Positions 1 through 42,535 of a stretch of DNA of 42,535 nucleotides are shown piece by piece (the stretch's first letter is position 1; each line of letters begins with the position of its first letter). The notes beneath the pieces are model-generated. The model had not been told where the DNA came from. It saw nothing but the letters and a program-made list of their open reading frames with translations, and did no database searches. The translations under genes and the position numbers were made by a program. This DNA is from Opitutia bacterium. Lineage in GTDB: Bacteria > Verrucomicrobiota > Verrucomicrobiia > Opitutales > Seribacteraceae. The stretch spans positions 1 to 42,535 of the forward strand of contig JABGWD010000002.1 of the NCBI GenBank assembly GCA_018645725.1. The letters run 5' to 3'.

Positions 1-1
1 A

Positions 2-511
2 AACATAGTCACAAGGAAAAGCTACTCCGACTACGTCCTCAAGCTTGACTGGAGGTTCAAGCGAACCGCCGGACCGAAGTACAACGCCAAGCTCTTCGAT
101 GCCGATGGCAAGGTCATCGGGAACAAGCCGGTAAAGAACGCGGACTCGGGGGTTTTCGTTCGAGGCAGCGGAAAGTCCCAGGTCAACCTCTGGTGCTGGC
201 CTTGCGGATCGGGACAGCTTTGGGCCTTTCACGGAAGCAAGGATCCCGCTATCCGAAAAGGAGCCCTTCCCACGGTCAACGCAGACAAACCGATCGGGCA
301 ATGGAACAAAATGGAAATCACCATGAAGGGAGAAACCATAACCGTCGTCCTGAACGGCAAGACCGTCCTCGACCAGTCGAAGATGCCGGGGGTCGGGGAA
401 AAGGGTCCCATTGTCTTGCAACACCACGGCGGGTACAACGCAAAGAACAAAACCTGGAGTTCCGCTTCGGCCCTCATTCAATTTCGAAACCTGTTCATCA
501 AGGAATTATAA
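2..511 (+). CDS. DUF1080 / 3-keto-disaccharide hydrolase domain protein, 3' part only
   Basis: The reading frame is open from the left edge and ends in TAA at 509-511, so the start and any signal peptide lie outside; 169 residues are visible. It shows the concanavalin-like DUF1080 (PF06439) pattern: a D-S-G-V-F-V-R-G strand, G-Q-W-N-K-M-E-I, a L-N-G-K-T-V-L turn, and the family-typical ending with I-V-L-Q-H-H-G-G followed by I-Q-F-R-N-L-F-I-K-E-L. Family members are secreted and some hydrolyse 3-keto-glycosides; the substrate here is unknown. The PQQ-propeller gene starts 12 nt downstream and is probably co-transcribed. An insert around residues 29-45 before the D-S-G-V strand is longer than in the other DUF1080 proteins in this window. 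The family call is firm; the enzymatic role is inferred. Confidence 0.88.
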   Translation, partial: NIVTRKSYSDYVLKLDWRFKRTAGPKYNAKLFDADGKVIGNKPVKNADSGVFVRGSGKSQVNLWCWPCGSGQLWAFHGSKDPAIRKGALPTVNADKPIGQWNKMEITMKGETITVVLNGKTVLDQSKMPGVGEKGPIVLQHHGGYNAKNKTWSSASALIQFRNLFIKEL

Positions 512-523
512 ATCAATCCAATC

Positions 524-1762
524 ATGCGCTTAGTACTCACATTGTTTTTCGTAGCCGGCCTGGCACAAGCCTCACCTGACCATTGGAATCAGTTCCGTGG
601 CCCAAACGGCAACGGGGATGCCGGAAATGCCAAGCTGCCCGTTGAGTTCTCCGAGAAAAAGAACCTGACCTGGAAGACCCCAATGCCTGGCAAGGCATGG
701 TCCTCACCCGTCGTGAGTGACGGCAAGATCTGGGTAACCAATGCCGAGGAGGACGGACACAAGATGTGGGCCATCCAGTTGGATTGGGAAACTGGCAAGC
801 AACTCCACAAGGTTCTTGTATTCGAGAACAAGACTCCGCAATTCTGTCACCCGATGAACAGCTATGCCACCCCGACTCCGGTAATCGAAGGGGGTCGGGT
901 ATTCGTGCATTTCGGATCTCATGGAACGGCGGCTCTGGATGCCGGCACCGGCAAAAAACTCTGGGAAAGAAGGGATTTCAAGTGCGATCACTTTCGCGGT
1001 GCAGCCGCCTCGCCCATCCCGCACAAGGATACCTTGATCATTCATTTCGATGGCCACGACGTTCAGTACGTCGTTTGCCTGGATCAGAAGACGGGCAAGA
1101 CGATCTGGAAAAAAGACCGGGCTTTCGACTTCAAGACCGATAACGGAGATCGAAAAAAGGCTTACTGCACGCCTAGTGTGATCAAACATGGTGACCGGTT
1201 GGAGTTGATCAGTCCGGCGGCCGTGGCAACCGAATCACGCAACCCGGAAAACGGGGAGTTGTTCTGGACCGCTCGTACGGGCGGAATGAATGCTTCTTCC
1301 CGACCCATTTACAGGCACGGCATGGTTTACGTATTCAGCGGAATGGGTTCAATGTCCGCAATCAAGCCGGGAGGGAAAGGGGACGTCGACGAGACCCATC
1401 TTGCTTGGAGCCGTCGCAAGGTGGTCCCCAAAAAGTCATCCCCCCTCCTGCTTGGAGATTATTTGTTCATGGTCTCCGACGAGGGCGTGGCTTCCTGCAA
1501 CGACCCCAAGACCGGTAAAGTCCACTGGGCGAAACGATTGGGCGTGAAAGGCGAATGCGCATCCTCCCCGATCCATGCCAACGGAAAGATCTATTCCTTC
1601 TCCATCAATGGAGACTGCGTGGTCTTCGAACCCGATCCGAAAGACTTGAAAATTCTCAGTCGGAACAAGCTGGACGACGGTTGCATGGCCTCGCCGGCAG
1701 TGGTGGGCGATTCCCTCCTTGTACGAACCAAAAAAAACCTCTACCGCTTCGACCAACGCTAA
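524..1762 (+). CDS. Secreted PQQ-like beta-propeller repeat protein
   Basis: 412 residues with a Sec signal peptide (MRLVLTLFFVAGLAQA, cleavage likely after AQA). The mature protein opens with W-N-Q-F-R-G-P-N-G-N-G, typical of the N-terminal strand of PVC-group BamB-like or PQQ-like propellers. Blades with [DG]-x-x-T-G-K-x-x-W motifs repeat through the chain (D-A-G-T-G-K-K-L-W, D-Q-K-T-G-K-T-I-W, D-P-K-T-G-K-V-H-W). No dehydrogenase catalytic insert or heme motif is seen, so a PQQ enzyme is unlikely; a periplasmic or outer-surface binding or scaffold role is more plausible. It lies between two DUF1080 genes with gaps of 12 and 25 nt, suggesting an operon. It resembles the 16368-17672 product, sharing the N-S-Y-A-[TS]-P-T-P-V-I-E segment, so the two are likely paralogues. 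Confidence 0.9.
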   Translation: MRLVLTLFFVAGLAQASPDHWNQFRGPNGNGDAGNAKLPVEFSEKKNLTWKTPMPGKAWSSPVVSDGKIWVTNAEEDGHKMWAIQLDWETGKQLHKVLVFENKTPQFCHPMNSYATPTPVIEGGRVFVHFGSHGTAALDAGTGKKLWERRDFKCDHFRGAAASPIPHKDTLIIHFDGHDVQYVVCLDQKTGKTIWKKDRAFDFKTDNGDRKKAYCTPSVIKHGDRLELISPAAVATESRNPENGELFWTARTGGMNASSRPIYRHGMVYVFSGMGSMSAIKPGGKGDVDETHLAWSRRKVVPKKSSPLLLGDYLFMVSDEGVASCNDPKTGKVHWAKRLGVKGECASSPIHANGKIYSFSINGDCVVFEPDPKDLKILSRNKLDDGCMASPAVVGDSLLVRTKKNLYRFDQR

Positions 1763-1787
1763 TTTCCAAATGCCAAAAACTACCATA

Positions 1788-3281
1788 ATGAAAAAACAGA
1801 TTCTCACCCTCCTTGCCCTAGTAAGCGCTTCCATCCTGCCAGCCGCAGAAAGCTGGAAAGCTCGACCGGACTGGTTATCCCTGCCATCCGACCGGGACAA
1901 ACTGGGCAACATGCACGGAGACGTCGCGGTGAGTTCGGCAGGTGAAGTTTACGTAAGCGTCCAAGACCCGAAGGCAGGCGTGCAAGTCTACGGTTCCGAC
2001 GGGCAATGGATCCGAAACGTAAAGGGTGCGCCGAGTGACTTTCATGGGTTCGTCATCCACAAGGACAAGGATGGGGAATTTCTTTACGGTCCCCGCCTCG
2101 GGAATGGAGAAATTCTCAAGATGACGCTCGCCGGAGAGATCAAGCTCCGCATCCCGGCATCCGCCATACCGGACAAGTTCAAGAAAAAAGGAAAAGTGCG
2201 TCTGACGGCTATGGACGTCGCGCCCAACGGCGATCTTTTCGTAACCGATGGCTACTCTTCCGATTACGTGCACCACTTCGACAAGGCGGGTAAGTACCTC
2301 AAGTCGTTCGGGGGCAAGGGCGAACCCTATAAGTTCCGCACCTTGCACAAGATCGCAGTCGATACCCGGTTCGATCCTCCCCGCATAATCGGAACCGATC
2401 GGGCAAACGGCCGGGTTGTCCACATGTCCACTGACGGAAAGTTCATCGGTGTGGTCGCCACCGGATTAATGATGCCTGCCTGCGTGGCTATCCACGGAGA
2501 CTTGGCTGCCATCGGAGAAATCAAGGGTCGCGTAACGCTCCTTGACAAGTCGGGCAAGAAAGCGAAGCAACTTGGTCACAACACCAACCCCAAGGAAGTT
2601 GGCACCAACCGTACCCCGCGCCAATCTTGGAGGACGGGGATCGTGACCGCGCCCCATGGCGTTGCCTTCAATGAAAAGGGCGACCTGTTCGTAGCGGAAT
2701 ACAGCACAACCGGTCGGATCCATCGGTTTGACCGCGGGCAATCTTCAGGACAAGACAGTGCAATCTTCAATGGAAAGGACCTGACCGGATGGAAGGTGCC
2801 CAAAGGAAACGATGAGGCCAAGTGGTACCAAGTGGTTGACGAAGTCCTGCAAATCCGCAGCGGGCCCAAGAAGAAAGGATCGGTACTGTGGACGGAGAAA
2901 AACTTCCGCGACTTTGAGGTGGAATTTGATTTCCGATTTGGGGAAGGAACGGTCGACTCGGGCGTACACCTGCGCACCCAAGACCAAATTCAGATCGGAA
3001 TTTCCGGTTCCCTCAAGCGGGACATGACTTGCTCGCCCTATATCCCCGGGAAAGGATATCCGGTCGAGGCCAAGGACGTCGCGAAGTTGCTCAAGGCCAA
3101 GGACTGGAATCACATGAAGATCCGGGCAATCGGTCCCAAGTACACGGTCTGGTTGCAAGGCAAGGAAGTGATGAATTACGAATCGTCATCGGCAAAACCG
3201 GAAGGCCCAATCGGTATCCAGCTCCATGGCAGCCGCAACATGGGCATCGACTACAAGAACCTTGTCCTGAAAGAGCTTTGA
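1788..3281 (+). CDS. Secreted NHL-like propeller fused to C-terminal DUF1080 domain
   Basis: 497 residues. The ATG at 1788 is preferred over in-frame upstream starts because it directly begins a clear signal peptide (MKKQILTLLALVSASILPAA); an ATG at 1719 would sit inside the preceding gene. Residues about 25-318 form a six-bladed propeller of NHL/SMP-30 type, with A-P-N-G-D-L-F-V-T-D-G and A-P-H-G-V-A-F-N-E-K-G-D-L-F-V-A-E motifs. From about residue 325 a DUF1080 domain begins (A-I-F-N-G-K-D-L-T-G-W) and ends in N-L-V-L-K-E-L. The fusion ties a probable sugar- or lactone-sensing propeller to a 3-keto-glycoside hydrolase-like fold; the reaction is unproven. The gap to the preceding propeller gene is 25 nt. 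Both domain calls are confident. Confidence 0.88.
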   Translation: MKKQILTLLALVSASILPAAESWKARPDWLSLPSDRDKLGNMHGDVAVSSAGEVYVSVQDPKAGVQVYGSDGQWIRNVKGAPSDFHGFVIHKDKDGEFLYGPRLGNGEILKMTLAGEIKLRIPASAIPDKFKKKGKVRLTAMDVAPNGDLFVTDGYSSDYVHHFDKAGKYLKSFGGKGEPYKFRTLHKIAVDTRFDPPRIIGTDRANGRVVHMSTDGKFIGVVATGLMMPACVAIHGDLAAIGEIKGRVTLLDKSGKKAKQLGHNTNPKEVGTNRTPRQSWRTGIVTAPHGVAFNEKGDLFVAEYSTTGRIHRFDRGQSSGQDSAIFNGKDLTGWKVPKGNDEAKWYQVVDEVLQIRSGPKKKGSVLWTEKNFRDFEVEFDFRFGEGTVDSGVHLRTQDQIQIGISGSLKRDMTCSPYIPGKGYPVEAKDVAKLLKAKDWNHMKIRAIGPKYTVWLQGKEVMNYESSSAKPEGPIGIQLHGSRNMGIDYKNLVLKEL

Positions 3282-3285
3282 CTCC

Positions 3286-3408
3286 ATGGGCTCATTCAAG
3301 AGCCTGACCGTTATATCTTCCTTCGCCATCTTTGTCTGGGCAGGGAAAAGCCGCCCACCCCAAGAAGACCAACCAAGCCAGCATGACACGGTTCGGGCTT
3401 GCCCTTGA
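3286..3408 (+). CDS. Possible small secreted peptide (40 aa), unproven
   Basis: An ATG 4 nt after the preceding stop opens a 40-codon frame whose first 20 residues look like a short signal sequence (MGSFKSLTVISSFAIFVWAG), followed by a polar, proline- and glutamine-containing tail. It shares the frame of the M20 peptidase downstream but is separated from it by two stops. No family is recognised. The tight spacing after the DUF1080 stop is the main support; a chance frame is quite possible. Confidence 0.2.
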   Translation: MGSFKSLTVISSFAIFVWAGKSRPPQEDQPSQHDTVRACP

Positions 3409-3432
3409 TCGGAAACGTGAAAACTTCGATGC

Positions 3433-4572
3433 ATGCCCCGTCTTTCATCAGTTCAGCGCCTTCTTGGAGAACTTGTCGCCCGTCCAAGCATCAACCCGAC
3501 CTTTCTTGAGGATCGACCGGACCTAACCGGGGAGGAAAGGGTCGCCGAGTTTCTCGAAGAGATGGCAAAGACCAAAGGGATCGAGGTTCGCCGGCAACCC
3601 GTTCTGCCTGGGCGGAAAAACCTCATCGCCCGCATCTCCCCGAGTGGCAAAGCAAAACACAGAGTCATGCTTACTCCGCACTTGGACGTCGTGCCGGCAC
3701 CCGAGAAGGATTTTACCCCCAGAGTCAGGCAGGGCAAAATGTACGGACGGGGAACCTGCGATACCAAGGGATCGGTGGCCGCCTTTTTCTCAGCGTTTCT
3801 GGAACTCGCCCAAAAATGCACCAGACCCCGGGAAACGGAAATCCTTTTTGTCGGCCTGGTGGACGAGGAGTTCGGACAAGCTGGTTCGCGCATGCTTGCC
3901 CAAAAGGGCCCCAAGGGAGATTTGGCCATTGCGGGTGAACCCACCGGACTACAAGTCGTCACCGCCCACAAGGGCAACTTGTGGATTCAACTCAAGACGA
4001 GTGGCAAATCGGCCCATGGGTCGACCCCGCAACACGGAAAGAACGCCATCGACGCGATGGCCCCTATACTGGAATTTCTGTTCGGGGATTACCCGAAGGA
4101 TCTTGGCCAAAGGACGCATCCGCTTTTGGGTTCACCCACCGTGAGCGTGGGCAAAATACGCGGAGGCTCCCAACCGAATGTCGTACCGAACGAATGCGTG
4201 ATCGACTTGGATCGACGAACGATTCCCGGGGAAACCGAGACCTCCGTAAAGCAGGAACTCGTCAAGGCGTTCAAGGAGAGGAGAATACCCCTTCCCGAGT
4301 TCTCGAAAAGCCGTTCCGTACCCTGCCCGCCTCTGGACACGGACCCCGACCTGCCCTTGGTTCAATCTTTCCTCCGGGCGGCAAACAGACGAAAGTCCAA
4401 GGGAGTTCCTTATTTTACCGATGCCTCTCCGATTGCCACCGGAGGAACTCCCGCCCTGGTCTTCGGACCGGGAAACATTGCCCAGGCCCATTCTGCGAAC
4501 GAATGGGTGGAAATGGAGCAAGTCGACCGCGCTTACTCGATCGTCTCGAAGTTTCTCCATTCCTTGCCCTGA
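3433..4572 (+). CDS. M20 family metallopeptidase (ArgE/DapE/ACY1-like)
   Basis: 379 residues with no signal peptide, so probably cytoplasmic. All expected di-zinc residues are present: H83 and D85 in H-L-D-V-V-P, D110 in G-R-G-T-C-D-T-K-G, the catalytic and ligand pair E145-E146 in D-E-E-F-G, E169 in G-E-P-T, and a late His near 353 in A-Q-A-H-S-A-N-E-W. A lid or dimerisation domain occupies roughly residues 180-290, including G-K-S-A-H-G-S-T-P. These enzymes hydrolyse N-acyl amino acids or small dipeptides; the motifs alone cannot separate ArgE, DapE and aminoacylase activities. The start at 3433 gives a standard family length. It is the only obvious cytoplasmic housekeeping-type enzyme among secreted proteins here and may be unrelated to the sugar genes. 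Confidence 0.92.
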   Translation: MPRLSSVQRLLGELVARPSINPTFLEDRPDLTGEERVAEFLEEMAKTKGIEVRRQPVLPGRKNLIARISPSGKAKHRVMLTPHLDVVPAPEKDFTPRVRQGKMYGRGTCDTKGSVAAFFSAFLELAQKCTRPRETEILFVGLVDEEFGQAGSRMLAQKGPKGDLAIAGEPTGLQVVTAHKGNLWIQLKTSGKSAHGSTPQHGKNAIDAMAPILEFLFGDYPKDLGQRTHPLLGSPTVSVGKIRGGSQPNVVPNECVIDLDRRTIPGETETSVKQELVKAFKERRIPLPEFSKSRSVPCPPLDTDPDLPLVQSFLRAANRRKSKGVPYFTDASPIATGGTPALVFGPGNIAQAHSANEWVEMEQVDRAYSIVSKFLHSLP

Positions 4573-4587
4573 GCGGCAAGGGGAAGG

Positions 4588-4749
4588 TCATTTCTTGATT
4601 TGCACGACCAAGGGGTCCCAGTCCGCATAGTGTTTGTCGATACCCACTATTCGGACGTCGATCGTCTTGGAGGTTGCTCCGATCCCAAGCAAGAGAACGG
4701 AAGCGAGGAGGAAGCCGATTACTAAGCTCTTTAGGTCTATGTTTTTCAT
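4588..4749 (-). CDS. Small single-pass membrane or secreted protein, 53 aa
   Basis: On the minus strand an ATG at 4749 opens a 53-codon frame to TGA at 4588-4590. The product begins M-K-N-I-D-L-K, then a 20-residue hydrophobic stretch (LVIGFLLASVLLLGIGA, residues 9-25), then a short polar domain, T-S-K-T-I-D-V-R-I-V-G-I-D-K-H-Y, with D-W-D-P-L-V-V-Q-I-K-K at the end. The charge pattern (Lys before, hydrophobic core, small residues) fits a signal anchor. The frame fills most of the gap between two plus-strand genes and is not a shadow of either. I do not recognise a named family; similar tiny proteins occur in Verrucomicrobia as far as I recall. No strong Shine-Dalgarno is visible upstream. 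Confidence 0.6.
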   Translation of the reverse strand: MKNIDLKSLVIGFLLASVLLLGIGATSKTIDVRIVGIDKHYADWDPLVVQIKK

Positions 4750-4882
4750 TTGAAGAGAATAGCGCGAAACATTCGACGATTCGAATTTCTTTGCTTCAAG
4801 TAACTTCTTCCGCTTGCCAATTCACCTTCGATCTTATCGACTCGACGGGTTACCCATTCCATTCACCCTTACCCAAGAAAAC

Positions 4883-5554
4883 ATGAACGCCATCCGGATC
4901 ACCTGCATCACTCTCTTTTCCCTATCCATGCTTTTTTTCGCTCAAGCGGAGAAGAAAGCCTCATGGATCTCCCTGTTCAATGGAAAGGATCTTTCCGAGT
5001 TCAAGGGCTACAAGAAGGACAAGCCCGGTAACGCTTGGGTTGCGGAGGACGGAGCGATCAAATTACTCAAGGCAAAAGGGAAATCCGGTGGCGACCTGAT
5101 GACCCGCGAACAATACGAGTTCTTCGAACTGCAAATGGAATGGAAGCTCCCGAAACCGGGAAACAGCGGGATCATCTACCGGGTCGGGGAAACGGATGGC
5201 CCCTCTTACAAAACGGGACCGGAGATGCAAATCTATCACACCATGAAAGCAGGTGGGAAGACCGACACTGGTTCCTGTTACGCTCTCTACGCTCCCAAAG
5301 TGGCCAACCTCAAGCCGATTGGCGAATGGAATACCGTCCGTTTGATTATCAAACCCGGGAACAAGGTGGAGCATCACATGAACGGGCAACTTTTGTGCTC
5401 CTACGAGATCGGCAGCAAGGACTGGAACGAGAGGGTCGCCAAGAGCAAGTTCAAGAGCTGGGAGAAATTCGGAAAAATGAAAAAAGGGCACCTTTGCTTC
5501 CAGGACCACGGGAACGAGGTCTGGTTTCGCAACCTGCGCATCCGCAAGTTCTGA
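4883..5554 (+). CDS. Secreted DUF1080 / 3-keto-disaccharide hydrolase domain protein
   Basis: 223 residues. The ATG at 4883 begins a clean signal peptide (MNAIRITCITLFSLSMLFFAQA); an earlier in-frame ATG at 4814 would place a non-signal extension in front. The single DUF1080 domain starts with S-L-F-N-G-K-D-L-S-E-F near residue 30 and carries the diagnostic G-N-S-G-I-I-Y-R (residues 93-100), P-E-M-Q-I-Y-H (113-119), G-E-W-N-T-V-R, and the terminal D-H-G-N-E-V-W-F-R-N-L-R-I-R. Known relatives act in the periplasm or at the surface on oxidised glycosides. The next propeller gene starts 9 nt downstream, giving a second DUF1080-propeller pair like the one at 2-1762. The family assignment is strong; the substrate is unknown. 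Confidence 0.92.
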   Translation: MNAIRITCITLFSLSMLFFAQAEKKASWISLFNGKDLSEFKGYKKDKPGNAWVAEDGAIKLLKAKGKSGGDLMTREQYEFFELQMEWKLPKPGNSGIIYRVGETDGPSYKTGPEMQIYHTMKAGGKTDTGSCYALYAPKVANLKPIGEWNTVRLIIKPGNKVEHHMNGQLLCSYEIGSKDWNERVAKSKFKSWEKFGKMKKGHLCFQDHGNEVWFRNLRIRKF

Positions 5555-5563
5555 GGTGAACCG

Positions 5564-6802
5564 ATGAAGACTTTTGCAAAAGCCTGCCTCGCCTTTATCA
5601 GTTTTCATTTGGGCGTTGTCGGTTGGGCCGACGGAGAATGGAATTCATTCCGCGGACCAACCGGGATGGGGGTCGAGAAACAAAAGACTCCCCTTAACTG
5701 GGATGCCAGCTCGATCAAATGGAAAAAGGAGATAACCGGTTCCGGACAATCATCGGTCATTCAATCGGGCGGGAAGTTGTTTCTCACCTCCGCGGATCAG
5801 GAAGGAGGCTTGAGGTTCATTCATTGCCTGGACAAGGACACGGGTGACCTGCTGTGGAAAAAGGAAGTCAAGAATACCAGAGAAGAAGCCGTTCACCGGA
5901 TGAACACCTGGGCAACCCCGACCCCAGCCACGGATGGAAACAGAGTGGTAGCCTTCTTTGGACCAGCCGGTCTGCATTGCTTCGATTTGGAAGGGAAGAA
6001 ACTTTGGAATGTCGACCTGGGGGATTTCCCGGGCAGTTGGGGCGTGGCCGCATCTCCGCTGATTGTGGACGGGGTGGTCCTGCAGAATTGCGATTCCATG
6101 GGTCCGTCCCGTCTCGTTGCGATCAGCTTGGATTCAGGCAAGATCGTCTGGGAAACGAAAAGGGAAACCAAGCCCCGCGGAGGATGGAGTACGCCCATCG
6201 TGATTTCCGTCCAAGGAAAGAGGCAAATCGTACTGAATGGAGAGTTTGGGGCACGAGGCTATTCACTTGCCGATGGAAAGGAACTCTGGTTTTGCAAAAG
6301 CTTCAACGGACGCGGTTCCCCCGTCCCATTCTACGACGGCAAACTGGTATTCGTGGTCAATGGAAAACCGGGTGACCTTTATGCAATCGATCCGACCGGG
6401 CGGGGAGACTTGACCAAGACTCACATGAAGTGGCATGCCAAGCGCAACGGCGGACGGGACCTTCCTTCTCCGGCCTCGGCAAACGGACTCGTCCTGGTGA
6501 CGAGCATGAGCGGAATCATCACCTGCTATGACGCCAAAGACGGAAAGACCCTCTGGGTCGATCGCCTGAAAGGAGCCTTTTCCGGTTCCCCTCTTGTTTC
6601 CAACGGACGTTACTACATCCAGAACGAAGCCGGGCAAACCTATGTCATTGATCCCGATCGGGAGAAATTGAAAGTAGCGAGCGAAAACTCACTTTCCCCA
6701 GAGGCAAACGAAATTTTCCGGGCTACCCTGTCCCCGATTTCCGGGATGATTTTCACCCGTTCTCAATCTACGCTCTACTGCATTGCGAAAAAGAAATCCT
6801 GA
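5564..6802 (+). CDS. Secreted PQQ-like beta-propeller repeat protein
   Basis: 412 residues with a signal peptide (MKTFAKACLAFISFHLGVVG). The mature start W-N-S-F-R-G-P-T-G-M-G matches the other two propellers here. Blade motifs include D-K-D-T-G-D-L-L-W, D-L-E-G-K-K-L-W, L-D-S-G-K-I-V-W and D-A-K-D-G-K-T-L-W, consistent with a BamB-like eight-bladed fold. A G-A-G-G-T-x-W enzyme motif is absent. A GAGGTGA element before the ATG may serve as Shine-Dalgarno; the gene lies 9 nt after a DUF1080 gene and is likely translationally linked. Its sequence differs from the other two propellers (for example R-M-N-T-W-A-T-P-T-P-A instead of N-S-Y-A-x-P-T-P-V), so it is a more distant paralogue. Confidence 0.9.
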   Translation: MKTFAKACLAFISFHLGVVGWADGEWNSFRGPTGMGVEKQKTPLNWDASSIKWKKEITGSGQSSVIQSGGKLFLTSADQEGGLRFIHCLDKDTGDLLWKKEVKNTREEAVHRMNTWATPTPATDGNRVVAFFGPAGLHCFDLEGKKLWNVDLGDFPGSWGVAASPLIVDGVVLQNCDSMGPSRLVAISLDSGKIVWETKRETKPRGGWSTPIVISVQGKRQIVLNGEFGARGYSLADGKELWFCKSFNGRGSPVPFYDGKLVFVVNGKPGDLYAIDPTGRGDLTKTHMKWHAKRNGGRDLPSPASANGLVLVTSMSGIITCYDAKDGKTLWVDRLKGAFSGSPLVSNGRYYIQNEAGQTYVIDPDREKLKVASENSLSPEANEIFRATLSPISGMIFTRSQSTLYCIAKKKS

Positions 6803-7005
6803 AGTTTCGTGGGATACTATTTTTTCTCGCCGTATTGTTTTGCTCATGCCCTTCACTGGCGCATCGACGGGCTTACGCAAATCAACAGAATTTAGACGCA
6901 AAAAACGGGGGCAAAATCCTTGAAGACAAGCTACCGTACAGTAGATTAAAAAGTAAATCCCTTTACTACGAACCCAAACCAAAGGCCAAAAAACATGACC
7001 ATTGA
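6799..7005 (+). CDS. Possible small exported protein with CTG start, weak
   Basis: A frame starting with CTG at 6799 overlaps the propeller stop (C-TGA) and runs 68 codons to a TGA inside the start of the next gene. The translation has a convincing signal-like head (LKFRGILFFLAVLFCSCPSL) followed by a polar, lysine-rich tail. No ATG, GTG or well-placed TTG opens the frame, and CTG starts are rare, so coding is doubtful. If real, it would bridge two genes otherwise separated by 192 nt. Confidence 0.18.
   Translation: MKFRGILFFLAVLFCSCPSLAHRRAYANQQNLDAKNGGKILEDKLPYSRLKSKSLYYEPKPKAKKHDH
6920..6947 (+). promoter_or_regulatory. Candidate sigma70-type promoter for the Tat oxidoreductase gene
   Basis: TTGAAG at 6920-6925 and TAGATT at 6942-6947 are separated by 16 nt, 48 nt before the ATG at 6995, in AT-rich sequence. 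Both boxes are imperfect, and this is a match by eye only. Confidence 0.25.
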
Positions 7006-8386
7006 CTCATCCCCACTCTCCCGCAGAAAATTCCTAGGAAACTCGGGCAAGATTGCCACCGGCGGCGCCCTAGCAGGGATTGCCCTTCCCGTCGTACATG
7101 GAAAAAACGACGACACCACCAAGATCGCCCTAGTCGGTTGCGGCGGTCGAGGAACGGGAGCAGCCAGCAATGCACTTTCCGTTTCCCTGGCAAACGGACC
7201 GACCAAGATTGTGGCCATGGCCGACGTCGTGCAGAGCAAGCTCGATCGGAGTTACAACGGACTGCTCAACAAACACAAGAAACAAGTGGACGTCCCTGCC
7301 GAGCGCCGGCACATTGGCTTTGACGGCTACCAAAAAGCAATGGATGCCCTCGATCCCGGTGACGTCGTGATCTTCACCACCCCCTGCGCATTCCGCTGGG
7401 TACATTACGAATATGCCATAAAGAAAAACCTCAACGTCTTTATGGAAAAACCAGTCACGCCGGACGGTTTTTCTTCCCGCAAAATGCTCGAGCTGAATGA
7501 AAAGGCGAAGAAGAAAAACCTCAAGGTCGGGGTCGGGTTGATGTGCCGGCACAGTCAGGCCCGCAGGGAGCTCTACTCACGAATCAAGGACGGAGAAATT
7601 GGACAGATTCTCAACCTCAGGGCCTACCGCATGCAAGGACCGGTCGCCTCCTGCTTCACTACCAAGAACACAACCGATGACAGTAACTTGATTCATCAAA
7701 TCAAGAACTTCCACAGCTTCCTCTGGCTGAGCGGGGGCTCGTTCAGCGACTTCTTCATCCACAACATCGACGAGTGCTGCTGGATGAAGGACGCCTGGCC
7801 AGTCAAGGCGCAGGCTCAAGGAGGACGCCACTACCGGGGTGATAACATCGACCAAAATTTCGACAATTACACAGTGGAATATACTTTTGCCGATGAGACA
7901 AAGATGTACCTGCACGGTCGTAACATGACCGGTTGCAAACAGGAGTTCTCGAGCAACGCCCATGGGACGAAAGGGTACGCCTTGATTTCCGGTCCGGGTG
8001 GCCATCGCTCCCAAGCCAGAATTCACAAGGGTCAAGGCTCGGACAGCGACCTTGCCTGGATGTTCGGACAGCGAGATGGCGGGCGACCCTTGACTGAATC
8101 AAGCCCCTACCAAGACGAGTGGGAACATCTCATGGATGCGATCCGTAACAACAAACCCTACAACGAAGTGGAACGCGGCGTTCAGGCCAGCGTAGTCACT
8201 TCGATGGGACGCATGGCGGCCCATACCGGAGTCGAGGTAACTTATGACGAGATGCTCAATTGCGAACACCGGATGGGTCCGGGAGCCGAAAACCTGACCA
8301 TGAAATCCGAATCTCCTTTGCAACCGAACCCGGATGGTTCGTATCCCATTCCCGAGCCAGGAAAGAAGAAGAACCGGGAATATTGA
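6995..8386 (+). CDS. Tat-exported Gfo/Idh/MocA family oxidoreductase
   Basis: 463 residues. The N-terminus carries a twin-arginine signal, S-R-R-K-F-L-G at residues 9-15, followed by a hydrophobic A-T-G-G-A-L-A-G-I-A-L segment, so the folded enzyme with its NAD(P) is predicted to be exported. The Rossmann dinucleotide motif G-C-G-G-R-G-T-G lies at 48-55, and the conserved E-K-P appears in M-E-K-P-V-T-P-D-G near residue 151. The C-terminal alpha/beta domain contains substrate-pocket stretches such as G-G-S-F-S-D-F-F-I-H-N-I-D. Exported members of this family can oxidise or reduce sugars with tightly held cofactor; alongside DUF1080 proteins it is a candidate 3-keto-sugar former. The C-terminus is proline- and lysine-rich. 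An intrinsic terminator stands about 225 nt downstream. Confidence 0.92.
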   Translation: MTIDSSPLSRRKFLGNSGKIATGGALAGIALPVVHGKNDDTTKIALVGCGGRGTGAASNALSVSLANGPTKIVAMADVVQSKLDRSYNGLLNKHKKQVDVPAERRHIGFDGYQKAMDALDPGDVVIFTTPCAFRWVHYEYAIKKNLNVFMEKPVTPDGFSSRKMLELNEKAKKKNLKVGVGLMCRHSQARRELYSRIKDGEIGQILNLRAYRMQGPVASCFTTKNTTDDSNLIHQIKNFHSFLWLSGGSFSDFFIHNIDECCWMKDAWPVKAQAQGGRHYRGDNIDQNFDNYTVEYTFADETKMYLHGRNMTGCKQEFSSNAHGTKGYALISGPGGHRSQARIHKGQGSDSDLAWMFGQRDGGRPLTESSPYQDEWEHLMDAIRNNKPYNEVERGVQASVVTSMGRMAAHTGVEVTYDEMLNCEHRMGPGAENLTMKSESPLQPNPDGSYPIPEPGKKKNREY

Positions 8387-8756
8387 AGGCTAAGGCAATG
8401 CGAAAGCCTCGTTGCTAACAAGCACGCGGAAAAGCAGTGAATAACTTTTGTAATTAAAAGTGAACAACTTAAAGCCCTGTTTCACAAAGTGTTAAAGGTA
8501 CCCCAAGGAGGAAAAACACAAACTAGTTCGGAAACTCAGTTGACGAGAGAACAAGCAACTAGCTAAATGGACTTATCCAAGGAAGTTTTGGGGTAGGCTT
8601 TCTTGGCTTTAGGCCCGTTCTCGGCAACGAGAACGGGCCGCTTTTTTTTATTCCGGCCGCTTTTTTGAGTTTGAACTGATCGGGTTTTTGAGAAAGGAAT
8701 TTGGTAGTCACTCATTCCTCTAAAAACTGCCAAATGACCGAACACAACCAGGACAC
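8387..8756. other. 370-nt gene-free interval with orphan Shine-Dalgarno and terminator
   Basis: No protein-like frame of useful length is seen on either strand. The interval holds a perfect AAGGAGG at 8505-8511 with no start codon within 15 nt, and about 100 nt later the strong terminator described separately. The segment 8440-8610 is AT-richer than the flanking genes. It could be the untranslated tail of the upstream oxidoreductase mRNA, a small RNA, or a decayed gene. Confidence 0.5.
8612..8649 (+). terminator. Strong Rho-independent terminator
   Basis: GGCCCGTTCTC (8612-8622) pairs perfectly with GAGAACGGGCC (8629-8639) around a GGCAAC loop, followed by GC and eight T residues. The 11-bp GC-rich stem plus T tract is textbook. 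It terminates plus-strand transcription from the oxidoreductase gene or from a promoter within the interval. Confidence 0.85.
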
Positions 8757-10349
8757 ATGCCGACAAAAGTATTTCCATATCTAATCCGCATTCTTGCAAC
8801 CTGCTCCGTCGCATTCAATCTTCAGGGAGCAATTGAACTTCCGGCAACGTTCGGTGATCACATGGTCCTGCAAAGAGACAAACCGGTCCCTGTTTGGGGT
8901 TGGTCCGACGCAGGGGAAGAAGTAAAGGTTTCCTTTGGAGGGAAGACCGCCTCGGCAAAAGCAGGGAAAGACGGACGGTGGGAAGTCCGATTGCCCGCGA
9001 TGAAGGCAAGCGGTCAAGCACGTGAACTGACAGTCGAAGGGTCCGAGGAGATCATAATCAAGGACGTCTTGGTCGGCGAAGTCTGGGTTTGCTCGGGGCA
9101 GTCCAACATGGAATGGTCGGTCAACGGCGCCCTCAATCCGAATGAAGAGAAGCAAGCCGCCAATCACCCGAAAATCCGACATATCAAAGTTCCGAAGATT
9201 CCGTCTGATTCCCACGAGAGAAACTTCAAGGCGAATTGGCAAGTTTGCTCTCCTGCAACAGCCGGAGGATTCACCGCAGTCGGTTATTATTTTGGACGCG
9301 CGCTCATGCAGAAACTCGACGTCCCCATCGGATTGATCAATTCGTCCTGGGGAGGTACCCGGATCGAACCATGGATGCCAATTGAAGGCTACCGTATCGT
9401 AAGGGATCAAGGGTTCGCCCAAGAGGTAATCAAGCGCGTCGAGGCGGTGGATCCATCTACCGAGCAAGGAAAAGCCCGCCACCTCGCCGGGATCCAAAGC
9501 ATGAGGGACTGGATCAAGCAAGCCGAGCAAGCTGTTCAGGCAGGCAAGTTCCCCCCTTCCCGGCCCGCAACCGCCCAAGTTGGGATCGGCACGAGTCATC
9601 AGGACCCGACTCGCCTCTACCGGGGGATGATTCATCCCCTTGTTCCTTACGCAATCCGGGGCGCGATTTGGTATCAGGGGGAATCCAACGGAAATGAAGG
9701 AGAAACCTATTATCACAAGAAGCATGGTCTGGTCAAAGGCTGGCGGAAGGTCTGGAATCAGGGAGATTTCCCCTTCTACTGGGTTCAGTTGGCCAACTTC
9801 ACCAATGACAAGAAGACCCCGCAAGGCGGAGACGGGTATGCCAAGATTCGCGATGCGGAAAGGATGGCCCTGGACATACCGAACTCCGGAATGGCGGTTA
9901 TCATGGACATTGGAGAAACCAGTGACATTCACCCCAAGAACAAACAGGACGTAGGCAAGCGGCTCGCCCAATGGGCGCTTGCACAAACCTATGGTCAGGA
10001 CGTCGTTCCAAGTGGTCCGCTCTATGAGAAGATGACCGTGGAAAACGGAAAGACCCGCATTCATTTCAAGCATATCGGGAAAGGACTCATCATCGGAAAA
10101 AAGGATGGACTCAAGCCAACCGAGGAGATCGTGATCGATGCCAAGCTCGAACGCTTCGCCATCGCCGGGAAGGACAAAACCTGGGTATGGGCTGAAGCCG
10201 TCATAGATGGAGACACCGTCCTCGTTTCCCATCCCGACGTCCCGGTACCCGTTGCCGTACGCTACGCTTATTCCGCCAATCCTCTGGGGGCCAACCTGTA
10301 CAACAGGGAAGGGTTTCCGGCCTCACCATTCCGTACCGACGACTGGTAA
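8757..10349 (+). CDS. Secreted sialate O-acetylesterase family protein (SGNH-type)
   Basis: 530 residues with an N-terminal signal-like segment (residues 6-23). An Ig-like N-domain carries the family signature L-P-A-T-F-G-D-H-M-V-L-Q-R-D-K-P-V-P-V-W-G-W (residues 28-49). The catalytic block V-C-S-G-Q-S-N-M-E-W puts the nucleophile at S116, and D-I-H-P-K-N-K near residue 390 supplies the Asp-His pair; W-Y-Q-G-E-S-N is the third conserved block. Such enzymes remove O-acetyl groups from sialic acids or, in environmental bacteria, from acetylated polysaccharides, which is more likely here beside a GH16 enzyme 26 nt downstream. The start at 8757 gives full family length. The family call is strong and the true substrate is unknown. 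Confidence 0.92.
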   Translation: MPTKVFPYLIRILATCSVAFNLQGAIELPATFGDHMVLQRDKPVPVWGWSDAGEEVKVSFGGKTASAKAGKDGRWEVRLPAMKASGQARELTVEGSEEIIIKDVLVGEVWVCSGQSNMEWSVNGALNPNEEKQAANHPKIRHIKVPKIPSDSHERNFKANWQVCSPATAGGFTAVGYYFGRALMQKLDVPIGLINSSWGGTRIEPWMPIEGYRIVRDQGFAQEVIKRVEAVDPSTEQGKARHLAGIQSMRDWIKQAEQAVQAGKFPPSRPATAQVGIGTSHQDPTRLYRGMIHPLVPYAIRGAIWYQGESNGNEGETYYHKKHGLVKGWRKVWNQGDFPFYWVQLANFTNDKKTPQGGDGYAKIRDAERMALDIPNSGMAVIMDIGETSDIHPKNKQDVGKRLAQWALAQTYGQDVVPSGPLYEKMTVENGKTRIHFKHIGKGLIIGKKDGLKPTEEIVIDAKLERFAIAGKDKTWVWAEAVIDGDTVLVSHPDVPVPVAVRYAYSANPLGANLYNREGFPASPFRTDDW

Positions 10350-10375
10350 TCTTTTAGTCCTTAAGAATTCAAAAC

Positions 10376-11197
10376 ATGAAGAAAAACATTTCATTCAAGA
10401 TTTTTTGCATCCTCCCGTTCCTGACGTTCACTCAGGTCAGTCAAGCGCAACAGGCAAACAAGGGTAAGCTCGTTTGGGCCGACGAATTCAACGGGAATTC
10501 CCTCGATTATTCGAAATGGGGCGTGGAGGAGAATGCCTTGGGGGGAGGAAACAACGAAATGCAGGCTTACCGCTGGAACAAGAAGAACCTCCGGGTAGAA
10601 GGCGGCAACCTCGTCATCGAGGCGCACAAGGACAACCCCAACATGGCAGGAACAGTGCGACAATATTCATCCGGTCGGATTCGCAGCAAGCTCCGGGGCG
10701 ACTGGACCTATTGCCGGGTGGACGTCCGGGCCAAGCTTCCCATCGGACAAGGAATTTGGCCTGCCATCTGGATGCTCCCGACAGACGAAAAATATGGAGG
10801 ATGGGCATCAAGCGGGGAGATTGACGTCATGGAATTGGTCGGGCACAAACCTTCGACCTATCACGGGACTCTCCACTACGGTGGTGGGTGGCCAAAGAAT
10901 AAGCACACGGGCAAGGAATATAAGCTTGCCTCAGGAACCTTTGCCGACGATTTCCATGTCTTTTCCGTCATTTGGGAAAAAGGAAAGATCACTTGGGCAA
11001 TCGATGGAAAGCCTTGGCAAACCCAACAAAAATGGTTCTCCGACAAAACACCCTTCCCTGCCCCTTTCGACCAGCGCTTCCACCTCGTGCTCAACTTGGC
11101 GGTGGGTGGACGTTGGCCAGGCAACCCCGACGCCCAGACCAAGTTTCCCGCCAAGATGCTGGTTGATTACGTGAGGGTTTACCAACGGGACAAGTAA
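10376..11197 (+). CDS. Glycoside hydrolase family 16, laminarinase-like endo-beta-glucanase
   Basis: 273 residues with a signal peptide (residues 1-25, ending near V-S-Q-A-Q). The GH16 catalytic motif is S-G-E-I-D-V-M-E-L-V-G, with nucleophile E148, D150 and acid/base E153; the extra Met giving E-x-D-x-x-E marks the beta-bulge (laminarinase/agarase-type) lineage. Other laminarinase features are W-A-D-E-F-N-G near 35-40, G-G-G-N-N-E-M-Q-A-Y (57-66), W-P-A-I-W-M-L-P (128-135), Y-H-G-T-L-H-Y-G and a late F-H-L-V-L-N-L-A-V-G-G. It is a single catalytic domain with no carbohydrate-binding module. It most likely cleaves beta-1,3 or mixed-linkage glucans outside the cell. It lies 26 nt after the acetylesterase gene, suggesting joint expression. 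Confidence 0.93.
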   Translation: MKKNISFKIFCILPFLTFTQVSQAQQANKGKLVWADEFNGNSLDYSKWGVEENALGGGNNEMQAYRWNKKNLRVEGGNLVIEAHKDNPNMAGTVRQYSSGRIRSKLRGDWTYCRVDVRAKLPIGQGIWPAIWMLPTDEKYGGWASSGEIDVMELVGHKPSTYHGTLHYGGGWPKNKHTGKEYKLASGTFADDFHVFSVIWEKGKITWAIDGKPWQTQQKWFSDKTPFPAPFDQRFHLVLNLAVGGRWPGNPDAQTKFPAKMLVDYVRVYQRDK

Positions 11198-11286
11198 GTT
11201 GAATTGAAGTAACCGCGGGAACGGTAACGGTGTAGTAGGATTGGTTGAATCAAAGTTCGTCATCCAATCAAATTATCTACAATATC

Positions 11287-13302
11287 ATGACTATGAGAGT
11301 AATACCGAGCATTACCCCACTGGTACTTGTTTCGTTTCTGACCGCGGCTCCCTCGGCTTCGTTGAAGCAAGGTCCGAAGCCAATCGATGCGGATGCCCAT
11401 GGCGTAGGCCGTTGGGTTCCGGACGTTTCATTCGAAACGGTCGAAGGAAAGAAAGGAAAGCTATCCGACTTCAAGGACAAGAAAGCCTTGGTGGTGGCAT
11501 TCACCGGGGCTTCATGCCCGATCAGCAAGCGATTTGCCCCGACCTTGGCGGAAATCGAGAAAACATACGGCCAGCAAAACGTGGCCTTTCTCTACGTAGA
11601 TCCAATTGCCGTCAAGGGAGCCAGTGAAGACTTGCGCAAAATGGCCAATGCGCACGGATTCAATGGACCAGTCATTTTAGACAAGGACGAATCCCTAACC
11701 CGCACCCTTGGAGCGCGTACGACTACGGACACTTTTGTTCTGGATGCCGCCCGCACCATCATCTATCGCGGACCGGTCGACGACCAGTACGGAATCGGTT
11801 ACCAACTGGACGCACCCCGCAGATCATACCTTCGGGAAGCGCTGGACGCTCACTTATCCGGCAAGCCGATCAAATCATCCGCCTTGTGGGCTCCCGGATG
11901 CGAGCTGGACGTTTCATCCACAGGAAACCCAAAACAGGTTTGGACCTATCATAACCGGATCTCCCGGATTCTGGAAGCCAACTGCGTGGAATGCCACCGG
12001 GAAGGTGGAGTCGGCCCCTTTGCACTCGAGCATTATGACGAGGCGGAGGAAAATGCAGGAATGATCAAAAAGGTCGTTTCCGAGGGGATCATGCCCCCTT
12101 GGTTTGCATCGACCCCGCCCGCTGGCCAACACTCTCCCTGGGCCAATGACCGCTCCCTTTGCGCATCGGACAAAGCCGATCTCCTGGCTTGGATAAAAAA
12201 TGGAAAACCGGAAGGCAACCCGGCGGACGCCCCTTTGCCCATTGTCCGCAAAAGCGAATGGAGCATTGGCAAACCCGACGTTATTTTTTCTCTGCCAAGG
12301 GAAGTCAAGGTCAAGGCGACCGGACAGATGCCCTACGTCTACGTCCGGGTAAAAACCAACTTTCTCGAGGACCGTTGGATACAGGCAACCGAAGTGAGGC
12401 CAACCGCGCCCGAGGTGGTCCATCACGTTCTTGTTTTCGCTTCCGGCAAAGATGGAGTAAAAAGAGAACAAGCCGGAGCCCTCGCCGCTTACGTCCCGGG
12501 CAATACCTTCGTCGAATTCCCCAAGGGCGTGGCGAAAAAACTACACGCGGGAGCAACCCTTCTCTTCCAGGTGCACTACACCCCAACCGGGAAAGCAACA
12601 ACCGACCGAACACGGATTGGGTTCCGCTTCGCAAAGGACCCCCCTGCGAGAACCGTTCGAACTTTGCCCGTCGCCAACCGTCGCATAAGCATACCGGCCA
12701 ACGCACCTAATCATATCGAAACCGCGTCGAGATACGTTCCGCCGGGAATCGTCGTACGCGCCTTCATGCCCCACATGCACCTGCGGGGAAAGGCCTTCAA
12801 ATATGAACTGCTTACGCAGAACGGGAAAAGGGAAACCTTGCTCGAGGTACCACGCTACGATTTCAACTGGCAGCTACGCTACGAACTGAAAGAACCGCGA
12901 ACCTTGCCCGCTGGCAGTCGGATCGAGGTAACGGGCACTTTCGACAACAGCAAGGACAACCCGGCAAATCCAGACCCGAGCCGGATCGTTCGCTGGGGCG
13001 ATCAATCGGACGAAGAAATGCTCATTGGTTACGTCGAGTGTGAATTCGATACCACAGGCTCCCCGAATGAAAATGAGGGTGGCAAACGCGACCTTTTCAC
13101 TCAGTTGGACAAGAACCAAGACGGTTTCCTGACCAAGAACGAATTTACCAGACCCGCCCTGTTCCCTCTGTTCGATTCAAACAAGGACGGGCGCGTGACA
13201 AGGAAAGAAGGAACCGCGGGCATGGACAAGTTAAGGAAGCGTGAAAGTGAAACCCGGAAGGACCGTAGCGCCTTGCGGGGATTGCTGGATCTATTCCGCT
13301 AG
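11287..13302 (+). CDS. Secreted redoxin - heme-motif - type II copper monooxygenase-like - EF-hand fusion
   Basis: 671 residues from ATG 11287 (11293 is equally possible); a signal peptide precedes A-A-P-S-A-S. Residues about 35-190 are AhpC/redoxin-like with a single C-P-I-S-K cysteine. C233-V-E-C-H237 is a CxxCH heme-binding site. The next part resembles the PHM/DBM copper monooxygenase fold: V-H379-H380-V-L-V-F and Q-V-H430-Y as one copper site, H496-M-H498-L-R-G and M578 in E-E-M-L-I-G-Y as the other. Residues about 605-655 hold EF-hand loops D-K-N-Q-D-G-F-L and D-S-N-K-D-G-R-V. This architecture recurs in Planctomycetes and Verrucomicrobia; the substrate is unknown. It converges with the methyltransferase gene and overlaps it by 4 nt. 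Confidence 0.88.
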   Translation: MTMRVIPSITPLVLVSFLTAAPSASLKQGPKPIDADAHGVGRWVPDVSFETVEGKKGKLSDFKDKKALVVAFTGASCPISKRFAPTLAEIEKTYGQQNVAFLYVDPIAVKGASEDLRKMANAHGFNGPVILDKDESLTRTLGARTTTDTFVLDAARTIIYRGPVDDQYGIGYQLDAPRRSYLREALDAHLSGKPIKSSALWAPGCELDVSSTGNPKQVWTYHNRISRILEANCVECHREGGVGPFALEHYDEAEENAGMIKKVVSEGIMPPWFASTPPAGQHSPWANDRSLCASDKADLLAWIKNGKPEGNPADAPLPIVRKSEWSIGKPDVIFSLPREVKVKATGQMPYVYVRVKTNFLEDRWIQATEVRPTAPEVVHHVLVFASGKDGVKREQAGALAAYVPGNTFVEFPKGVAKKLHAGATLLFQVHYTPTGKATTDRTRIGFRFAKDPPARTVRTLPVANRRISIPANAPNHIETASRYVPPGIVVRAFMPHMHLRGKAFKYELLTQNGKRETLLEVPRYDFNWQLRYELKEPRTLPAGSRIEVTGTFDNSKDNPANPDPSRIVRWGDQSDEEMLIGYVECEFDTTGSPNENEGGKRDLFTQLDKNQDGFLTKNEFTRPALFPLFDSNKDGRVTRKEGTAGMDKLRKRESETRKDRSALRGLLDLFR

Positions 13303-14606
13303 AACCGTCCGTCCAGTTCGGTCAACCGCTCGACGATTCGCAACATGGCCAAGGGAGGAATCGATTCCCCAATGACCTCACGGATCAATTTTTTCGAAAA
13401 CGTCTCTTCCTCCTTCATTCTTCCGTACTTGATTCCCTCGAACGAAAAGGTCTTTTGCCATAAAGGGTTTTGCAGGGTGGAAAGGAGTATGATTTCGCGA
13501 ATGGAAAGAACTCTATTCTGCTCGGGGTGACCTTTGAGATCACTCGAGATCACCCCACTGTTCATGGTTAGGGTCCCCCCCGGCTTATCCCAGCGCATTC
13601 GGCGGTAAGACGAACGAAAACCTCGAACCAGCCTAGTTTCACGCCCCTTGGAAACCTGAGGGCGGGGGAGCGGAAAACCGCAAGAACAAGACGTGCTGGT
13701 CCGGTCCTTGCTCAACTCCCCGCAGTCGGGACACCGGTCGTTTTCGAAGGCCGTCTGTCCTTCCGGGGTATGCTCCATCCAAAAGTACTGTTTGTCGTTC
13801 CATTTGGGCACGCAGTGGTAGGGATCGTCCGGGTCGACCAACCGATCACGGGCATCCAAGCTTGGCAGACCTCCGATTGCCTGACGCAAACTGACGAAGG
13901 GAGGCTTGCCTGCCGAACCATGCGTAGGCGTAGAATGAAAGGGACTCAATTCTTTCGAATAGACCGACTTGACGGGGCAATGTTCCTTGACCTGGGAAGG
14001 AATCCGGCAGCCGATGGTGATCAAGCGCGAACGGTGGTGGGGAACTCCATAGGCACGGAAGTCGAGAACGTTTGCCCGGATTGAATAACCGAGCGGATGG
14101 AGGCGACGGGACAGGCAATCGAGAATATTTTCCGGTTCGTCCTTTTCGTTTCGAATGATGGTGTTTTCCATTCTCCGGACGTTTTCGAGAATGAACCAGT
14201 CCGGTTGCAATTGCTCGAGAACGTTTATGCCCGGAAGAATCAAACGGTTGCGCTCGTCCTCCTCCGGACGTTTGCCTTGGCGGATGGCTGCAGAAATACG
14301 ACCTGCTCCGTTGGAGGACATTCCCTGACAAGGTGGCGACAAAGTCAGAAGCCAAGGCCTCCGGCCATTGAGCTTGGAGTGAAAGTAGTCGACGTAGGAA
14401 TCCTGCAGTTTCCAAACGTCCCCCTCGAAAACCTTGGTCCCGGGGAAATTGCTCCTTATGAGCGCGGCTCGGGAAGGAACCAGTTCACAGGCGGCGAGAA
14501 CCGGAACTTTGGCTCCCCACTCGATCCCGACGTCTCCCACTCCACCTCCGGAGAAAAGAGAACCCGAAACGAGAGAAACCCCGTCATCCAGTTTTCGAAC
14601 CTTCAA
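13299..14606 (-). CDS. DNA (cytosine-5-)-methyltransferase, solitary
   Basis: 435 residues with C5-methyltransferase motifs in canonical order: motif I S-L-F-S-G-G-G-V-G-D-V-G (16-27), the PPCQG catalytic loop with C93 (motif IV), E-N-V at 141-143 (motif VI), H-R-S-R-L (motif VIII), H-P-E-Q-N-R-V-L-S-I-R-E near 360-371 (motif IX), and R-E-V-I-G-E-S-I-P-P-L-A (motif X, 409-420). It transfers a methyl group from S-adenosylmethionine to cytosine in DNA. The target-recognition region contains four clustered cysteines, C292, C295, C307 and C309, suggesting a zinc ribbon. No restriction endonuclease, Vsr or specificity subunit is nearby, so it looks like an orphan enzyme. It is the only DNA-modifying gene in the window and lies antiparallel to its neighbours. 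Confidence 0.93.
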   Translation of the reverse strand: MKVRKLDDGVSLVSGSLFSGGGVGDVGIEWGAKVPVLAACELVPSRAALIRSNFPGTKVFEGDVWKLQDSYVDYFHSKLNGRRPWLLTLSPPCQGMSSNGAGRISAAIRQGKRPEEDERNRLILPGINVLEQLQPDWFILENVRRMENTIIRNEKDEPENILDCLSRRLHPLGYSIRANVLDFRAYGVPHHRSRLITIGCRIPSQVKEHCPVKSVYSKELSPFHSTPTHGSAGKPPFVSLRQAIGGLPSLDARDRLVDPDDPYHCVPKWNDKQYFWMEHTPEGQTAFENDRCPDCGELSKDRTSTSCSCGFPLPRPQVSKGRETRLVRGFRSSYRRMRWDKPGGTLTMNSGVISSDLKGHPEQNRVLSIREIILLSTLQNPLWQKTFSFEGIKYGRMKEEETFSKKLIREVIGESIPPLAMLRIVERLTELDGRF

Positions 14607-14756
14607 CGAAAACCTCTTCCTTTCCTGTTTTGAACCATCCTGAATATTCGGTACCCAACCATATCGAAACCGTCAAGGTTCCTTCACATTCTGAAAGTTT
14701 GGATATCTTTAGCGTGGACGTTCCGACGCGATCTCGCATTTGATTACCATTCAAAC

Positions 14757-16349
14757 ATGAAATTCCTTACCATCCTGACCCTCTTCCTCGCTTTGCTAGG
14801 CAAGACCTTTGCTCACGATCCCGCCACCGACATGGCTACGGCGGCCAAACGCTTCCTCTTGTCACTGGATGACAAGGCCAAGAAAGAAGCCGTTTTCTCA
14901 TGGAATGACAAGGAGCGAGAGAGATGGCATTTCGTGCCGGGCAACTTCATCAAGCCAAACGGCAAGCGTCTCGGGCTGACCCTGGGTAACATGAAACCCG
15001 CCCAACGCACCCTCGCCCATGCCCTTCTCGCTTCCGGTCTCAGTCACCGTGGATACCTCGAGGCATCGACCATCATGATCCTCGAGCAAATCCTCTTCGA
15101 GCTCGAAGGACGCGACATCCGCGACCCCTACCTCTATCACGTCTCCATCTTCGGAAAACCCGATGCCTCCGGCACTTGGGGTTGGCGCTTCGAGGGACAT
15201 CACCTCTCGCTTAACTTCACGCTCGTGAACGGGCGGATCTTTTCCGTGACCCCAAGTTTCTGGGGATCCAACCCGGCCGAGGTCAAGGAAGGACCCTACA
15301 AGGGACTCAAGGTCCTCGCAGACGAGGAAGGCAAGGCCCGCAAATTCGTGCGTTCCCTGTCCCCTCCCCAAAGAAACATGGCGATTCTGTCGGACAAGGC
15401 TCCCCGCGATATCTACTCCGGGCAGGATAGCGTGATCGATAGAAAAACCTTCTTCCCTCCCAAGGGTCTGCCCATAACCAAGATGAATTCCCGCCAAAAG
15501 GGCTGGCTCGCTGAAATCGTGGAAGCCTACGCGGCCAAGCACCGTCCGGAGGTCGTCGATCAAATCACTGCCCGGAACCCTCTCCTGGATCCCGAGAAGA
15601 CCTATTTTGCTTGGGCGGGTAGCCAAAAAGCGGGCGAAGGTCACTACTATCGGATTCAAACCCCGAAATTCCTCTTCGAATACGACTCCACTCAAAACGA
15701 TGCCAATCATGTCCATGCGGTCTGGCGTGACTTCGATGGTGATTTCGGTCGCGACTTGCTGGGCGAGCACTTGGCCAAGGATCACGCCCCCGGCAAAGGA
15801 TGGGTAAGCATGTTCGACGGCAAGACCCTCAAGGGATGGAAGGCAAACGAGAACGACGTATCCTTCACAGTAAAGAACGGGTGTATCGTGGCCAACGCGC
15901 CCGGCAGATGCCACCTGTTCTACGAGACTAAAAAGCCCTTCAAGAATTTCGAATTCAAGGCTCAGGTCATGACTTTGCCACACTCCAATTCCGGAATCTA
16001 TTTCCATACCCGTTTTCAAGACGAGGGATGGCCCAAGGCAGGCTTCGAGTGCCAAGTCAACAACACCTATCACGACCCAAAAAAGACGGCCAGCGTCTAC
16101 GGGGTAAAGGATACTCTGGAGGCACCCGCCAAGGACGATCAATGGTTCGACGTCTACATCAAGGTGGTAGGCAAGAAGGTCCTCACCCAGGTTAACGGAA
16201 AGACCATCATCGAGTGGACCCAGCCCGATGACTGGAAGGCAGGAGGTTCCTTTGAAAGAAAACTGGGCGAAGGCACCTTCGCCCTGCAGGGGCACGATCC
16301 GGGAAGCACGGTTTTGTTCCGCAACCTCATGGTCAAACGACTTCCCTGA
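14757..16349 (+). CDS. Secreted DUF3500 domain fused to C-terminal DUF1080 domain
   Basis: 530 residues with a signal peptide (MKFLTILTLFLALLGKTFA). Residues about 22-345 match DUF3500: the K-R-F-L-L-S-L-D-D head, W-H-F-V-P, G-L-x-L-x-x-M-x-P-x-Q-R, an E-G-H-H-L-S-L-N-F core, and a late Y-R-I-Q-T-P-K-F-L-F-E-Y-D with H-V-H-A-V-W-R-D-F-x-G-D-F-G. Family function is not established. From about residue 349 a DUF1080 domain starts (M-F-D-G-K-T-L-K-G-W), with S-N-S-G-I-Y-F-H-T-R and F-E-C-Q-V-N-N and the ending V-L-F-R-N-L-M-V-K-R-L. The fusion suggests both domains act on the same extracellular substrate. The propeller gene begins 19 nt downstream behind a good Shine-Dalgarno. Confidence 0.88.
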   Translation: MKFLTILTLFLALLGKTFAHDPATDMATAAKRFLLSLDDKAKKEAVFSWNDKERERWHFVPGNFIKPNGKRLGLTLGNMKPAQRTLAHALLASGLSHRGYLEASTIMILEQILFELEGRDIRDPYLYHVSIFGKPDASGTWGWRFEGHHLSLNFTLVNGRIFSVTPSFWGSNPAEVKEGPYKGLKVLADEEGKARKFVRSLSPPQRNMAILSDKAPRDIYSGQDSVIDRKTFFPPKGLPITKMNSRQKGWLAEIVEAYAAKHRPEVVDQITARNPLLDPEKTYFAWAGSQKAGEGHYYRIQTPKFLFEYDSTQNDANHVHAVWRDFDGDFGRDLLGEHLAKDHAPGKGWVSMFDGKTLKGWKANENDVSFTVKNGCIVANAPGRCHLFYETKKPFKNFEFKAQVMTLPHSNSGIYFHTRFQDEGWPKAGFECQVNNTYHDPKKTASVYGVKDTLEAPAKDDQWFDVYIKVVGKKVLTQVNGKTIIEWTQPDDWKAGGSFERKLGEGTFALQGHDPGSTVLFRNLMVKRLP

Positions 16350-16353
16350 TTCA

Positions 16354-16360
16354 AAAGGAG
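16354..16360 (+). promoter_or_regulatory. Shine-Dalgarno sequence before the third propeller gene
   Basis: AAAGGAG lies 7 nt before the ATG at 16368 and fixes that start. Most genes in this window lack such a clear ribosome-binding site, so this one stands out. Confidence 0.7.
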
Positions 16361-16367
16361 ATCCAAC

Positions 16368-17672
16368 ATGAAACGCTTCGCCCTCTTTCTCCTTATTCCG
16401 GCAATCCTTTATGGTGCCGATTCGTGGCCCCAATGGCGTGGACCGGATGCAAACGGACATGCCGGCAAAGGGGGATACCCCGCGGAATGGAACAAGCAAA
16501 AAAACGTTGCCTGGAAGTCCGTGCTCCCGGGACGCGGTCATTCCTCGCCCATCCATGAGGATGGCTTAATCTGGATAACGACCGCAATCGAGACCCCGGC
16601 ATCAGAGGCTGAGAAAAAGGAAAGGCTCAAGGAAAACAAGGGGTTACCCACGGTCATCGTCCTTTCCAAGGTAAGCCTGCGGGCCCTGCAAATCGATCCA
16701 AAGTCGGGCAAGGTCCTGCAAAACGTGGAGGTTTTTGAGAAGAAACAACCCCAATGGGTTCATAAGCTCAACAGTTACGCTTCCCCCACCCCGGTCATCG
16801 AGGACGGAAAGATCTACTTCCACTTCGGAGCCTACGGGAATGCATGCATCGATGCCAAGTCGGGCAAGATCCTTTGGAAAAACGCCGACAAGGCCCTTTG
16901 GGTAATGCACGAGAACGGGCCCGGCAGCTCACCCCTGATCTGGGATAATCTGATGATCTTCCATCTCGACGGGAGCGACAAACAAAACATCGTCGCCCTG
17001 TACAAAGACAGTGGAAAAATCGCATGGAAGACCAAGCGCTCGGGTGAACTCAGGGAAAATCCCCAACTCCAGAAATCCTACTCCACTCCAATCGTGGAAA
17101 CCTTTAATGGCAAACCCGTCCTCATTTCATGCAGCGCCGACTGGGTTTACGGATACGACCCGAGAAACGGGAAGGAATTGTGGAAGATCAAGTACGGCCA
17201 CCTCGGGTTTTCCAACGTCGCTCGTCCCGTCACCGGCCACGGGATGATCTACCTCTCAACCTGTTTCATGAAGGCGGAAATTCTAGCCTTTCGCTACGAG
17301 GGGCTGAAAACTCCCAAGCTTGTATGGAGGCTCGACAGGGGGCCGAAAATGCCGTCCCCCATCCTCGTTGGAAAGGAGCTCTACGTGGTCAACGACGGGG
17401 GCATCCTCACCTGTGTCGATGCCATTACGGGCGATCTTAACTGGCGCGAACGGCTGGACGGGGAATTCAGTTCCTCCCCGACCTACGCAGGCGGGCTACT
17501 CTACTTTTCCGATCGGGCCGGCGTAACGACGGTCATCAAGCCGGGCAAGACCCTGAAAGTGGTTAGCAAAAACGAGCTCGACGGAACCGCCCACATGGCC
17601 AGTTTCGCACCCTTTGGAAAATCCTTCCTCGTGCGGACCAACGAGGCCCTCTACCGAATTGGCTCCCTCTGA
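16368..17672 (+). CDS. Secreted PQQ-like beta-propeller repeat protein
   Basis: 434 residues with a short signal peptide (MKRFALFLLIPAILYGA). The mature start W-P-Q-W-R-G-P-D-A-N-G-H-A-G matches the first propeller of the window, as do L-N-S-Y-A-S-P-T-P-V-I-E-D-G-K and F-H-F-G-A-Y-G-N-A. Blade signatures include D-A-K-S-G-K-I-L-W, Y-K-D-S-G-K-I-A-W and D-P-R-N-G-K-E-L-W. Compared with the 524-1762 product it has an insertion of about 20 charged residues (around 65-85) in the first blades. No catalytic or heme motif is seen; a periplasmic or outer-surface binding role is inferred. It follows the DUF3500-DUF1080 gene by 18 nt, the third instance of a DUF1080-propeller pair in this window. Confidence 0.9.
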   Translation: MKRFALFLLIPAILYGADSWPQWRGPDANGHAGKGGYPAEWNKQKNVAWKSVLPGRGHSSPIHEDGLIWITTAIETPASEAEKKERLKENKGLPTVIVLSKVSLRALQIDPKSGKVLQNVEVFEKKQPQWVHKLNSYASPTPVIEDGKIYFHFGAYGNACIDAKSGKILWKNADKALWVMHENGPGSSPLIWDNLMIFHLDGSDKQNIVALYKDSGKIAWKTKRSGELRENPQLQKSYSTPIVETFNGKPVLISCSADWVYGYDPRNGKELWKIKYGHLGFSNVARPVTGHGMIYLSTCFMKAEILAFRYEGLKTPKLVWRLDRGPKMPSPILVGKELYVVNDGGILTCVDAITGDLNWRERLDGEFSSSPTYAGGLLYFSDRAGVTTVIKPGKTLKVVSKNELDGTAHMASFAPFGKSFLVRTNEALYRIGSL

Positions 17673-17781
17673 ACAAGGGGTTCCCTGAGTTCTGACTTTT
17701 TCTTTACCCCTTTCGATAAAGTACTGAAAACAGCAAGGATTCCTTTGACCTGAATCGGTTGAACGTCTTAGGTTCTCGATA

Positions 17782-19149
17782 GTGCTAAGCGTAGTTGGAA
17801 AGCCCTCGGGTAAATTTTGCGATGGCCTGTCCCGCAGGTCATTTCTCTCCATTGGCTCGCTCGGCATAGCCGGGGCCACCCTGCCCCGCCTGTTGCAGGC
17901 CGAAGACCGTGCCGGAACCGGTCGCTCCCACAAGGCGATCATCAACGTCCTGCTCCCCGGAGGTCCTCCCCACCAGGACATGTTTGACTTGAAACCCGAT
18001 GCCCCTTCGGACGTGCGGGGTGAATTCAAGCCCATCTCGACCAACGTTCCCGGTATCCAAGTGGGCGAACTCTTTCCCAGAATGGCCGGCATGATGGACA
18101 AGTTCACCATCATCCGCTCGATGATCGATTCGCAAGGCGGACACGACCTTTACCAATGCCTGACCGGGCATCCCCGGAATACCCGTGGATTTGCCGGAGG
18201 GCTTCCTTCGACCGGAGCTTGGGTATCCAACGCCAAGGGGCAATCCGACACAGGCGTACCGGCGCATCTCACTCTCATGTACCCGACCAGCCACAACCAA
18301 TGGGGCGACCCGGGCGATGGCGGGTTTCTCGGGAAGGCCCACGGACCCTTCCGCCTGGTTGGAGGGAAGGATGACAAATCCTCCGTCCAGAGCGCATCGA
18401 ACATGGTCCTCAACGACCTCTCCCTCGAACGTCTGCAGGATCGGCATGCCCTGAGGAAATCCTTCGACCACTTCAGACGAAAGGTTGAAAGAACCGCTTC
18501 CCTCGGAGGCTACGAGGAGTACGAGGAAAAAGCCTTGGGCATTCTCTCGTCATCCGCATTGTCCGATGCTCTCGATTTGTCCAAGGAAGATCCGAAGACC
18601 ATTGAAAGGTATGGGAAACCGGATCCCGAATGGCGGGCCGACGGGGCACCCAAGATGACGACTAATTTTCTTCTCGCCCGCCGACTCGTCGAGGCGGGCG
18701 CCCGGTACGTCTCTCTCAATTTCAGCCGGTGGGACTGGCACAGTGGAAACTTCAAGCGCGGGCGCGAAGACATGCCCCTGCTCGATCAGGCCCTTTCCTC
18801 ACTCGTCGAGGACTTGCACGAACGGGGACTCGACCGCGACGTCAGCGTGGTCTGTTGGGGAGAATTCGGGAGGACCCCGAAAATCAATGCGAAGGGTGGA
18901 AGAGATCATTGGCCCAAGGCGAACTTTTGCCTATTGGCCGGTGGCGGCATGCGTAACGGACAAGTGATTGGCTCGACCGACAAGCAGGCAGCTGAACCGG
19001 ACGACCGACCGGTCCGCTTCAAGGAAGTCTTTTCCACGCTCTTTCACCAGATGGGGATCTCCCCCACTCATGACCGGGCCTTCGACCTGCAAGGCCGGCC
19101 CCACTACCCGGTCGACCCCCAAGCCAAGCCTCTCGCCGAGCTTATTTAG
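17782..19149 (+). CDS. DUF1501 family protein with Tat signal
   Basis: 455 residues starting with GTG at 17782. The leader carries S-R-R-S-F-L-S-I-G (17-25) and a hydrophobic G-I-A-G-A-T-L segment, a twin-arginine signal. The body matches DUF1501 (alkaline phosphatase/sulfatase-like fold): L-P-G-G-P-P-H-Q-D-M-F-D, S-Q-G-G-H-D-L-Y-Q, G-E-F-G-R-T-P-K-I-N and G-R-D-H-W-P are all present. Function is not established for the family. In PVC bacteria these genes usually sit next to DUF1549/DUF1553 cytochrome genes, which are missing here. The gene converges with the first sulfatase and overlaps it by 8 nt. Start choice is moderately uncertain because no ATG is near; the Tat motif supports it. Confidence 0.9.
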   Translation: MLSVVGKPSGKFCDGLSRRSFLSIGSLGIAGATLPRLLQAEDRAGTGRSHKAIINVLLPGGPPHQDMFDLKPDAPSDVRGEFKPISTNVPGIQVGELFPRMAGMMDKFTIIRSMIDSQGGHDLYQCLTGHPRNTRGFAGGLPSTGAWVSNAKGQSDTGVPAHLTLMYPTSHNQWGDPGDGGFLGKAHGPFRLVGGKDDKSSVQSASNMVLNDLSLERLQDRHALRKSFDHFRRKVERTASLGGYEEYEEKALGILSSSALSDALDLSKEDPKTIERYGKPDPEWRADGAPKMTTNFLLARRLVEAGARYVSLNFSRWDWHSGNFKRGREDMPLLDQALSSLVEDLHERGLDRDVSVVCWGEFGRTPKINAKGGRDHWPKANFCLLAGGGMRNGQVIGSTDKQAAEPDDRPVRFKEVFSTLFHQMGISPTHDRAFDLQGRPHYPVDPQAKPLAELI

Positions 19150-20527
19150 AAGCTTTTCTCAAGTTCGAGAATACGTTCCCCGTCGGCTTGGCTGGCAAGG
19201 CGGACTGCCACTTCCTGATCTTGGCAAGCAAGTCGTTCACGACTTCGGGTTTCTCATCCTTGAGGTCATTCTTTTCCAAGGGATCCTTTTCGAGATCAAA
19301 AAGTTCGCAATGCGAAAGATCGTTATTCGCCACCAGTTTCCACTGCATGCTCGCGACAGCGTAGGACACCCAATGGTCGGGCTTCGATTCCCGAGGAGGC
19401 CAAGCCGCTCCGATTTTCCAATACAGGGGCTTGGTCCGTTTCGAATTACCATTCCCCTTGAGGGTGGCCACTTGGCTTATCCCGTCGGGCTTGTACGAAC
19501 GGGGTAGTTTGACCCCGGCAAGCTCGCAAAAGGTGGGCAGAAGATCGACCGCCGAAAGAATGGAGGACTTGTCCACCTTTCCGGCAGGCACTTTCCCTGG
19601 CCACCTAGCGATGAAAGGCACGCCTATGCCACCCTCCAGGAGGGCTCCCTTGTAGGCCCTACGGCCTCCCGTAATTCCCTTGGCCGCGGCGATTCCGTAT
19701 CCCAGTCCGGTGGCTGAATCGTAACCGAGAGTCAAGGGCGCGTCCTTGGCCCCGCGGGCGGGTCCGTTGTCTGAACTAAAGATTACCAAGGTATCCTTGG
19801 TCAGGTTCAACCGGTCCAAGGCGTCGAGCAGTTGCCCTATCCTCAAGTCGGCATGAAAGAGAGTCGCTGCATAGATCGCATCCTTCTCCCCGAGCTTGGC
19901 AAAGCGCTTCTGAAGCTTGGGGTCGACGTGAAAGGGTGTGTGTGGTTCATGCATCCACAGGTTGATGAAGAAAGGTTTTCCCTTGGCCTGGCTTTTCTCG
20001 ATGAAAGGGATGGCGCTCTTGACGTCGTCATGGACGTACATCTGGGGTCCGGAACAATTGAAGGCTCCGTAATCGTCATACCCATATTCGGTTAGGAAAG
20101 GAGCGTCGGGAATCATGTCGTTGGCGAGGTGCCATTTGCCATAGTGGGCAGTGGCATACCCCGCCTTTTTGAGAAAGCGAGATAGCATGGGAGCCTTGGG
20201 ATCAAGCCAGTCGGGCATGTTTCTCTTCTGGTTGCTCGGGACCCAGGCAAAGTGCCCGTCAATATTGTAACGGGCGGGGAAATGGCCCGTCATGACGGCG
20301 GTCCGGCTAGGCGAACAAACCCCGCTTGCTACCGTAAAGCGGTGAAAGTCGGTCCCCTCCTTGGCCAAGCGGTCGATATTGGGGGTTTCCAGGTAAGGAT
20401 GCTCATGGCACCCGAGGTCCCCCCATCCCCAGTCATCCGCGAAGATGAAGATGATGTTCGGGCCTTTGCCCTGAAGGAAGGACAAGCTGCAAACAAGGGA
20501 GAGGATGAAAAGAAGTGTTCTAATCAT
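19142..20527 (-). CDS. Secreted formylglycine-dependent sulfatase (S1 family)
   Basis: 461 residues with a signal peptide (first 20 residues). Hallmarks of type I sulfatases are visible: metal-binding D31-D32 in F-A-D-D-W-G-W-G-D, the formylglycine motif C71-S-P-S-R-T-A-V-M-T-G, G-K-W-H-L, H-E-P-H-T-P-F and S-S-D-N-G-P. Cys71 would be converted to formylglycine by a maturase that is not encoded in this window. The likely role is removing sulfate esters from a polysaccharide or oligosaccharide in the periplasm; the subfamily cannot be fixed by eye. The gene lies 28 nt downstream of the second sulfatase on the same strand, so the two form an operon. Its stop overlaps the convergent DUF1501 gene by 8 nt. 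Confidence 0.94.
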   Translation of the reverse strand: MIRTLLFILSLVCSLSFLQGKGPNIIFIFADDWGWGDLGCHEHPYLETPNIDRLAKEGTDFHRFTVASGVCSPSRTAVMTGHFPARYNIDGHFAWVPSNQKRNMPDWLDPKAPMLSRFLKKAGYATAHYGKWHLANDMIPDAPFLTEYGYDDYGAFNCSGPQMYVHDDVKSAIPFIEKSQAKGKPFFINLWMHEPHTPFHVDPKLQKRFAKLGEKDAIYAATLFHADLRIGQLLDALDRLNLTKDTLVIFSSDNGPARGAKDAPLTLGYDSATGLGYGIAAAKGITGGRRAYKGALLEGGIGVPFIARWPGKVPAGKVDKSSILSAVDLLPTFCELAGVKLPRSYKPDGISQVATLKGNGNSKRTKPLYWKIGAAWPPRESKPDHWVSYAVASMQWKLVANNDLSHCELFDLEKDPLEKNDLKDEKPEVVNDLLAKIRKWQSALPAKPTGNVFSNLRKASK

Positions 20528-20555
20528 GATGGGAAAGTATTTGATTGGCTAAGGA

Positions 20556-22031
20556 TCAGTCGATTACCCGCAGGGGAAATTCCTTGGAGGGAACGTGTTG
20601 TTCTTCCATCAGCTTTTTGAGCCGTTTCACAATGTCAGGATTTTTCGAAGCCAAGTCCTTGCTTTCGCTCACATCCTTGTCCAAGTCGTAAAGCTCGATC
20701 TTCAAGGGATCGTGATTCTTTCCCTTGCGGAGCATCTTCTGGCGGATCGCTTTCCACTTGCCCACCCAGACCGCTTGTTGCCCCCCGTATCCGGAAAACT
20801 CACGGTAAAGAAAGGCGCGCGGTTCTTGTTTCTTACCAAGCAAGGCGGGTGCAATGCTTACGCCGTCTCGATTCTTGGGCATCGGTTTCTTGACACCGAC
20901 CAGTTCGTGAATGGTCACCATCCAGTCCTCAAGACCAGTCACCAGCCCGGACTGGCTGCCAGCCTTCACTTTGCCCGGCCACTTGACGATCAAGGGCACC
21001 CGGATACCTCCCTCGTAGAGCGACCCCTTCAACCCGCGCAATTTGCCCACGCTCTCGAAGAAATCATAATCCACCTCGAGTTTGAGGTGGGTCGTTCCAT
21101 TATCGGACGTGAAGATCACGATCGTGTCCTTGGTCAGTCCCAGGTCCTCGACCAGGTCGAGCACACGCCCGATATAGGTATCCATTCTGGTGATCATGGC
21201 GGCGTAGGCGGCCCGGGGGGGAAAGTGCGGAGTGTAGCCGTAACCCTGATGGCGGCTGAAAGGAGGGTCGTTCCATTTTTGAGCCAAGTAAGGTTTGAGC
21301 TCTTCATCCGGAACGTGAAGGGCAACGTGTGGGATCACGGTCGGATAATAGAGAAAGAAGGGCTTGTCCTTGTTCTTGCGGACGAACTTGAGGGCCTCCT
21401 CATTGATCCGGTCAGGAGCGTATTCCTTGCCTTTGAAAACGTCGTAACTGCGCGGATCGCTGGGATCGGAGCCCTTGGGCAAGGAGGCATGCCCGGGAAC
21501 CGGAGGTTCGTTGTTCAAGGGTACGCGCTTAAGATCGCTCCAAAGGTAGTTCGGGTAGTAGCTATGAGCGTGGCGCTGACAATGGTACCCGAAGAAACGA
21601 TCGAATCCCTGATGAATGGGATCGCCTTCGGAACCTGACCCTCCCAAGCCCCATTTCCCAAAGGCGCCCGTTGCATACCCTTCGCTCTTGAGCACTTCGG
21701 CGATGGTAATCTCCTTCTTGGGAATCGGACGTTGCCCCTCGGGCTTGATCTCGCCGTTGTTTCGGATAAAGGCATGCCCGGGGTGCTTGCCCGTCATGAG
21801 CGTGCAACGGGACGGGGCGCAAACCGCATTACCGGAATAGTTCCGGCTAAAAGACATCCCTTCCTTGGCCAATTCGTCCAGGCGGGGAGTCTTGATCTTT
21901 TTCTGTCCGTAACTGCCAAGCTCGGCATAGCCCAAGTCGTCGGCCATGATGAGAATGACGTTTGGCTTGCGGGCAAAGGATGCGGAGGCAAAGACAAGAA
22001 GGGATAAGAATAGGCAGGGAATGTATTTCAT
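20556..22031 (-). CDS. Secreted formylglycine-dependent sulfatase (arylsulfatase A-like)
   Basis: 491 residues from ATG 22031, chosen because it starts the signal peptide MKYIPCLFLSLLVFASASFA; an ATG at 22070 would add 13 residues ahead of it. Motifs: I-M-A-D-D-L-G-Y-A-E-L-G (metal Asp pair 31-32), formylglycine site C71-A-P-S-R-C-T-L-M-T-G-K-H-P-G-H, G-K-W-G-L-G-G-S-G-S-E-G, and F-T-S-D-N-G-T-T. G-K-W-G replaces the more usual G-K-W-H, a variation known in arylsulfatase A-like subfamilies. The C-terminus has L-Y-D-L-D-K-D-x-S-E-S-K-D-L-A, typical of sulfatase tails. It is first in a two-gene minus-strand operon and divergent from the ThuA gene, with a shared 108-nt promoter region. Confidence 0.94.
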   Translation of the reverse strand: MKYIPCLFLSLLVFASASFARKPNVILIMADDLGYAELGSYGQKKIKTPRLDELAKEGMSFSRNYSGNAVCAPSRCTLMTGKHPGHAFIRNNGEIKPEGQRPIPKKEITIAEVLKSEGYATGAFGKWGLGGSGSEGDPIHQGFDRFFGYHCQRHAHSYYPNYLWSDLKRVPLNNEPPVPGHASLPKGSDPSDPRSYDVFKGKEYAPDRINEEALKFVRKNKDKPFFLYYPTVIPHVALHVPDEELKPYLAQKWNDPPFSRHQGYGYTPHFPPRAAYAAMITRMDTYIGRVLDLVEDLGLTKDTIVIFTSDNGTTHLKLEVDYDFFESVGKLRGLKGSLYEGGIRVPLIVKWPGKVKAGSQSGLVTGLEDWMVTIHELVGVKKPMPKNRDGVSIAPALLGKKQEPRAFLYREFSGYGGQQAVWVGKWKAIRQKMLRKGKNHDPLKIELYDLDKDVSESKDLASKNPDIVKRLKKLMEEQHVPSKEFPLRVID

Positions 22032-22139
22032 CCAAGAAGTCCTTGAGCAAGAAATCAAAAAGAACAACATGAAAGAACTTTACCATCGGAATTTAACGGC
22101 TAGGCTAGAATGATCGCACGAACCCATACCCAACCCTCC

Positions 22140-23117
22140 ATGACTACAATGAAACCCGTTTTCAAACCAATCGTCCTCTTCGCCCTGTCTTGGGTATTCT
22201 CACTCGTACCCGCTCATGCGGCCAAGGTCGTCTTCCTTCACGGCGGACGCAGTCACGCATCCGGGGATCATGAGTTCAGGGCGGGATCGCATTTGCTGGC
22301 CAAGCATTTCAATGCCCAGAAAAAAGTATCCATCCAAGCCTCCATCCATGCGGGGTGGCCAAAGGACGAATCCATCCTCGACGATGCGGACGCCATCGTG
22401 ATCTATGCAGATGGAACCAGCGTGATCGGAAAGGGTTGGGAAAAGATGGATCAGTTGGTAAAGAAGAACAAGGTCGGGGTGGTCTTCATGCATTACGCCG
22501 TGCATCCCAGCGTGGACAAGGGGGAACAATACTACCTTCCGTGGATTGGCGGATTTTTTAAGAACGGGGTTTCCGTAAACCCATTCTGGCGGGCCAAGAT
22601 CAAACCCATGAAAGGGCACGAAACCGCGCAGGGAGTTGGTCCGATCGATGCGGTCGACGAGTTCTACTTCAATATCGAGTACCACCCCAAGGCCCTGCCC
22701 CTTGGCACCGCAACTCCAACCGAAAAGAACCTCCACCACATCAACAACCTATGGACCCAGAAGGGATTTCTGGCCAAGGGAAAGAAACAATCCCTGCTCT
22801 GGGGAATCGTCCGTCCTGACGGCGGGAGAGGAGCCGGTTTTACGGGCGGGCACCATCACCGCAACTGGGCCATCGACGGCTACCGTACGCTCGTCATGAA
22901 CACCATTGCATGGGCGGCCGGTGAGAAAGTTCCATCTGGTGGCGTACCCACCTACAAAGTCACGGAAGACGAGCTCAACGAGCAACTCGATGACTATGGC
23001 GCCAGAACAAACCGGGTAAAGTTACCGACCGTGGCGGACGTCACCTTCACCCCCGGGCCCTGGCGGACCCCCGAGGAACACGCCGCATCGCGCAGGAAGC
23101 CCAAAAAGAAGAAATAG
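22140..23117 (+). CDS. Secreted ThuA-like domain protein
   Basis: 325 residues from ATG 22140 (ATG 22149 three codons later is equally good); signal peptide ends near V-P-A-H-A-A. The ThuA-like fold (class I glutamine-amidotransferase-like, PF06283) is indicated by V-V-F-L-H-G-G-R-S-H-A-S-G-D-H-E-F at the mature N-terminus, D-A-D-A-I-V-I-Y-A-D-G, G-V-V-F-M-H-Y-A-V-H, and G-R-G-A-G-F-T-G-G-H-H-H-R-N-W. ThuA proteins were named from a trehalose/sucrose utilisation locus and are linked to 3-keto-sugar metabolism, which fits the DUF1080 and Gfo/Idh neighbours. The C-terminus is a lysine-rich tail (R-R-K-P-K-K-K-K). It is followed by 129 nt and two DUF1080 genes. Confidence 0.88.
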   Translation: MTTMKPVFKPIVLFALSWVFSLVPAHAAKVVFLHGGRSHASGDHEFRAGSHLLAKHFNAQKKVSIQASIHAGWPKDESILDDADAIVIYADGTSVIGKGWEKMDQLVKKNKVGVVFMHYAVHPSVDKGEQYYLPWIGGFFKNGVSVNPFWRAKIKPMKGHETAQGVGPIDAVDEFYFNIEYHPKALPLGTATPTEKNLHHINNLWTQKGFLAKGKKQSLLWGIVRPDGGRGAGFTGGHHHRNWAIDGYRTLVMNTIAWAAGEKVPSGGVPTYKVTEDELNEQLDDYGARTNRVKLPTVADVTFTPGPWRTPEEHAASRRKPKKKK

Positions 23118-23246
23118 CACCCTTTGGATGGGATTGTCTTGCTTCAAGTAAGTCATCCTGACCTTTCTTTGTCTCTTGCCAAAAGCAGTGCGCCTGCACT
23201 CTACTGATCACCAATACCCTCAAACCCTTCTAACCCAATCATTCAA

Positions 23247-23939
23247 ATGCATCGCATACTGACCATTACGCTCGCCCTCATCGCGTCTTCATTCCTCAAC
23301 GCCAAGCATCACAAATCGAGTGAGCTCAAGGCCATCTTTGACGGCAAGACACTCGAAGGATGGACACAAAAGAACGGCACGGCCACTTACGTAGTCAAGG
23401 ACGGAGCAATCCTCGGTACGACCAAGGAAGGCAGTCCGAACTCCTTCCTTTGCTCAAACAAGCTCTACGGAAACTTCGAGCTCCAGTTCGAAGTCAAGCT
23501 GATCAACAACGAGCTCAACTCGGGCGTGCAAATCCGGTCCCAGACCAAGGAATTGAACGACAAGGAAAAGAAGAGAGGGGATAAGTTCGGCCGGGTAAAC
23601 GGTCCGCAAGTCGAGATCGAGGCAACCAAAGGAAAAGGCGCCGAATCCGGATATATCTACGGCGAAGCCTGTGGCGGATGGATGACCCCCAAGGACAAGC
23701 TCAAGCCACACAAGCACTTCAAGGACGGGGAATGGAACAAGTACCGCGTCTTAGCCGACGGTGCCCGCATCCAGACCTGGATCAACGGGAATCAGGTATC
23801 CGACCTCGTCGACAAGGAAAAGCTCAAGACCCACCCCAAAGGATTCATCGGCTTGCAGGTTCACGGAGTCAGGAAAGGAAGCGGTCCATACAGCGTAACT
23901 TGGCGAAATATCAAGGTTCGCGAAATTCATTCCAAGTAA
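23247..23939 (+). CDS. Secreted DUF1080 / 3-keto-disaccharide hydrolase domain protein
   Basis: 230 residues with a signal peptide (MHRILTITLALIASSFLNA) followed by K-H-H-K. The DUF1080 domain starts A-I-F-D-G-K-T-L-E-G-W (residues 29-39), with L-N-S-G-V-Q-I-R-S-Q (90-99), P-Q-V-E-I-E-A (120-126), G-E-W-N-K-Y-R and the terminal V-T-W-R-N-I-K-V-R-E-I. An extra charged loop, E-L-N-D-K-E-K-K-R-G-D-K-F-G, sits between the two core strands. It lies 21 nt before a second DUF1080 gene that also has K-H-H-K after its signal, so the pair probably arose by duplication and is co-transcribed. The family call is firm; the substrate is unknown. Confidence 0.92.
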   Translation: MHRILTITLALIASSFLNAKHHKSSELKAIFDGKTLEGWTQKNGTATYVVKDGAILGTTKEGSPNSFLCSNKLYGNFELQFEVKLINNELNSGVQIRSQTKELNDKEKKRGDKFGRVNGPQVEIEATKGKGAESGYIYGEACGGWMTPKDKLKPHKHFKDGEWNKYRVLADGARIQTWINGNQVSDLVDKEKLKTHPKGFIGLQVHGVRKGSGPYSVTWRNIKVREIHSK

Positions 23940-23960
23940 AACACCAAAGCCCTCCAGTTT

Positions 23961-24620
23961 ATGAAAAACCTAGCTCTATTTATCTTAGCATCCGCCCTCG
24001 CCCCCTTCGCCATCGCCAAACACCACAAGGGCAAGGACGGATTCGTCTCCCTTTACAACGGCAAGGACCTGACCGGGTGGAAAACCACCGGCAACTGGAT
24101 CCCCCAGAAGGACGGTTCCTTGCTCATCCAGCCCCGTCCCGGAGAAAAGGGCTGGCAGCGCTACGACGACTACCTGACCTCGGTCAAGAAGTACAAGGAC
24201 TTCGTCCTCGAGGTCGAATACAAGTATCCAAAGGGTGGCAACAGCGGCGTATACTTTCGCATCGGCGACCCCAAGGATCCCGTTAAGACAGGTATCGAGT
24301 GCCAGATTCTGGACTCCTTCGGCAAGCCCAACGACAAGATGGGCCATCACGATCATGGCGGTATCATCCGCACGGTCGGGCCGACCAAGAACATGTCGAA
24401 GAAGCCCGGAGAATGGAACAAGATGATCGTTACCTGCAAGGGTCACCACCTGCAAGTGAACCTCAACGGCGAGAAAATCATCGACCACCAACTCAACAAG
24501 AAAGGCGAAGGGAAACAATCCGGCGTCAGTGACCGCCCTTCGGAAGGATACGTTTCATTGCAGGATCACGGGGAACCCAACAACCTTCATTTCCGTAATA
24601 TCCGGATCAAGGAACTCTAA
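23961..24620 (+). CDS. Secreted DUF1080 / 3-keto-disaccharide hydrolase domain protein
   Basis: 219 residues with a signal peptide (MKNLALFILASALAPFAIA) and K-H-H-K-G-K at the mature N-terminus. Domain marks: S-L-Y-N-G-K-D-L-T-G-W (30-40), G-G-N-S-G-V-Y-F-R (92-100), G-I-E-C-Q-I-L-D-S-F-G (111-121), G-E-W-N-K-M-I-V-T-C-K-G, and D-H-G-x-x-N-N-L-H-F-R-N-I-R-I-K-E-L at the end. The histidine cluster M-G-H-H-D-H-G-G in the middle is richer than in its sisters and could bind metal, although this is inference. It is the sixth DUF1080 domain of the window and the last before the serine protease gene, which starts 15 nt downstream. Confidence 0.92.
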   Translation: MKNLALFILASALAPFAIAKHHKGKDGFVSLYNGKDLTGWKTTGNWIPQKDGSLLIQPRPGEKGWQRYDDYLTSVKKYKDFVLEVEYKYPKGGNSGVYFRIGDPKDPVKTGIECQILDSFGKPNDKMGHHDHGGIIRTVGPTKNMSKKPGEWNKMIVTCKGHHLQVNLNGEKIIDHQLNKKGEGKQSGVSDRPSEGYVSLQDHGEPNNLHFRNIRIKEL

Positions 24621-24635
24621 GACCAAGGGCCAGTC

Positions 24636-26072
24636 ATGCGCCCTTTCCATGCGATAGCTTCGGTTCTATTGTTCGTTACGGCGTTTTGCTTTGCCGCCCC
24701 GTCCGAAAATTCCCCCCGGGTAACGGATACGGTCAGGATTGTCCGAAAGACCGAACCTGCGGTTGCGGCCATATTCAGCCAAGCAGAGGGCCGACTCAGC
24801 ATGGGAAGCGGGAGTGTCGTGCACAAGGACGGATATGTCCTGACAAATGATCACGTCGTTGCCGGGATGGGCGGGGTCGTCCTGCTTCGGGACCACCGGC
24901 TTCCCTTGGAGTACAAGATCATCGGGAGAATGCCGGAAAAAGACTTGTGCCTCCTGAAGGTTCAAGCACCCAAAGCCCTCACCGCCATCCGGCTCGGACG
25001 GAGCAACGACCTGATGACGGGCGAGCCCATTCTGTGTGCAGGAAACCCGGGTGGTCGCGGGATCGTATACTCGTCAGGCATCGTGAGTTCCCCCAACTTC
25101 ATCCTCACCGCACCGAATGCTCTGGTCATGCGTTATTTCAGCGGGGACGTCCGCGACCGCTTCATCCAGTTCGACGCCGCCAGCAACCTTGGGAATTCCG
25201 GTGGTCCCCTGATCAATGCCTTGAGTGAGCAAGTCGGCGTGGTCTCGAACAAGAATCCCGATGAGGAAAACATCAACTTTGCCATTCCAATCGACCGGGT
25301 ACGGGAAAACCTCAACGAGCTCTTCGCACCCGAAGTCCGCCGGGGAATTTTCACAGGCATCACTTTGGATCCGCTCTCGCAGAATGCAAAAATTCTTGGC
25401 GTGGCGAAAAAATCCCCCGCCGGGAAACTTGGTATTCGACCGGGCGACGTCCTGAAGAGCGTGAACGGGAAACCTTTGGAAAGTTGTCTCGATTGGTTCG
25501 CTCATTTACTTGACCAAAAAGTTGGCGACGAGTTGAAACTATCCGTATCCCAAGGAAAGAAAACAAAAGAGGTTACTCTCAAGCTCTCGGAATACCCTAT
25601 CCCACCCACCATGGAGATTGAAAACCCGAAGCCCGGCCTTCTTTTTGAAGTTTGCCACGGAACTTTCGAAAAAGCGCCCGCAATGGAAAAACAAAAGGTC
25701 GTGAAGACGGGGGTGGCCCGGGCACTCGACGTCCTTGCCATGGGCGCCCCCAAGACGGACGGATTTGCGATCAGATTGGAAGGTGCCCTTAAGATTCCCG
25801 ATGACGGCGTCTATCGGCTTATTCTCAATTCCGATGACGGAAGCATCCTGCGGACGGGAAAAGACATACTCGTGGACAACGACGGCCCCCACCCTGCCCA
25901 GGACGTCGGTACGCTCCTTCGCTTGAAAAAAGGATTTCTTCCCATTCGAATCGATTACTTCGAGGCAACCGGGGACGCCGAGCTCAACCTCTTTATCGAA
26001 AATTCATCCGGTCAACGTTCGGACGCCGCCCCCCTGTTCTTTTACGAGGACACGGCCAAGAAAACTCAGTAA
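24636..26072 (+). CDS. Periplasmic S1C (DegP/HtrA-like) serine protease with PDZ and PA14-like domain
   Basis: 478 residues with a signal peptide ending near F-C-F-A-A-P. The trypsin-like domain has the complete triad: H73 in T-N-D-H-V-V-A, D103 in E-K-D-L-C-L-L, and S188 in L-G-N-S-G-G-P-L. A PDZ domain follows (about 235-325), with S-P-A-G-K-L-G-I-R-P-G-D-V-L-K-S-V-N-G. Residues about 355-470 resemble PA14: a Gly/Asp-rich beta domain with I-P-D-D-G-V-Y-R-L-I-L-N-S-D-D-G-S and a late R-I-D-Y-F-E. PA14 often binds glycans, so this protease may act on glycoproteins or at a polysaccharide-rich surface. It follows the DUF1080 pair by 15 nt and converges on the 1110-aa gene with a 7-nt overlap. 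Confidence 0.9.
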   Translation: MRPFHAIASVLLFVTAFCFAAPSENSPRVTDTVRIVRKTEPAVAAIFSQAEGRLSMGSGSVVHKDGYVLTNDHVVAGMGGVVLLRDHRLPLEYKIIGRMPEKDLCLLKVQAPKALTAIRLGRSNDLMTGEPILCAGNPGGRGIVYSSGIVSSPNFILTAPNALVMRYFSGDVRDRFIQFDAASNLGNSGGPLINALSEQVGVVSNKNPDEENINFAIPIDRVRENLNELFAPEVRRGIFTGITLDPLSQNAKILGVAKKSPAGKLGIRPGDVLKSVNGKPLESCLDWFAHLLDQKVGDELKLSVSQGKKTKEVTLKLSEYPIPPTMEIENPKPGLLFEVCHGTFEKAPAMEKQKVVKTGVARALDVLAMGAPKTDGFAIRLEGALKIPDDGVYRLILNSDDGSILRTGKDILVDNDGPHPAQDVGTLLRLKKGFLPIRIDYFEATGDAELNLFIENSSGQRSDAAPLFFYEDTAKKTQ

Positions 26073-29000
26073 ACGATCAGTGATCCCTTCATCACCCGCC
26101 AGTGTCCGGGAAAGGTGCAAAGGAAAGGATAACGACCCGGTTCCTTGGGAGCCGTAAAGTCGAGCGAAACTTTCTTGTTCGCATTGAGCAAAGGGGTGGA
26201 CCAAATCACCTTGTCGGTATCGGGCACGAATCCCTTGGCATAGGCATCCGGATCCTGGAGCATTTGGTCGGCCAGCAAACCGACCTCGTTTTCCGTTCCC
26301 GGACGGACAATGACCAGGTTATGAATTTGATGATCCGGGTTATCGAAAACAACCTTGAGCTTTTGGCCGGCCTTTACCCGGACCTCGCTCGGTGAAAACG
26401 CCAACTGGTTAGGCACGGCAAGGATACGGATCTCGCCCTCGCTCATCCCGTTCTCCTTGGCATAGGTCTTGGCCATCGCCTTGAGGGAAGCCTCGGTCTT
26501 GGAAACCTCAAGGTCGTCAAGTGCCTTGCCCAAGGGATTGAACAAGTAAACCGGAGCATACCCCCGGGCTCCACGTCCGGGGACGTATCTGGATTCGATC
26601 TGGTTCAGCCCGGGTTGAAGTTCGACCTGAACGTTCCAATCCGAACTCCACCAATTGGCCGAGGAAATAACCGGTACCCCGTTGAGGGAAACCTTAACGT
26701 AACTGTGCTTGATCGACAAAATGGCTCTCTTCTTTGCCGGAGAACTTACGAAGGTACGCATGGTGCCAAGGGAACCGGCCTTGGAACCAAAGACAAACGG
26801 GCGCTCGGGGGTTTCCCCTTCCTTGAGCAACCAGTGGGACAATTTTCCGGCCTCGGGTCTTTCCATCACCGGCACCTCCGGTCCCGTGCCCGAGTAAGCC
26901 CCGTAACTCGCATCCCGGAGGATCGTTTGGAGTGACTTGTCACCCTCAACCTTTACCTGCCCTAAAATCGAGGCATAGGCGGGATCCTTGCACTGGAGGT
27001 GTGAGACGACGTGAATCACTTCGGTTCGCACGCGGGGATGCTCGTCCTTGGCCATCTTGCTCAGGATGGCTTTGGGCTTCTCCAATTGATCTGCCTGAAA
27101 ACGGATCAAATGGGTGGCGGCGGCCCTGATTCTGGAATCTGCAGACTTCAAAAGATGAGCCAAGAGGGACTGTCGGGCCTCCCCTTGGTCATGCAGAATC
27201 CAAAGTGCCTCCAAGATGGACTCGTCCTCCTTGTTTTTCTCCAGCCATGAGTCGAGAACAGGAACGATCCCGGAGGTATGCCTGAGCTTGCGGCGGGCAT
27301 GATCCCGGACGAGATCCTGCGGATGCTTGAGCAATGCAAGCAATTCACCCGTTTTCGCACCCTCGATCTTGGGCCAATCCTTGACTATCGGCTTGCCCTT
27401 GTAGGTAATCCGCCAAATGCGTCCGCATTGCGGATCCCAGCGCGGATCACGCATCGAGTTCTGGGCATGTCCGATGATCCGTGAGCAAAAATCGGACACG
27501 TACATGCCTCCGTCTAGCCCAAAGGCAATGTCTACGGGTCTGAACAATTGATCAGGAGAAGACAAGACGTCCAACCGGTCGCTCCCTTTGAAATATGCTC
27601 CATCGGCCCGGTGTTTGGAAATGGAAACGAAGCACTTCCTAAGCAAAACCGCCGAGGCCATGCCCTGCTGGTACTCATCCGGAAAGTTCGGGCTGGATAT
27701 GACCGCGGCCGCCGAGCCTTTCCCGTAGGCAATGCTGATGGCCCGCTTGAAGGGATGATACACCCCGAAGGGCGTCCAGGGAACGGCATGGCTATCCTGC
27801 ACGAAACCGTCCCCGTACATTTGAAAGAGATTGCCCCACCGGTCCCAAGTGATCTTCCATGGATTGGGGGTCAGGGTTTGGTATTCCCGTTCGACGCTTC
27901 CCTTGCGCAGATCAAACCGGTAGGTCGTGGCGTCGACCCCACGCGTTACCCCGTGCGGAGTCTCCAGTTGGGAACGGTGAAAGACGCCGTCGCAAAACAT
28001 GACGTTGCCCATCGGTCCCATCGCGATCATTCCACCATGGTGAGCATCGGTTACGTCGATTCCGCGCAAGATTTCATTCCTCACGTCTGCCTTTCCGTCT
28101 CCGTTGGCATCCTTCATGAATACGAGTCGGGGTTGATGGGAAATGATCACACCGTCCTTGTGGAAGGCCAGGCCGTCAGGTACGTTCAAACGGTCGGCAA
28201 AGACGGTTGACTTGTCCGCCTTGCCGTCCCGGTCGGTATCCTCCAAGACGATGATTTTGTCATGCGGGACGTCTCCGGGTATGGTACTGGGAAAGGAAGG
28301 CATGGTGACCACCCAAAGCCTGCCTCGTTCGTCAAAAGCGATCTGCTCGGGGTTGCGCAATTCGGGGAACTCCCGTTCGGAGGCAAACAGGTTGACCTCG
28401 TAGCCGTCCGCAACCTTGAAGTTCTCGAGCATCTTTTCCGGAGAAGGAAGAGCAACCGGTTCCCTCTTGATCATTGGCTCTAGGGTCAAGGGACTTTCGT
28501 CCCAAGCGAGGGACGCGTCCCGACACATGGCATGGGTGACCGCATCCGCTTTTGTAGCCAGAGCGTGGTAACGGGGCATCTCGGCGTTGTATTCGCGGGC
28601 CCGGCCACGCACCCCGAAATACAGGACCGTGTTCACGGGACGGACGATCGTTGCCACGAAACCGGCTTTGCGGGAAACCGCCCGGGCAATCTCATCAACC
28701 CGCTTTTTTGCCAACTTGGCATGCACGGACTCCCCCAACAATTTTGCAGACAGGTGAGCGGAAACGATTGAATACCCGAACTCGTTCAAGTGAATCCCGT
28801 TATCCGTCAGCGGCTCGCGCTCCCGGGCATAGGCATCCGAGGTGGGAACGAAAAGATCGACGAACTCGACCTTTCTCTCTTTTGCCACCACTCTCATCGT
28901 ATCAACGTATTTCTTGAGCTCGGCATTGCGCTTGCCGGTGTCCGGATAATGCGGATTGGGAAGCTTCTCCACTGCGATCGGAGAGAGCAGGACGACTTTG

Positions 29001-29398
29001 GCCTCCGGATGCCGTCTTTGCATTTCATTAAGGTATCCGTTCAGGTCGCTCTGAAACTCGCCCAAGCCAACATCCCCACCAAACGATTCATTCATCCCGA
29101 ATCCCAGAACCACGAAATTAGCCGGCCACTCGGCCAGCAATTTCTTCAAGTGATTGACGTAACGTTCCGGTCGCAATCGGTATCCAACTTCATCCCCCGT
29201 CCATGCCAAGCTCCTGAATTCAAGTTTCTTGTCGGGATTAGCCAATTGCAAGGATGCCTCGAACCTCCCGTCCTCCTGTAAGCGCTCGACAAAGGAATTT
29301 CCGTAAAGGAGGATCCTGTCACCCTTTTCGAATTGAAGTTGCGCATGGGCCTGAAAGGCCAACAAGCAAGACAAGGCGAAGAAGAGAATCCTGCTCAT
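26066..29398 (-). CDS. Secreted SGNH hydrolase - PVC propeller - HEAT - cupredoxin fusion
   Basis: 1110 residues with a signal peptide (MSRILFFALSCLLAFQAHA). Residues about 22-230 are an SGNH/GDSL esterase-like domain: L-L-Y-G-N-S-F-V-E-R, G-F-G-M-N-E-S and the catalytic D-N-G-I-H-L-N-E-F-G. About 319-665 is the PVC membrane-bound dehydrogenase-type propeller (P-E-Q-I-A-F-D-E-R-G-R-L-W-V-V-T, I-D-V-T-D-A-H-H-G-G, D-V-L-S-S-P-D-Q-L-F-R-P-V-D). HEAT-like repeats fill about 684-816. The end, from 984, is a plastocyanin/azurin-like domain with all type 1 copper ligands: H1026, C1094, H1099 and M1103. Proteins of this class usually end in a CxxCH cytochrome; none is present here. It is second in a minus-strand operon, 35 nt after the Gfo/Idh gene. 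Confidence 0.88.
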   Translation of the reverse strand: MSRILFFALSCLLAFQAHAQLQFEKGDRILLYGNSFVERLQEDGRFEASLQLANPDKKLEFRSLAWTGDEVGYRLRPERYVNHLKKLLAEWPANFVVLGFGMNESFGGDVGLGEFQSDLNGYLNEMQRRHPEAKVVLLSPIAVEKLPNPHYPDTGKRNAELKKYVDTMRVVAKERKVEFVDLFVPTSDAYAREREPLTDNGIHLNEFGYSIVSAHLSAKLLGESVHAKLAKKRVDEIARAVSRKAGFVATIVRPVNTVLYFGVRGRAREYNAEMPRYHALATKADAVTHAMCRDASLAWDESPLTLEPMIKREPVALPSPEKMLENFKVADGYEVNLFASEREFPELRNPEQIAFDERGRLWVVTMPSFPSTIPGDVPHDKIIVLEDTDRDGKADKSTVFADRLNVPDGLAFHKDGVIISHQPRLVFMKDANGDGKADVRNEILRGIDVTDAHHGGMIAMGPMGNVMFCDGVFHRSQLETPHGVTRGVDATTYRFDLRKGSVEREYQTLTPNPWKITWDRWGNLFQMYGDGFVQDSHAVPWTPFGVYHPFKRAISIAYGKGSAAAVISSPNFPDEYQQGMASAVLLRKCFVSISKHRADGAYFKGSDRLDVLSSPDQLFRPVDIAFGLDGGMYVSDFCSRIIGHAQNSMRDPRWDPQCGRIWRITYKGKPIVKDWPKIEGAKTGELLALLKHPQDLVRDHARRKLRHTSGIVPVLDSWLEKNKEDESILEALWILHDQGEARQSLLAHLLKSADSRIRAAATHLIRFQADQLEKPKAILSKMAKDEHPRVRTEVIHVVSHLQCKDPAYASILGQVKVEGDKSLQTILRDASYGAYSGTGPEVPVMERPEAGKLSHWLLKEGETPERPFVFGSKAGSLGTMRTFVSSPAKKRAILSIKHSYVKVSLNGVPVISSANWWSSDWNVQVELQPGLNQIESRYVPGRGARGYAPVYLFNPLGKALDDLEVSKTEASLKAMAKTYAKENGMSEGEIRILAVPNQLAFSPSEVRVKAGQKLKVVFDNPDHQIHNLVIVRPGTENEVGLLADQMLQDPDAYAKGFVPDTDKVIWSTPLLNANKKVSLDFTAPKEPGRYPFLCTFPGHWRVMKGSLIVY

Positions 29399-29433
29399 TG
29401 GAAAGTCTTCCCGCTTGGTGCAGATTGAGTCGA

Positions 29434-30483
29434 CTATTTCTTCGCCTTGCGGATTTCCGCAATCTTGACCGGCTTTCCTCCCCGCTTGGCAGACAAGTCG
29501 GCGGCAAAGATCAATTCATGTGTCTTGATGGCCTCGTCCAGACTCGTCTTGGGCATCGGCTTACCCTTGTTCAAGGAATCGAAAAACGCCTCGAACTGGG
29601 CTTGATAGGGATGATCGGCCACGTCACCGGAGTCCGCCAGTTTCATCGAGAGCTCGCTCCATTGCGTCTTATCCAGTTCAAGGGAGTTCGAATGGAGCTT
29701 GTTGTCCAGCAAAGTCCCCTCGCTACCCACCAAGTGGGTATGGAAGTAGTAGGGTTGGAAACAATCCAAGACTGAGGCGGTCTTGCCTACCCGTCCATCC
29801 TTAAACTTGAGAATCGTCACGCAAGTCGTGGGATACTCGTATTTCTTAAAGTACTTGTGCTTGGACTGGGTCGCATAGCTCGTGACCTCAGTCACTTCGC
29901 CACCCATCATTCCGATGAGCATGTCAAGGGCGTGACAACCGGCCGAGAGCAAGCTGCTACCCCCCATGCTTTTCTTCACGTTCCAGCGATACTGTCCGTA
30001 CCATGGGCCGACCCCGTGGTAATAATCAATCTCCCCATAATGGAGATCTCCCAGCAAACCCTTGTCCAAGATCGCCTGAGTAACGAGAAATTGGTTGCAG
30101 TAGCGGAGCTCGAAGCACACGCAAGTGCCGACTTTTGCCTTCTTGGCCGCCTTTTGCATGGCGTACACCTCGCGGGCGTTAAGGGCTAGAGGTTTCTCGA
30201 TGATCAGATGCTTACCCGCCTCGGCCGCCTTGATGACCTGAGGGGCATGCTTGTTCGGATAGCCCGTTACGTCGATGACGTCGATTTCATCGTCTGCCAA
30301 CATATCCTCGAGTTTGCGGTAGGCCTTGATGGCGCTTCCATGGCGGGCCGAAAGTTCCGCCTCGTCAAGCTTGCGGGAAGAACACACGGCCGCGACCTCA
30401 CCCGTTCCCGTTGCATTAATGGCATCCGCATGGGCGGTGGCCGCCCATCCGTAACCTAAAATTCCGACTTTATACTTTTTCAT
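29434..30483 (-). CDS. Gfo/Idh/MocA family oxidoreductase, cytoplasmic
   Basis: 349 residues from ATG 30483, which directly begins the Rossmann strand M-K-K-Y-K-V-G-I-L-G-Y-G-W-A-A; an ATG at 30516 would add an 11-residue non-conserved extension. The NAD(P) motif G-Y-G-W-A-A-T-A-H and the conserved E-K-P-L-A-L-N-A-R-E near residue 91 are present, followed by C-F-E-L-R-Y-C-N-Q-F and G-G-S-S-L-L-S-A-G-C-H-A-L-D-M-L with a likely catalytic His. There is no signal peptide, unlike the Tat-exported relative at 6995-8386. It probably acts on an imported sugar or keto-sugar; the substrate is unknown. It is the first gene of a minus-strand operon with the SGNH-cupredoxin gene. Confidence 0.92.
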   Translation of the reverse strand: MKKYKVGILGYGWAATAHADAINATGTGEVAAVCSSRKLDEAELSARHGSAIKAYRKLEDMLADDEIDVIDVTGYPNKHAPQVIKAAEAGKHLIIEKPLALNAREVYAMQKAAKKAKVGTCVCFELRYCNQFLVTQAILDKGLLGDLHYGEIDYYHGVGPWYGQYRWNVKKSMGGSSLLSAGCHALDMLIGMMGGEVTEVTSYATQSKHKYFKKYEYPTTCVTILKFKDGRVGKTASVLDCFQPYYFHTHLVGSEGTLLDNKLHSNSLELDKTQWSELSMKLADSGDVADHPYQAQFEAFFDSLNKGKPMPKTSLDEAIKTHELIFAADLSAKRGGKPVKIAEIRKAKK

Positions 30484-30639
30484 AAGGATCGTAAGTTGTG
30501 GATTATTCTCCGCCAAGGCAAGCCGGTATAAAACCTTGAGCCGGATCTTCGAGAGCCCGGTGAGTCACGAAATGACCGATCGCAGGCAACTCTCATCTTG
30601 CCTTTTTGTTCAGAAAGAACAGATGGTTGCATCGAATAG

Positions 30640-32682
30640 TTGAAAAAGAAAAAGACAGAAGAGAGGTCGGACCAAGACGACGAACAACCATCGGATGATG
30701 AGTTTGCCATTTTATCGCCCAAGACGGAGTGGTTCTCCTTGGCCTTGTGCTCCTGCCTCTTCCTGATCGCCCCCCTTTATTACTTAAGCCTTACCGCAAA
30801 AGGAAACTGGAACGAAAAAGCTCCACCCCTGCTCGAATCGATCGCCCGCAAGATCTTTTCCTTTCCACTCCAGGACATGGAGGGCTTCATCCCCGTCCGG
30901 ACGGTCAATGCAGAATACAAACTGGTTGTCTTTCTTGCCCTCGCATCAATCGTGACAGGAATTGTTTTTTGTGCCCTTCACTTGAAAAAACGCCTTCTTT
31001 CCATCCCAAAGCCATTACTTATTTTTACCGGATTGTTTCTGGGGAGTGTATTTTTGTCTTCGGTTTTCGCCCACAATTTTCAAAGGGCTTGGGTTTCTTC
31101 CTTGGTTTGGCATTTCGTCCCCGTTCTTTTCGCTTTTTCTTTGGCTCACGTTCATTGGACAAGAAAAAAAATCGCATTTTGCCTGGGCAGCCTCCTAGCC
31201 GGCGGAATTGTTTCGTCCCTCATCGTAATGGACCAGCACTATCAATGGACTGATTGGAGTCCCGGACTGCCCAGAGCGGGATTGGGGGGATTGATTTACA
31301 ACGGAAATTTTGCCGCCGAATACCACGCTCCCCTTCTCCCTATCACCCTTTGCCTTATCTTTTACATTCGTTCCATCGGATTCAGGATAGCCCTCGGTCT
31401 TGTCCTTGCTTTCGTTTTTTTACCCGCGCTATCCCTCTCCCTCGCCCGAGGCGCTTGGGTCGGATTGATGGGAGGTTGCGGTATCACCATGGCCTTGTTT
31501 TTGTTCACTTGGTTTGTTTGGCGAAAGAGAAACCCCGGGAATTCAATTTCGTCCAAATCTTTGGTTCCCCTCGGAGCCCTGCTCGCACTGGCTCTTGCTT
31601 TGCCACTTTACGTCTTCACCTCCCATCACTGGAAAAAAGGCGGGGGGATATACTCTCCCGAGAACTGGGTAAAAGAGGTCTCGTCACCATCTTCTCCTTC
31701 AAGTGCGGTTTCGAAGGAAGTCAAGGAGCTTAGAAGCATTACCGAAATCAGTGACGAGGACACGAATATCCAAAGGCGCCTCGTTCTTTGGCAAGATGCT
31801 CTGCTGGCCTGTCTTTCATCCGATTTTTTTTTAGGGAAAGGAACGGATCACTATGAACTGCACTTTCACGAAAGCGCCAAACTCTCCGACAAAACTACCG
31901 GTGAAATACTCGTACGGTTCGTTCACAATGATTTCATCCAAACCCTCTATGAAAATGGACTGATCGGATTGGTAGGTTTTCTTGGAATTTGGGGATGGGT
32001 GTTATGGAAAGCAATTGTATCCTGTATGGATCGGGTCAGAGAAGAAGATCTTCAGGGCCTCGGCCTTCGACTCGGGCTTGTTTCGGCTTCCCTGGTTTTA
32101 CTTGTAGAGTCTTTCTTTGAATTCCCCACCCGCTCACCCTGTGCCCTCATGGTCGGTTGGACGTCTTTGGGTCTCCTCCTTGGCATTTTGCTTCAGGAAA
32201 AAACTTCCTCGGACGGATCCTCCGTGAAAAACATCTTCCGACCAGGGCCAAGGCTCAACCTTGCCCTCGGGGCTCTCGGGGTACTGATCATTCCCTATGG
32301 ATGCCTATTGGCAAAAGACCTTTTTTGGACCAACGTATATCACGTTCAAGGCCGAGTTGCCGGGGACTACGGGGAAAAGGACAAGAGCCTGGCATTCCAC
32401 CGAAAGGCAATTTCCTACGCGCCATGGGAACATCATTCCCGGAAGTTCGAGTGTTATTACTTGCTCACGCATCTCAAACGCATTCCTCAAGCGCAAGACG
32501 CCATAGCGGAAACCCTCCGGGTTCACCCGGGTTGCCTGGTTGCTCACCAAAACAAGATCGCCGTCTACCTTAACAACGGAATGGAAACCGAGGCCCGCCA
32601 AGCTTATCAAGAGATGAAAAAGGCCGCCCCTTATCATGAATTCACCAAAAAAGAGGGCAAACGCTTCCAGTCAGGCAAATAA
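30640..32682 (+). CDS. O-antigen ligase/polymerase-like membrane protein with C-terminal TPRs
   Basis: About 680 residues with roughly 13 predicted transmembrane segments between residues 25 and 545. The Wzy_C/WaaL signature is visible: an L-A-R-G-A-W-V-G-L segment after a membrane helix, a large external loop (about 320-425), and F-V-H-N-D-F-I-Q-T-L-Y-E-N-G-L-I-G-L near residue 430. The last 110 residues look like TPRs (F-H-R-K-A-I-S-Y-A-P-W, A-I-A-E-T-L-R-V-H-P-G). It would join or polymerise a lipid-linked surface glycan. The start is TTG at 30640, immediately after an in-frame TAG; it overlaps (TTGA) the stop of a six-codon frame beginning ATG at 30623, which may couple translation. Start confidence is moderate. 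A probable terminator follows. Confidence 0.85.
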   Translation: MKKKKTEERSDQDDEQPSDDEFAILSPKTEWFSLALCSCLFLIAPLYYLSLTAKGNWNEKAPPLLESIARKIFSFPLQDMEGFIPVRTVNAEYKLVVFLALASIVTGIVFCALHLKKRLLSIPKPLLIFTGLFLGSVFLSSVFAHNFQRAWVSSLVWHFVPVLFAFSLAHVHWTRKKIAFCLGSLLAGGIVSSLIVMDQHYQWTDWSPGLPRAGLGGLIYNGNFAAEYHAPLLPITLCLIFYIRSIGFRIALGLVLAFVFLPALSLSLARGAWVGLMGGCGITMALFLFTWFVWRKRNPGNSISSKSLVPLGALLALALALPLYVFTSHHWKKGGGIYSPENWVKEVSSPSSPSSAVSKEVKELRSITEISDEDTNIQRRLVLWQDALLACLSSDFFLGKGTDHYELHFHESAKLSDKTTGEILVRFVHNDFIQTLYENGLIGLVGFLGIWGWVLWKAIVSCMDRVREEDLQGLGLRLGLVSASLVLLVESFFEFPTRSPCALMVGWTSLGLLLGILLQEKTSSDGSSVKNIFRPGPRLNLALGALGVLIIPYGCLLAKDLFWTNVYHVQGRVAGDYGEKDKSLAFHRKAISYAPWEHHSRKFECYYLLTHLKRIPQAQDAIAETLRVHPGCLVAHQNKIAVYLNNGMETEARQAYQEMKKAAPYHEFTKKEGKRFQSGK

Positions 32683-32712
32683 CGTCAAGATCGAGGAAGA
32701 ACTTGAACAAGT

Positions 32713-32745
32713 AAGGATTTTAACGTTAGTTTAAGGTCCTTTTTT
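32713..32745 (+). terminator. Probable Rho-independent terminator after the ligase-like gene
   Basis: AAGGATTTTAA (32713-32723) can pair with TTAAGGTCCTT (32731-32741) through 11 pairs including two T-G wobbles, with a 7-nt loop, and is followed by four T. It lies 30 nt after the ligase stop and 17 nt before the modular surface protein start. It is weaker than the 8612 terminator because it is AT-rich. Confidence 0.55.
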
Positions 32746-32762
32746 CCCAAAACGCCATCACC

Positions 32763-35700
32763 ATGATCACAAAACTGCCCGCTCATGCACACTCTGTCAC
32801 AAGACTTTCGACCTTCTTGGCAGGAATTTCAATCACCGCATTGTGCGTCACGTTCGGCGCCCTTCACTCCTACGCCGCCAACTCGATCACGATTCAGTCA
32901 CCTACCGGTGGATCAAACGTCACTGCAAGCAATGACAACTTGACCGTCAACGTGACCTATTCATCGGGCGGAGGAGGGTCTCAAACTCCGACTTGGGCAT
33001 ACCGCATTGATTCCGGATTCCCCGGGTACGGCAGCCAGCCAGGTGGAACCCAAATTACCGGTTCAACCTTTGCAAATGACTTTCTCAGCGGCCAATCCTA
33101 TGGAATGCGACAAATAAACGTCGCCCTGCTCGATCAAGGGGGCAATCTCCATAATCCGCCCATTGTTCAGACCATTTCAGTCAACTACCAGTCCGGAGGA
33201 GGAGGCAATCAGTCCAATGGGGGGGGATCCATCGTCATCACCTCACCGGGCAACGGCTCGAACGCGGACCAGCACACCGATCTGACGGTTACCGTACAGT
33301 ACTCATCGGGCGGAGGAGGATCTCAAACCCCAACATGGGCATACCGCATTGATTCCGGATTCCCCGGGTACGGGAGTTCGCACGGGGGCACGCAAGTTAC
33401 CGGGGTCACAAACGCAAATGATTTCCTCAGCGGCCAATCGAACGGCATGCGTCAGGTTCATGTCGCCCTTCTTGATCAAAACGGCAACCTACACAACTCG
33501 CCGATCACCGCATCCGTTCAAGTCAATTACCAGTCTAGCGGCGGCGGAAACCAGTCCGGAGGAGGAGGCAATCAGTCCAATGGGGGGGAATCCATCGTCA
33601 TTACCTCACCGGGCAACGGCTCGAACGCAGACCAGCACACCGATCTGACGGTTACCGTACAGTACTCATCGGGCGGAGGAGGATCTCAAACCCCAACTTG
33701 GGCATACCGCATTGATTCCGGATTCCCCGGGTACGGGAGCCAGCCAGGTGGAACCCAAATTACCGGTTCAACCTTTGCAAATGATTTTCTCAACGGCCAA
33801 TCCTATGGAATGCGACAAGTAAACGTCGCCCTGCTCGACCAAGGGGGCAACCTGCACAACCCGCCCATCGTGCAGACCATTTCAGTCAACTACCAGTCCG
33901 CCGGCGGCGGCTATCAGTCCGGTGGCGGAGGCTACCAGTCCGATAGCGGAGACTACCAGTCCGATGGCGGAGGCTACCAGTCGGACAGCGGAGGTTCCGG
34001 TTACACGGGTCCTTATCAATTCCCGACGGGCGACTTCAAAACCGACACTCGAAATGCCCTCTTTGATGATTTCATCGAGTTCAAAGGATTGCAATCGGTA
34101 GGAAAGCTCAAACACGATTACAATACTTCAACCTACTTCAACCAAAGCATCGACACACTGATCAACCAACTCATCCCTTTGAAAATACCTCCATCGACTT
34201 CCAGAGGTGATGCAGTGGATGCTTGGATTGCTGCAAACTTCAGTCAATCCGACCACTTCGATCATCACAAGACGATGCAATCCTTCAACTACGCCATAGT
34301 TGCAAACGTAGACCTCGAGAAATCTTCCGAACTCAAGGCATTGGCCGCCAATCATGGTTCGATTTACTTTCAGGTCTACGTGGACCAGAACGTTACCGCG
34401 TCCGGAAAACTGCAAAGTCATTCCATCTGGGCCTTGTCCATCGAGAATGGAGACAATGACCGTTCCAACCTCATTGTCGATATGGCGGGAAAGGTGTACA
34501 ATGGAGATTTCGACAGTTATTGGTTCAATACCCACGGAATCGAAACCTGGAACAGCAGCCATTGGCATGAGACCAGTTATTCGACCAGTTCGGCCGGGAT
34601 CGATTCCCTCCTTCTCGCCCACCCTGTGATCTTCGACCCCACGGCCGAAGTTCATACCATCAAGCCTTTTGATTTCATCTCGGATGGACAAGTCGACTTG
34701 AAAAGCCCTGCCGCGTTGAGCGTTTTGGCCAAAGACCATAAGCGGATATACTTTCAAACCTTTTATTTCCCCGAAAACGTCATTGACCAAGGTCAGCAAA
34801 CCGCTGCCTTTGATCCGCTTGACCTGATCGCAGGACAAGAACGGGATCAAGGAATTTACCAATCGGTTTCAGGTGGATACCAGTCGGATGCCGGTGGACA
34901 CCAAACTCCCGGAATGGCTTACCAGTCCACAGGCGGGGGCTTTGTTCCCTACACGGGACCTTACACCGGCCCAACCTACGATTTCAAAATCGATACGCGG
35001 AATGCCCTCTTCGACGATTTCATTGAGACCGTCGGTTCAAACTCGGTCGCCAAGCTCAAGTCCGACTACAATACGACCAAAGCCTTCAATGGCAGCATAG
35101 ACGTATTGACCGCTACGCTTCCGGCATTGGACGTTCCCCCTTCCACTGCCCGGGGTGATGCCGTCGACCATTGGATCAAGGAAAGCTTCGACCTGGTCGG
35201 CGACCTCGACCCCAACCACGAACCGGCTTTCGCCTGGGCTCTTTCGATCGAGGATGCCAATGGAAACAAGAATGATCTCGTGGTGGATATGTTTGGCAAG
35301 GTATACGATGCCGATTTCGAAAGCTATTGGTTGGCCGTATACGGTGTCCCTACTCATAACGATCCAAATTGGAGCGAGATCGAGTATGACGCCACGACCG
35401 AAGGAATAGCCAAGCTCTACCAAGAGCATCCTTTCATCGATCCTGGAATCGTCATGGAAAACCTTCACAAGCTTGCCGTTTTGGAAACCAACGACCCGCA
35501 AATCCAAGGGAACGTCATCCAATTGAGTGGGTCCCTTCTCGAAACCAATGGAACCGACGTCATGCGGATCGGGTTCCTCGTTTCCTCTCACGGACATCCC
35601 TTCGTGAACGACCCCCATTCCCAAGTCATCTTGGCTACGACCCAAAACAATATGATCTCGGCAAGCCATACCGTTTCAAGCGGAGGTACTTACTACGTCC

Positions 35701-36107
35701 GTTCTTTCGCCGAGACAAAGGGAGGCATTTCCGAGGGACCTGTTCGAAGGATTGAGATCTTCCTCGATTCTCATTCTGGCAGCGACCCGCAAGTCAAAGC
35801 TCTTTCCCTCCTCAAGGAGGGGACCAAAGAAATGCCCGGCGGTTGGAGAGAAAGTAGCTGGTTCGGCCTTTACCTCGATCATGGAAACGGGTGGATTTAC
35901 CATCAGATCCACGGTTACCTCTACTTGGCCGCAGATGGAAACAATGGCATATGGGCCTATGATCAGGAACGCAGGTGGTTTTGGTCTACCAAGGAATTGT
36001 ACCCCTACGTCTACCAAGCAGACAAAGCTACTTGGTTGTACATGCTGGGAGTCAACAACGGCAAAGCCGTCTTTTATAATTACGCAACCAGTCAGGTTGA
36101 GCACTAA
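32763..36107 (+). CDS. Large modular secreted surface protein with heptad linkers and aromatic C-terminal domain
   Basis: 1114 residues, not assignable to a named family. A signal peptide of about 38 residues ends at S-Y-A-A. Three beta-rich modules of about 100 aa follow (residues 41-376), each with Q-T-P-T-W-A-Y-R-I-D-S-G-F-P-G-Y-G and L-L-D-Q-x-G-N-L-H, probably Ig-like. They are joined by [Y/N]-Q-S-x-x-x-G heptads. Then come two copies of an unknown domain starting F-K-x-D-T-R-N-A-L-F-D-D-F-I-E (about 425-625 and 739-895), separated by more heptads, a fibronectin-III-like region (about 908-1000, T-Y-Y-V-R-S-F-A-E) and a Trp/Tyr-rich tail (1026-1114). The tail and Fn3-like region recur in the 36867-39365 product. 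An extracellular matrix or adhesin role is inferred. Few cysteines occur. Confidence 0.85.
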   Translation: MITKLPAHAHSVTRLSTFLAGISITALCVTFGALHSYAANSITIQSPTGGSNVTASNDNLTVNVTYSSGGGGSQTPTWAYRIDSGFPGYGSQPGGTQITGSTFANDFLSGQSYGMRQINVALLDQGGNLHNPPIVQTISVNYQSGGGGNQSNGGGSIVITSPGNGSNADQHTDLTVTVQYSSGGGGSQTPTWAYRIDSGFPGYGSSHGGTQVTGVTNANDFLSGQSNGMRQVHVALLDQNGNLHNSPITASVQVNYQSSGGGNQSGGGGNQSNGGESIVITSPGNGSNADQHTDLTVTVQYSSGGGGSQTPTWAYRIDSGFPGYGSQPGGTQITGSTFANDFLNGQSYGMRQVNVALLDQGGNLHNPPIVQTISVNYQSAGGGYQSGGGGYQSDSGDYQSDGGGYQSDSGGSGYTGPYQFPTGDFKTDTRNALFDDFIEFKGLQSVGKLKHDYNTSTYFNQSIDTLINQLIPLKIPPSTSRGDAVDAWIAANFSQSDHFDHHKTMQSFNYAIVANVDLEKSSELKALAANHGSIYFQVYVDQNVTASGKLQSHSIWALSIENGDNDRSNLIVDMAGKVYNGDFDSYWFNTHGIETWNSSHWHETSYSTSSAGIDSLLLAHPVIFDPTAEVHTIKPFDFISDGQVDLKSPAALSVLAKDHKRIYFQTFYFPENVIDQGQQTAAFDPLDLIAGQERDQGIYQSVSGGYQSDAGGHQTPGMAYQSTGGGFVPYTGPYTGPTYDFKIDTRNALFDDFIETVGSNSVAKLKSDYNTTKAFNGSIDVLTATLPALDVPPSTARGDAVDHWIKESFDLVGDLDPNHEPAFAWALSIEDANGNKNDLVVDMFGKVYDADFESYWLAVYGVPTHNDPNWSEIEYDATTEGIAKLYQEHPFIDPGIVMENLHKLAVLETNDPQIQGNVIQLSGSLLETNGTDVMRIGFLVSSHGHPFVNDPHSQVILATTQNNMISASHTVSSGGTYYVRSFAETKGGISEGPVRRIEIFLDSHSGSDPQVKALSLLKEGTKEMPGGWRESSWFGLYLDHGNGWIYHQIHGYLYLAADGNNGIWAYDQERRWFWSTKELYPYVYQADKATWLYMLGVNNGKAVFYNYATSQVEH
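33186..33227 (+). repeat. Heptapeptide linker, two 21-bp units
   Basis: Codes for Y-Q-S-G-G-G-G and N-Q-S-N-G-G-G between modules 1 and 2, in the common register [Y/N]-Q-S-x-x-x-G. Confidence 0.85.
33528..33590 (+). repeat. Heptapeptide linker, three 21-bp units
   Basis: Codes for Y-Q-S-S-G-G-G, N-Q-S-G-G-G-G and N-Q-S-N-G-G-E between modules 2 and 3, one unit longer than the preceding linker. Confidence 0.85.
33891..33995 (+). repeat. Heptapeptide linker, five 21-bp units
   Basis: Five units in register after module 3, all beginning Y-Q-S: A-G-G-G, G-G-G-G, D-S-G-D, D-G-G-G and D-S-G-G follow in turn. Aspartate appears in the last three, making this linker acidic. A Tyr/Pro-containing bridge, G-Y-T-G-P-Y, leads to the next domain. 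Confidence 0.88.
34026..35447 (+). repeat. Duplicated unknown domain within the surface protein
   Basis: Copy A (about 34026-34640) and copy B (about 34977-35447) share F-K-x-D-T-R-N-A-L-F-D-D-F-I-E, D-Y-N-T, P-P-S-T-x-R-G-D-A-V-D-x-W-I, W-A-L-S-I-E, V-D-M-x-G-K-V-Y and a late H-P. Copy B lacks about 45 residues present in copy A, including S-I-Y-F-Q-V-Y-V-D-Q-N-V. A similar segment, R-I-Y-F-Q-T-F-Y-F-P-E-N-V, stands alone between the copies near 34740-34790. No known family is recognised. Confidence 0.8.
34857..34940 (+). repeat. Heptapeptide linker, four degenerate 21-bp units
   Basis: Units Y-Q-S-V-S-G-G, Y-Q-S-D-A-G-G, H-Q-T-P-G-M-A and Y-Q-S-T-G-G-G separate the two copies of the unknown domain. 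The third shows the Q-T-P variant that dominates in the gene at the right edge. Confidence 0.8.
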
Positions 36108-36161
36108 AGGCTACCTTTTTCCAAGGTTCGTCGCGAACGCTGACGAGATGCAAATGTCGGC

Positions 36162-36824
36162 TTGCAATATCCTCTTTTGATCAAAAGGATTGTAACCGCC
36201 TTGAATTCTCATTTGACCCATTTATCAAAGATCTTTTGCCGACCCCTTGTCAAAAGAAGTCTTTACCTCACCCTGTTGGTTTGCCTCTTCACAATTGACT
36301 CGCTCTATCTGCATGGAAACCCGCCTCCTTCCTTGAAGGATTTCCATGGACTCAAGCTCAATTTTTTTCATGAGGAAACCGGGAGACGGTTTTTGAAGGT
36401 GAGTTACGAAGACGCGGTCTCCGAAAACAAAAAGATCGGATTTCTCACGATGAATCTCGCTTTTCTCAAGATCAAGGATCTCAAGATCGAGATGGATGCC
36501 AGGTATATCGACTGTGCGAAAATTTCATCTCTCTTCGAGAAAGTGTCCACACAACGAGGCATCCGATACGCCGTGGCCGAACCCATAAATTTAATCATTC
36601 GAAGCCCCGAATCAAGCATACGGGTTTTGGGACAAAAGGGAAAATTTACCGCAGACGGTTCTTTGAGGGTTTGGGGAGAGGTAAGGCTCTTCAATGGAAC
36701 GCTATCCAAAGAATTGGAAAGTGTTTCCATTACCACCGACCCATCCACAAACGGTCTGCTTCTTACCGGAGGCAAAGACCAAGCCCCCTTCTTATCCGTC
36801 CCCCTCTCCAAACAACAGCCCTGA
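36162..36824 (+). CDS. Membrane-anchored or secreted protein of unknown function (weak LptC-like features)
   Basis: About 220 residues if it starts at TTG 36162; TTG 36177 is an alternative and no ATG fits, so the start is uncertain. A hydrophobic segment preceded by V-K-R (about residues 29-50, S-L-Y-L-T-L-L-V-C-L-F-T-I) should be a signal anchor. The rest is beta-rich with alternating hydrophobic strands: L-K-L-N-F-F-H-E-E-T-G-R-R-F-L-K-V-S, L-K-I-K-D-L-K-I-E-M-D, G-K-F-T-A-D-G-S-L-R-V-W-G-E-V-R. This pattern is reminiscent of LptC/OstA-type folds involved in lipopolysaccharide export, but no diagnostic motif is seen. It lies 54 nt after the modular protein and 42 nt before the LRR protein, so the three may form one operon. 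Confidence 0.6.
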   Translation: MQYPLLIKRIVTALNSHLTHLSKIFCRPLVKRSLYLTLLVCLFTIDSLYLHGNPPPSLKDFHGLKLNFFHEETGRRFLKVSYEDAVSENKKIGFLTMNLAFLKIKDLKIEMDARYIDCAKISSLFEKVSTQRGIRYAVAEPINLIIRSPESSIRVLGQKGKFTADGSLRVWGEVRLFNGTLSKELESVSITTDPSTNGLLLTGGKDQAPFLSVPLSKQQP

Positions 36825-36866
36825 TTCGCTTGGTTCTCCATAACCTGCCAGTGCCCCTCCAATATC

Positions 36867-39365
36867 ATGAAAATTCTATCCACACTCTCTGCAATAAGCG
36901 CTTTCCTTTTGCCCGCATCGGTTACCTTTGCCCAAGACTCCACTGATATCGTCTTCGAGGACCCTATGATCGAAGCCGCCGCTCGCGAACAACTCAAGTG
37001 GTCAGGACTGGCCAATGACCAACCGGTCACCCAAAGCCATCTTGAAAACGTCACCTATCTTTGGTTTGACGAGGATGGAGAGGATCGAGTCAGGAACCTG
37101 AATGATTTGCGACACTTCACCAACCTGCGATCATTGGAAATATGGAATGCTTCAGGCATTACGAGCTTTGAGCCCCTTTGGAAAGTTGATTCGATCAGAT
37201 ACCTGTATGTTTACGGAGCGAGGGACCCTGACTTTTCCGGTATTTCCGGTCTCTCCAAATTACGAATCCTTGATCTCTCGGATTGCTCTCTGAAGAATCT
37301 TGGTTTTCTTGTTTCAGCCGACTTTACCGAACTGCATTCTCTTATCCTGGAAGCAAATCACCTGGACCTGACTGAAGACTCGAACAGTTCCCTGCAAATA
37401 AAGACACTCAAGAACCTGGTGGAAGGAAATCGTCAAACCAAGATTGAGGCGGGGCTTTACGTTGAGGAAAATGGACGGGGGAAATTGCATCTCGATCCAC
37501 TTAGTTTCATGATGATGGAACCGTGGAGCACTGACCCTGCGGTCCATTACGACATGCAAATCCCCAAGTCAGTGCAAAATTTGGCAGACGAGATTTCCCG
37601 AACAGAGAAAACACTGCTCGAGAAACCACACGACCCATTGGCCAACCTGCTTCAAGGAATCCATACTTTTTTCAACATTGCGGAATCAAATCAGACTCAC
37701 GGTCTCAAGGAATTCCTGATTTCCTTGGGCGTAGAACCAAGCATACGGTCATTCACCTTGGCCGACGCCTCCCTTGCCGGCAACTTTGCCTTCGAACTGA
37801 ATCGTGATTTCAACTCCAGTTTGTTTGCCAATCACATGGAGGCCGGGATCATTCCCGCACTTGTGGAAACCGAATCGCACTTCGCCCGGATTCCCGTGAA
37901 CAGTGTGATTAACCTCGAACCGGAATTCACCGGTACGGAGGAAATCATTTCGGTCGACTATGCCGACGTTCTGGTCCTCAGGTCGATGGTAAAAATCCTG
38001 TCTGCATTGGCCAGCATGCAATCTGCGTATGACTGGAACCTGAATGCGGGGTTTGTCAAGGATCAGGATGGAGAGGATGCCAATACCACGATGCAAACCT
38101 TTCGCGCCCACAACCCGAATCTCTTTGGAATACGCGACAAGGAACAGTTGGCAAAAGCCCGCCGGTTCCTGGAAGACGGAATTGCTCTCTACCAGATTGC
38201 ATCCCCCATCCTCACCCATGAGTCCAGACTCGGGTACGATGACCAACCGTATCCGGACAGGCTCTTCGTCATCGGGAACGATTCCCTCGAAGACGAACGC
38301 GAGTTCAGGGAAGACTTGGATGATCTGCTCGACGCCCTCCGCGAACCCTACCATCTCGACTCCGATGACGAAGGCACCGGGACAATCGACCTGAATCAAT
38401 TCTTCGCGGGTAAGGTCGACCTCGCTCAACTGCTACCCGATTCCTCCGGGGATCGGTTCGAAACCTATCAATTCAGGGACCCTACCTTCGGTGGGCTCTT
38501 TCCAAGGCTTAACCCGAAAAGGCTTTCCTCCATCCTGTTCGAGGAAGACTTGGTGGCAGACCAGGAACCACAACGGCACGACACCCTGACGGAGGCCATC
38601 ACTCACTTCGACCCCAATGCCTACCTGTCTCTCAACCAAGATCTTCAGGCGCAATACGGCGCCAATGCCGGCACTGCATTGGAACACTTCAAGAATTTTG
38701 GATTCTGGGAACAAAGAAGGTACTTTTTATGGCCCTTCGAAAGCGTTGATTTTCCAATCAGCCTGACCGAACCCACGGTCGTCAATGGACAGGTTGTCTT
38801 GCTCAACGGACGTTTGCTGAGCACTGGCGGATCCAATTCCGTAAAAGTCGGGTTCGTCATCTCCTCCGAAGGTTTGCTCCCCCGCTATGACTTGGGATGG
38901 GAAGTTCATCAAGCGGCATTGAGCACCCAAAATGGATTTTCCCACGCCTATCAACCGTTGAAAAGCAATACCACTTATTATTATCGCGCCTATGCTGAAA
39001 ACGAAGCAGGCCGCTGGTTCGGTTCAGTCAAGAGATTCAAATCCGTTGGGGCTCAAGCCGACCAAAATTCCTTGTTCGGACAAGCCCGCTCCCTCGGGAA
39101 CGGTTGGTATGAAAGCCCGTGGTTCGGGATTCTCAATTTACCGGTCAACGGATGGTCTTATCATTTTGATCTTGGTTGGATCTATTTGCCTGAAAGTCAG
39201 CAGGAAGGAGTCTGGGTATGGTCTGACCAACGAAAAGGTTGGATTTGGACCAAATCGGACGTTTGGCCCCACCTTTGGGAACACAACCAGGCAAGTTGGC
39301 TATATTTCAAGAAGATAGACAGCCAACCGCACTTCTTCAATTTCGCTTCCGAGTCCTACGAATAG
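36867..39365 (+). CDS. Secreted LRR-containing surface protein with Fn3-like and aromatic C-terminal domain
   Basis: 832 residues with a signal peptide (MKILSTLSAISAFLLPASVTFA). Residues about 79-171 carry leucine-rich repeats: L-R-H-F-T-N-L-R-S-L-E-I-W-N-A, L-S-K-L-R-I-L-D-L-S-D-C-S-L-K-N-L. The long middle part (about 175-560) is acidic and mostly helical with no recognised family. Near 577-620 lies a D-P-N-A-Y-L-S-L-N-Q-D-L motif with a following H-F-K-N-F-G-F-W-E-x-R, known from repeats in other bacterial surface proteins. A fibronectin-like stretch (about 635-728, T-Y-Y-Y-R-A-Y-A-E-N-E-A-G) and a Trp-rich tail (743-832, S-P-W-F-G, N-G-W-S-Y-H, L-G-W-I-Y-L, W-V-W-S, W-I-W-T) match the ending of the 32763-36107 product. 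Probable cell-surface role. Confidence 0.82.
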   Translation: MKILSTLSAISAFLLPASVTFAQDSTDIVFEDPMIEAAAREQLKWSGLANDQPVTQSHLENVTYLWFDEDGEDRVRNLNDLRHFTNLRSLEIWNASGITSFEPLWKVDSIRYLYVYGARDPDFSGISGLSKLRILDLSDCSLKNLGFLVSADFTELHSLILEANHLDLTEDSNSSLQIKTLKNLVEGNRQTKIEAGLYVEENGRGKLHLDPLSFMMMEPWSTDPAVHYDMQIPKSVQNLADEISRTEKTLLEKPHDPLANLLQGIHTFFNIAESNQTHGLKEFLISLGVEPSIRSFTLADASLAGNFAFELNRDFNSSLFANHMEAGIIPALVETESHFARIPVNSVINLEPEFTGTEEIISVDYADVLVLRSMVKILSALASMQSAYDWNLNAGFVKDQDGEDANTTMQTFRAHNPNLFGIRDKEQLAKARRFLEDGIALYQIASPILTHESRLGYDDQPYPDRLFVIGNDSLEDEREFREDLDDLLDALREPYHLDSDDEGTGTIDLNQFFAGKVDLAQLLPDSSGDRFETYQFRDPTFGGLFPRLNPKRLSSILFEEDLVADQEPQRHDTLTEAITHFDPNAYLSLNQDLQAQYGANAGTALEHFKNFGFWEQRRYFLWPFESVDFPISLTEPTVVNGQVVLLNGRLLSTGGSNSVKVGFVISSEGLLPRYDLGWEVHQAALSTQNGFSHAYQPLKSNTTYYYRAYAENEAGRWFGSVKRFKSVGAQADQNSLFGQARSLGNGWYESPWFGILNLPVNGWSYHFDLGWIYLPESQQEGVWVWSDQRKGWIWTKSDVWPHLWEHNQASWLYFKKIDSQPHFFNFASESYE

Positions 39366-39422
39366 TCGGTTATTGATATTTTGTTCACTTTGGATTGTCC
39401 CTGACTGCCGGGTACTCGAATC

Positions 39423-40217
39423 ATGAGAATCTACGGCATACAGGCAGATCTTGAGTGGGAGGACAAGGATGCGAACTTCACGAAAATTCGCTCCCTGTTG
39501 GATGACAAAATGATCCAAACGGAATCCCTGATCGTTCTGCCCGAGACCTTTTCCACGGGTTTCAGCATGAACCTGAAGGTAACCGCAATGAACGAACCCG
39601 GGCAGACGGAATCTTTCTTGTCCGGGTTGGCCCAAGACAAGAAATGCTGGGTTACGGGCGGATTGATCGAGCCAACCGCCGATGTTCAAAAAGGGATCAA
39701 TCGTTCGGTCACCTTTTCCCCAATCGGTGAAAAACTCTCCGGTTATGGAAAAGTTCAACCCGCCGCCATCTACCGGGAAGATGAAGTTCACGAACCCGGT
39801 GATCGGGTCGATGTCTTTGCGCTCGGTGGTTTCCAGGCCTGTCCGCTCATCTGTTATGACTTGCGCTTCCCCGAGCTCTTTCGCATCGGGATGCAAAAAG
39901 AAGCAAACCTGTTCATCGTAATCGCCTGCTGGCCGAAAATCCGGATAGAACACTGGATCACCCTGTTAAAGGCACGGGCCATCGAGAACCTTTCCTATGT
40001 CATTGGCATCAACCGCGTGGGTTCCGATCCCAACCTGGTATATGGCGGGAGATCCCTGATCATCGATCCAAAGGGAGAAATTTTGACTGATGGCGGGGAG
40101 GAAGAAAGTGTCGTGGAAGTGGAAATCGATCCGAAATTCGTCGAACAATGGCGGGAAGAATTTCCCGTGCTCAATCATGCTCGCCCCGAATTCCTTCCAC
40201 CGAAACACAGTGCTTAG
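39423..40217 (+). CDS. Carbon-nitrogen hydrolase (nitrilase superfamily), omega-amidase-like
   Basis: 264 residues with no signal peptide, so cytoplasmic. The Glu-Lys-Cys triad is complete: E41 in V-L-P-E-T-F-S-T-G-F, K110 in S-G-Y-G-K-V-Q-P, and C144 in L-I-C-Y-D-L-R-F-P-E-L-F. The T-F-S-T-G-F and Y-D-L-R-F-P blocks point to the YafV/omega-amidase (Nit2-like) branch, which deaminates alpha-keto acid amides such as 2-oxoglutaramate as metabolite repair. In the usual family K-x-H, the residue after Lys-Val is Gln rather than His here. It interrupts the run of surface-protein genes and is probably unrelated to them. Standard family length; start ATG at 39423 is well supported. Confidence 0.92.
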   Translation: MRIYGIQADLEWEDKDANFTKIRSLLDDKMIQTESLIVLPETFSTGFSMNLKVTAMNEPGQTESFLSGLAQDKKCWVTGGLIEPTADVQKGINRSVTFSPIGEKLSGYGKVQPAAIYREDEVHEPGDRVDVFALGGFQACPLICYDLRFPELFRIGMQKEANLFIVIACWPKIRIEHWITLLKARAIENLSYVIGINRVGSDPNLVYGGRSLIIDPKGEILTDGGEEESVVEVEIDPKFVEQWREEFPVLNHARPEFLPPKHSA

Positions 40218-40381
40218 AGAAGACCGTACAAATCTCAATATTTTCGTTACGAGTTGCCCTGCCTTGGCACCTTGATGTTTATATTTGTCATTAAGTGTTT
40301 TTTCACATACACTTACAAGGTAAGGGGAGTGAATCGGAGCATATTGCAGGCTTGCCTTATCATTGCTTATCAAAACTTAAA

Positions 40382-42535
40382 ATGAACACAGACCATAATT
40401 CATTTCGTACTTGGCTATTGCCGATCCTTTTTTGCTGTCTTTGTGGAAATCTCCCTGCGCAACAATGGCTAACCGTAAGAGATGGCAATACAAGCTCCCC
40501 TTATTATACTTTCAAGACGACTGCGCATGCACTCATAGATATCTCAACATACGGCTTTGAGCGGGGGCAATCCTATGCTTTCCTGCCCCAAGGAGTTTCC
40601 ACCAATCACCCCTTCATGATCGGTGAACACAATGGTGATCTGAATTCATCGCTTTTTTCCGTTGTCGGTGGGGGCACTCCGATACCCCTTATCAACAATA
40701 CCAGCAACCTGCAAATAACCATTCCGAGCAACTACAGCGGGGACTTGGTTTATTTCTCAACCGCCAACACCTCCGTTCACTACCACCTCAAAATCGTAGA
40801 TCCCCCGGGTGGAGGCTATCAGTCTTCCAGTGGCACCTACCAACCGGTATATGACCTAAACTCCTCTCACATATCCTCCCTCGCTGTTCAGGTGACAAAC
40901 TCCCTGCCCGGCAAATACGCCTTCTTTAATCATAACAATAACGACGGTTCTTCGGAGATCAGGTTTAATTACATGCATGTAAGCAACAACCAATGGCAAG
41001 ATGCGTCGTTCGGATACTATGTCGCAAAGCCCAGTCAATTTCCCACTATTCCTCACATCTACGATTATCTTCATTCCATTAACTTAAGTCCCGTTAATGG
41101 CTACAAACCAGCAGGAGTCGTCTACCAAAGCTCTGGAGGAGGCAATCAGTCGGGCGGCGGGGGGAACAACACTCCGCAGTACGAAACGCAATCAACCCTC
41201 ATGGTCGACCAATCGACTTCTAATACGGGAATCCCTTATCCAGGGAACGGTGCAACCTGGTATCAAAGCTTTACTGCTGTGAATCCGTCCAAATTGCAAA
41301 AATTTGCCTTTGTGACCAACGGTGCCTTTACAGCCTCGGCTACCGTAAAAATCAGGGAAGGAGAAGGCGTCACCGGCAATGTACTTCACACAGGTACTTG
41401 GACTGGAATTGGAAGCAACACCAATACCTATAATGAATATGTCATCGATAACGACGTTGTTCTGACTCAGGGACAAAAATATACCATACAACTGGAAAAT
41501 CAGACAGCCGGGGGCTTTTTGGGATCTAATTCAAATCAATATGCAGGTGGTAAGTTCCATCATTCCGGTTATGGGGGCGAATACGGAGATTTAAAAATGA
41601 AGATCTGGGTTTTGTTGCAAACTCAGCCTGCAGGCGGGACGATCGCCATCACCGCACCGGGCAACGGTTCCAACGCCGACCCGGACACCGACCTAACGGT
41701 CACCGTACAGTACGCCTCGGGCGCAGGTGGGTCTCAAACCCCAACTTGGGCATACCGCATAGATTCCGGATTCCCCGGGTACGGCAGTCCGCATGGAGGA
41801 ACCCAAATTACCGGAGTAACCACGGCAAACGACTTCCTCAGCGGCCAATCGAACGGCATGCGCCAGGTTAACGTCGCCCTGCTTGACCAAGCTGGCAACC
41901 TACACAACCCGCCCATCGTTCAGACCCTTTCGGTAAACTATCAGTCGGGTGGAGGAGGCAATCAGTCGGGCGGCGGTGGATACCAATCATCCGGAGGCGG
42001 CACCATCGTCATTACCGCACCGGGCAACGGATCGAACGCAGACCCCGACACCGACCTTACGGTTACCGTACAGTACGCCTCGGGCGGAGGTGGGTCTCAA
42101 ACTCCGACATGGGCATACCGCATCGATTCCGGATTCCCCGGATACGGCAGCCCGCACGGGGGCACCCAGGTTACCGGGGTCACGAGCGCAAATGACTTCC
42201 TCAACGGCCAACCCAACGGAATGCGCCAAGTTCACGTTGCCCTTCTTGATCAAAACGGCAACCTGCACAACTCGCCGATCACCGCATCCGTTCAGGTCAA
42301 CTACCAATCTGCCGGCGGAGGCAATCAGTCCGGCGGCGGTGGATATCAAACTCCGGGGAACGGCTACCAGACTCCGGGGAACGGCTACCAAAGCCCGGGC
42401 GACGGCTATCAATCACCAGGCAACGGTTATCAGACTCCGGGGAACGGCTACCAGACTCCGGGGAACGGTTATCAATCACCAGGCAACGGCTACCAGACTC
42501 CGGGGAACGGTTATCAATCACCAGGCAACGGTTAT
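40382..42535 (+). CDS. Large modular secreted protein with heptad linkers, 5' part (runs off right edge)
   Basis: 718 codons from ATG 40382 stay open to the edge. A signal peptide ends near N-L-P-A-Q-Q. Residues about 28-140 are beta-rich with Y-A-F-L-P-Q-G-V-S-T-N-H-P-F-M-I-G and G-D-L-V-Y-F-S, resembling a cupredoxin-like fold but without Cys and Met ligands. A second unknown domain (about 155-245) and a beta-sandwich domain (about 270-415, S-F-T-A-V-N-P-S-K-L-Q-K-F-A-F) follow, then two copies of the 100-aa module also found in the 32763-36107 product, and at least eleven heptads. No family name is justified for the whole. A structural extracellular role is inferred from repeats, signal peptide and shared modules. 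The true length and C-terminus are unknown. Confidence 0.85.
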   Translation, partial: MNTDHNSFRTWLLPILFCCLCGNLPAQQWLTVRDGNTSSPYYTFKTTAHALIDISTYGFERGQSYAFLPQGVSTNHPFMIGEHNGDLNSSLFSVVGGGTPIPLINNTSNLQITIPSNYSGDLVYFSTANTSVHYHLKIVDPPGGGYQSSSGTYQPVYDLNSSHISSLAVQVTNSLPGKYAFFNHNNNDGSSEIRFNYMHVSNNQWQDASFGYYVAKPSQFPTIPHIYDYLHSINLSPVNGYKPAGVVYQSSGGGNQSGGGGNNTPQYETQSTLMVDQSTSNTGIPYPGNGATWYQSFTAVNPSKLQKFAFVTNGAFTASATVKIREGEGVTGNVLHTGTWTGIGSNTNTYNEYVIDNDVVLTQGQKYTIQLENQTAGGFLGSNSNQYAGGKFHHSGYGGEYGDLKMKIWVLLQTQPAGGTIAITAPGNGSNADPDTDLTVTVQYASGAGGSQTPTWAYRIDSGFPGYGSPHGGTQITGVTTANDFLSGQSNGMRQVNVALLDQAGNLHNPPIVQTLSVNYQSGGGGNQSGGGGYQSSGGGTIVITAPGNGSNADPDTDLTVTVQYASGGGGSQTPTWAYRIDSGFPGYGSPHGGTQVTGVTSANDFLNGQPNGMRQVHVALLDQNGNLHNSPITASVQVNYQSAGGGNQSGGGGYQTPGNGYQTPGNGYQSPGDGYQSPGNGYQTPGNGYQTPGNGYQSPGNGYQTPGNGYQSPGNGY
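41639..42301 (+). repeat. Two ~300-bp modules (copies 4 and 5 of the shared unit)
   Basis: Module 4 spans 41639-41938 and module 5 42002-42301, both exactly 100 aa and beginning T-I-[AV]-I-T-A-P-G-N-G-S-N-A-D. They share Q-T-P-T-W-A-Y-R-I-D-S-G-F-P-G-Y-G with the three modules 8 kb upstream. The 3' half of module 5 is closest to module 2, with L-H-N-S-P-I-T-A-S-V-Q-V-N. Confidence 0.9.
41939..42001 (+). repeat. Heptapeptide linker, three 21-bp units
   Basis: Codes for Y-Q-S-G-G-G-G, N-Q-S-G-G-G-G and Y-Q-S-S-G-G-G between modules 4 and 5, in the same register as the linkers of the other gene. Confidence 0.85.
42302..42535 (+). repeat. Expanded 21-bp / heptapeptide tandem repeat, at least 11 units, cut by the edge
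   Basis: The first two units match the Gly-rich linker type; from 42344 nine units of Y-Q-[T/S]-P-G-[N/D]-G follow, and an eleventh-plus Tyr is cut by the edge. Two synonymous DNA variants alternate (CAGACTCCGGGGAAC and CAATCACCAGGCAAC), which suggests expansion by duplicating one- and two-unit blocks. Confidence 0.93.

Follow-up and report, generated by a model that had tools for sequence, protein, structure and literature searches.

A Wzy_C ligase-like gene linked to heptad-repeat, surface-type proteins in an Opitutia bacterium: a candidate protein O-glycosylation locus

Introduction

The closest described counterparts of the locus reported here are membrane enzymes of the Wzy_C type that modify exported proteins. 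In Acinetobacter, the Wzy_C enzyme gene pglL lies beside, and is co-directional with, comP, whose product is an exported acceptor; 21 of 31 pglL genes adjoin a pilin acceptor, and PglL requires a turn directly after the acceptor Ser (PMC3643930). The S-layer O-oligosaccharyltransferases WsfB and WsaB (Paenibacillus alvei, Geobacillus stearothermophilus) share the Wzy_C domain and act on abundant surface proteins, namely the S-layer proteins of Gram-positive bacteria, in which two to four sites are known; the S-layer glycan is attached through Tyr or through Ser/Thr, and both WsfB and PglL have a C-terminal TPR region (PMC2943079). No description of a protein O-glycosylation system in Verrucomicrobiota was found in a limited literature search.

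C-terminal sorting and anchor domains such as PEP-CTERM, the T9SS CTD and LPXTG form a second point of comparison, since in each case a genome encodes dozens of exported proteins that have little in common beyond one C-terminal domain. A third is provided by the bacterial Ig-like and Fn3 domains (Pfam Big_7 and relatives), which are beta sandwiches. I describe here a locus whose elements, namely an oligosaccharyltransferase-acceptor type of gene pair, Ig-like modules and Gly-rich linkers, are of known kinds, while the library searches turned up neither their combination nor the form of the heptads nor the C-terminal domain. A repeat protein that had lacked an explanation thereby becomes the candidate acceptor of a neighbouring enzyme, a pairing that can be tested.

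Results

Layout of the locus

The window, that is, the whole stretch of DNA analysed (42,535 nucleotides), is contig C352 of an assembly of 470 contigs (3.9 Mb, 93% complete). The nearest named genomes that carry the ligase gene, some of them MAGs and others from single cells, bear the labels Opitutia, Opitutales or Verrucomicrobia(-ota), and their isolate-type names, together with the usual origin of such collections, suggest a marine habitat. The genes of the locus are as follows.

30640-32682, + strand: Wzy_C membrane protein with a C-terminal TPR-like region, 680 aa (Pfam Wzy_C, orthologues, invariant residues), hereafter the ligase
32763-36107, + strand: protein 1, 1114 aa; signal peptide, three Ig-like modules, heptad linkers, duplicated internal unit, Fn3-like domain, tail
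36162-36824, + strand: small ORF between proteins 1 and 2, with a hydrophobic N-terminus and no family match
36867-39365, + strand: protein 2, 832 aa; secreted, LRR-like N-terminal part, Fn3-like domain, tail
39423-40217, + strand: CN-hydrolase (omega-amidase-like), a flanking gene kept at the locus in relatives
40382-42535, + strand: protein 3, 718 aa, open at the contig end; signal peptide, further modules, two Ig-like modules, long heptad array

The three ORFs are present as the original prediction described them (32763-36107, 36867-39365 and 40382 to the edge). All three proteins have hydrophobic, signal-peptide-like N-termini and lack a C-terminal membrane segment. Ahead of the locus (16368-29398) lie genes for two sulfatases, two 3-keto-disaccharide hydrolases, a DUF1501 protein, a GDSL lipase/DUF7133/cupredoxin fusion and a trypsin-PDZ-PA14 protein, a set consistent with the use of sulfated polysaccharides.

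The repeated module of proteins 1 and 3

The 100-residue module said to be common to proteins 1 and 3 was recovered in five copies of about 100-104 aa with 70-91% identity, and protein 1 also holds a different internal unit in two copies.

32883-33194, + strand: Ig/Fn3-like module, copy 1, protein 1
33228-33536, + strand: Ig/Fn3-like module, copy 2, protein 1
33591-33899, + strand: Ig/Fn3-like module, copy 3, protein 1
41639-41947, + strand: Ig/Fn3-like module, protein 3
42002-42310, + strand: Ig/Fn3-like module, protein 3
34002-34631, + strand: internal unit A of protein 1, starting YTGPYQFPTGDF, end approximate
34950-35453, + strand: internal unit B of protein 1, second copy of unit A

The AlphaFold2 model of the module is a beta sandwich (pLDDT 88, pTM 0.80) whose top matches in the PDB are Ig/Fn3-like modules, with weak E-values (best 0.0023); as modelled, it is an ordinary Ig/Fn3-type sandwich. 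It resembles Big_7 weakly but reaches no curated family cut-off: the whole protein scored 16.7 bits against the 24.1 required by Big_7, and single modules gave no match. It is also confined to few genomes, with matches at E<=0.01 in 7 of the 42 genomes of the family, in two genera, one of the seven being weak and in a broken frame (G030). The module was rejected as the chief novelty of the locus because it is an Ig/Fn3-like sandwich present in few genomes.

The duplicated internal unit of protein 1 (34002, 34950) is absent from the original prediction. It was recognized by side-by-side reading, self-BLAST giving no match, and relatives of unit A are present in proteins of G004 and G026. The start of protein 3 (40382-41600) has a cupredoxin-like beginning, found also in G037:C20 and G034:C13, and one further unit common to G011:C225 and G026:C70.

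Identity of the ligase

The ligase matched Pfam Wzy_C (PF04932) with 52.0 bits against a cut-off of 31.7 (57.5 bits in the genome search), and on this sequence match it is assigned to the Wzy_C superfamily (O-antigen ligase/O-oligosaccharyltransferase). Orthologues were found in 16 of the 42 family genomes, with 39-76% identity over the aligned set; R270, R380 and H429, which were likened by motif to E. coli R215, R288 and H338, are invariant across 15 of them. A ligase profile aligned with the catalytic region of the solved WaaL structure (7tpg), matching R-x-x-x-W and H-N-D with a weak E-value of 0.019. Similarity of the C-terminus to TPR_16 was below cut-off (E=0.045), and the profile matched designed TPR proteins weakly (E 0.005-0.09). 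PglL_A (PF15864) gave no match in the ligase (hmmscan, E<=1), and PilO too is without the PglL_A motif (PMC3643930).

A Wzy_C match cannot by itself tell WaaL, a Wzy polymerase and a protein oligosaccharyltransferase apart, and PglL_A is absent. The main rival to the glycosylation proposed below, possible but less probable, is therefore that the ligase acts on a surface polysaccharide such as O-antigen, capsule or EPS, by attachment or by polymerisation, and that the proteins perhaps hold this polymer non-covalently. The heptads would then be plain flexible spacers, and the genes would be neighbours because they serve one surface programme or were inherited as one block. Against this, the locus holds no polysaccharide-synthesis (LPS/EPS) genes, the neighbours of the ligase being sulfatases, an oxidoreductase and hydrolases. 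A second Wzy_C protein is encoded elsewhere in the same genome.

Linkage of the ligase to heptad proteins across relatives

The neighbourhoods of all 16 ligase orthologues were read; two (G011, G039) were cut by contig ends, leaving 14 readable loci. In 12 of these 14 the immediate same-strand neighbour of the ligase, tens of bases away, is a protein that bears the tail, the module or both, and in most cases heptads as well. A place beside an exported candidate acceptor and, judged by the neighbours named above, outside LPS loci is shared with PglL-type O-oligosaccharyltransferases. The pair occurs in three gene contexts: oxidoreductase-ligase-protein (G000/G018/G032, protein downstream), protein-ligase(-CN-hydrolase) (G017/G022/G023/G026/G028/G030/G034/G035, eight genomes, protein upstream), and tail protein-ligase-module protein (G004, another genus). 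The neighbours in G018 and G032 end at a contig edge before any tail, and that in G028 is truncated, with a tail and no clear Y-heptads. The two exceptions (G021, G037) carry divergent ligases, grouped together in the ligase tree, without an adjacent candidate acceptor, a point that favours a polysaccharide ligase.

The pair is also missing together, which, like its retention in three contexts, counts against that reading. In 10 ligase-negative genomes the CN-hydrolase/aldo-keto-reductase locus is readable, and both the ligase and the heptad protein are absent; in G038 all that is left of the ligase is a remnant, a 105-aa ORF matching ligase residues 610-646, and the heptad protein is absent. 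Heptad arrays were sought with two strict DNA patterns, the reversed control patterns being almost silent, and were found in 11 genomes, 10 of the 16 that are ligase-positive and 1 of the 26 that are ligase-negative. The resulting table (10/6/1/25) gives a Fisher p=5e-5 for the family, and that for the genus alone (9/5/0/13) p=4e-4; both values ignore kinship and physical linkage contributes to them, and since the genomes are related and mostly incomplete the counts are not independent. The original prediction mentioned, as background, that the modular proteins follow an O-antigen-ligase-like gene, and this holds. Adjacency in 12 of 14 loci and co-absence make the ligase part of the system. 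Because its synteny is kept and it is absent together with the heptad proteins, it is the most informative part of the locus.

The sole ligase-negative genome with heptads (G009) encodes, at C34 (L152) 2-2014, a tail protein with a very long acidic Y-H-[S/T]-G-D-E-G array. The CN-hydrolase and the aldo/keto reductase were considered as parts of the system and rejected, as both persist where the ligase and heptad proteins are missing; the CN-hydrolase is thus probably outside it.

Heptad linkers as candidate acceptors

Three heptad linkers lie in the window.

33891-33995, + strand: heptad linker array, protein 1, 21-bp DNA period, 5 copies
34857-34943, + strand: second heptad linker, protein 1 (YQSVSGG YQSDAGG HQTPGMA YQSTGGG)
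42302-42535, + strand: heptad array, protein 3; the contig breaks within it and it resumes on contig C44

Protein 1 contains 11 [YN]Q[ST]xxxG heptads and protein 3 contains 16, whereas shuffled sequences average 0.2-0.25 (maximum 3); consecutive pairs number 5 and 13, respectively, with none in 1000 shuffles. The description of the linkers as made only of whole heptads is right as to the heptads, but "only" slightly overstates the case, as YQSDSGD, HQTPGMA and similar units occur. The broader claim, that these are secreted proteins of a modular surface type whose Tyr/Gln/Gly linkers are flexible, is supported. All heptad proteins inspected bear the tail, or end at a contig edge or masked stretch.

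When all genomes are compared, the repeat reads Y-x-[S/T]-x-x-x-G, Gln at position 2 being a local dialect; the dialects include YQSPGNG, YSSPGSG, YSSGAGG, YQSDDGG and YGTPDDG. Among 114 distinct Y/N-anchored heptads, position 1 is Y in 94%, position 2 Q in 43%, position 3 S/T in 85%, position 4 P/G in 74% and position 7 G in 68%. An N-glycosylation sequon (N-Q-S/T) was rejected as the main idea because position 1 is Y, not N, in those 94%.

On the precedent of PglL and WsfB, and with the Wzy_C and (weak) TPR elements of the ligase in mind, glycosylation of the heptads is proposed. The modular proteins would be exported and displayed on the surface, with Ig/Fn3-type sandwiches spaced by Gly-rich Y-x-[S/T]-[P/G]-x-x-G linkers, and the tail would anchor or sort them at the cell envelope. 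The ligase would be a protein O-oligosaccharyltransferase moving a lipid-linked glycan en bloc after protein export, and the regularly spaced heptad Ser/Thr (or Tyr) residues would be its acceptors, yielding mucin-like glycosylated spacers. By analogy with these enzymes, there is about an even chance that the Wzy_C/TPR ligase glycosylates the heptad linkers, which makes this the most likely of the readings. A fuller version is more tentative, namely an O-glycosylation system specific to Verrucomicrobiota, with a Wzy_C/TPR transferase dedicated to it and every heptad modified on Tyr or Ser/Thr. It would give mucin-like surface glycoproteins with a new order-wide C-terminal anchor domain, the heptads drifting in sequence from species to species while acceptor and turn positions are kept.

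As in pglL/comP, the candidate sites lie in flexible sequence with Pro or a turn next to Ser/Thr, but here a large modular protein with heptad repeats takes the place of the pilin as candidate acceptor, and the ligase is without the PglL_A match. Unlike those of WsfB/WsaB, the candidate sites occur every seven residues in linkers, and in a Gram-negative-type phylum. In favour of glycosylation count the pairing and joint absence described above, the lack of polysaccharide-synthesis genes beside the ligase and the second Wzy_C protein elsewhere in the genome. In addition, S/T at position 3 and the turn-former at position 4 are kept while the heptad otherwise drifts, which also speaks against plain spacers. 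On the other side, flexible linkers of any sort tend to be enriched in S/T and Gly, tandem 21-bp DNA repeats can homogenise S/T content through duplication, and the missing PglL_A match, the acceptor-free ligases of G021 and G037 and the G009 heptads without a detected ligase all weigh against it.

The original prediction had instead proposed that the proteins form an extracellular matrix, a sheath or an adhesive, with flexible linkers between rigid modules; in such a structure the Tyr/Gln linkers might be cross-linked (dityrosine or transglutaminase-type) or self-associate. Tyr/Gln-rich heptads in three neighbouring secreted proteins would fit, as would Tyr being the most frequent anchor residue in all dialects found by the Y/N-anchored search. 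However, the heptad Gln is not conserved, being missing from the G030, G009 and G037 dialects, there is no cross-linking enzyme among the annotated neighbours, and the occurrence of the tail on single proteins whose passengers are unrelated does not suit a matrix of its own. A matrix, sheath or adhesive is unlikely, and linker glycosylation is the better-supported working model.

Contigs often break in or near heptad or module repeats (window 42344-42535; G022:C25, G034:C66, G026:C70/C244, G032:C190, G011:C225), and the lengths and counts of heptad and module proteins are therefore underestimated in MAGs. The heptads YSSPGSG/YSSPGNG of G030:C204 (L115) 3-1169 resemble the RNA polymerase II tail YSPTSPS in form, a likeness for which no homology is claimed.

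The aromatic C-terminal tail

Proteins 1 and 2 end in a shared region.

35454-35837, + strand: Fn3-like domain and linker, protein 1 (AlphaFold2 pLDDT 90, top PDB matches Fn3 domains)
35841-36086, + strand: aromatic C-terminal tail domain, protein 1
39102-39347, + strand: aromatic C-terminal tail domain, protein 2

That protein 2 has the Fn3-like and tail region of protein 1 was borne out (31% identity over 203 aa, E=4e-27). The tail is an all-beta domain of about 83 aa, mostly C-terminal and sometimes internal, whose predicted beta strands and hairpins contain many Trp and Tyr residues. With a profile built from 24 tails of this genome, 36 copies were counted in it; of 25 distinct copies, 20 end <=16 residues before the stop. 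The profile matches 42 of 42 family genomes, 44 of 132 order genomes sampled, and 7 of 289 in the phylum sample, five of these in the same order. The passengers include LRR-like, cadherin, trypsin, M23 peptidase, FG-GAP/laminin-G, GH core and BspA-like proteins. The notion of a local family thus applies to the rare module but not to the tail, a genus-to-order-wide domain on many unrelated passengers.

Searches of the tail gave nothing credible in Pfam (best E 0.03, for one of 24 tails), at best one tail at E=0.004 in NCBIfam (none on the A5 set), and no match among PDB sequences; a literature search found no relevant paper describing it. The AlphaFold2 model of Fn3-like domain plus tail has pLDDT 90, the tail being all-beta, but the overall pTM of 0.49 makes the domain arrangement unreliable. 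In the PDB fold search the Fn3 domain took all top matches, and because the query included that domain the search is uninformative on the tail.

From its position and its sharing among proteins, the tail probably anchors or sorts proteins at the cell envelope. In contrast to PEP-CTERM, T9SS CTD and LPXTG, it is an 83-aa aromatic beta domain, sometimes internal, without a C-terminal hydrophobic helix, and no cognate sortase-like enzyme was identified for it. The analysis defines an uncatalogued C-terminal domain on tens of exported proteins, in many family genomes and parts of the order, and naming it would help to annotate exported proteins that curated families miss. The tail is present in all family genomes, with or without the ligase, which is compatible with a polysaccharide ligase; the related-locus scan was seeded with the ligase, the tail alignment being too variable as a seed.

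The aromatic residues of the tail raise the further idea that the bacterium is a marine polysaccharide degrader and that, on its surface, tail and Ig/Fn3 modules bind glycans from algae, as a capture device or enzyme scaffold. The sulfatases and 3-keto-disaccharide hydrolases upstream would suit this, as would one tail protein with a glycosyl-hydrolase core, another with laminin-G-like domains, and the weak likeness in structure between the Fn3/Ig part and domains of the CBM31, CBM56 and BT4663 types. Yet proteins 1-3 contain no above-threshold Pfam carbohydrate-binding family, many passengers are non-carbohydrate, and the coupling to the ligase is left unexplained, which makes glycan capture quite improbable, the least probable of the readings considered.

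Continuation of protein 3

Contig C44 opens in protein 3's heptads, in matching register, and shares the last 17 bp of the window. The ORF runs on into an Fn3-like domain and tail and then stops; beyond it lie a convergent aldo/keto reductase gene and an ATPase gene. In the relative G018 a heptad-tail protein is convergent with the equivalent aldo/keto reductase, in agreement with the C352-C44 gene order. From the heptad start, the overlap and the G018 gene order, protein 3 very probably continues on C44 and thus bears the tail.

The aldo/keto reductase gene on C44 (L088) is adjoined by JetA/JetB/JetC genes (Wadjet-type condensin; 2007-7619, - strand; JetC E=2e-264, PADLOC). A JetC-like ATPase gene lies beside the reductase in many relatives too, and the locus looks core, not mobile.
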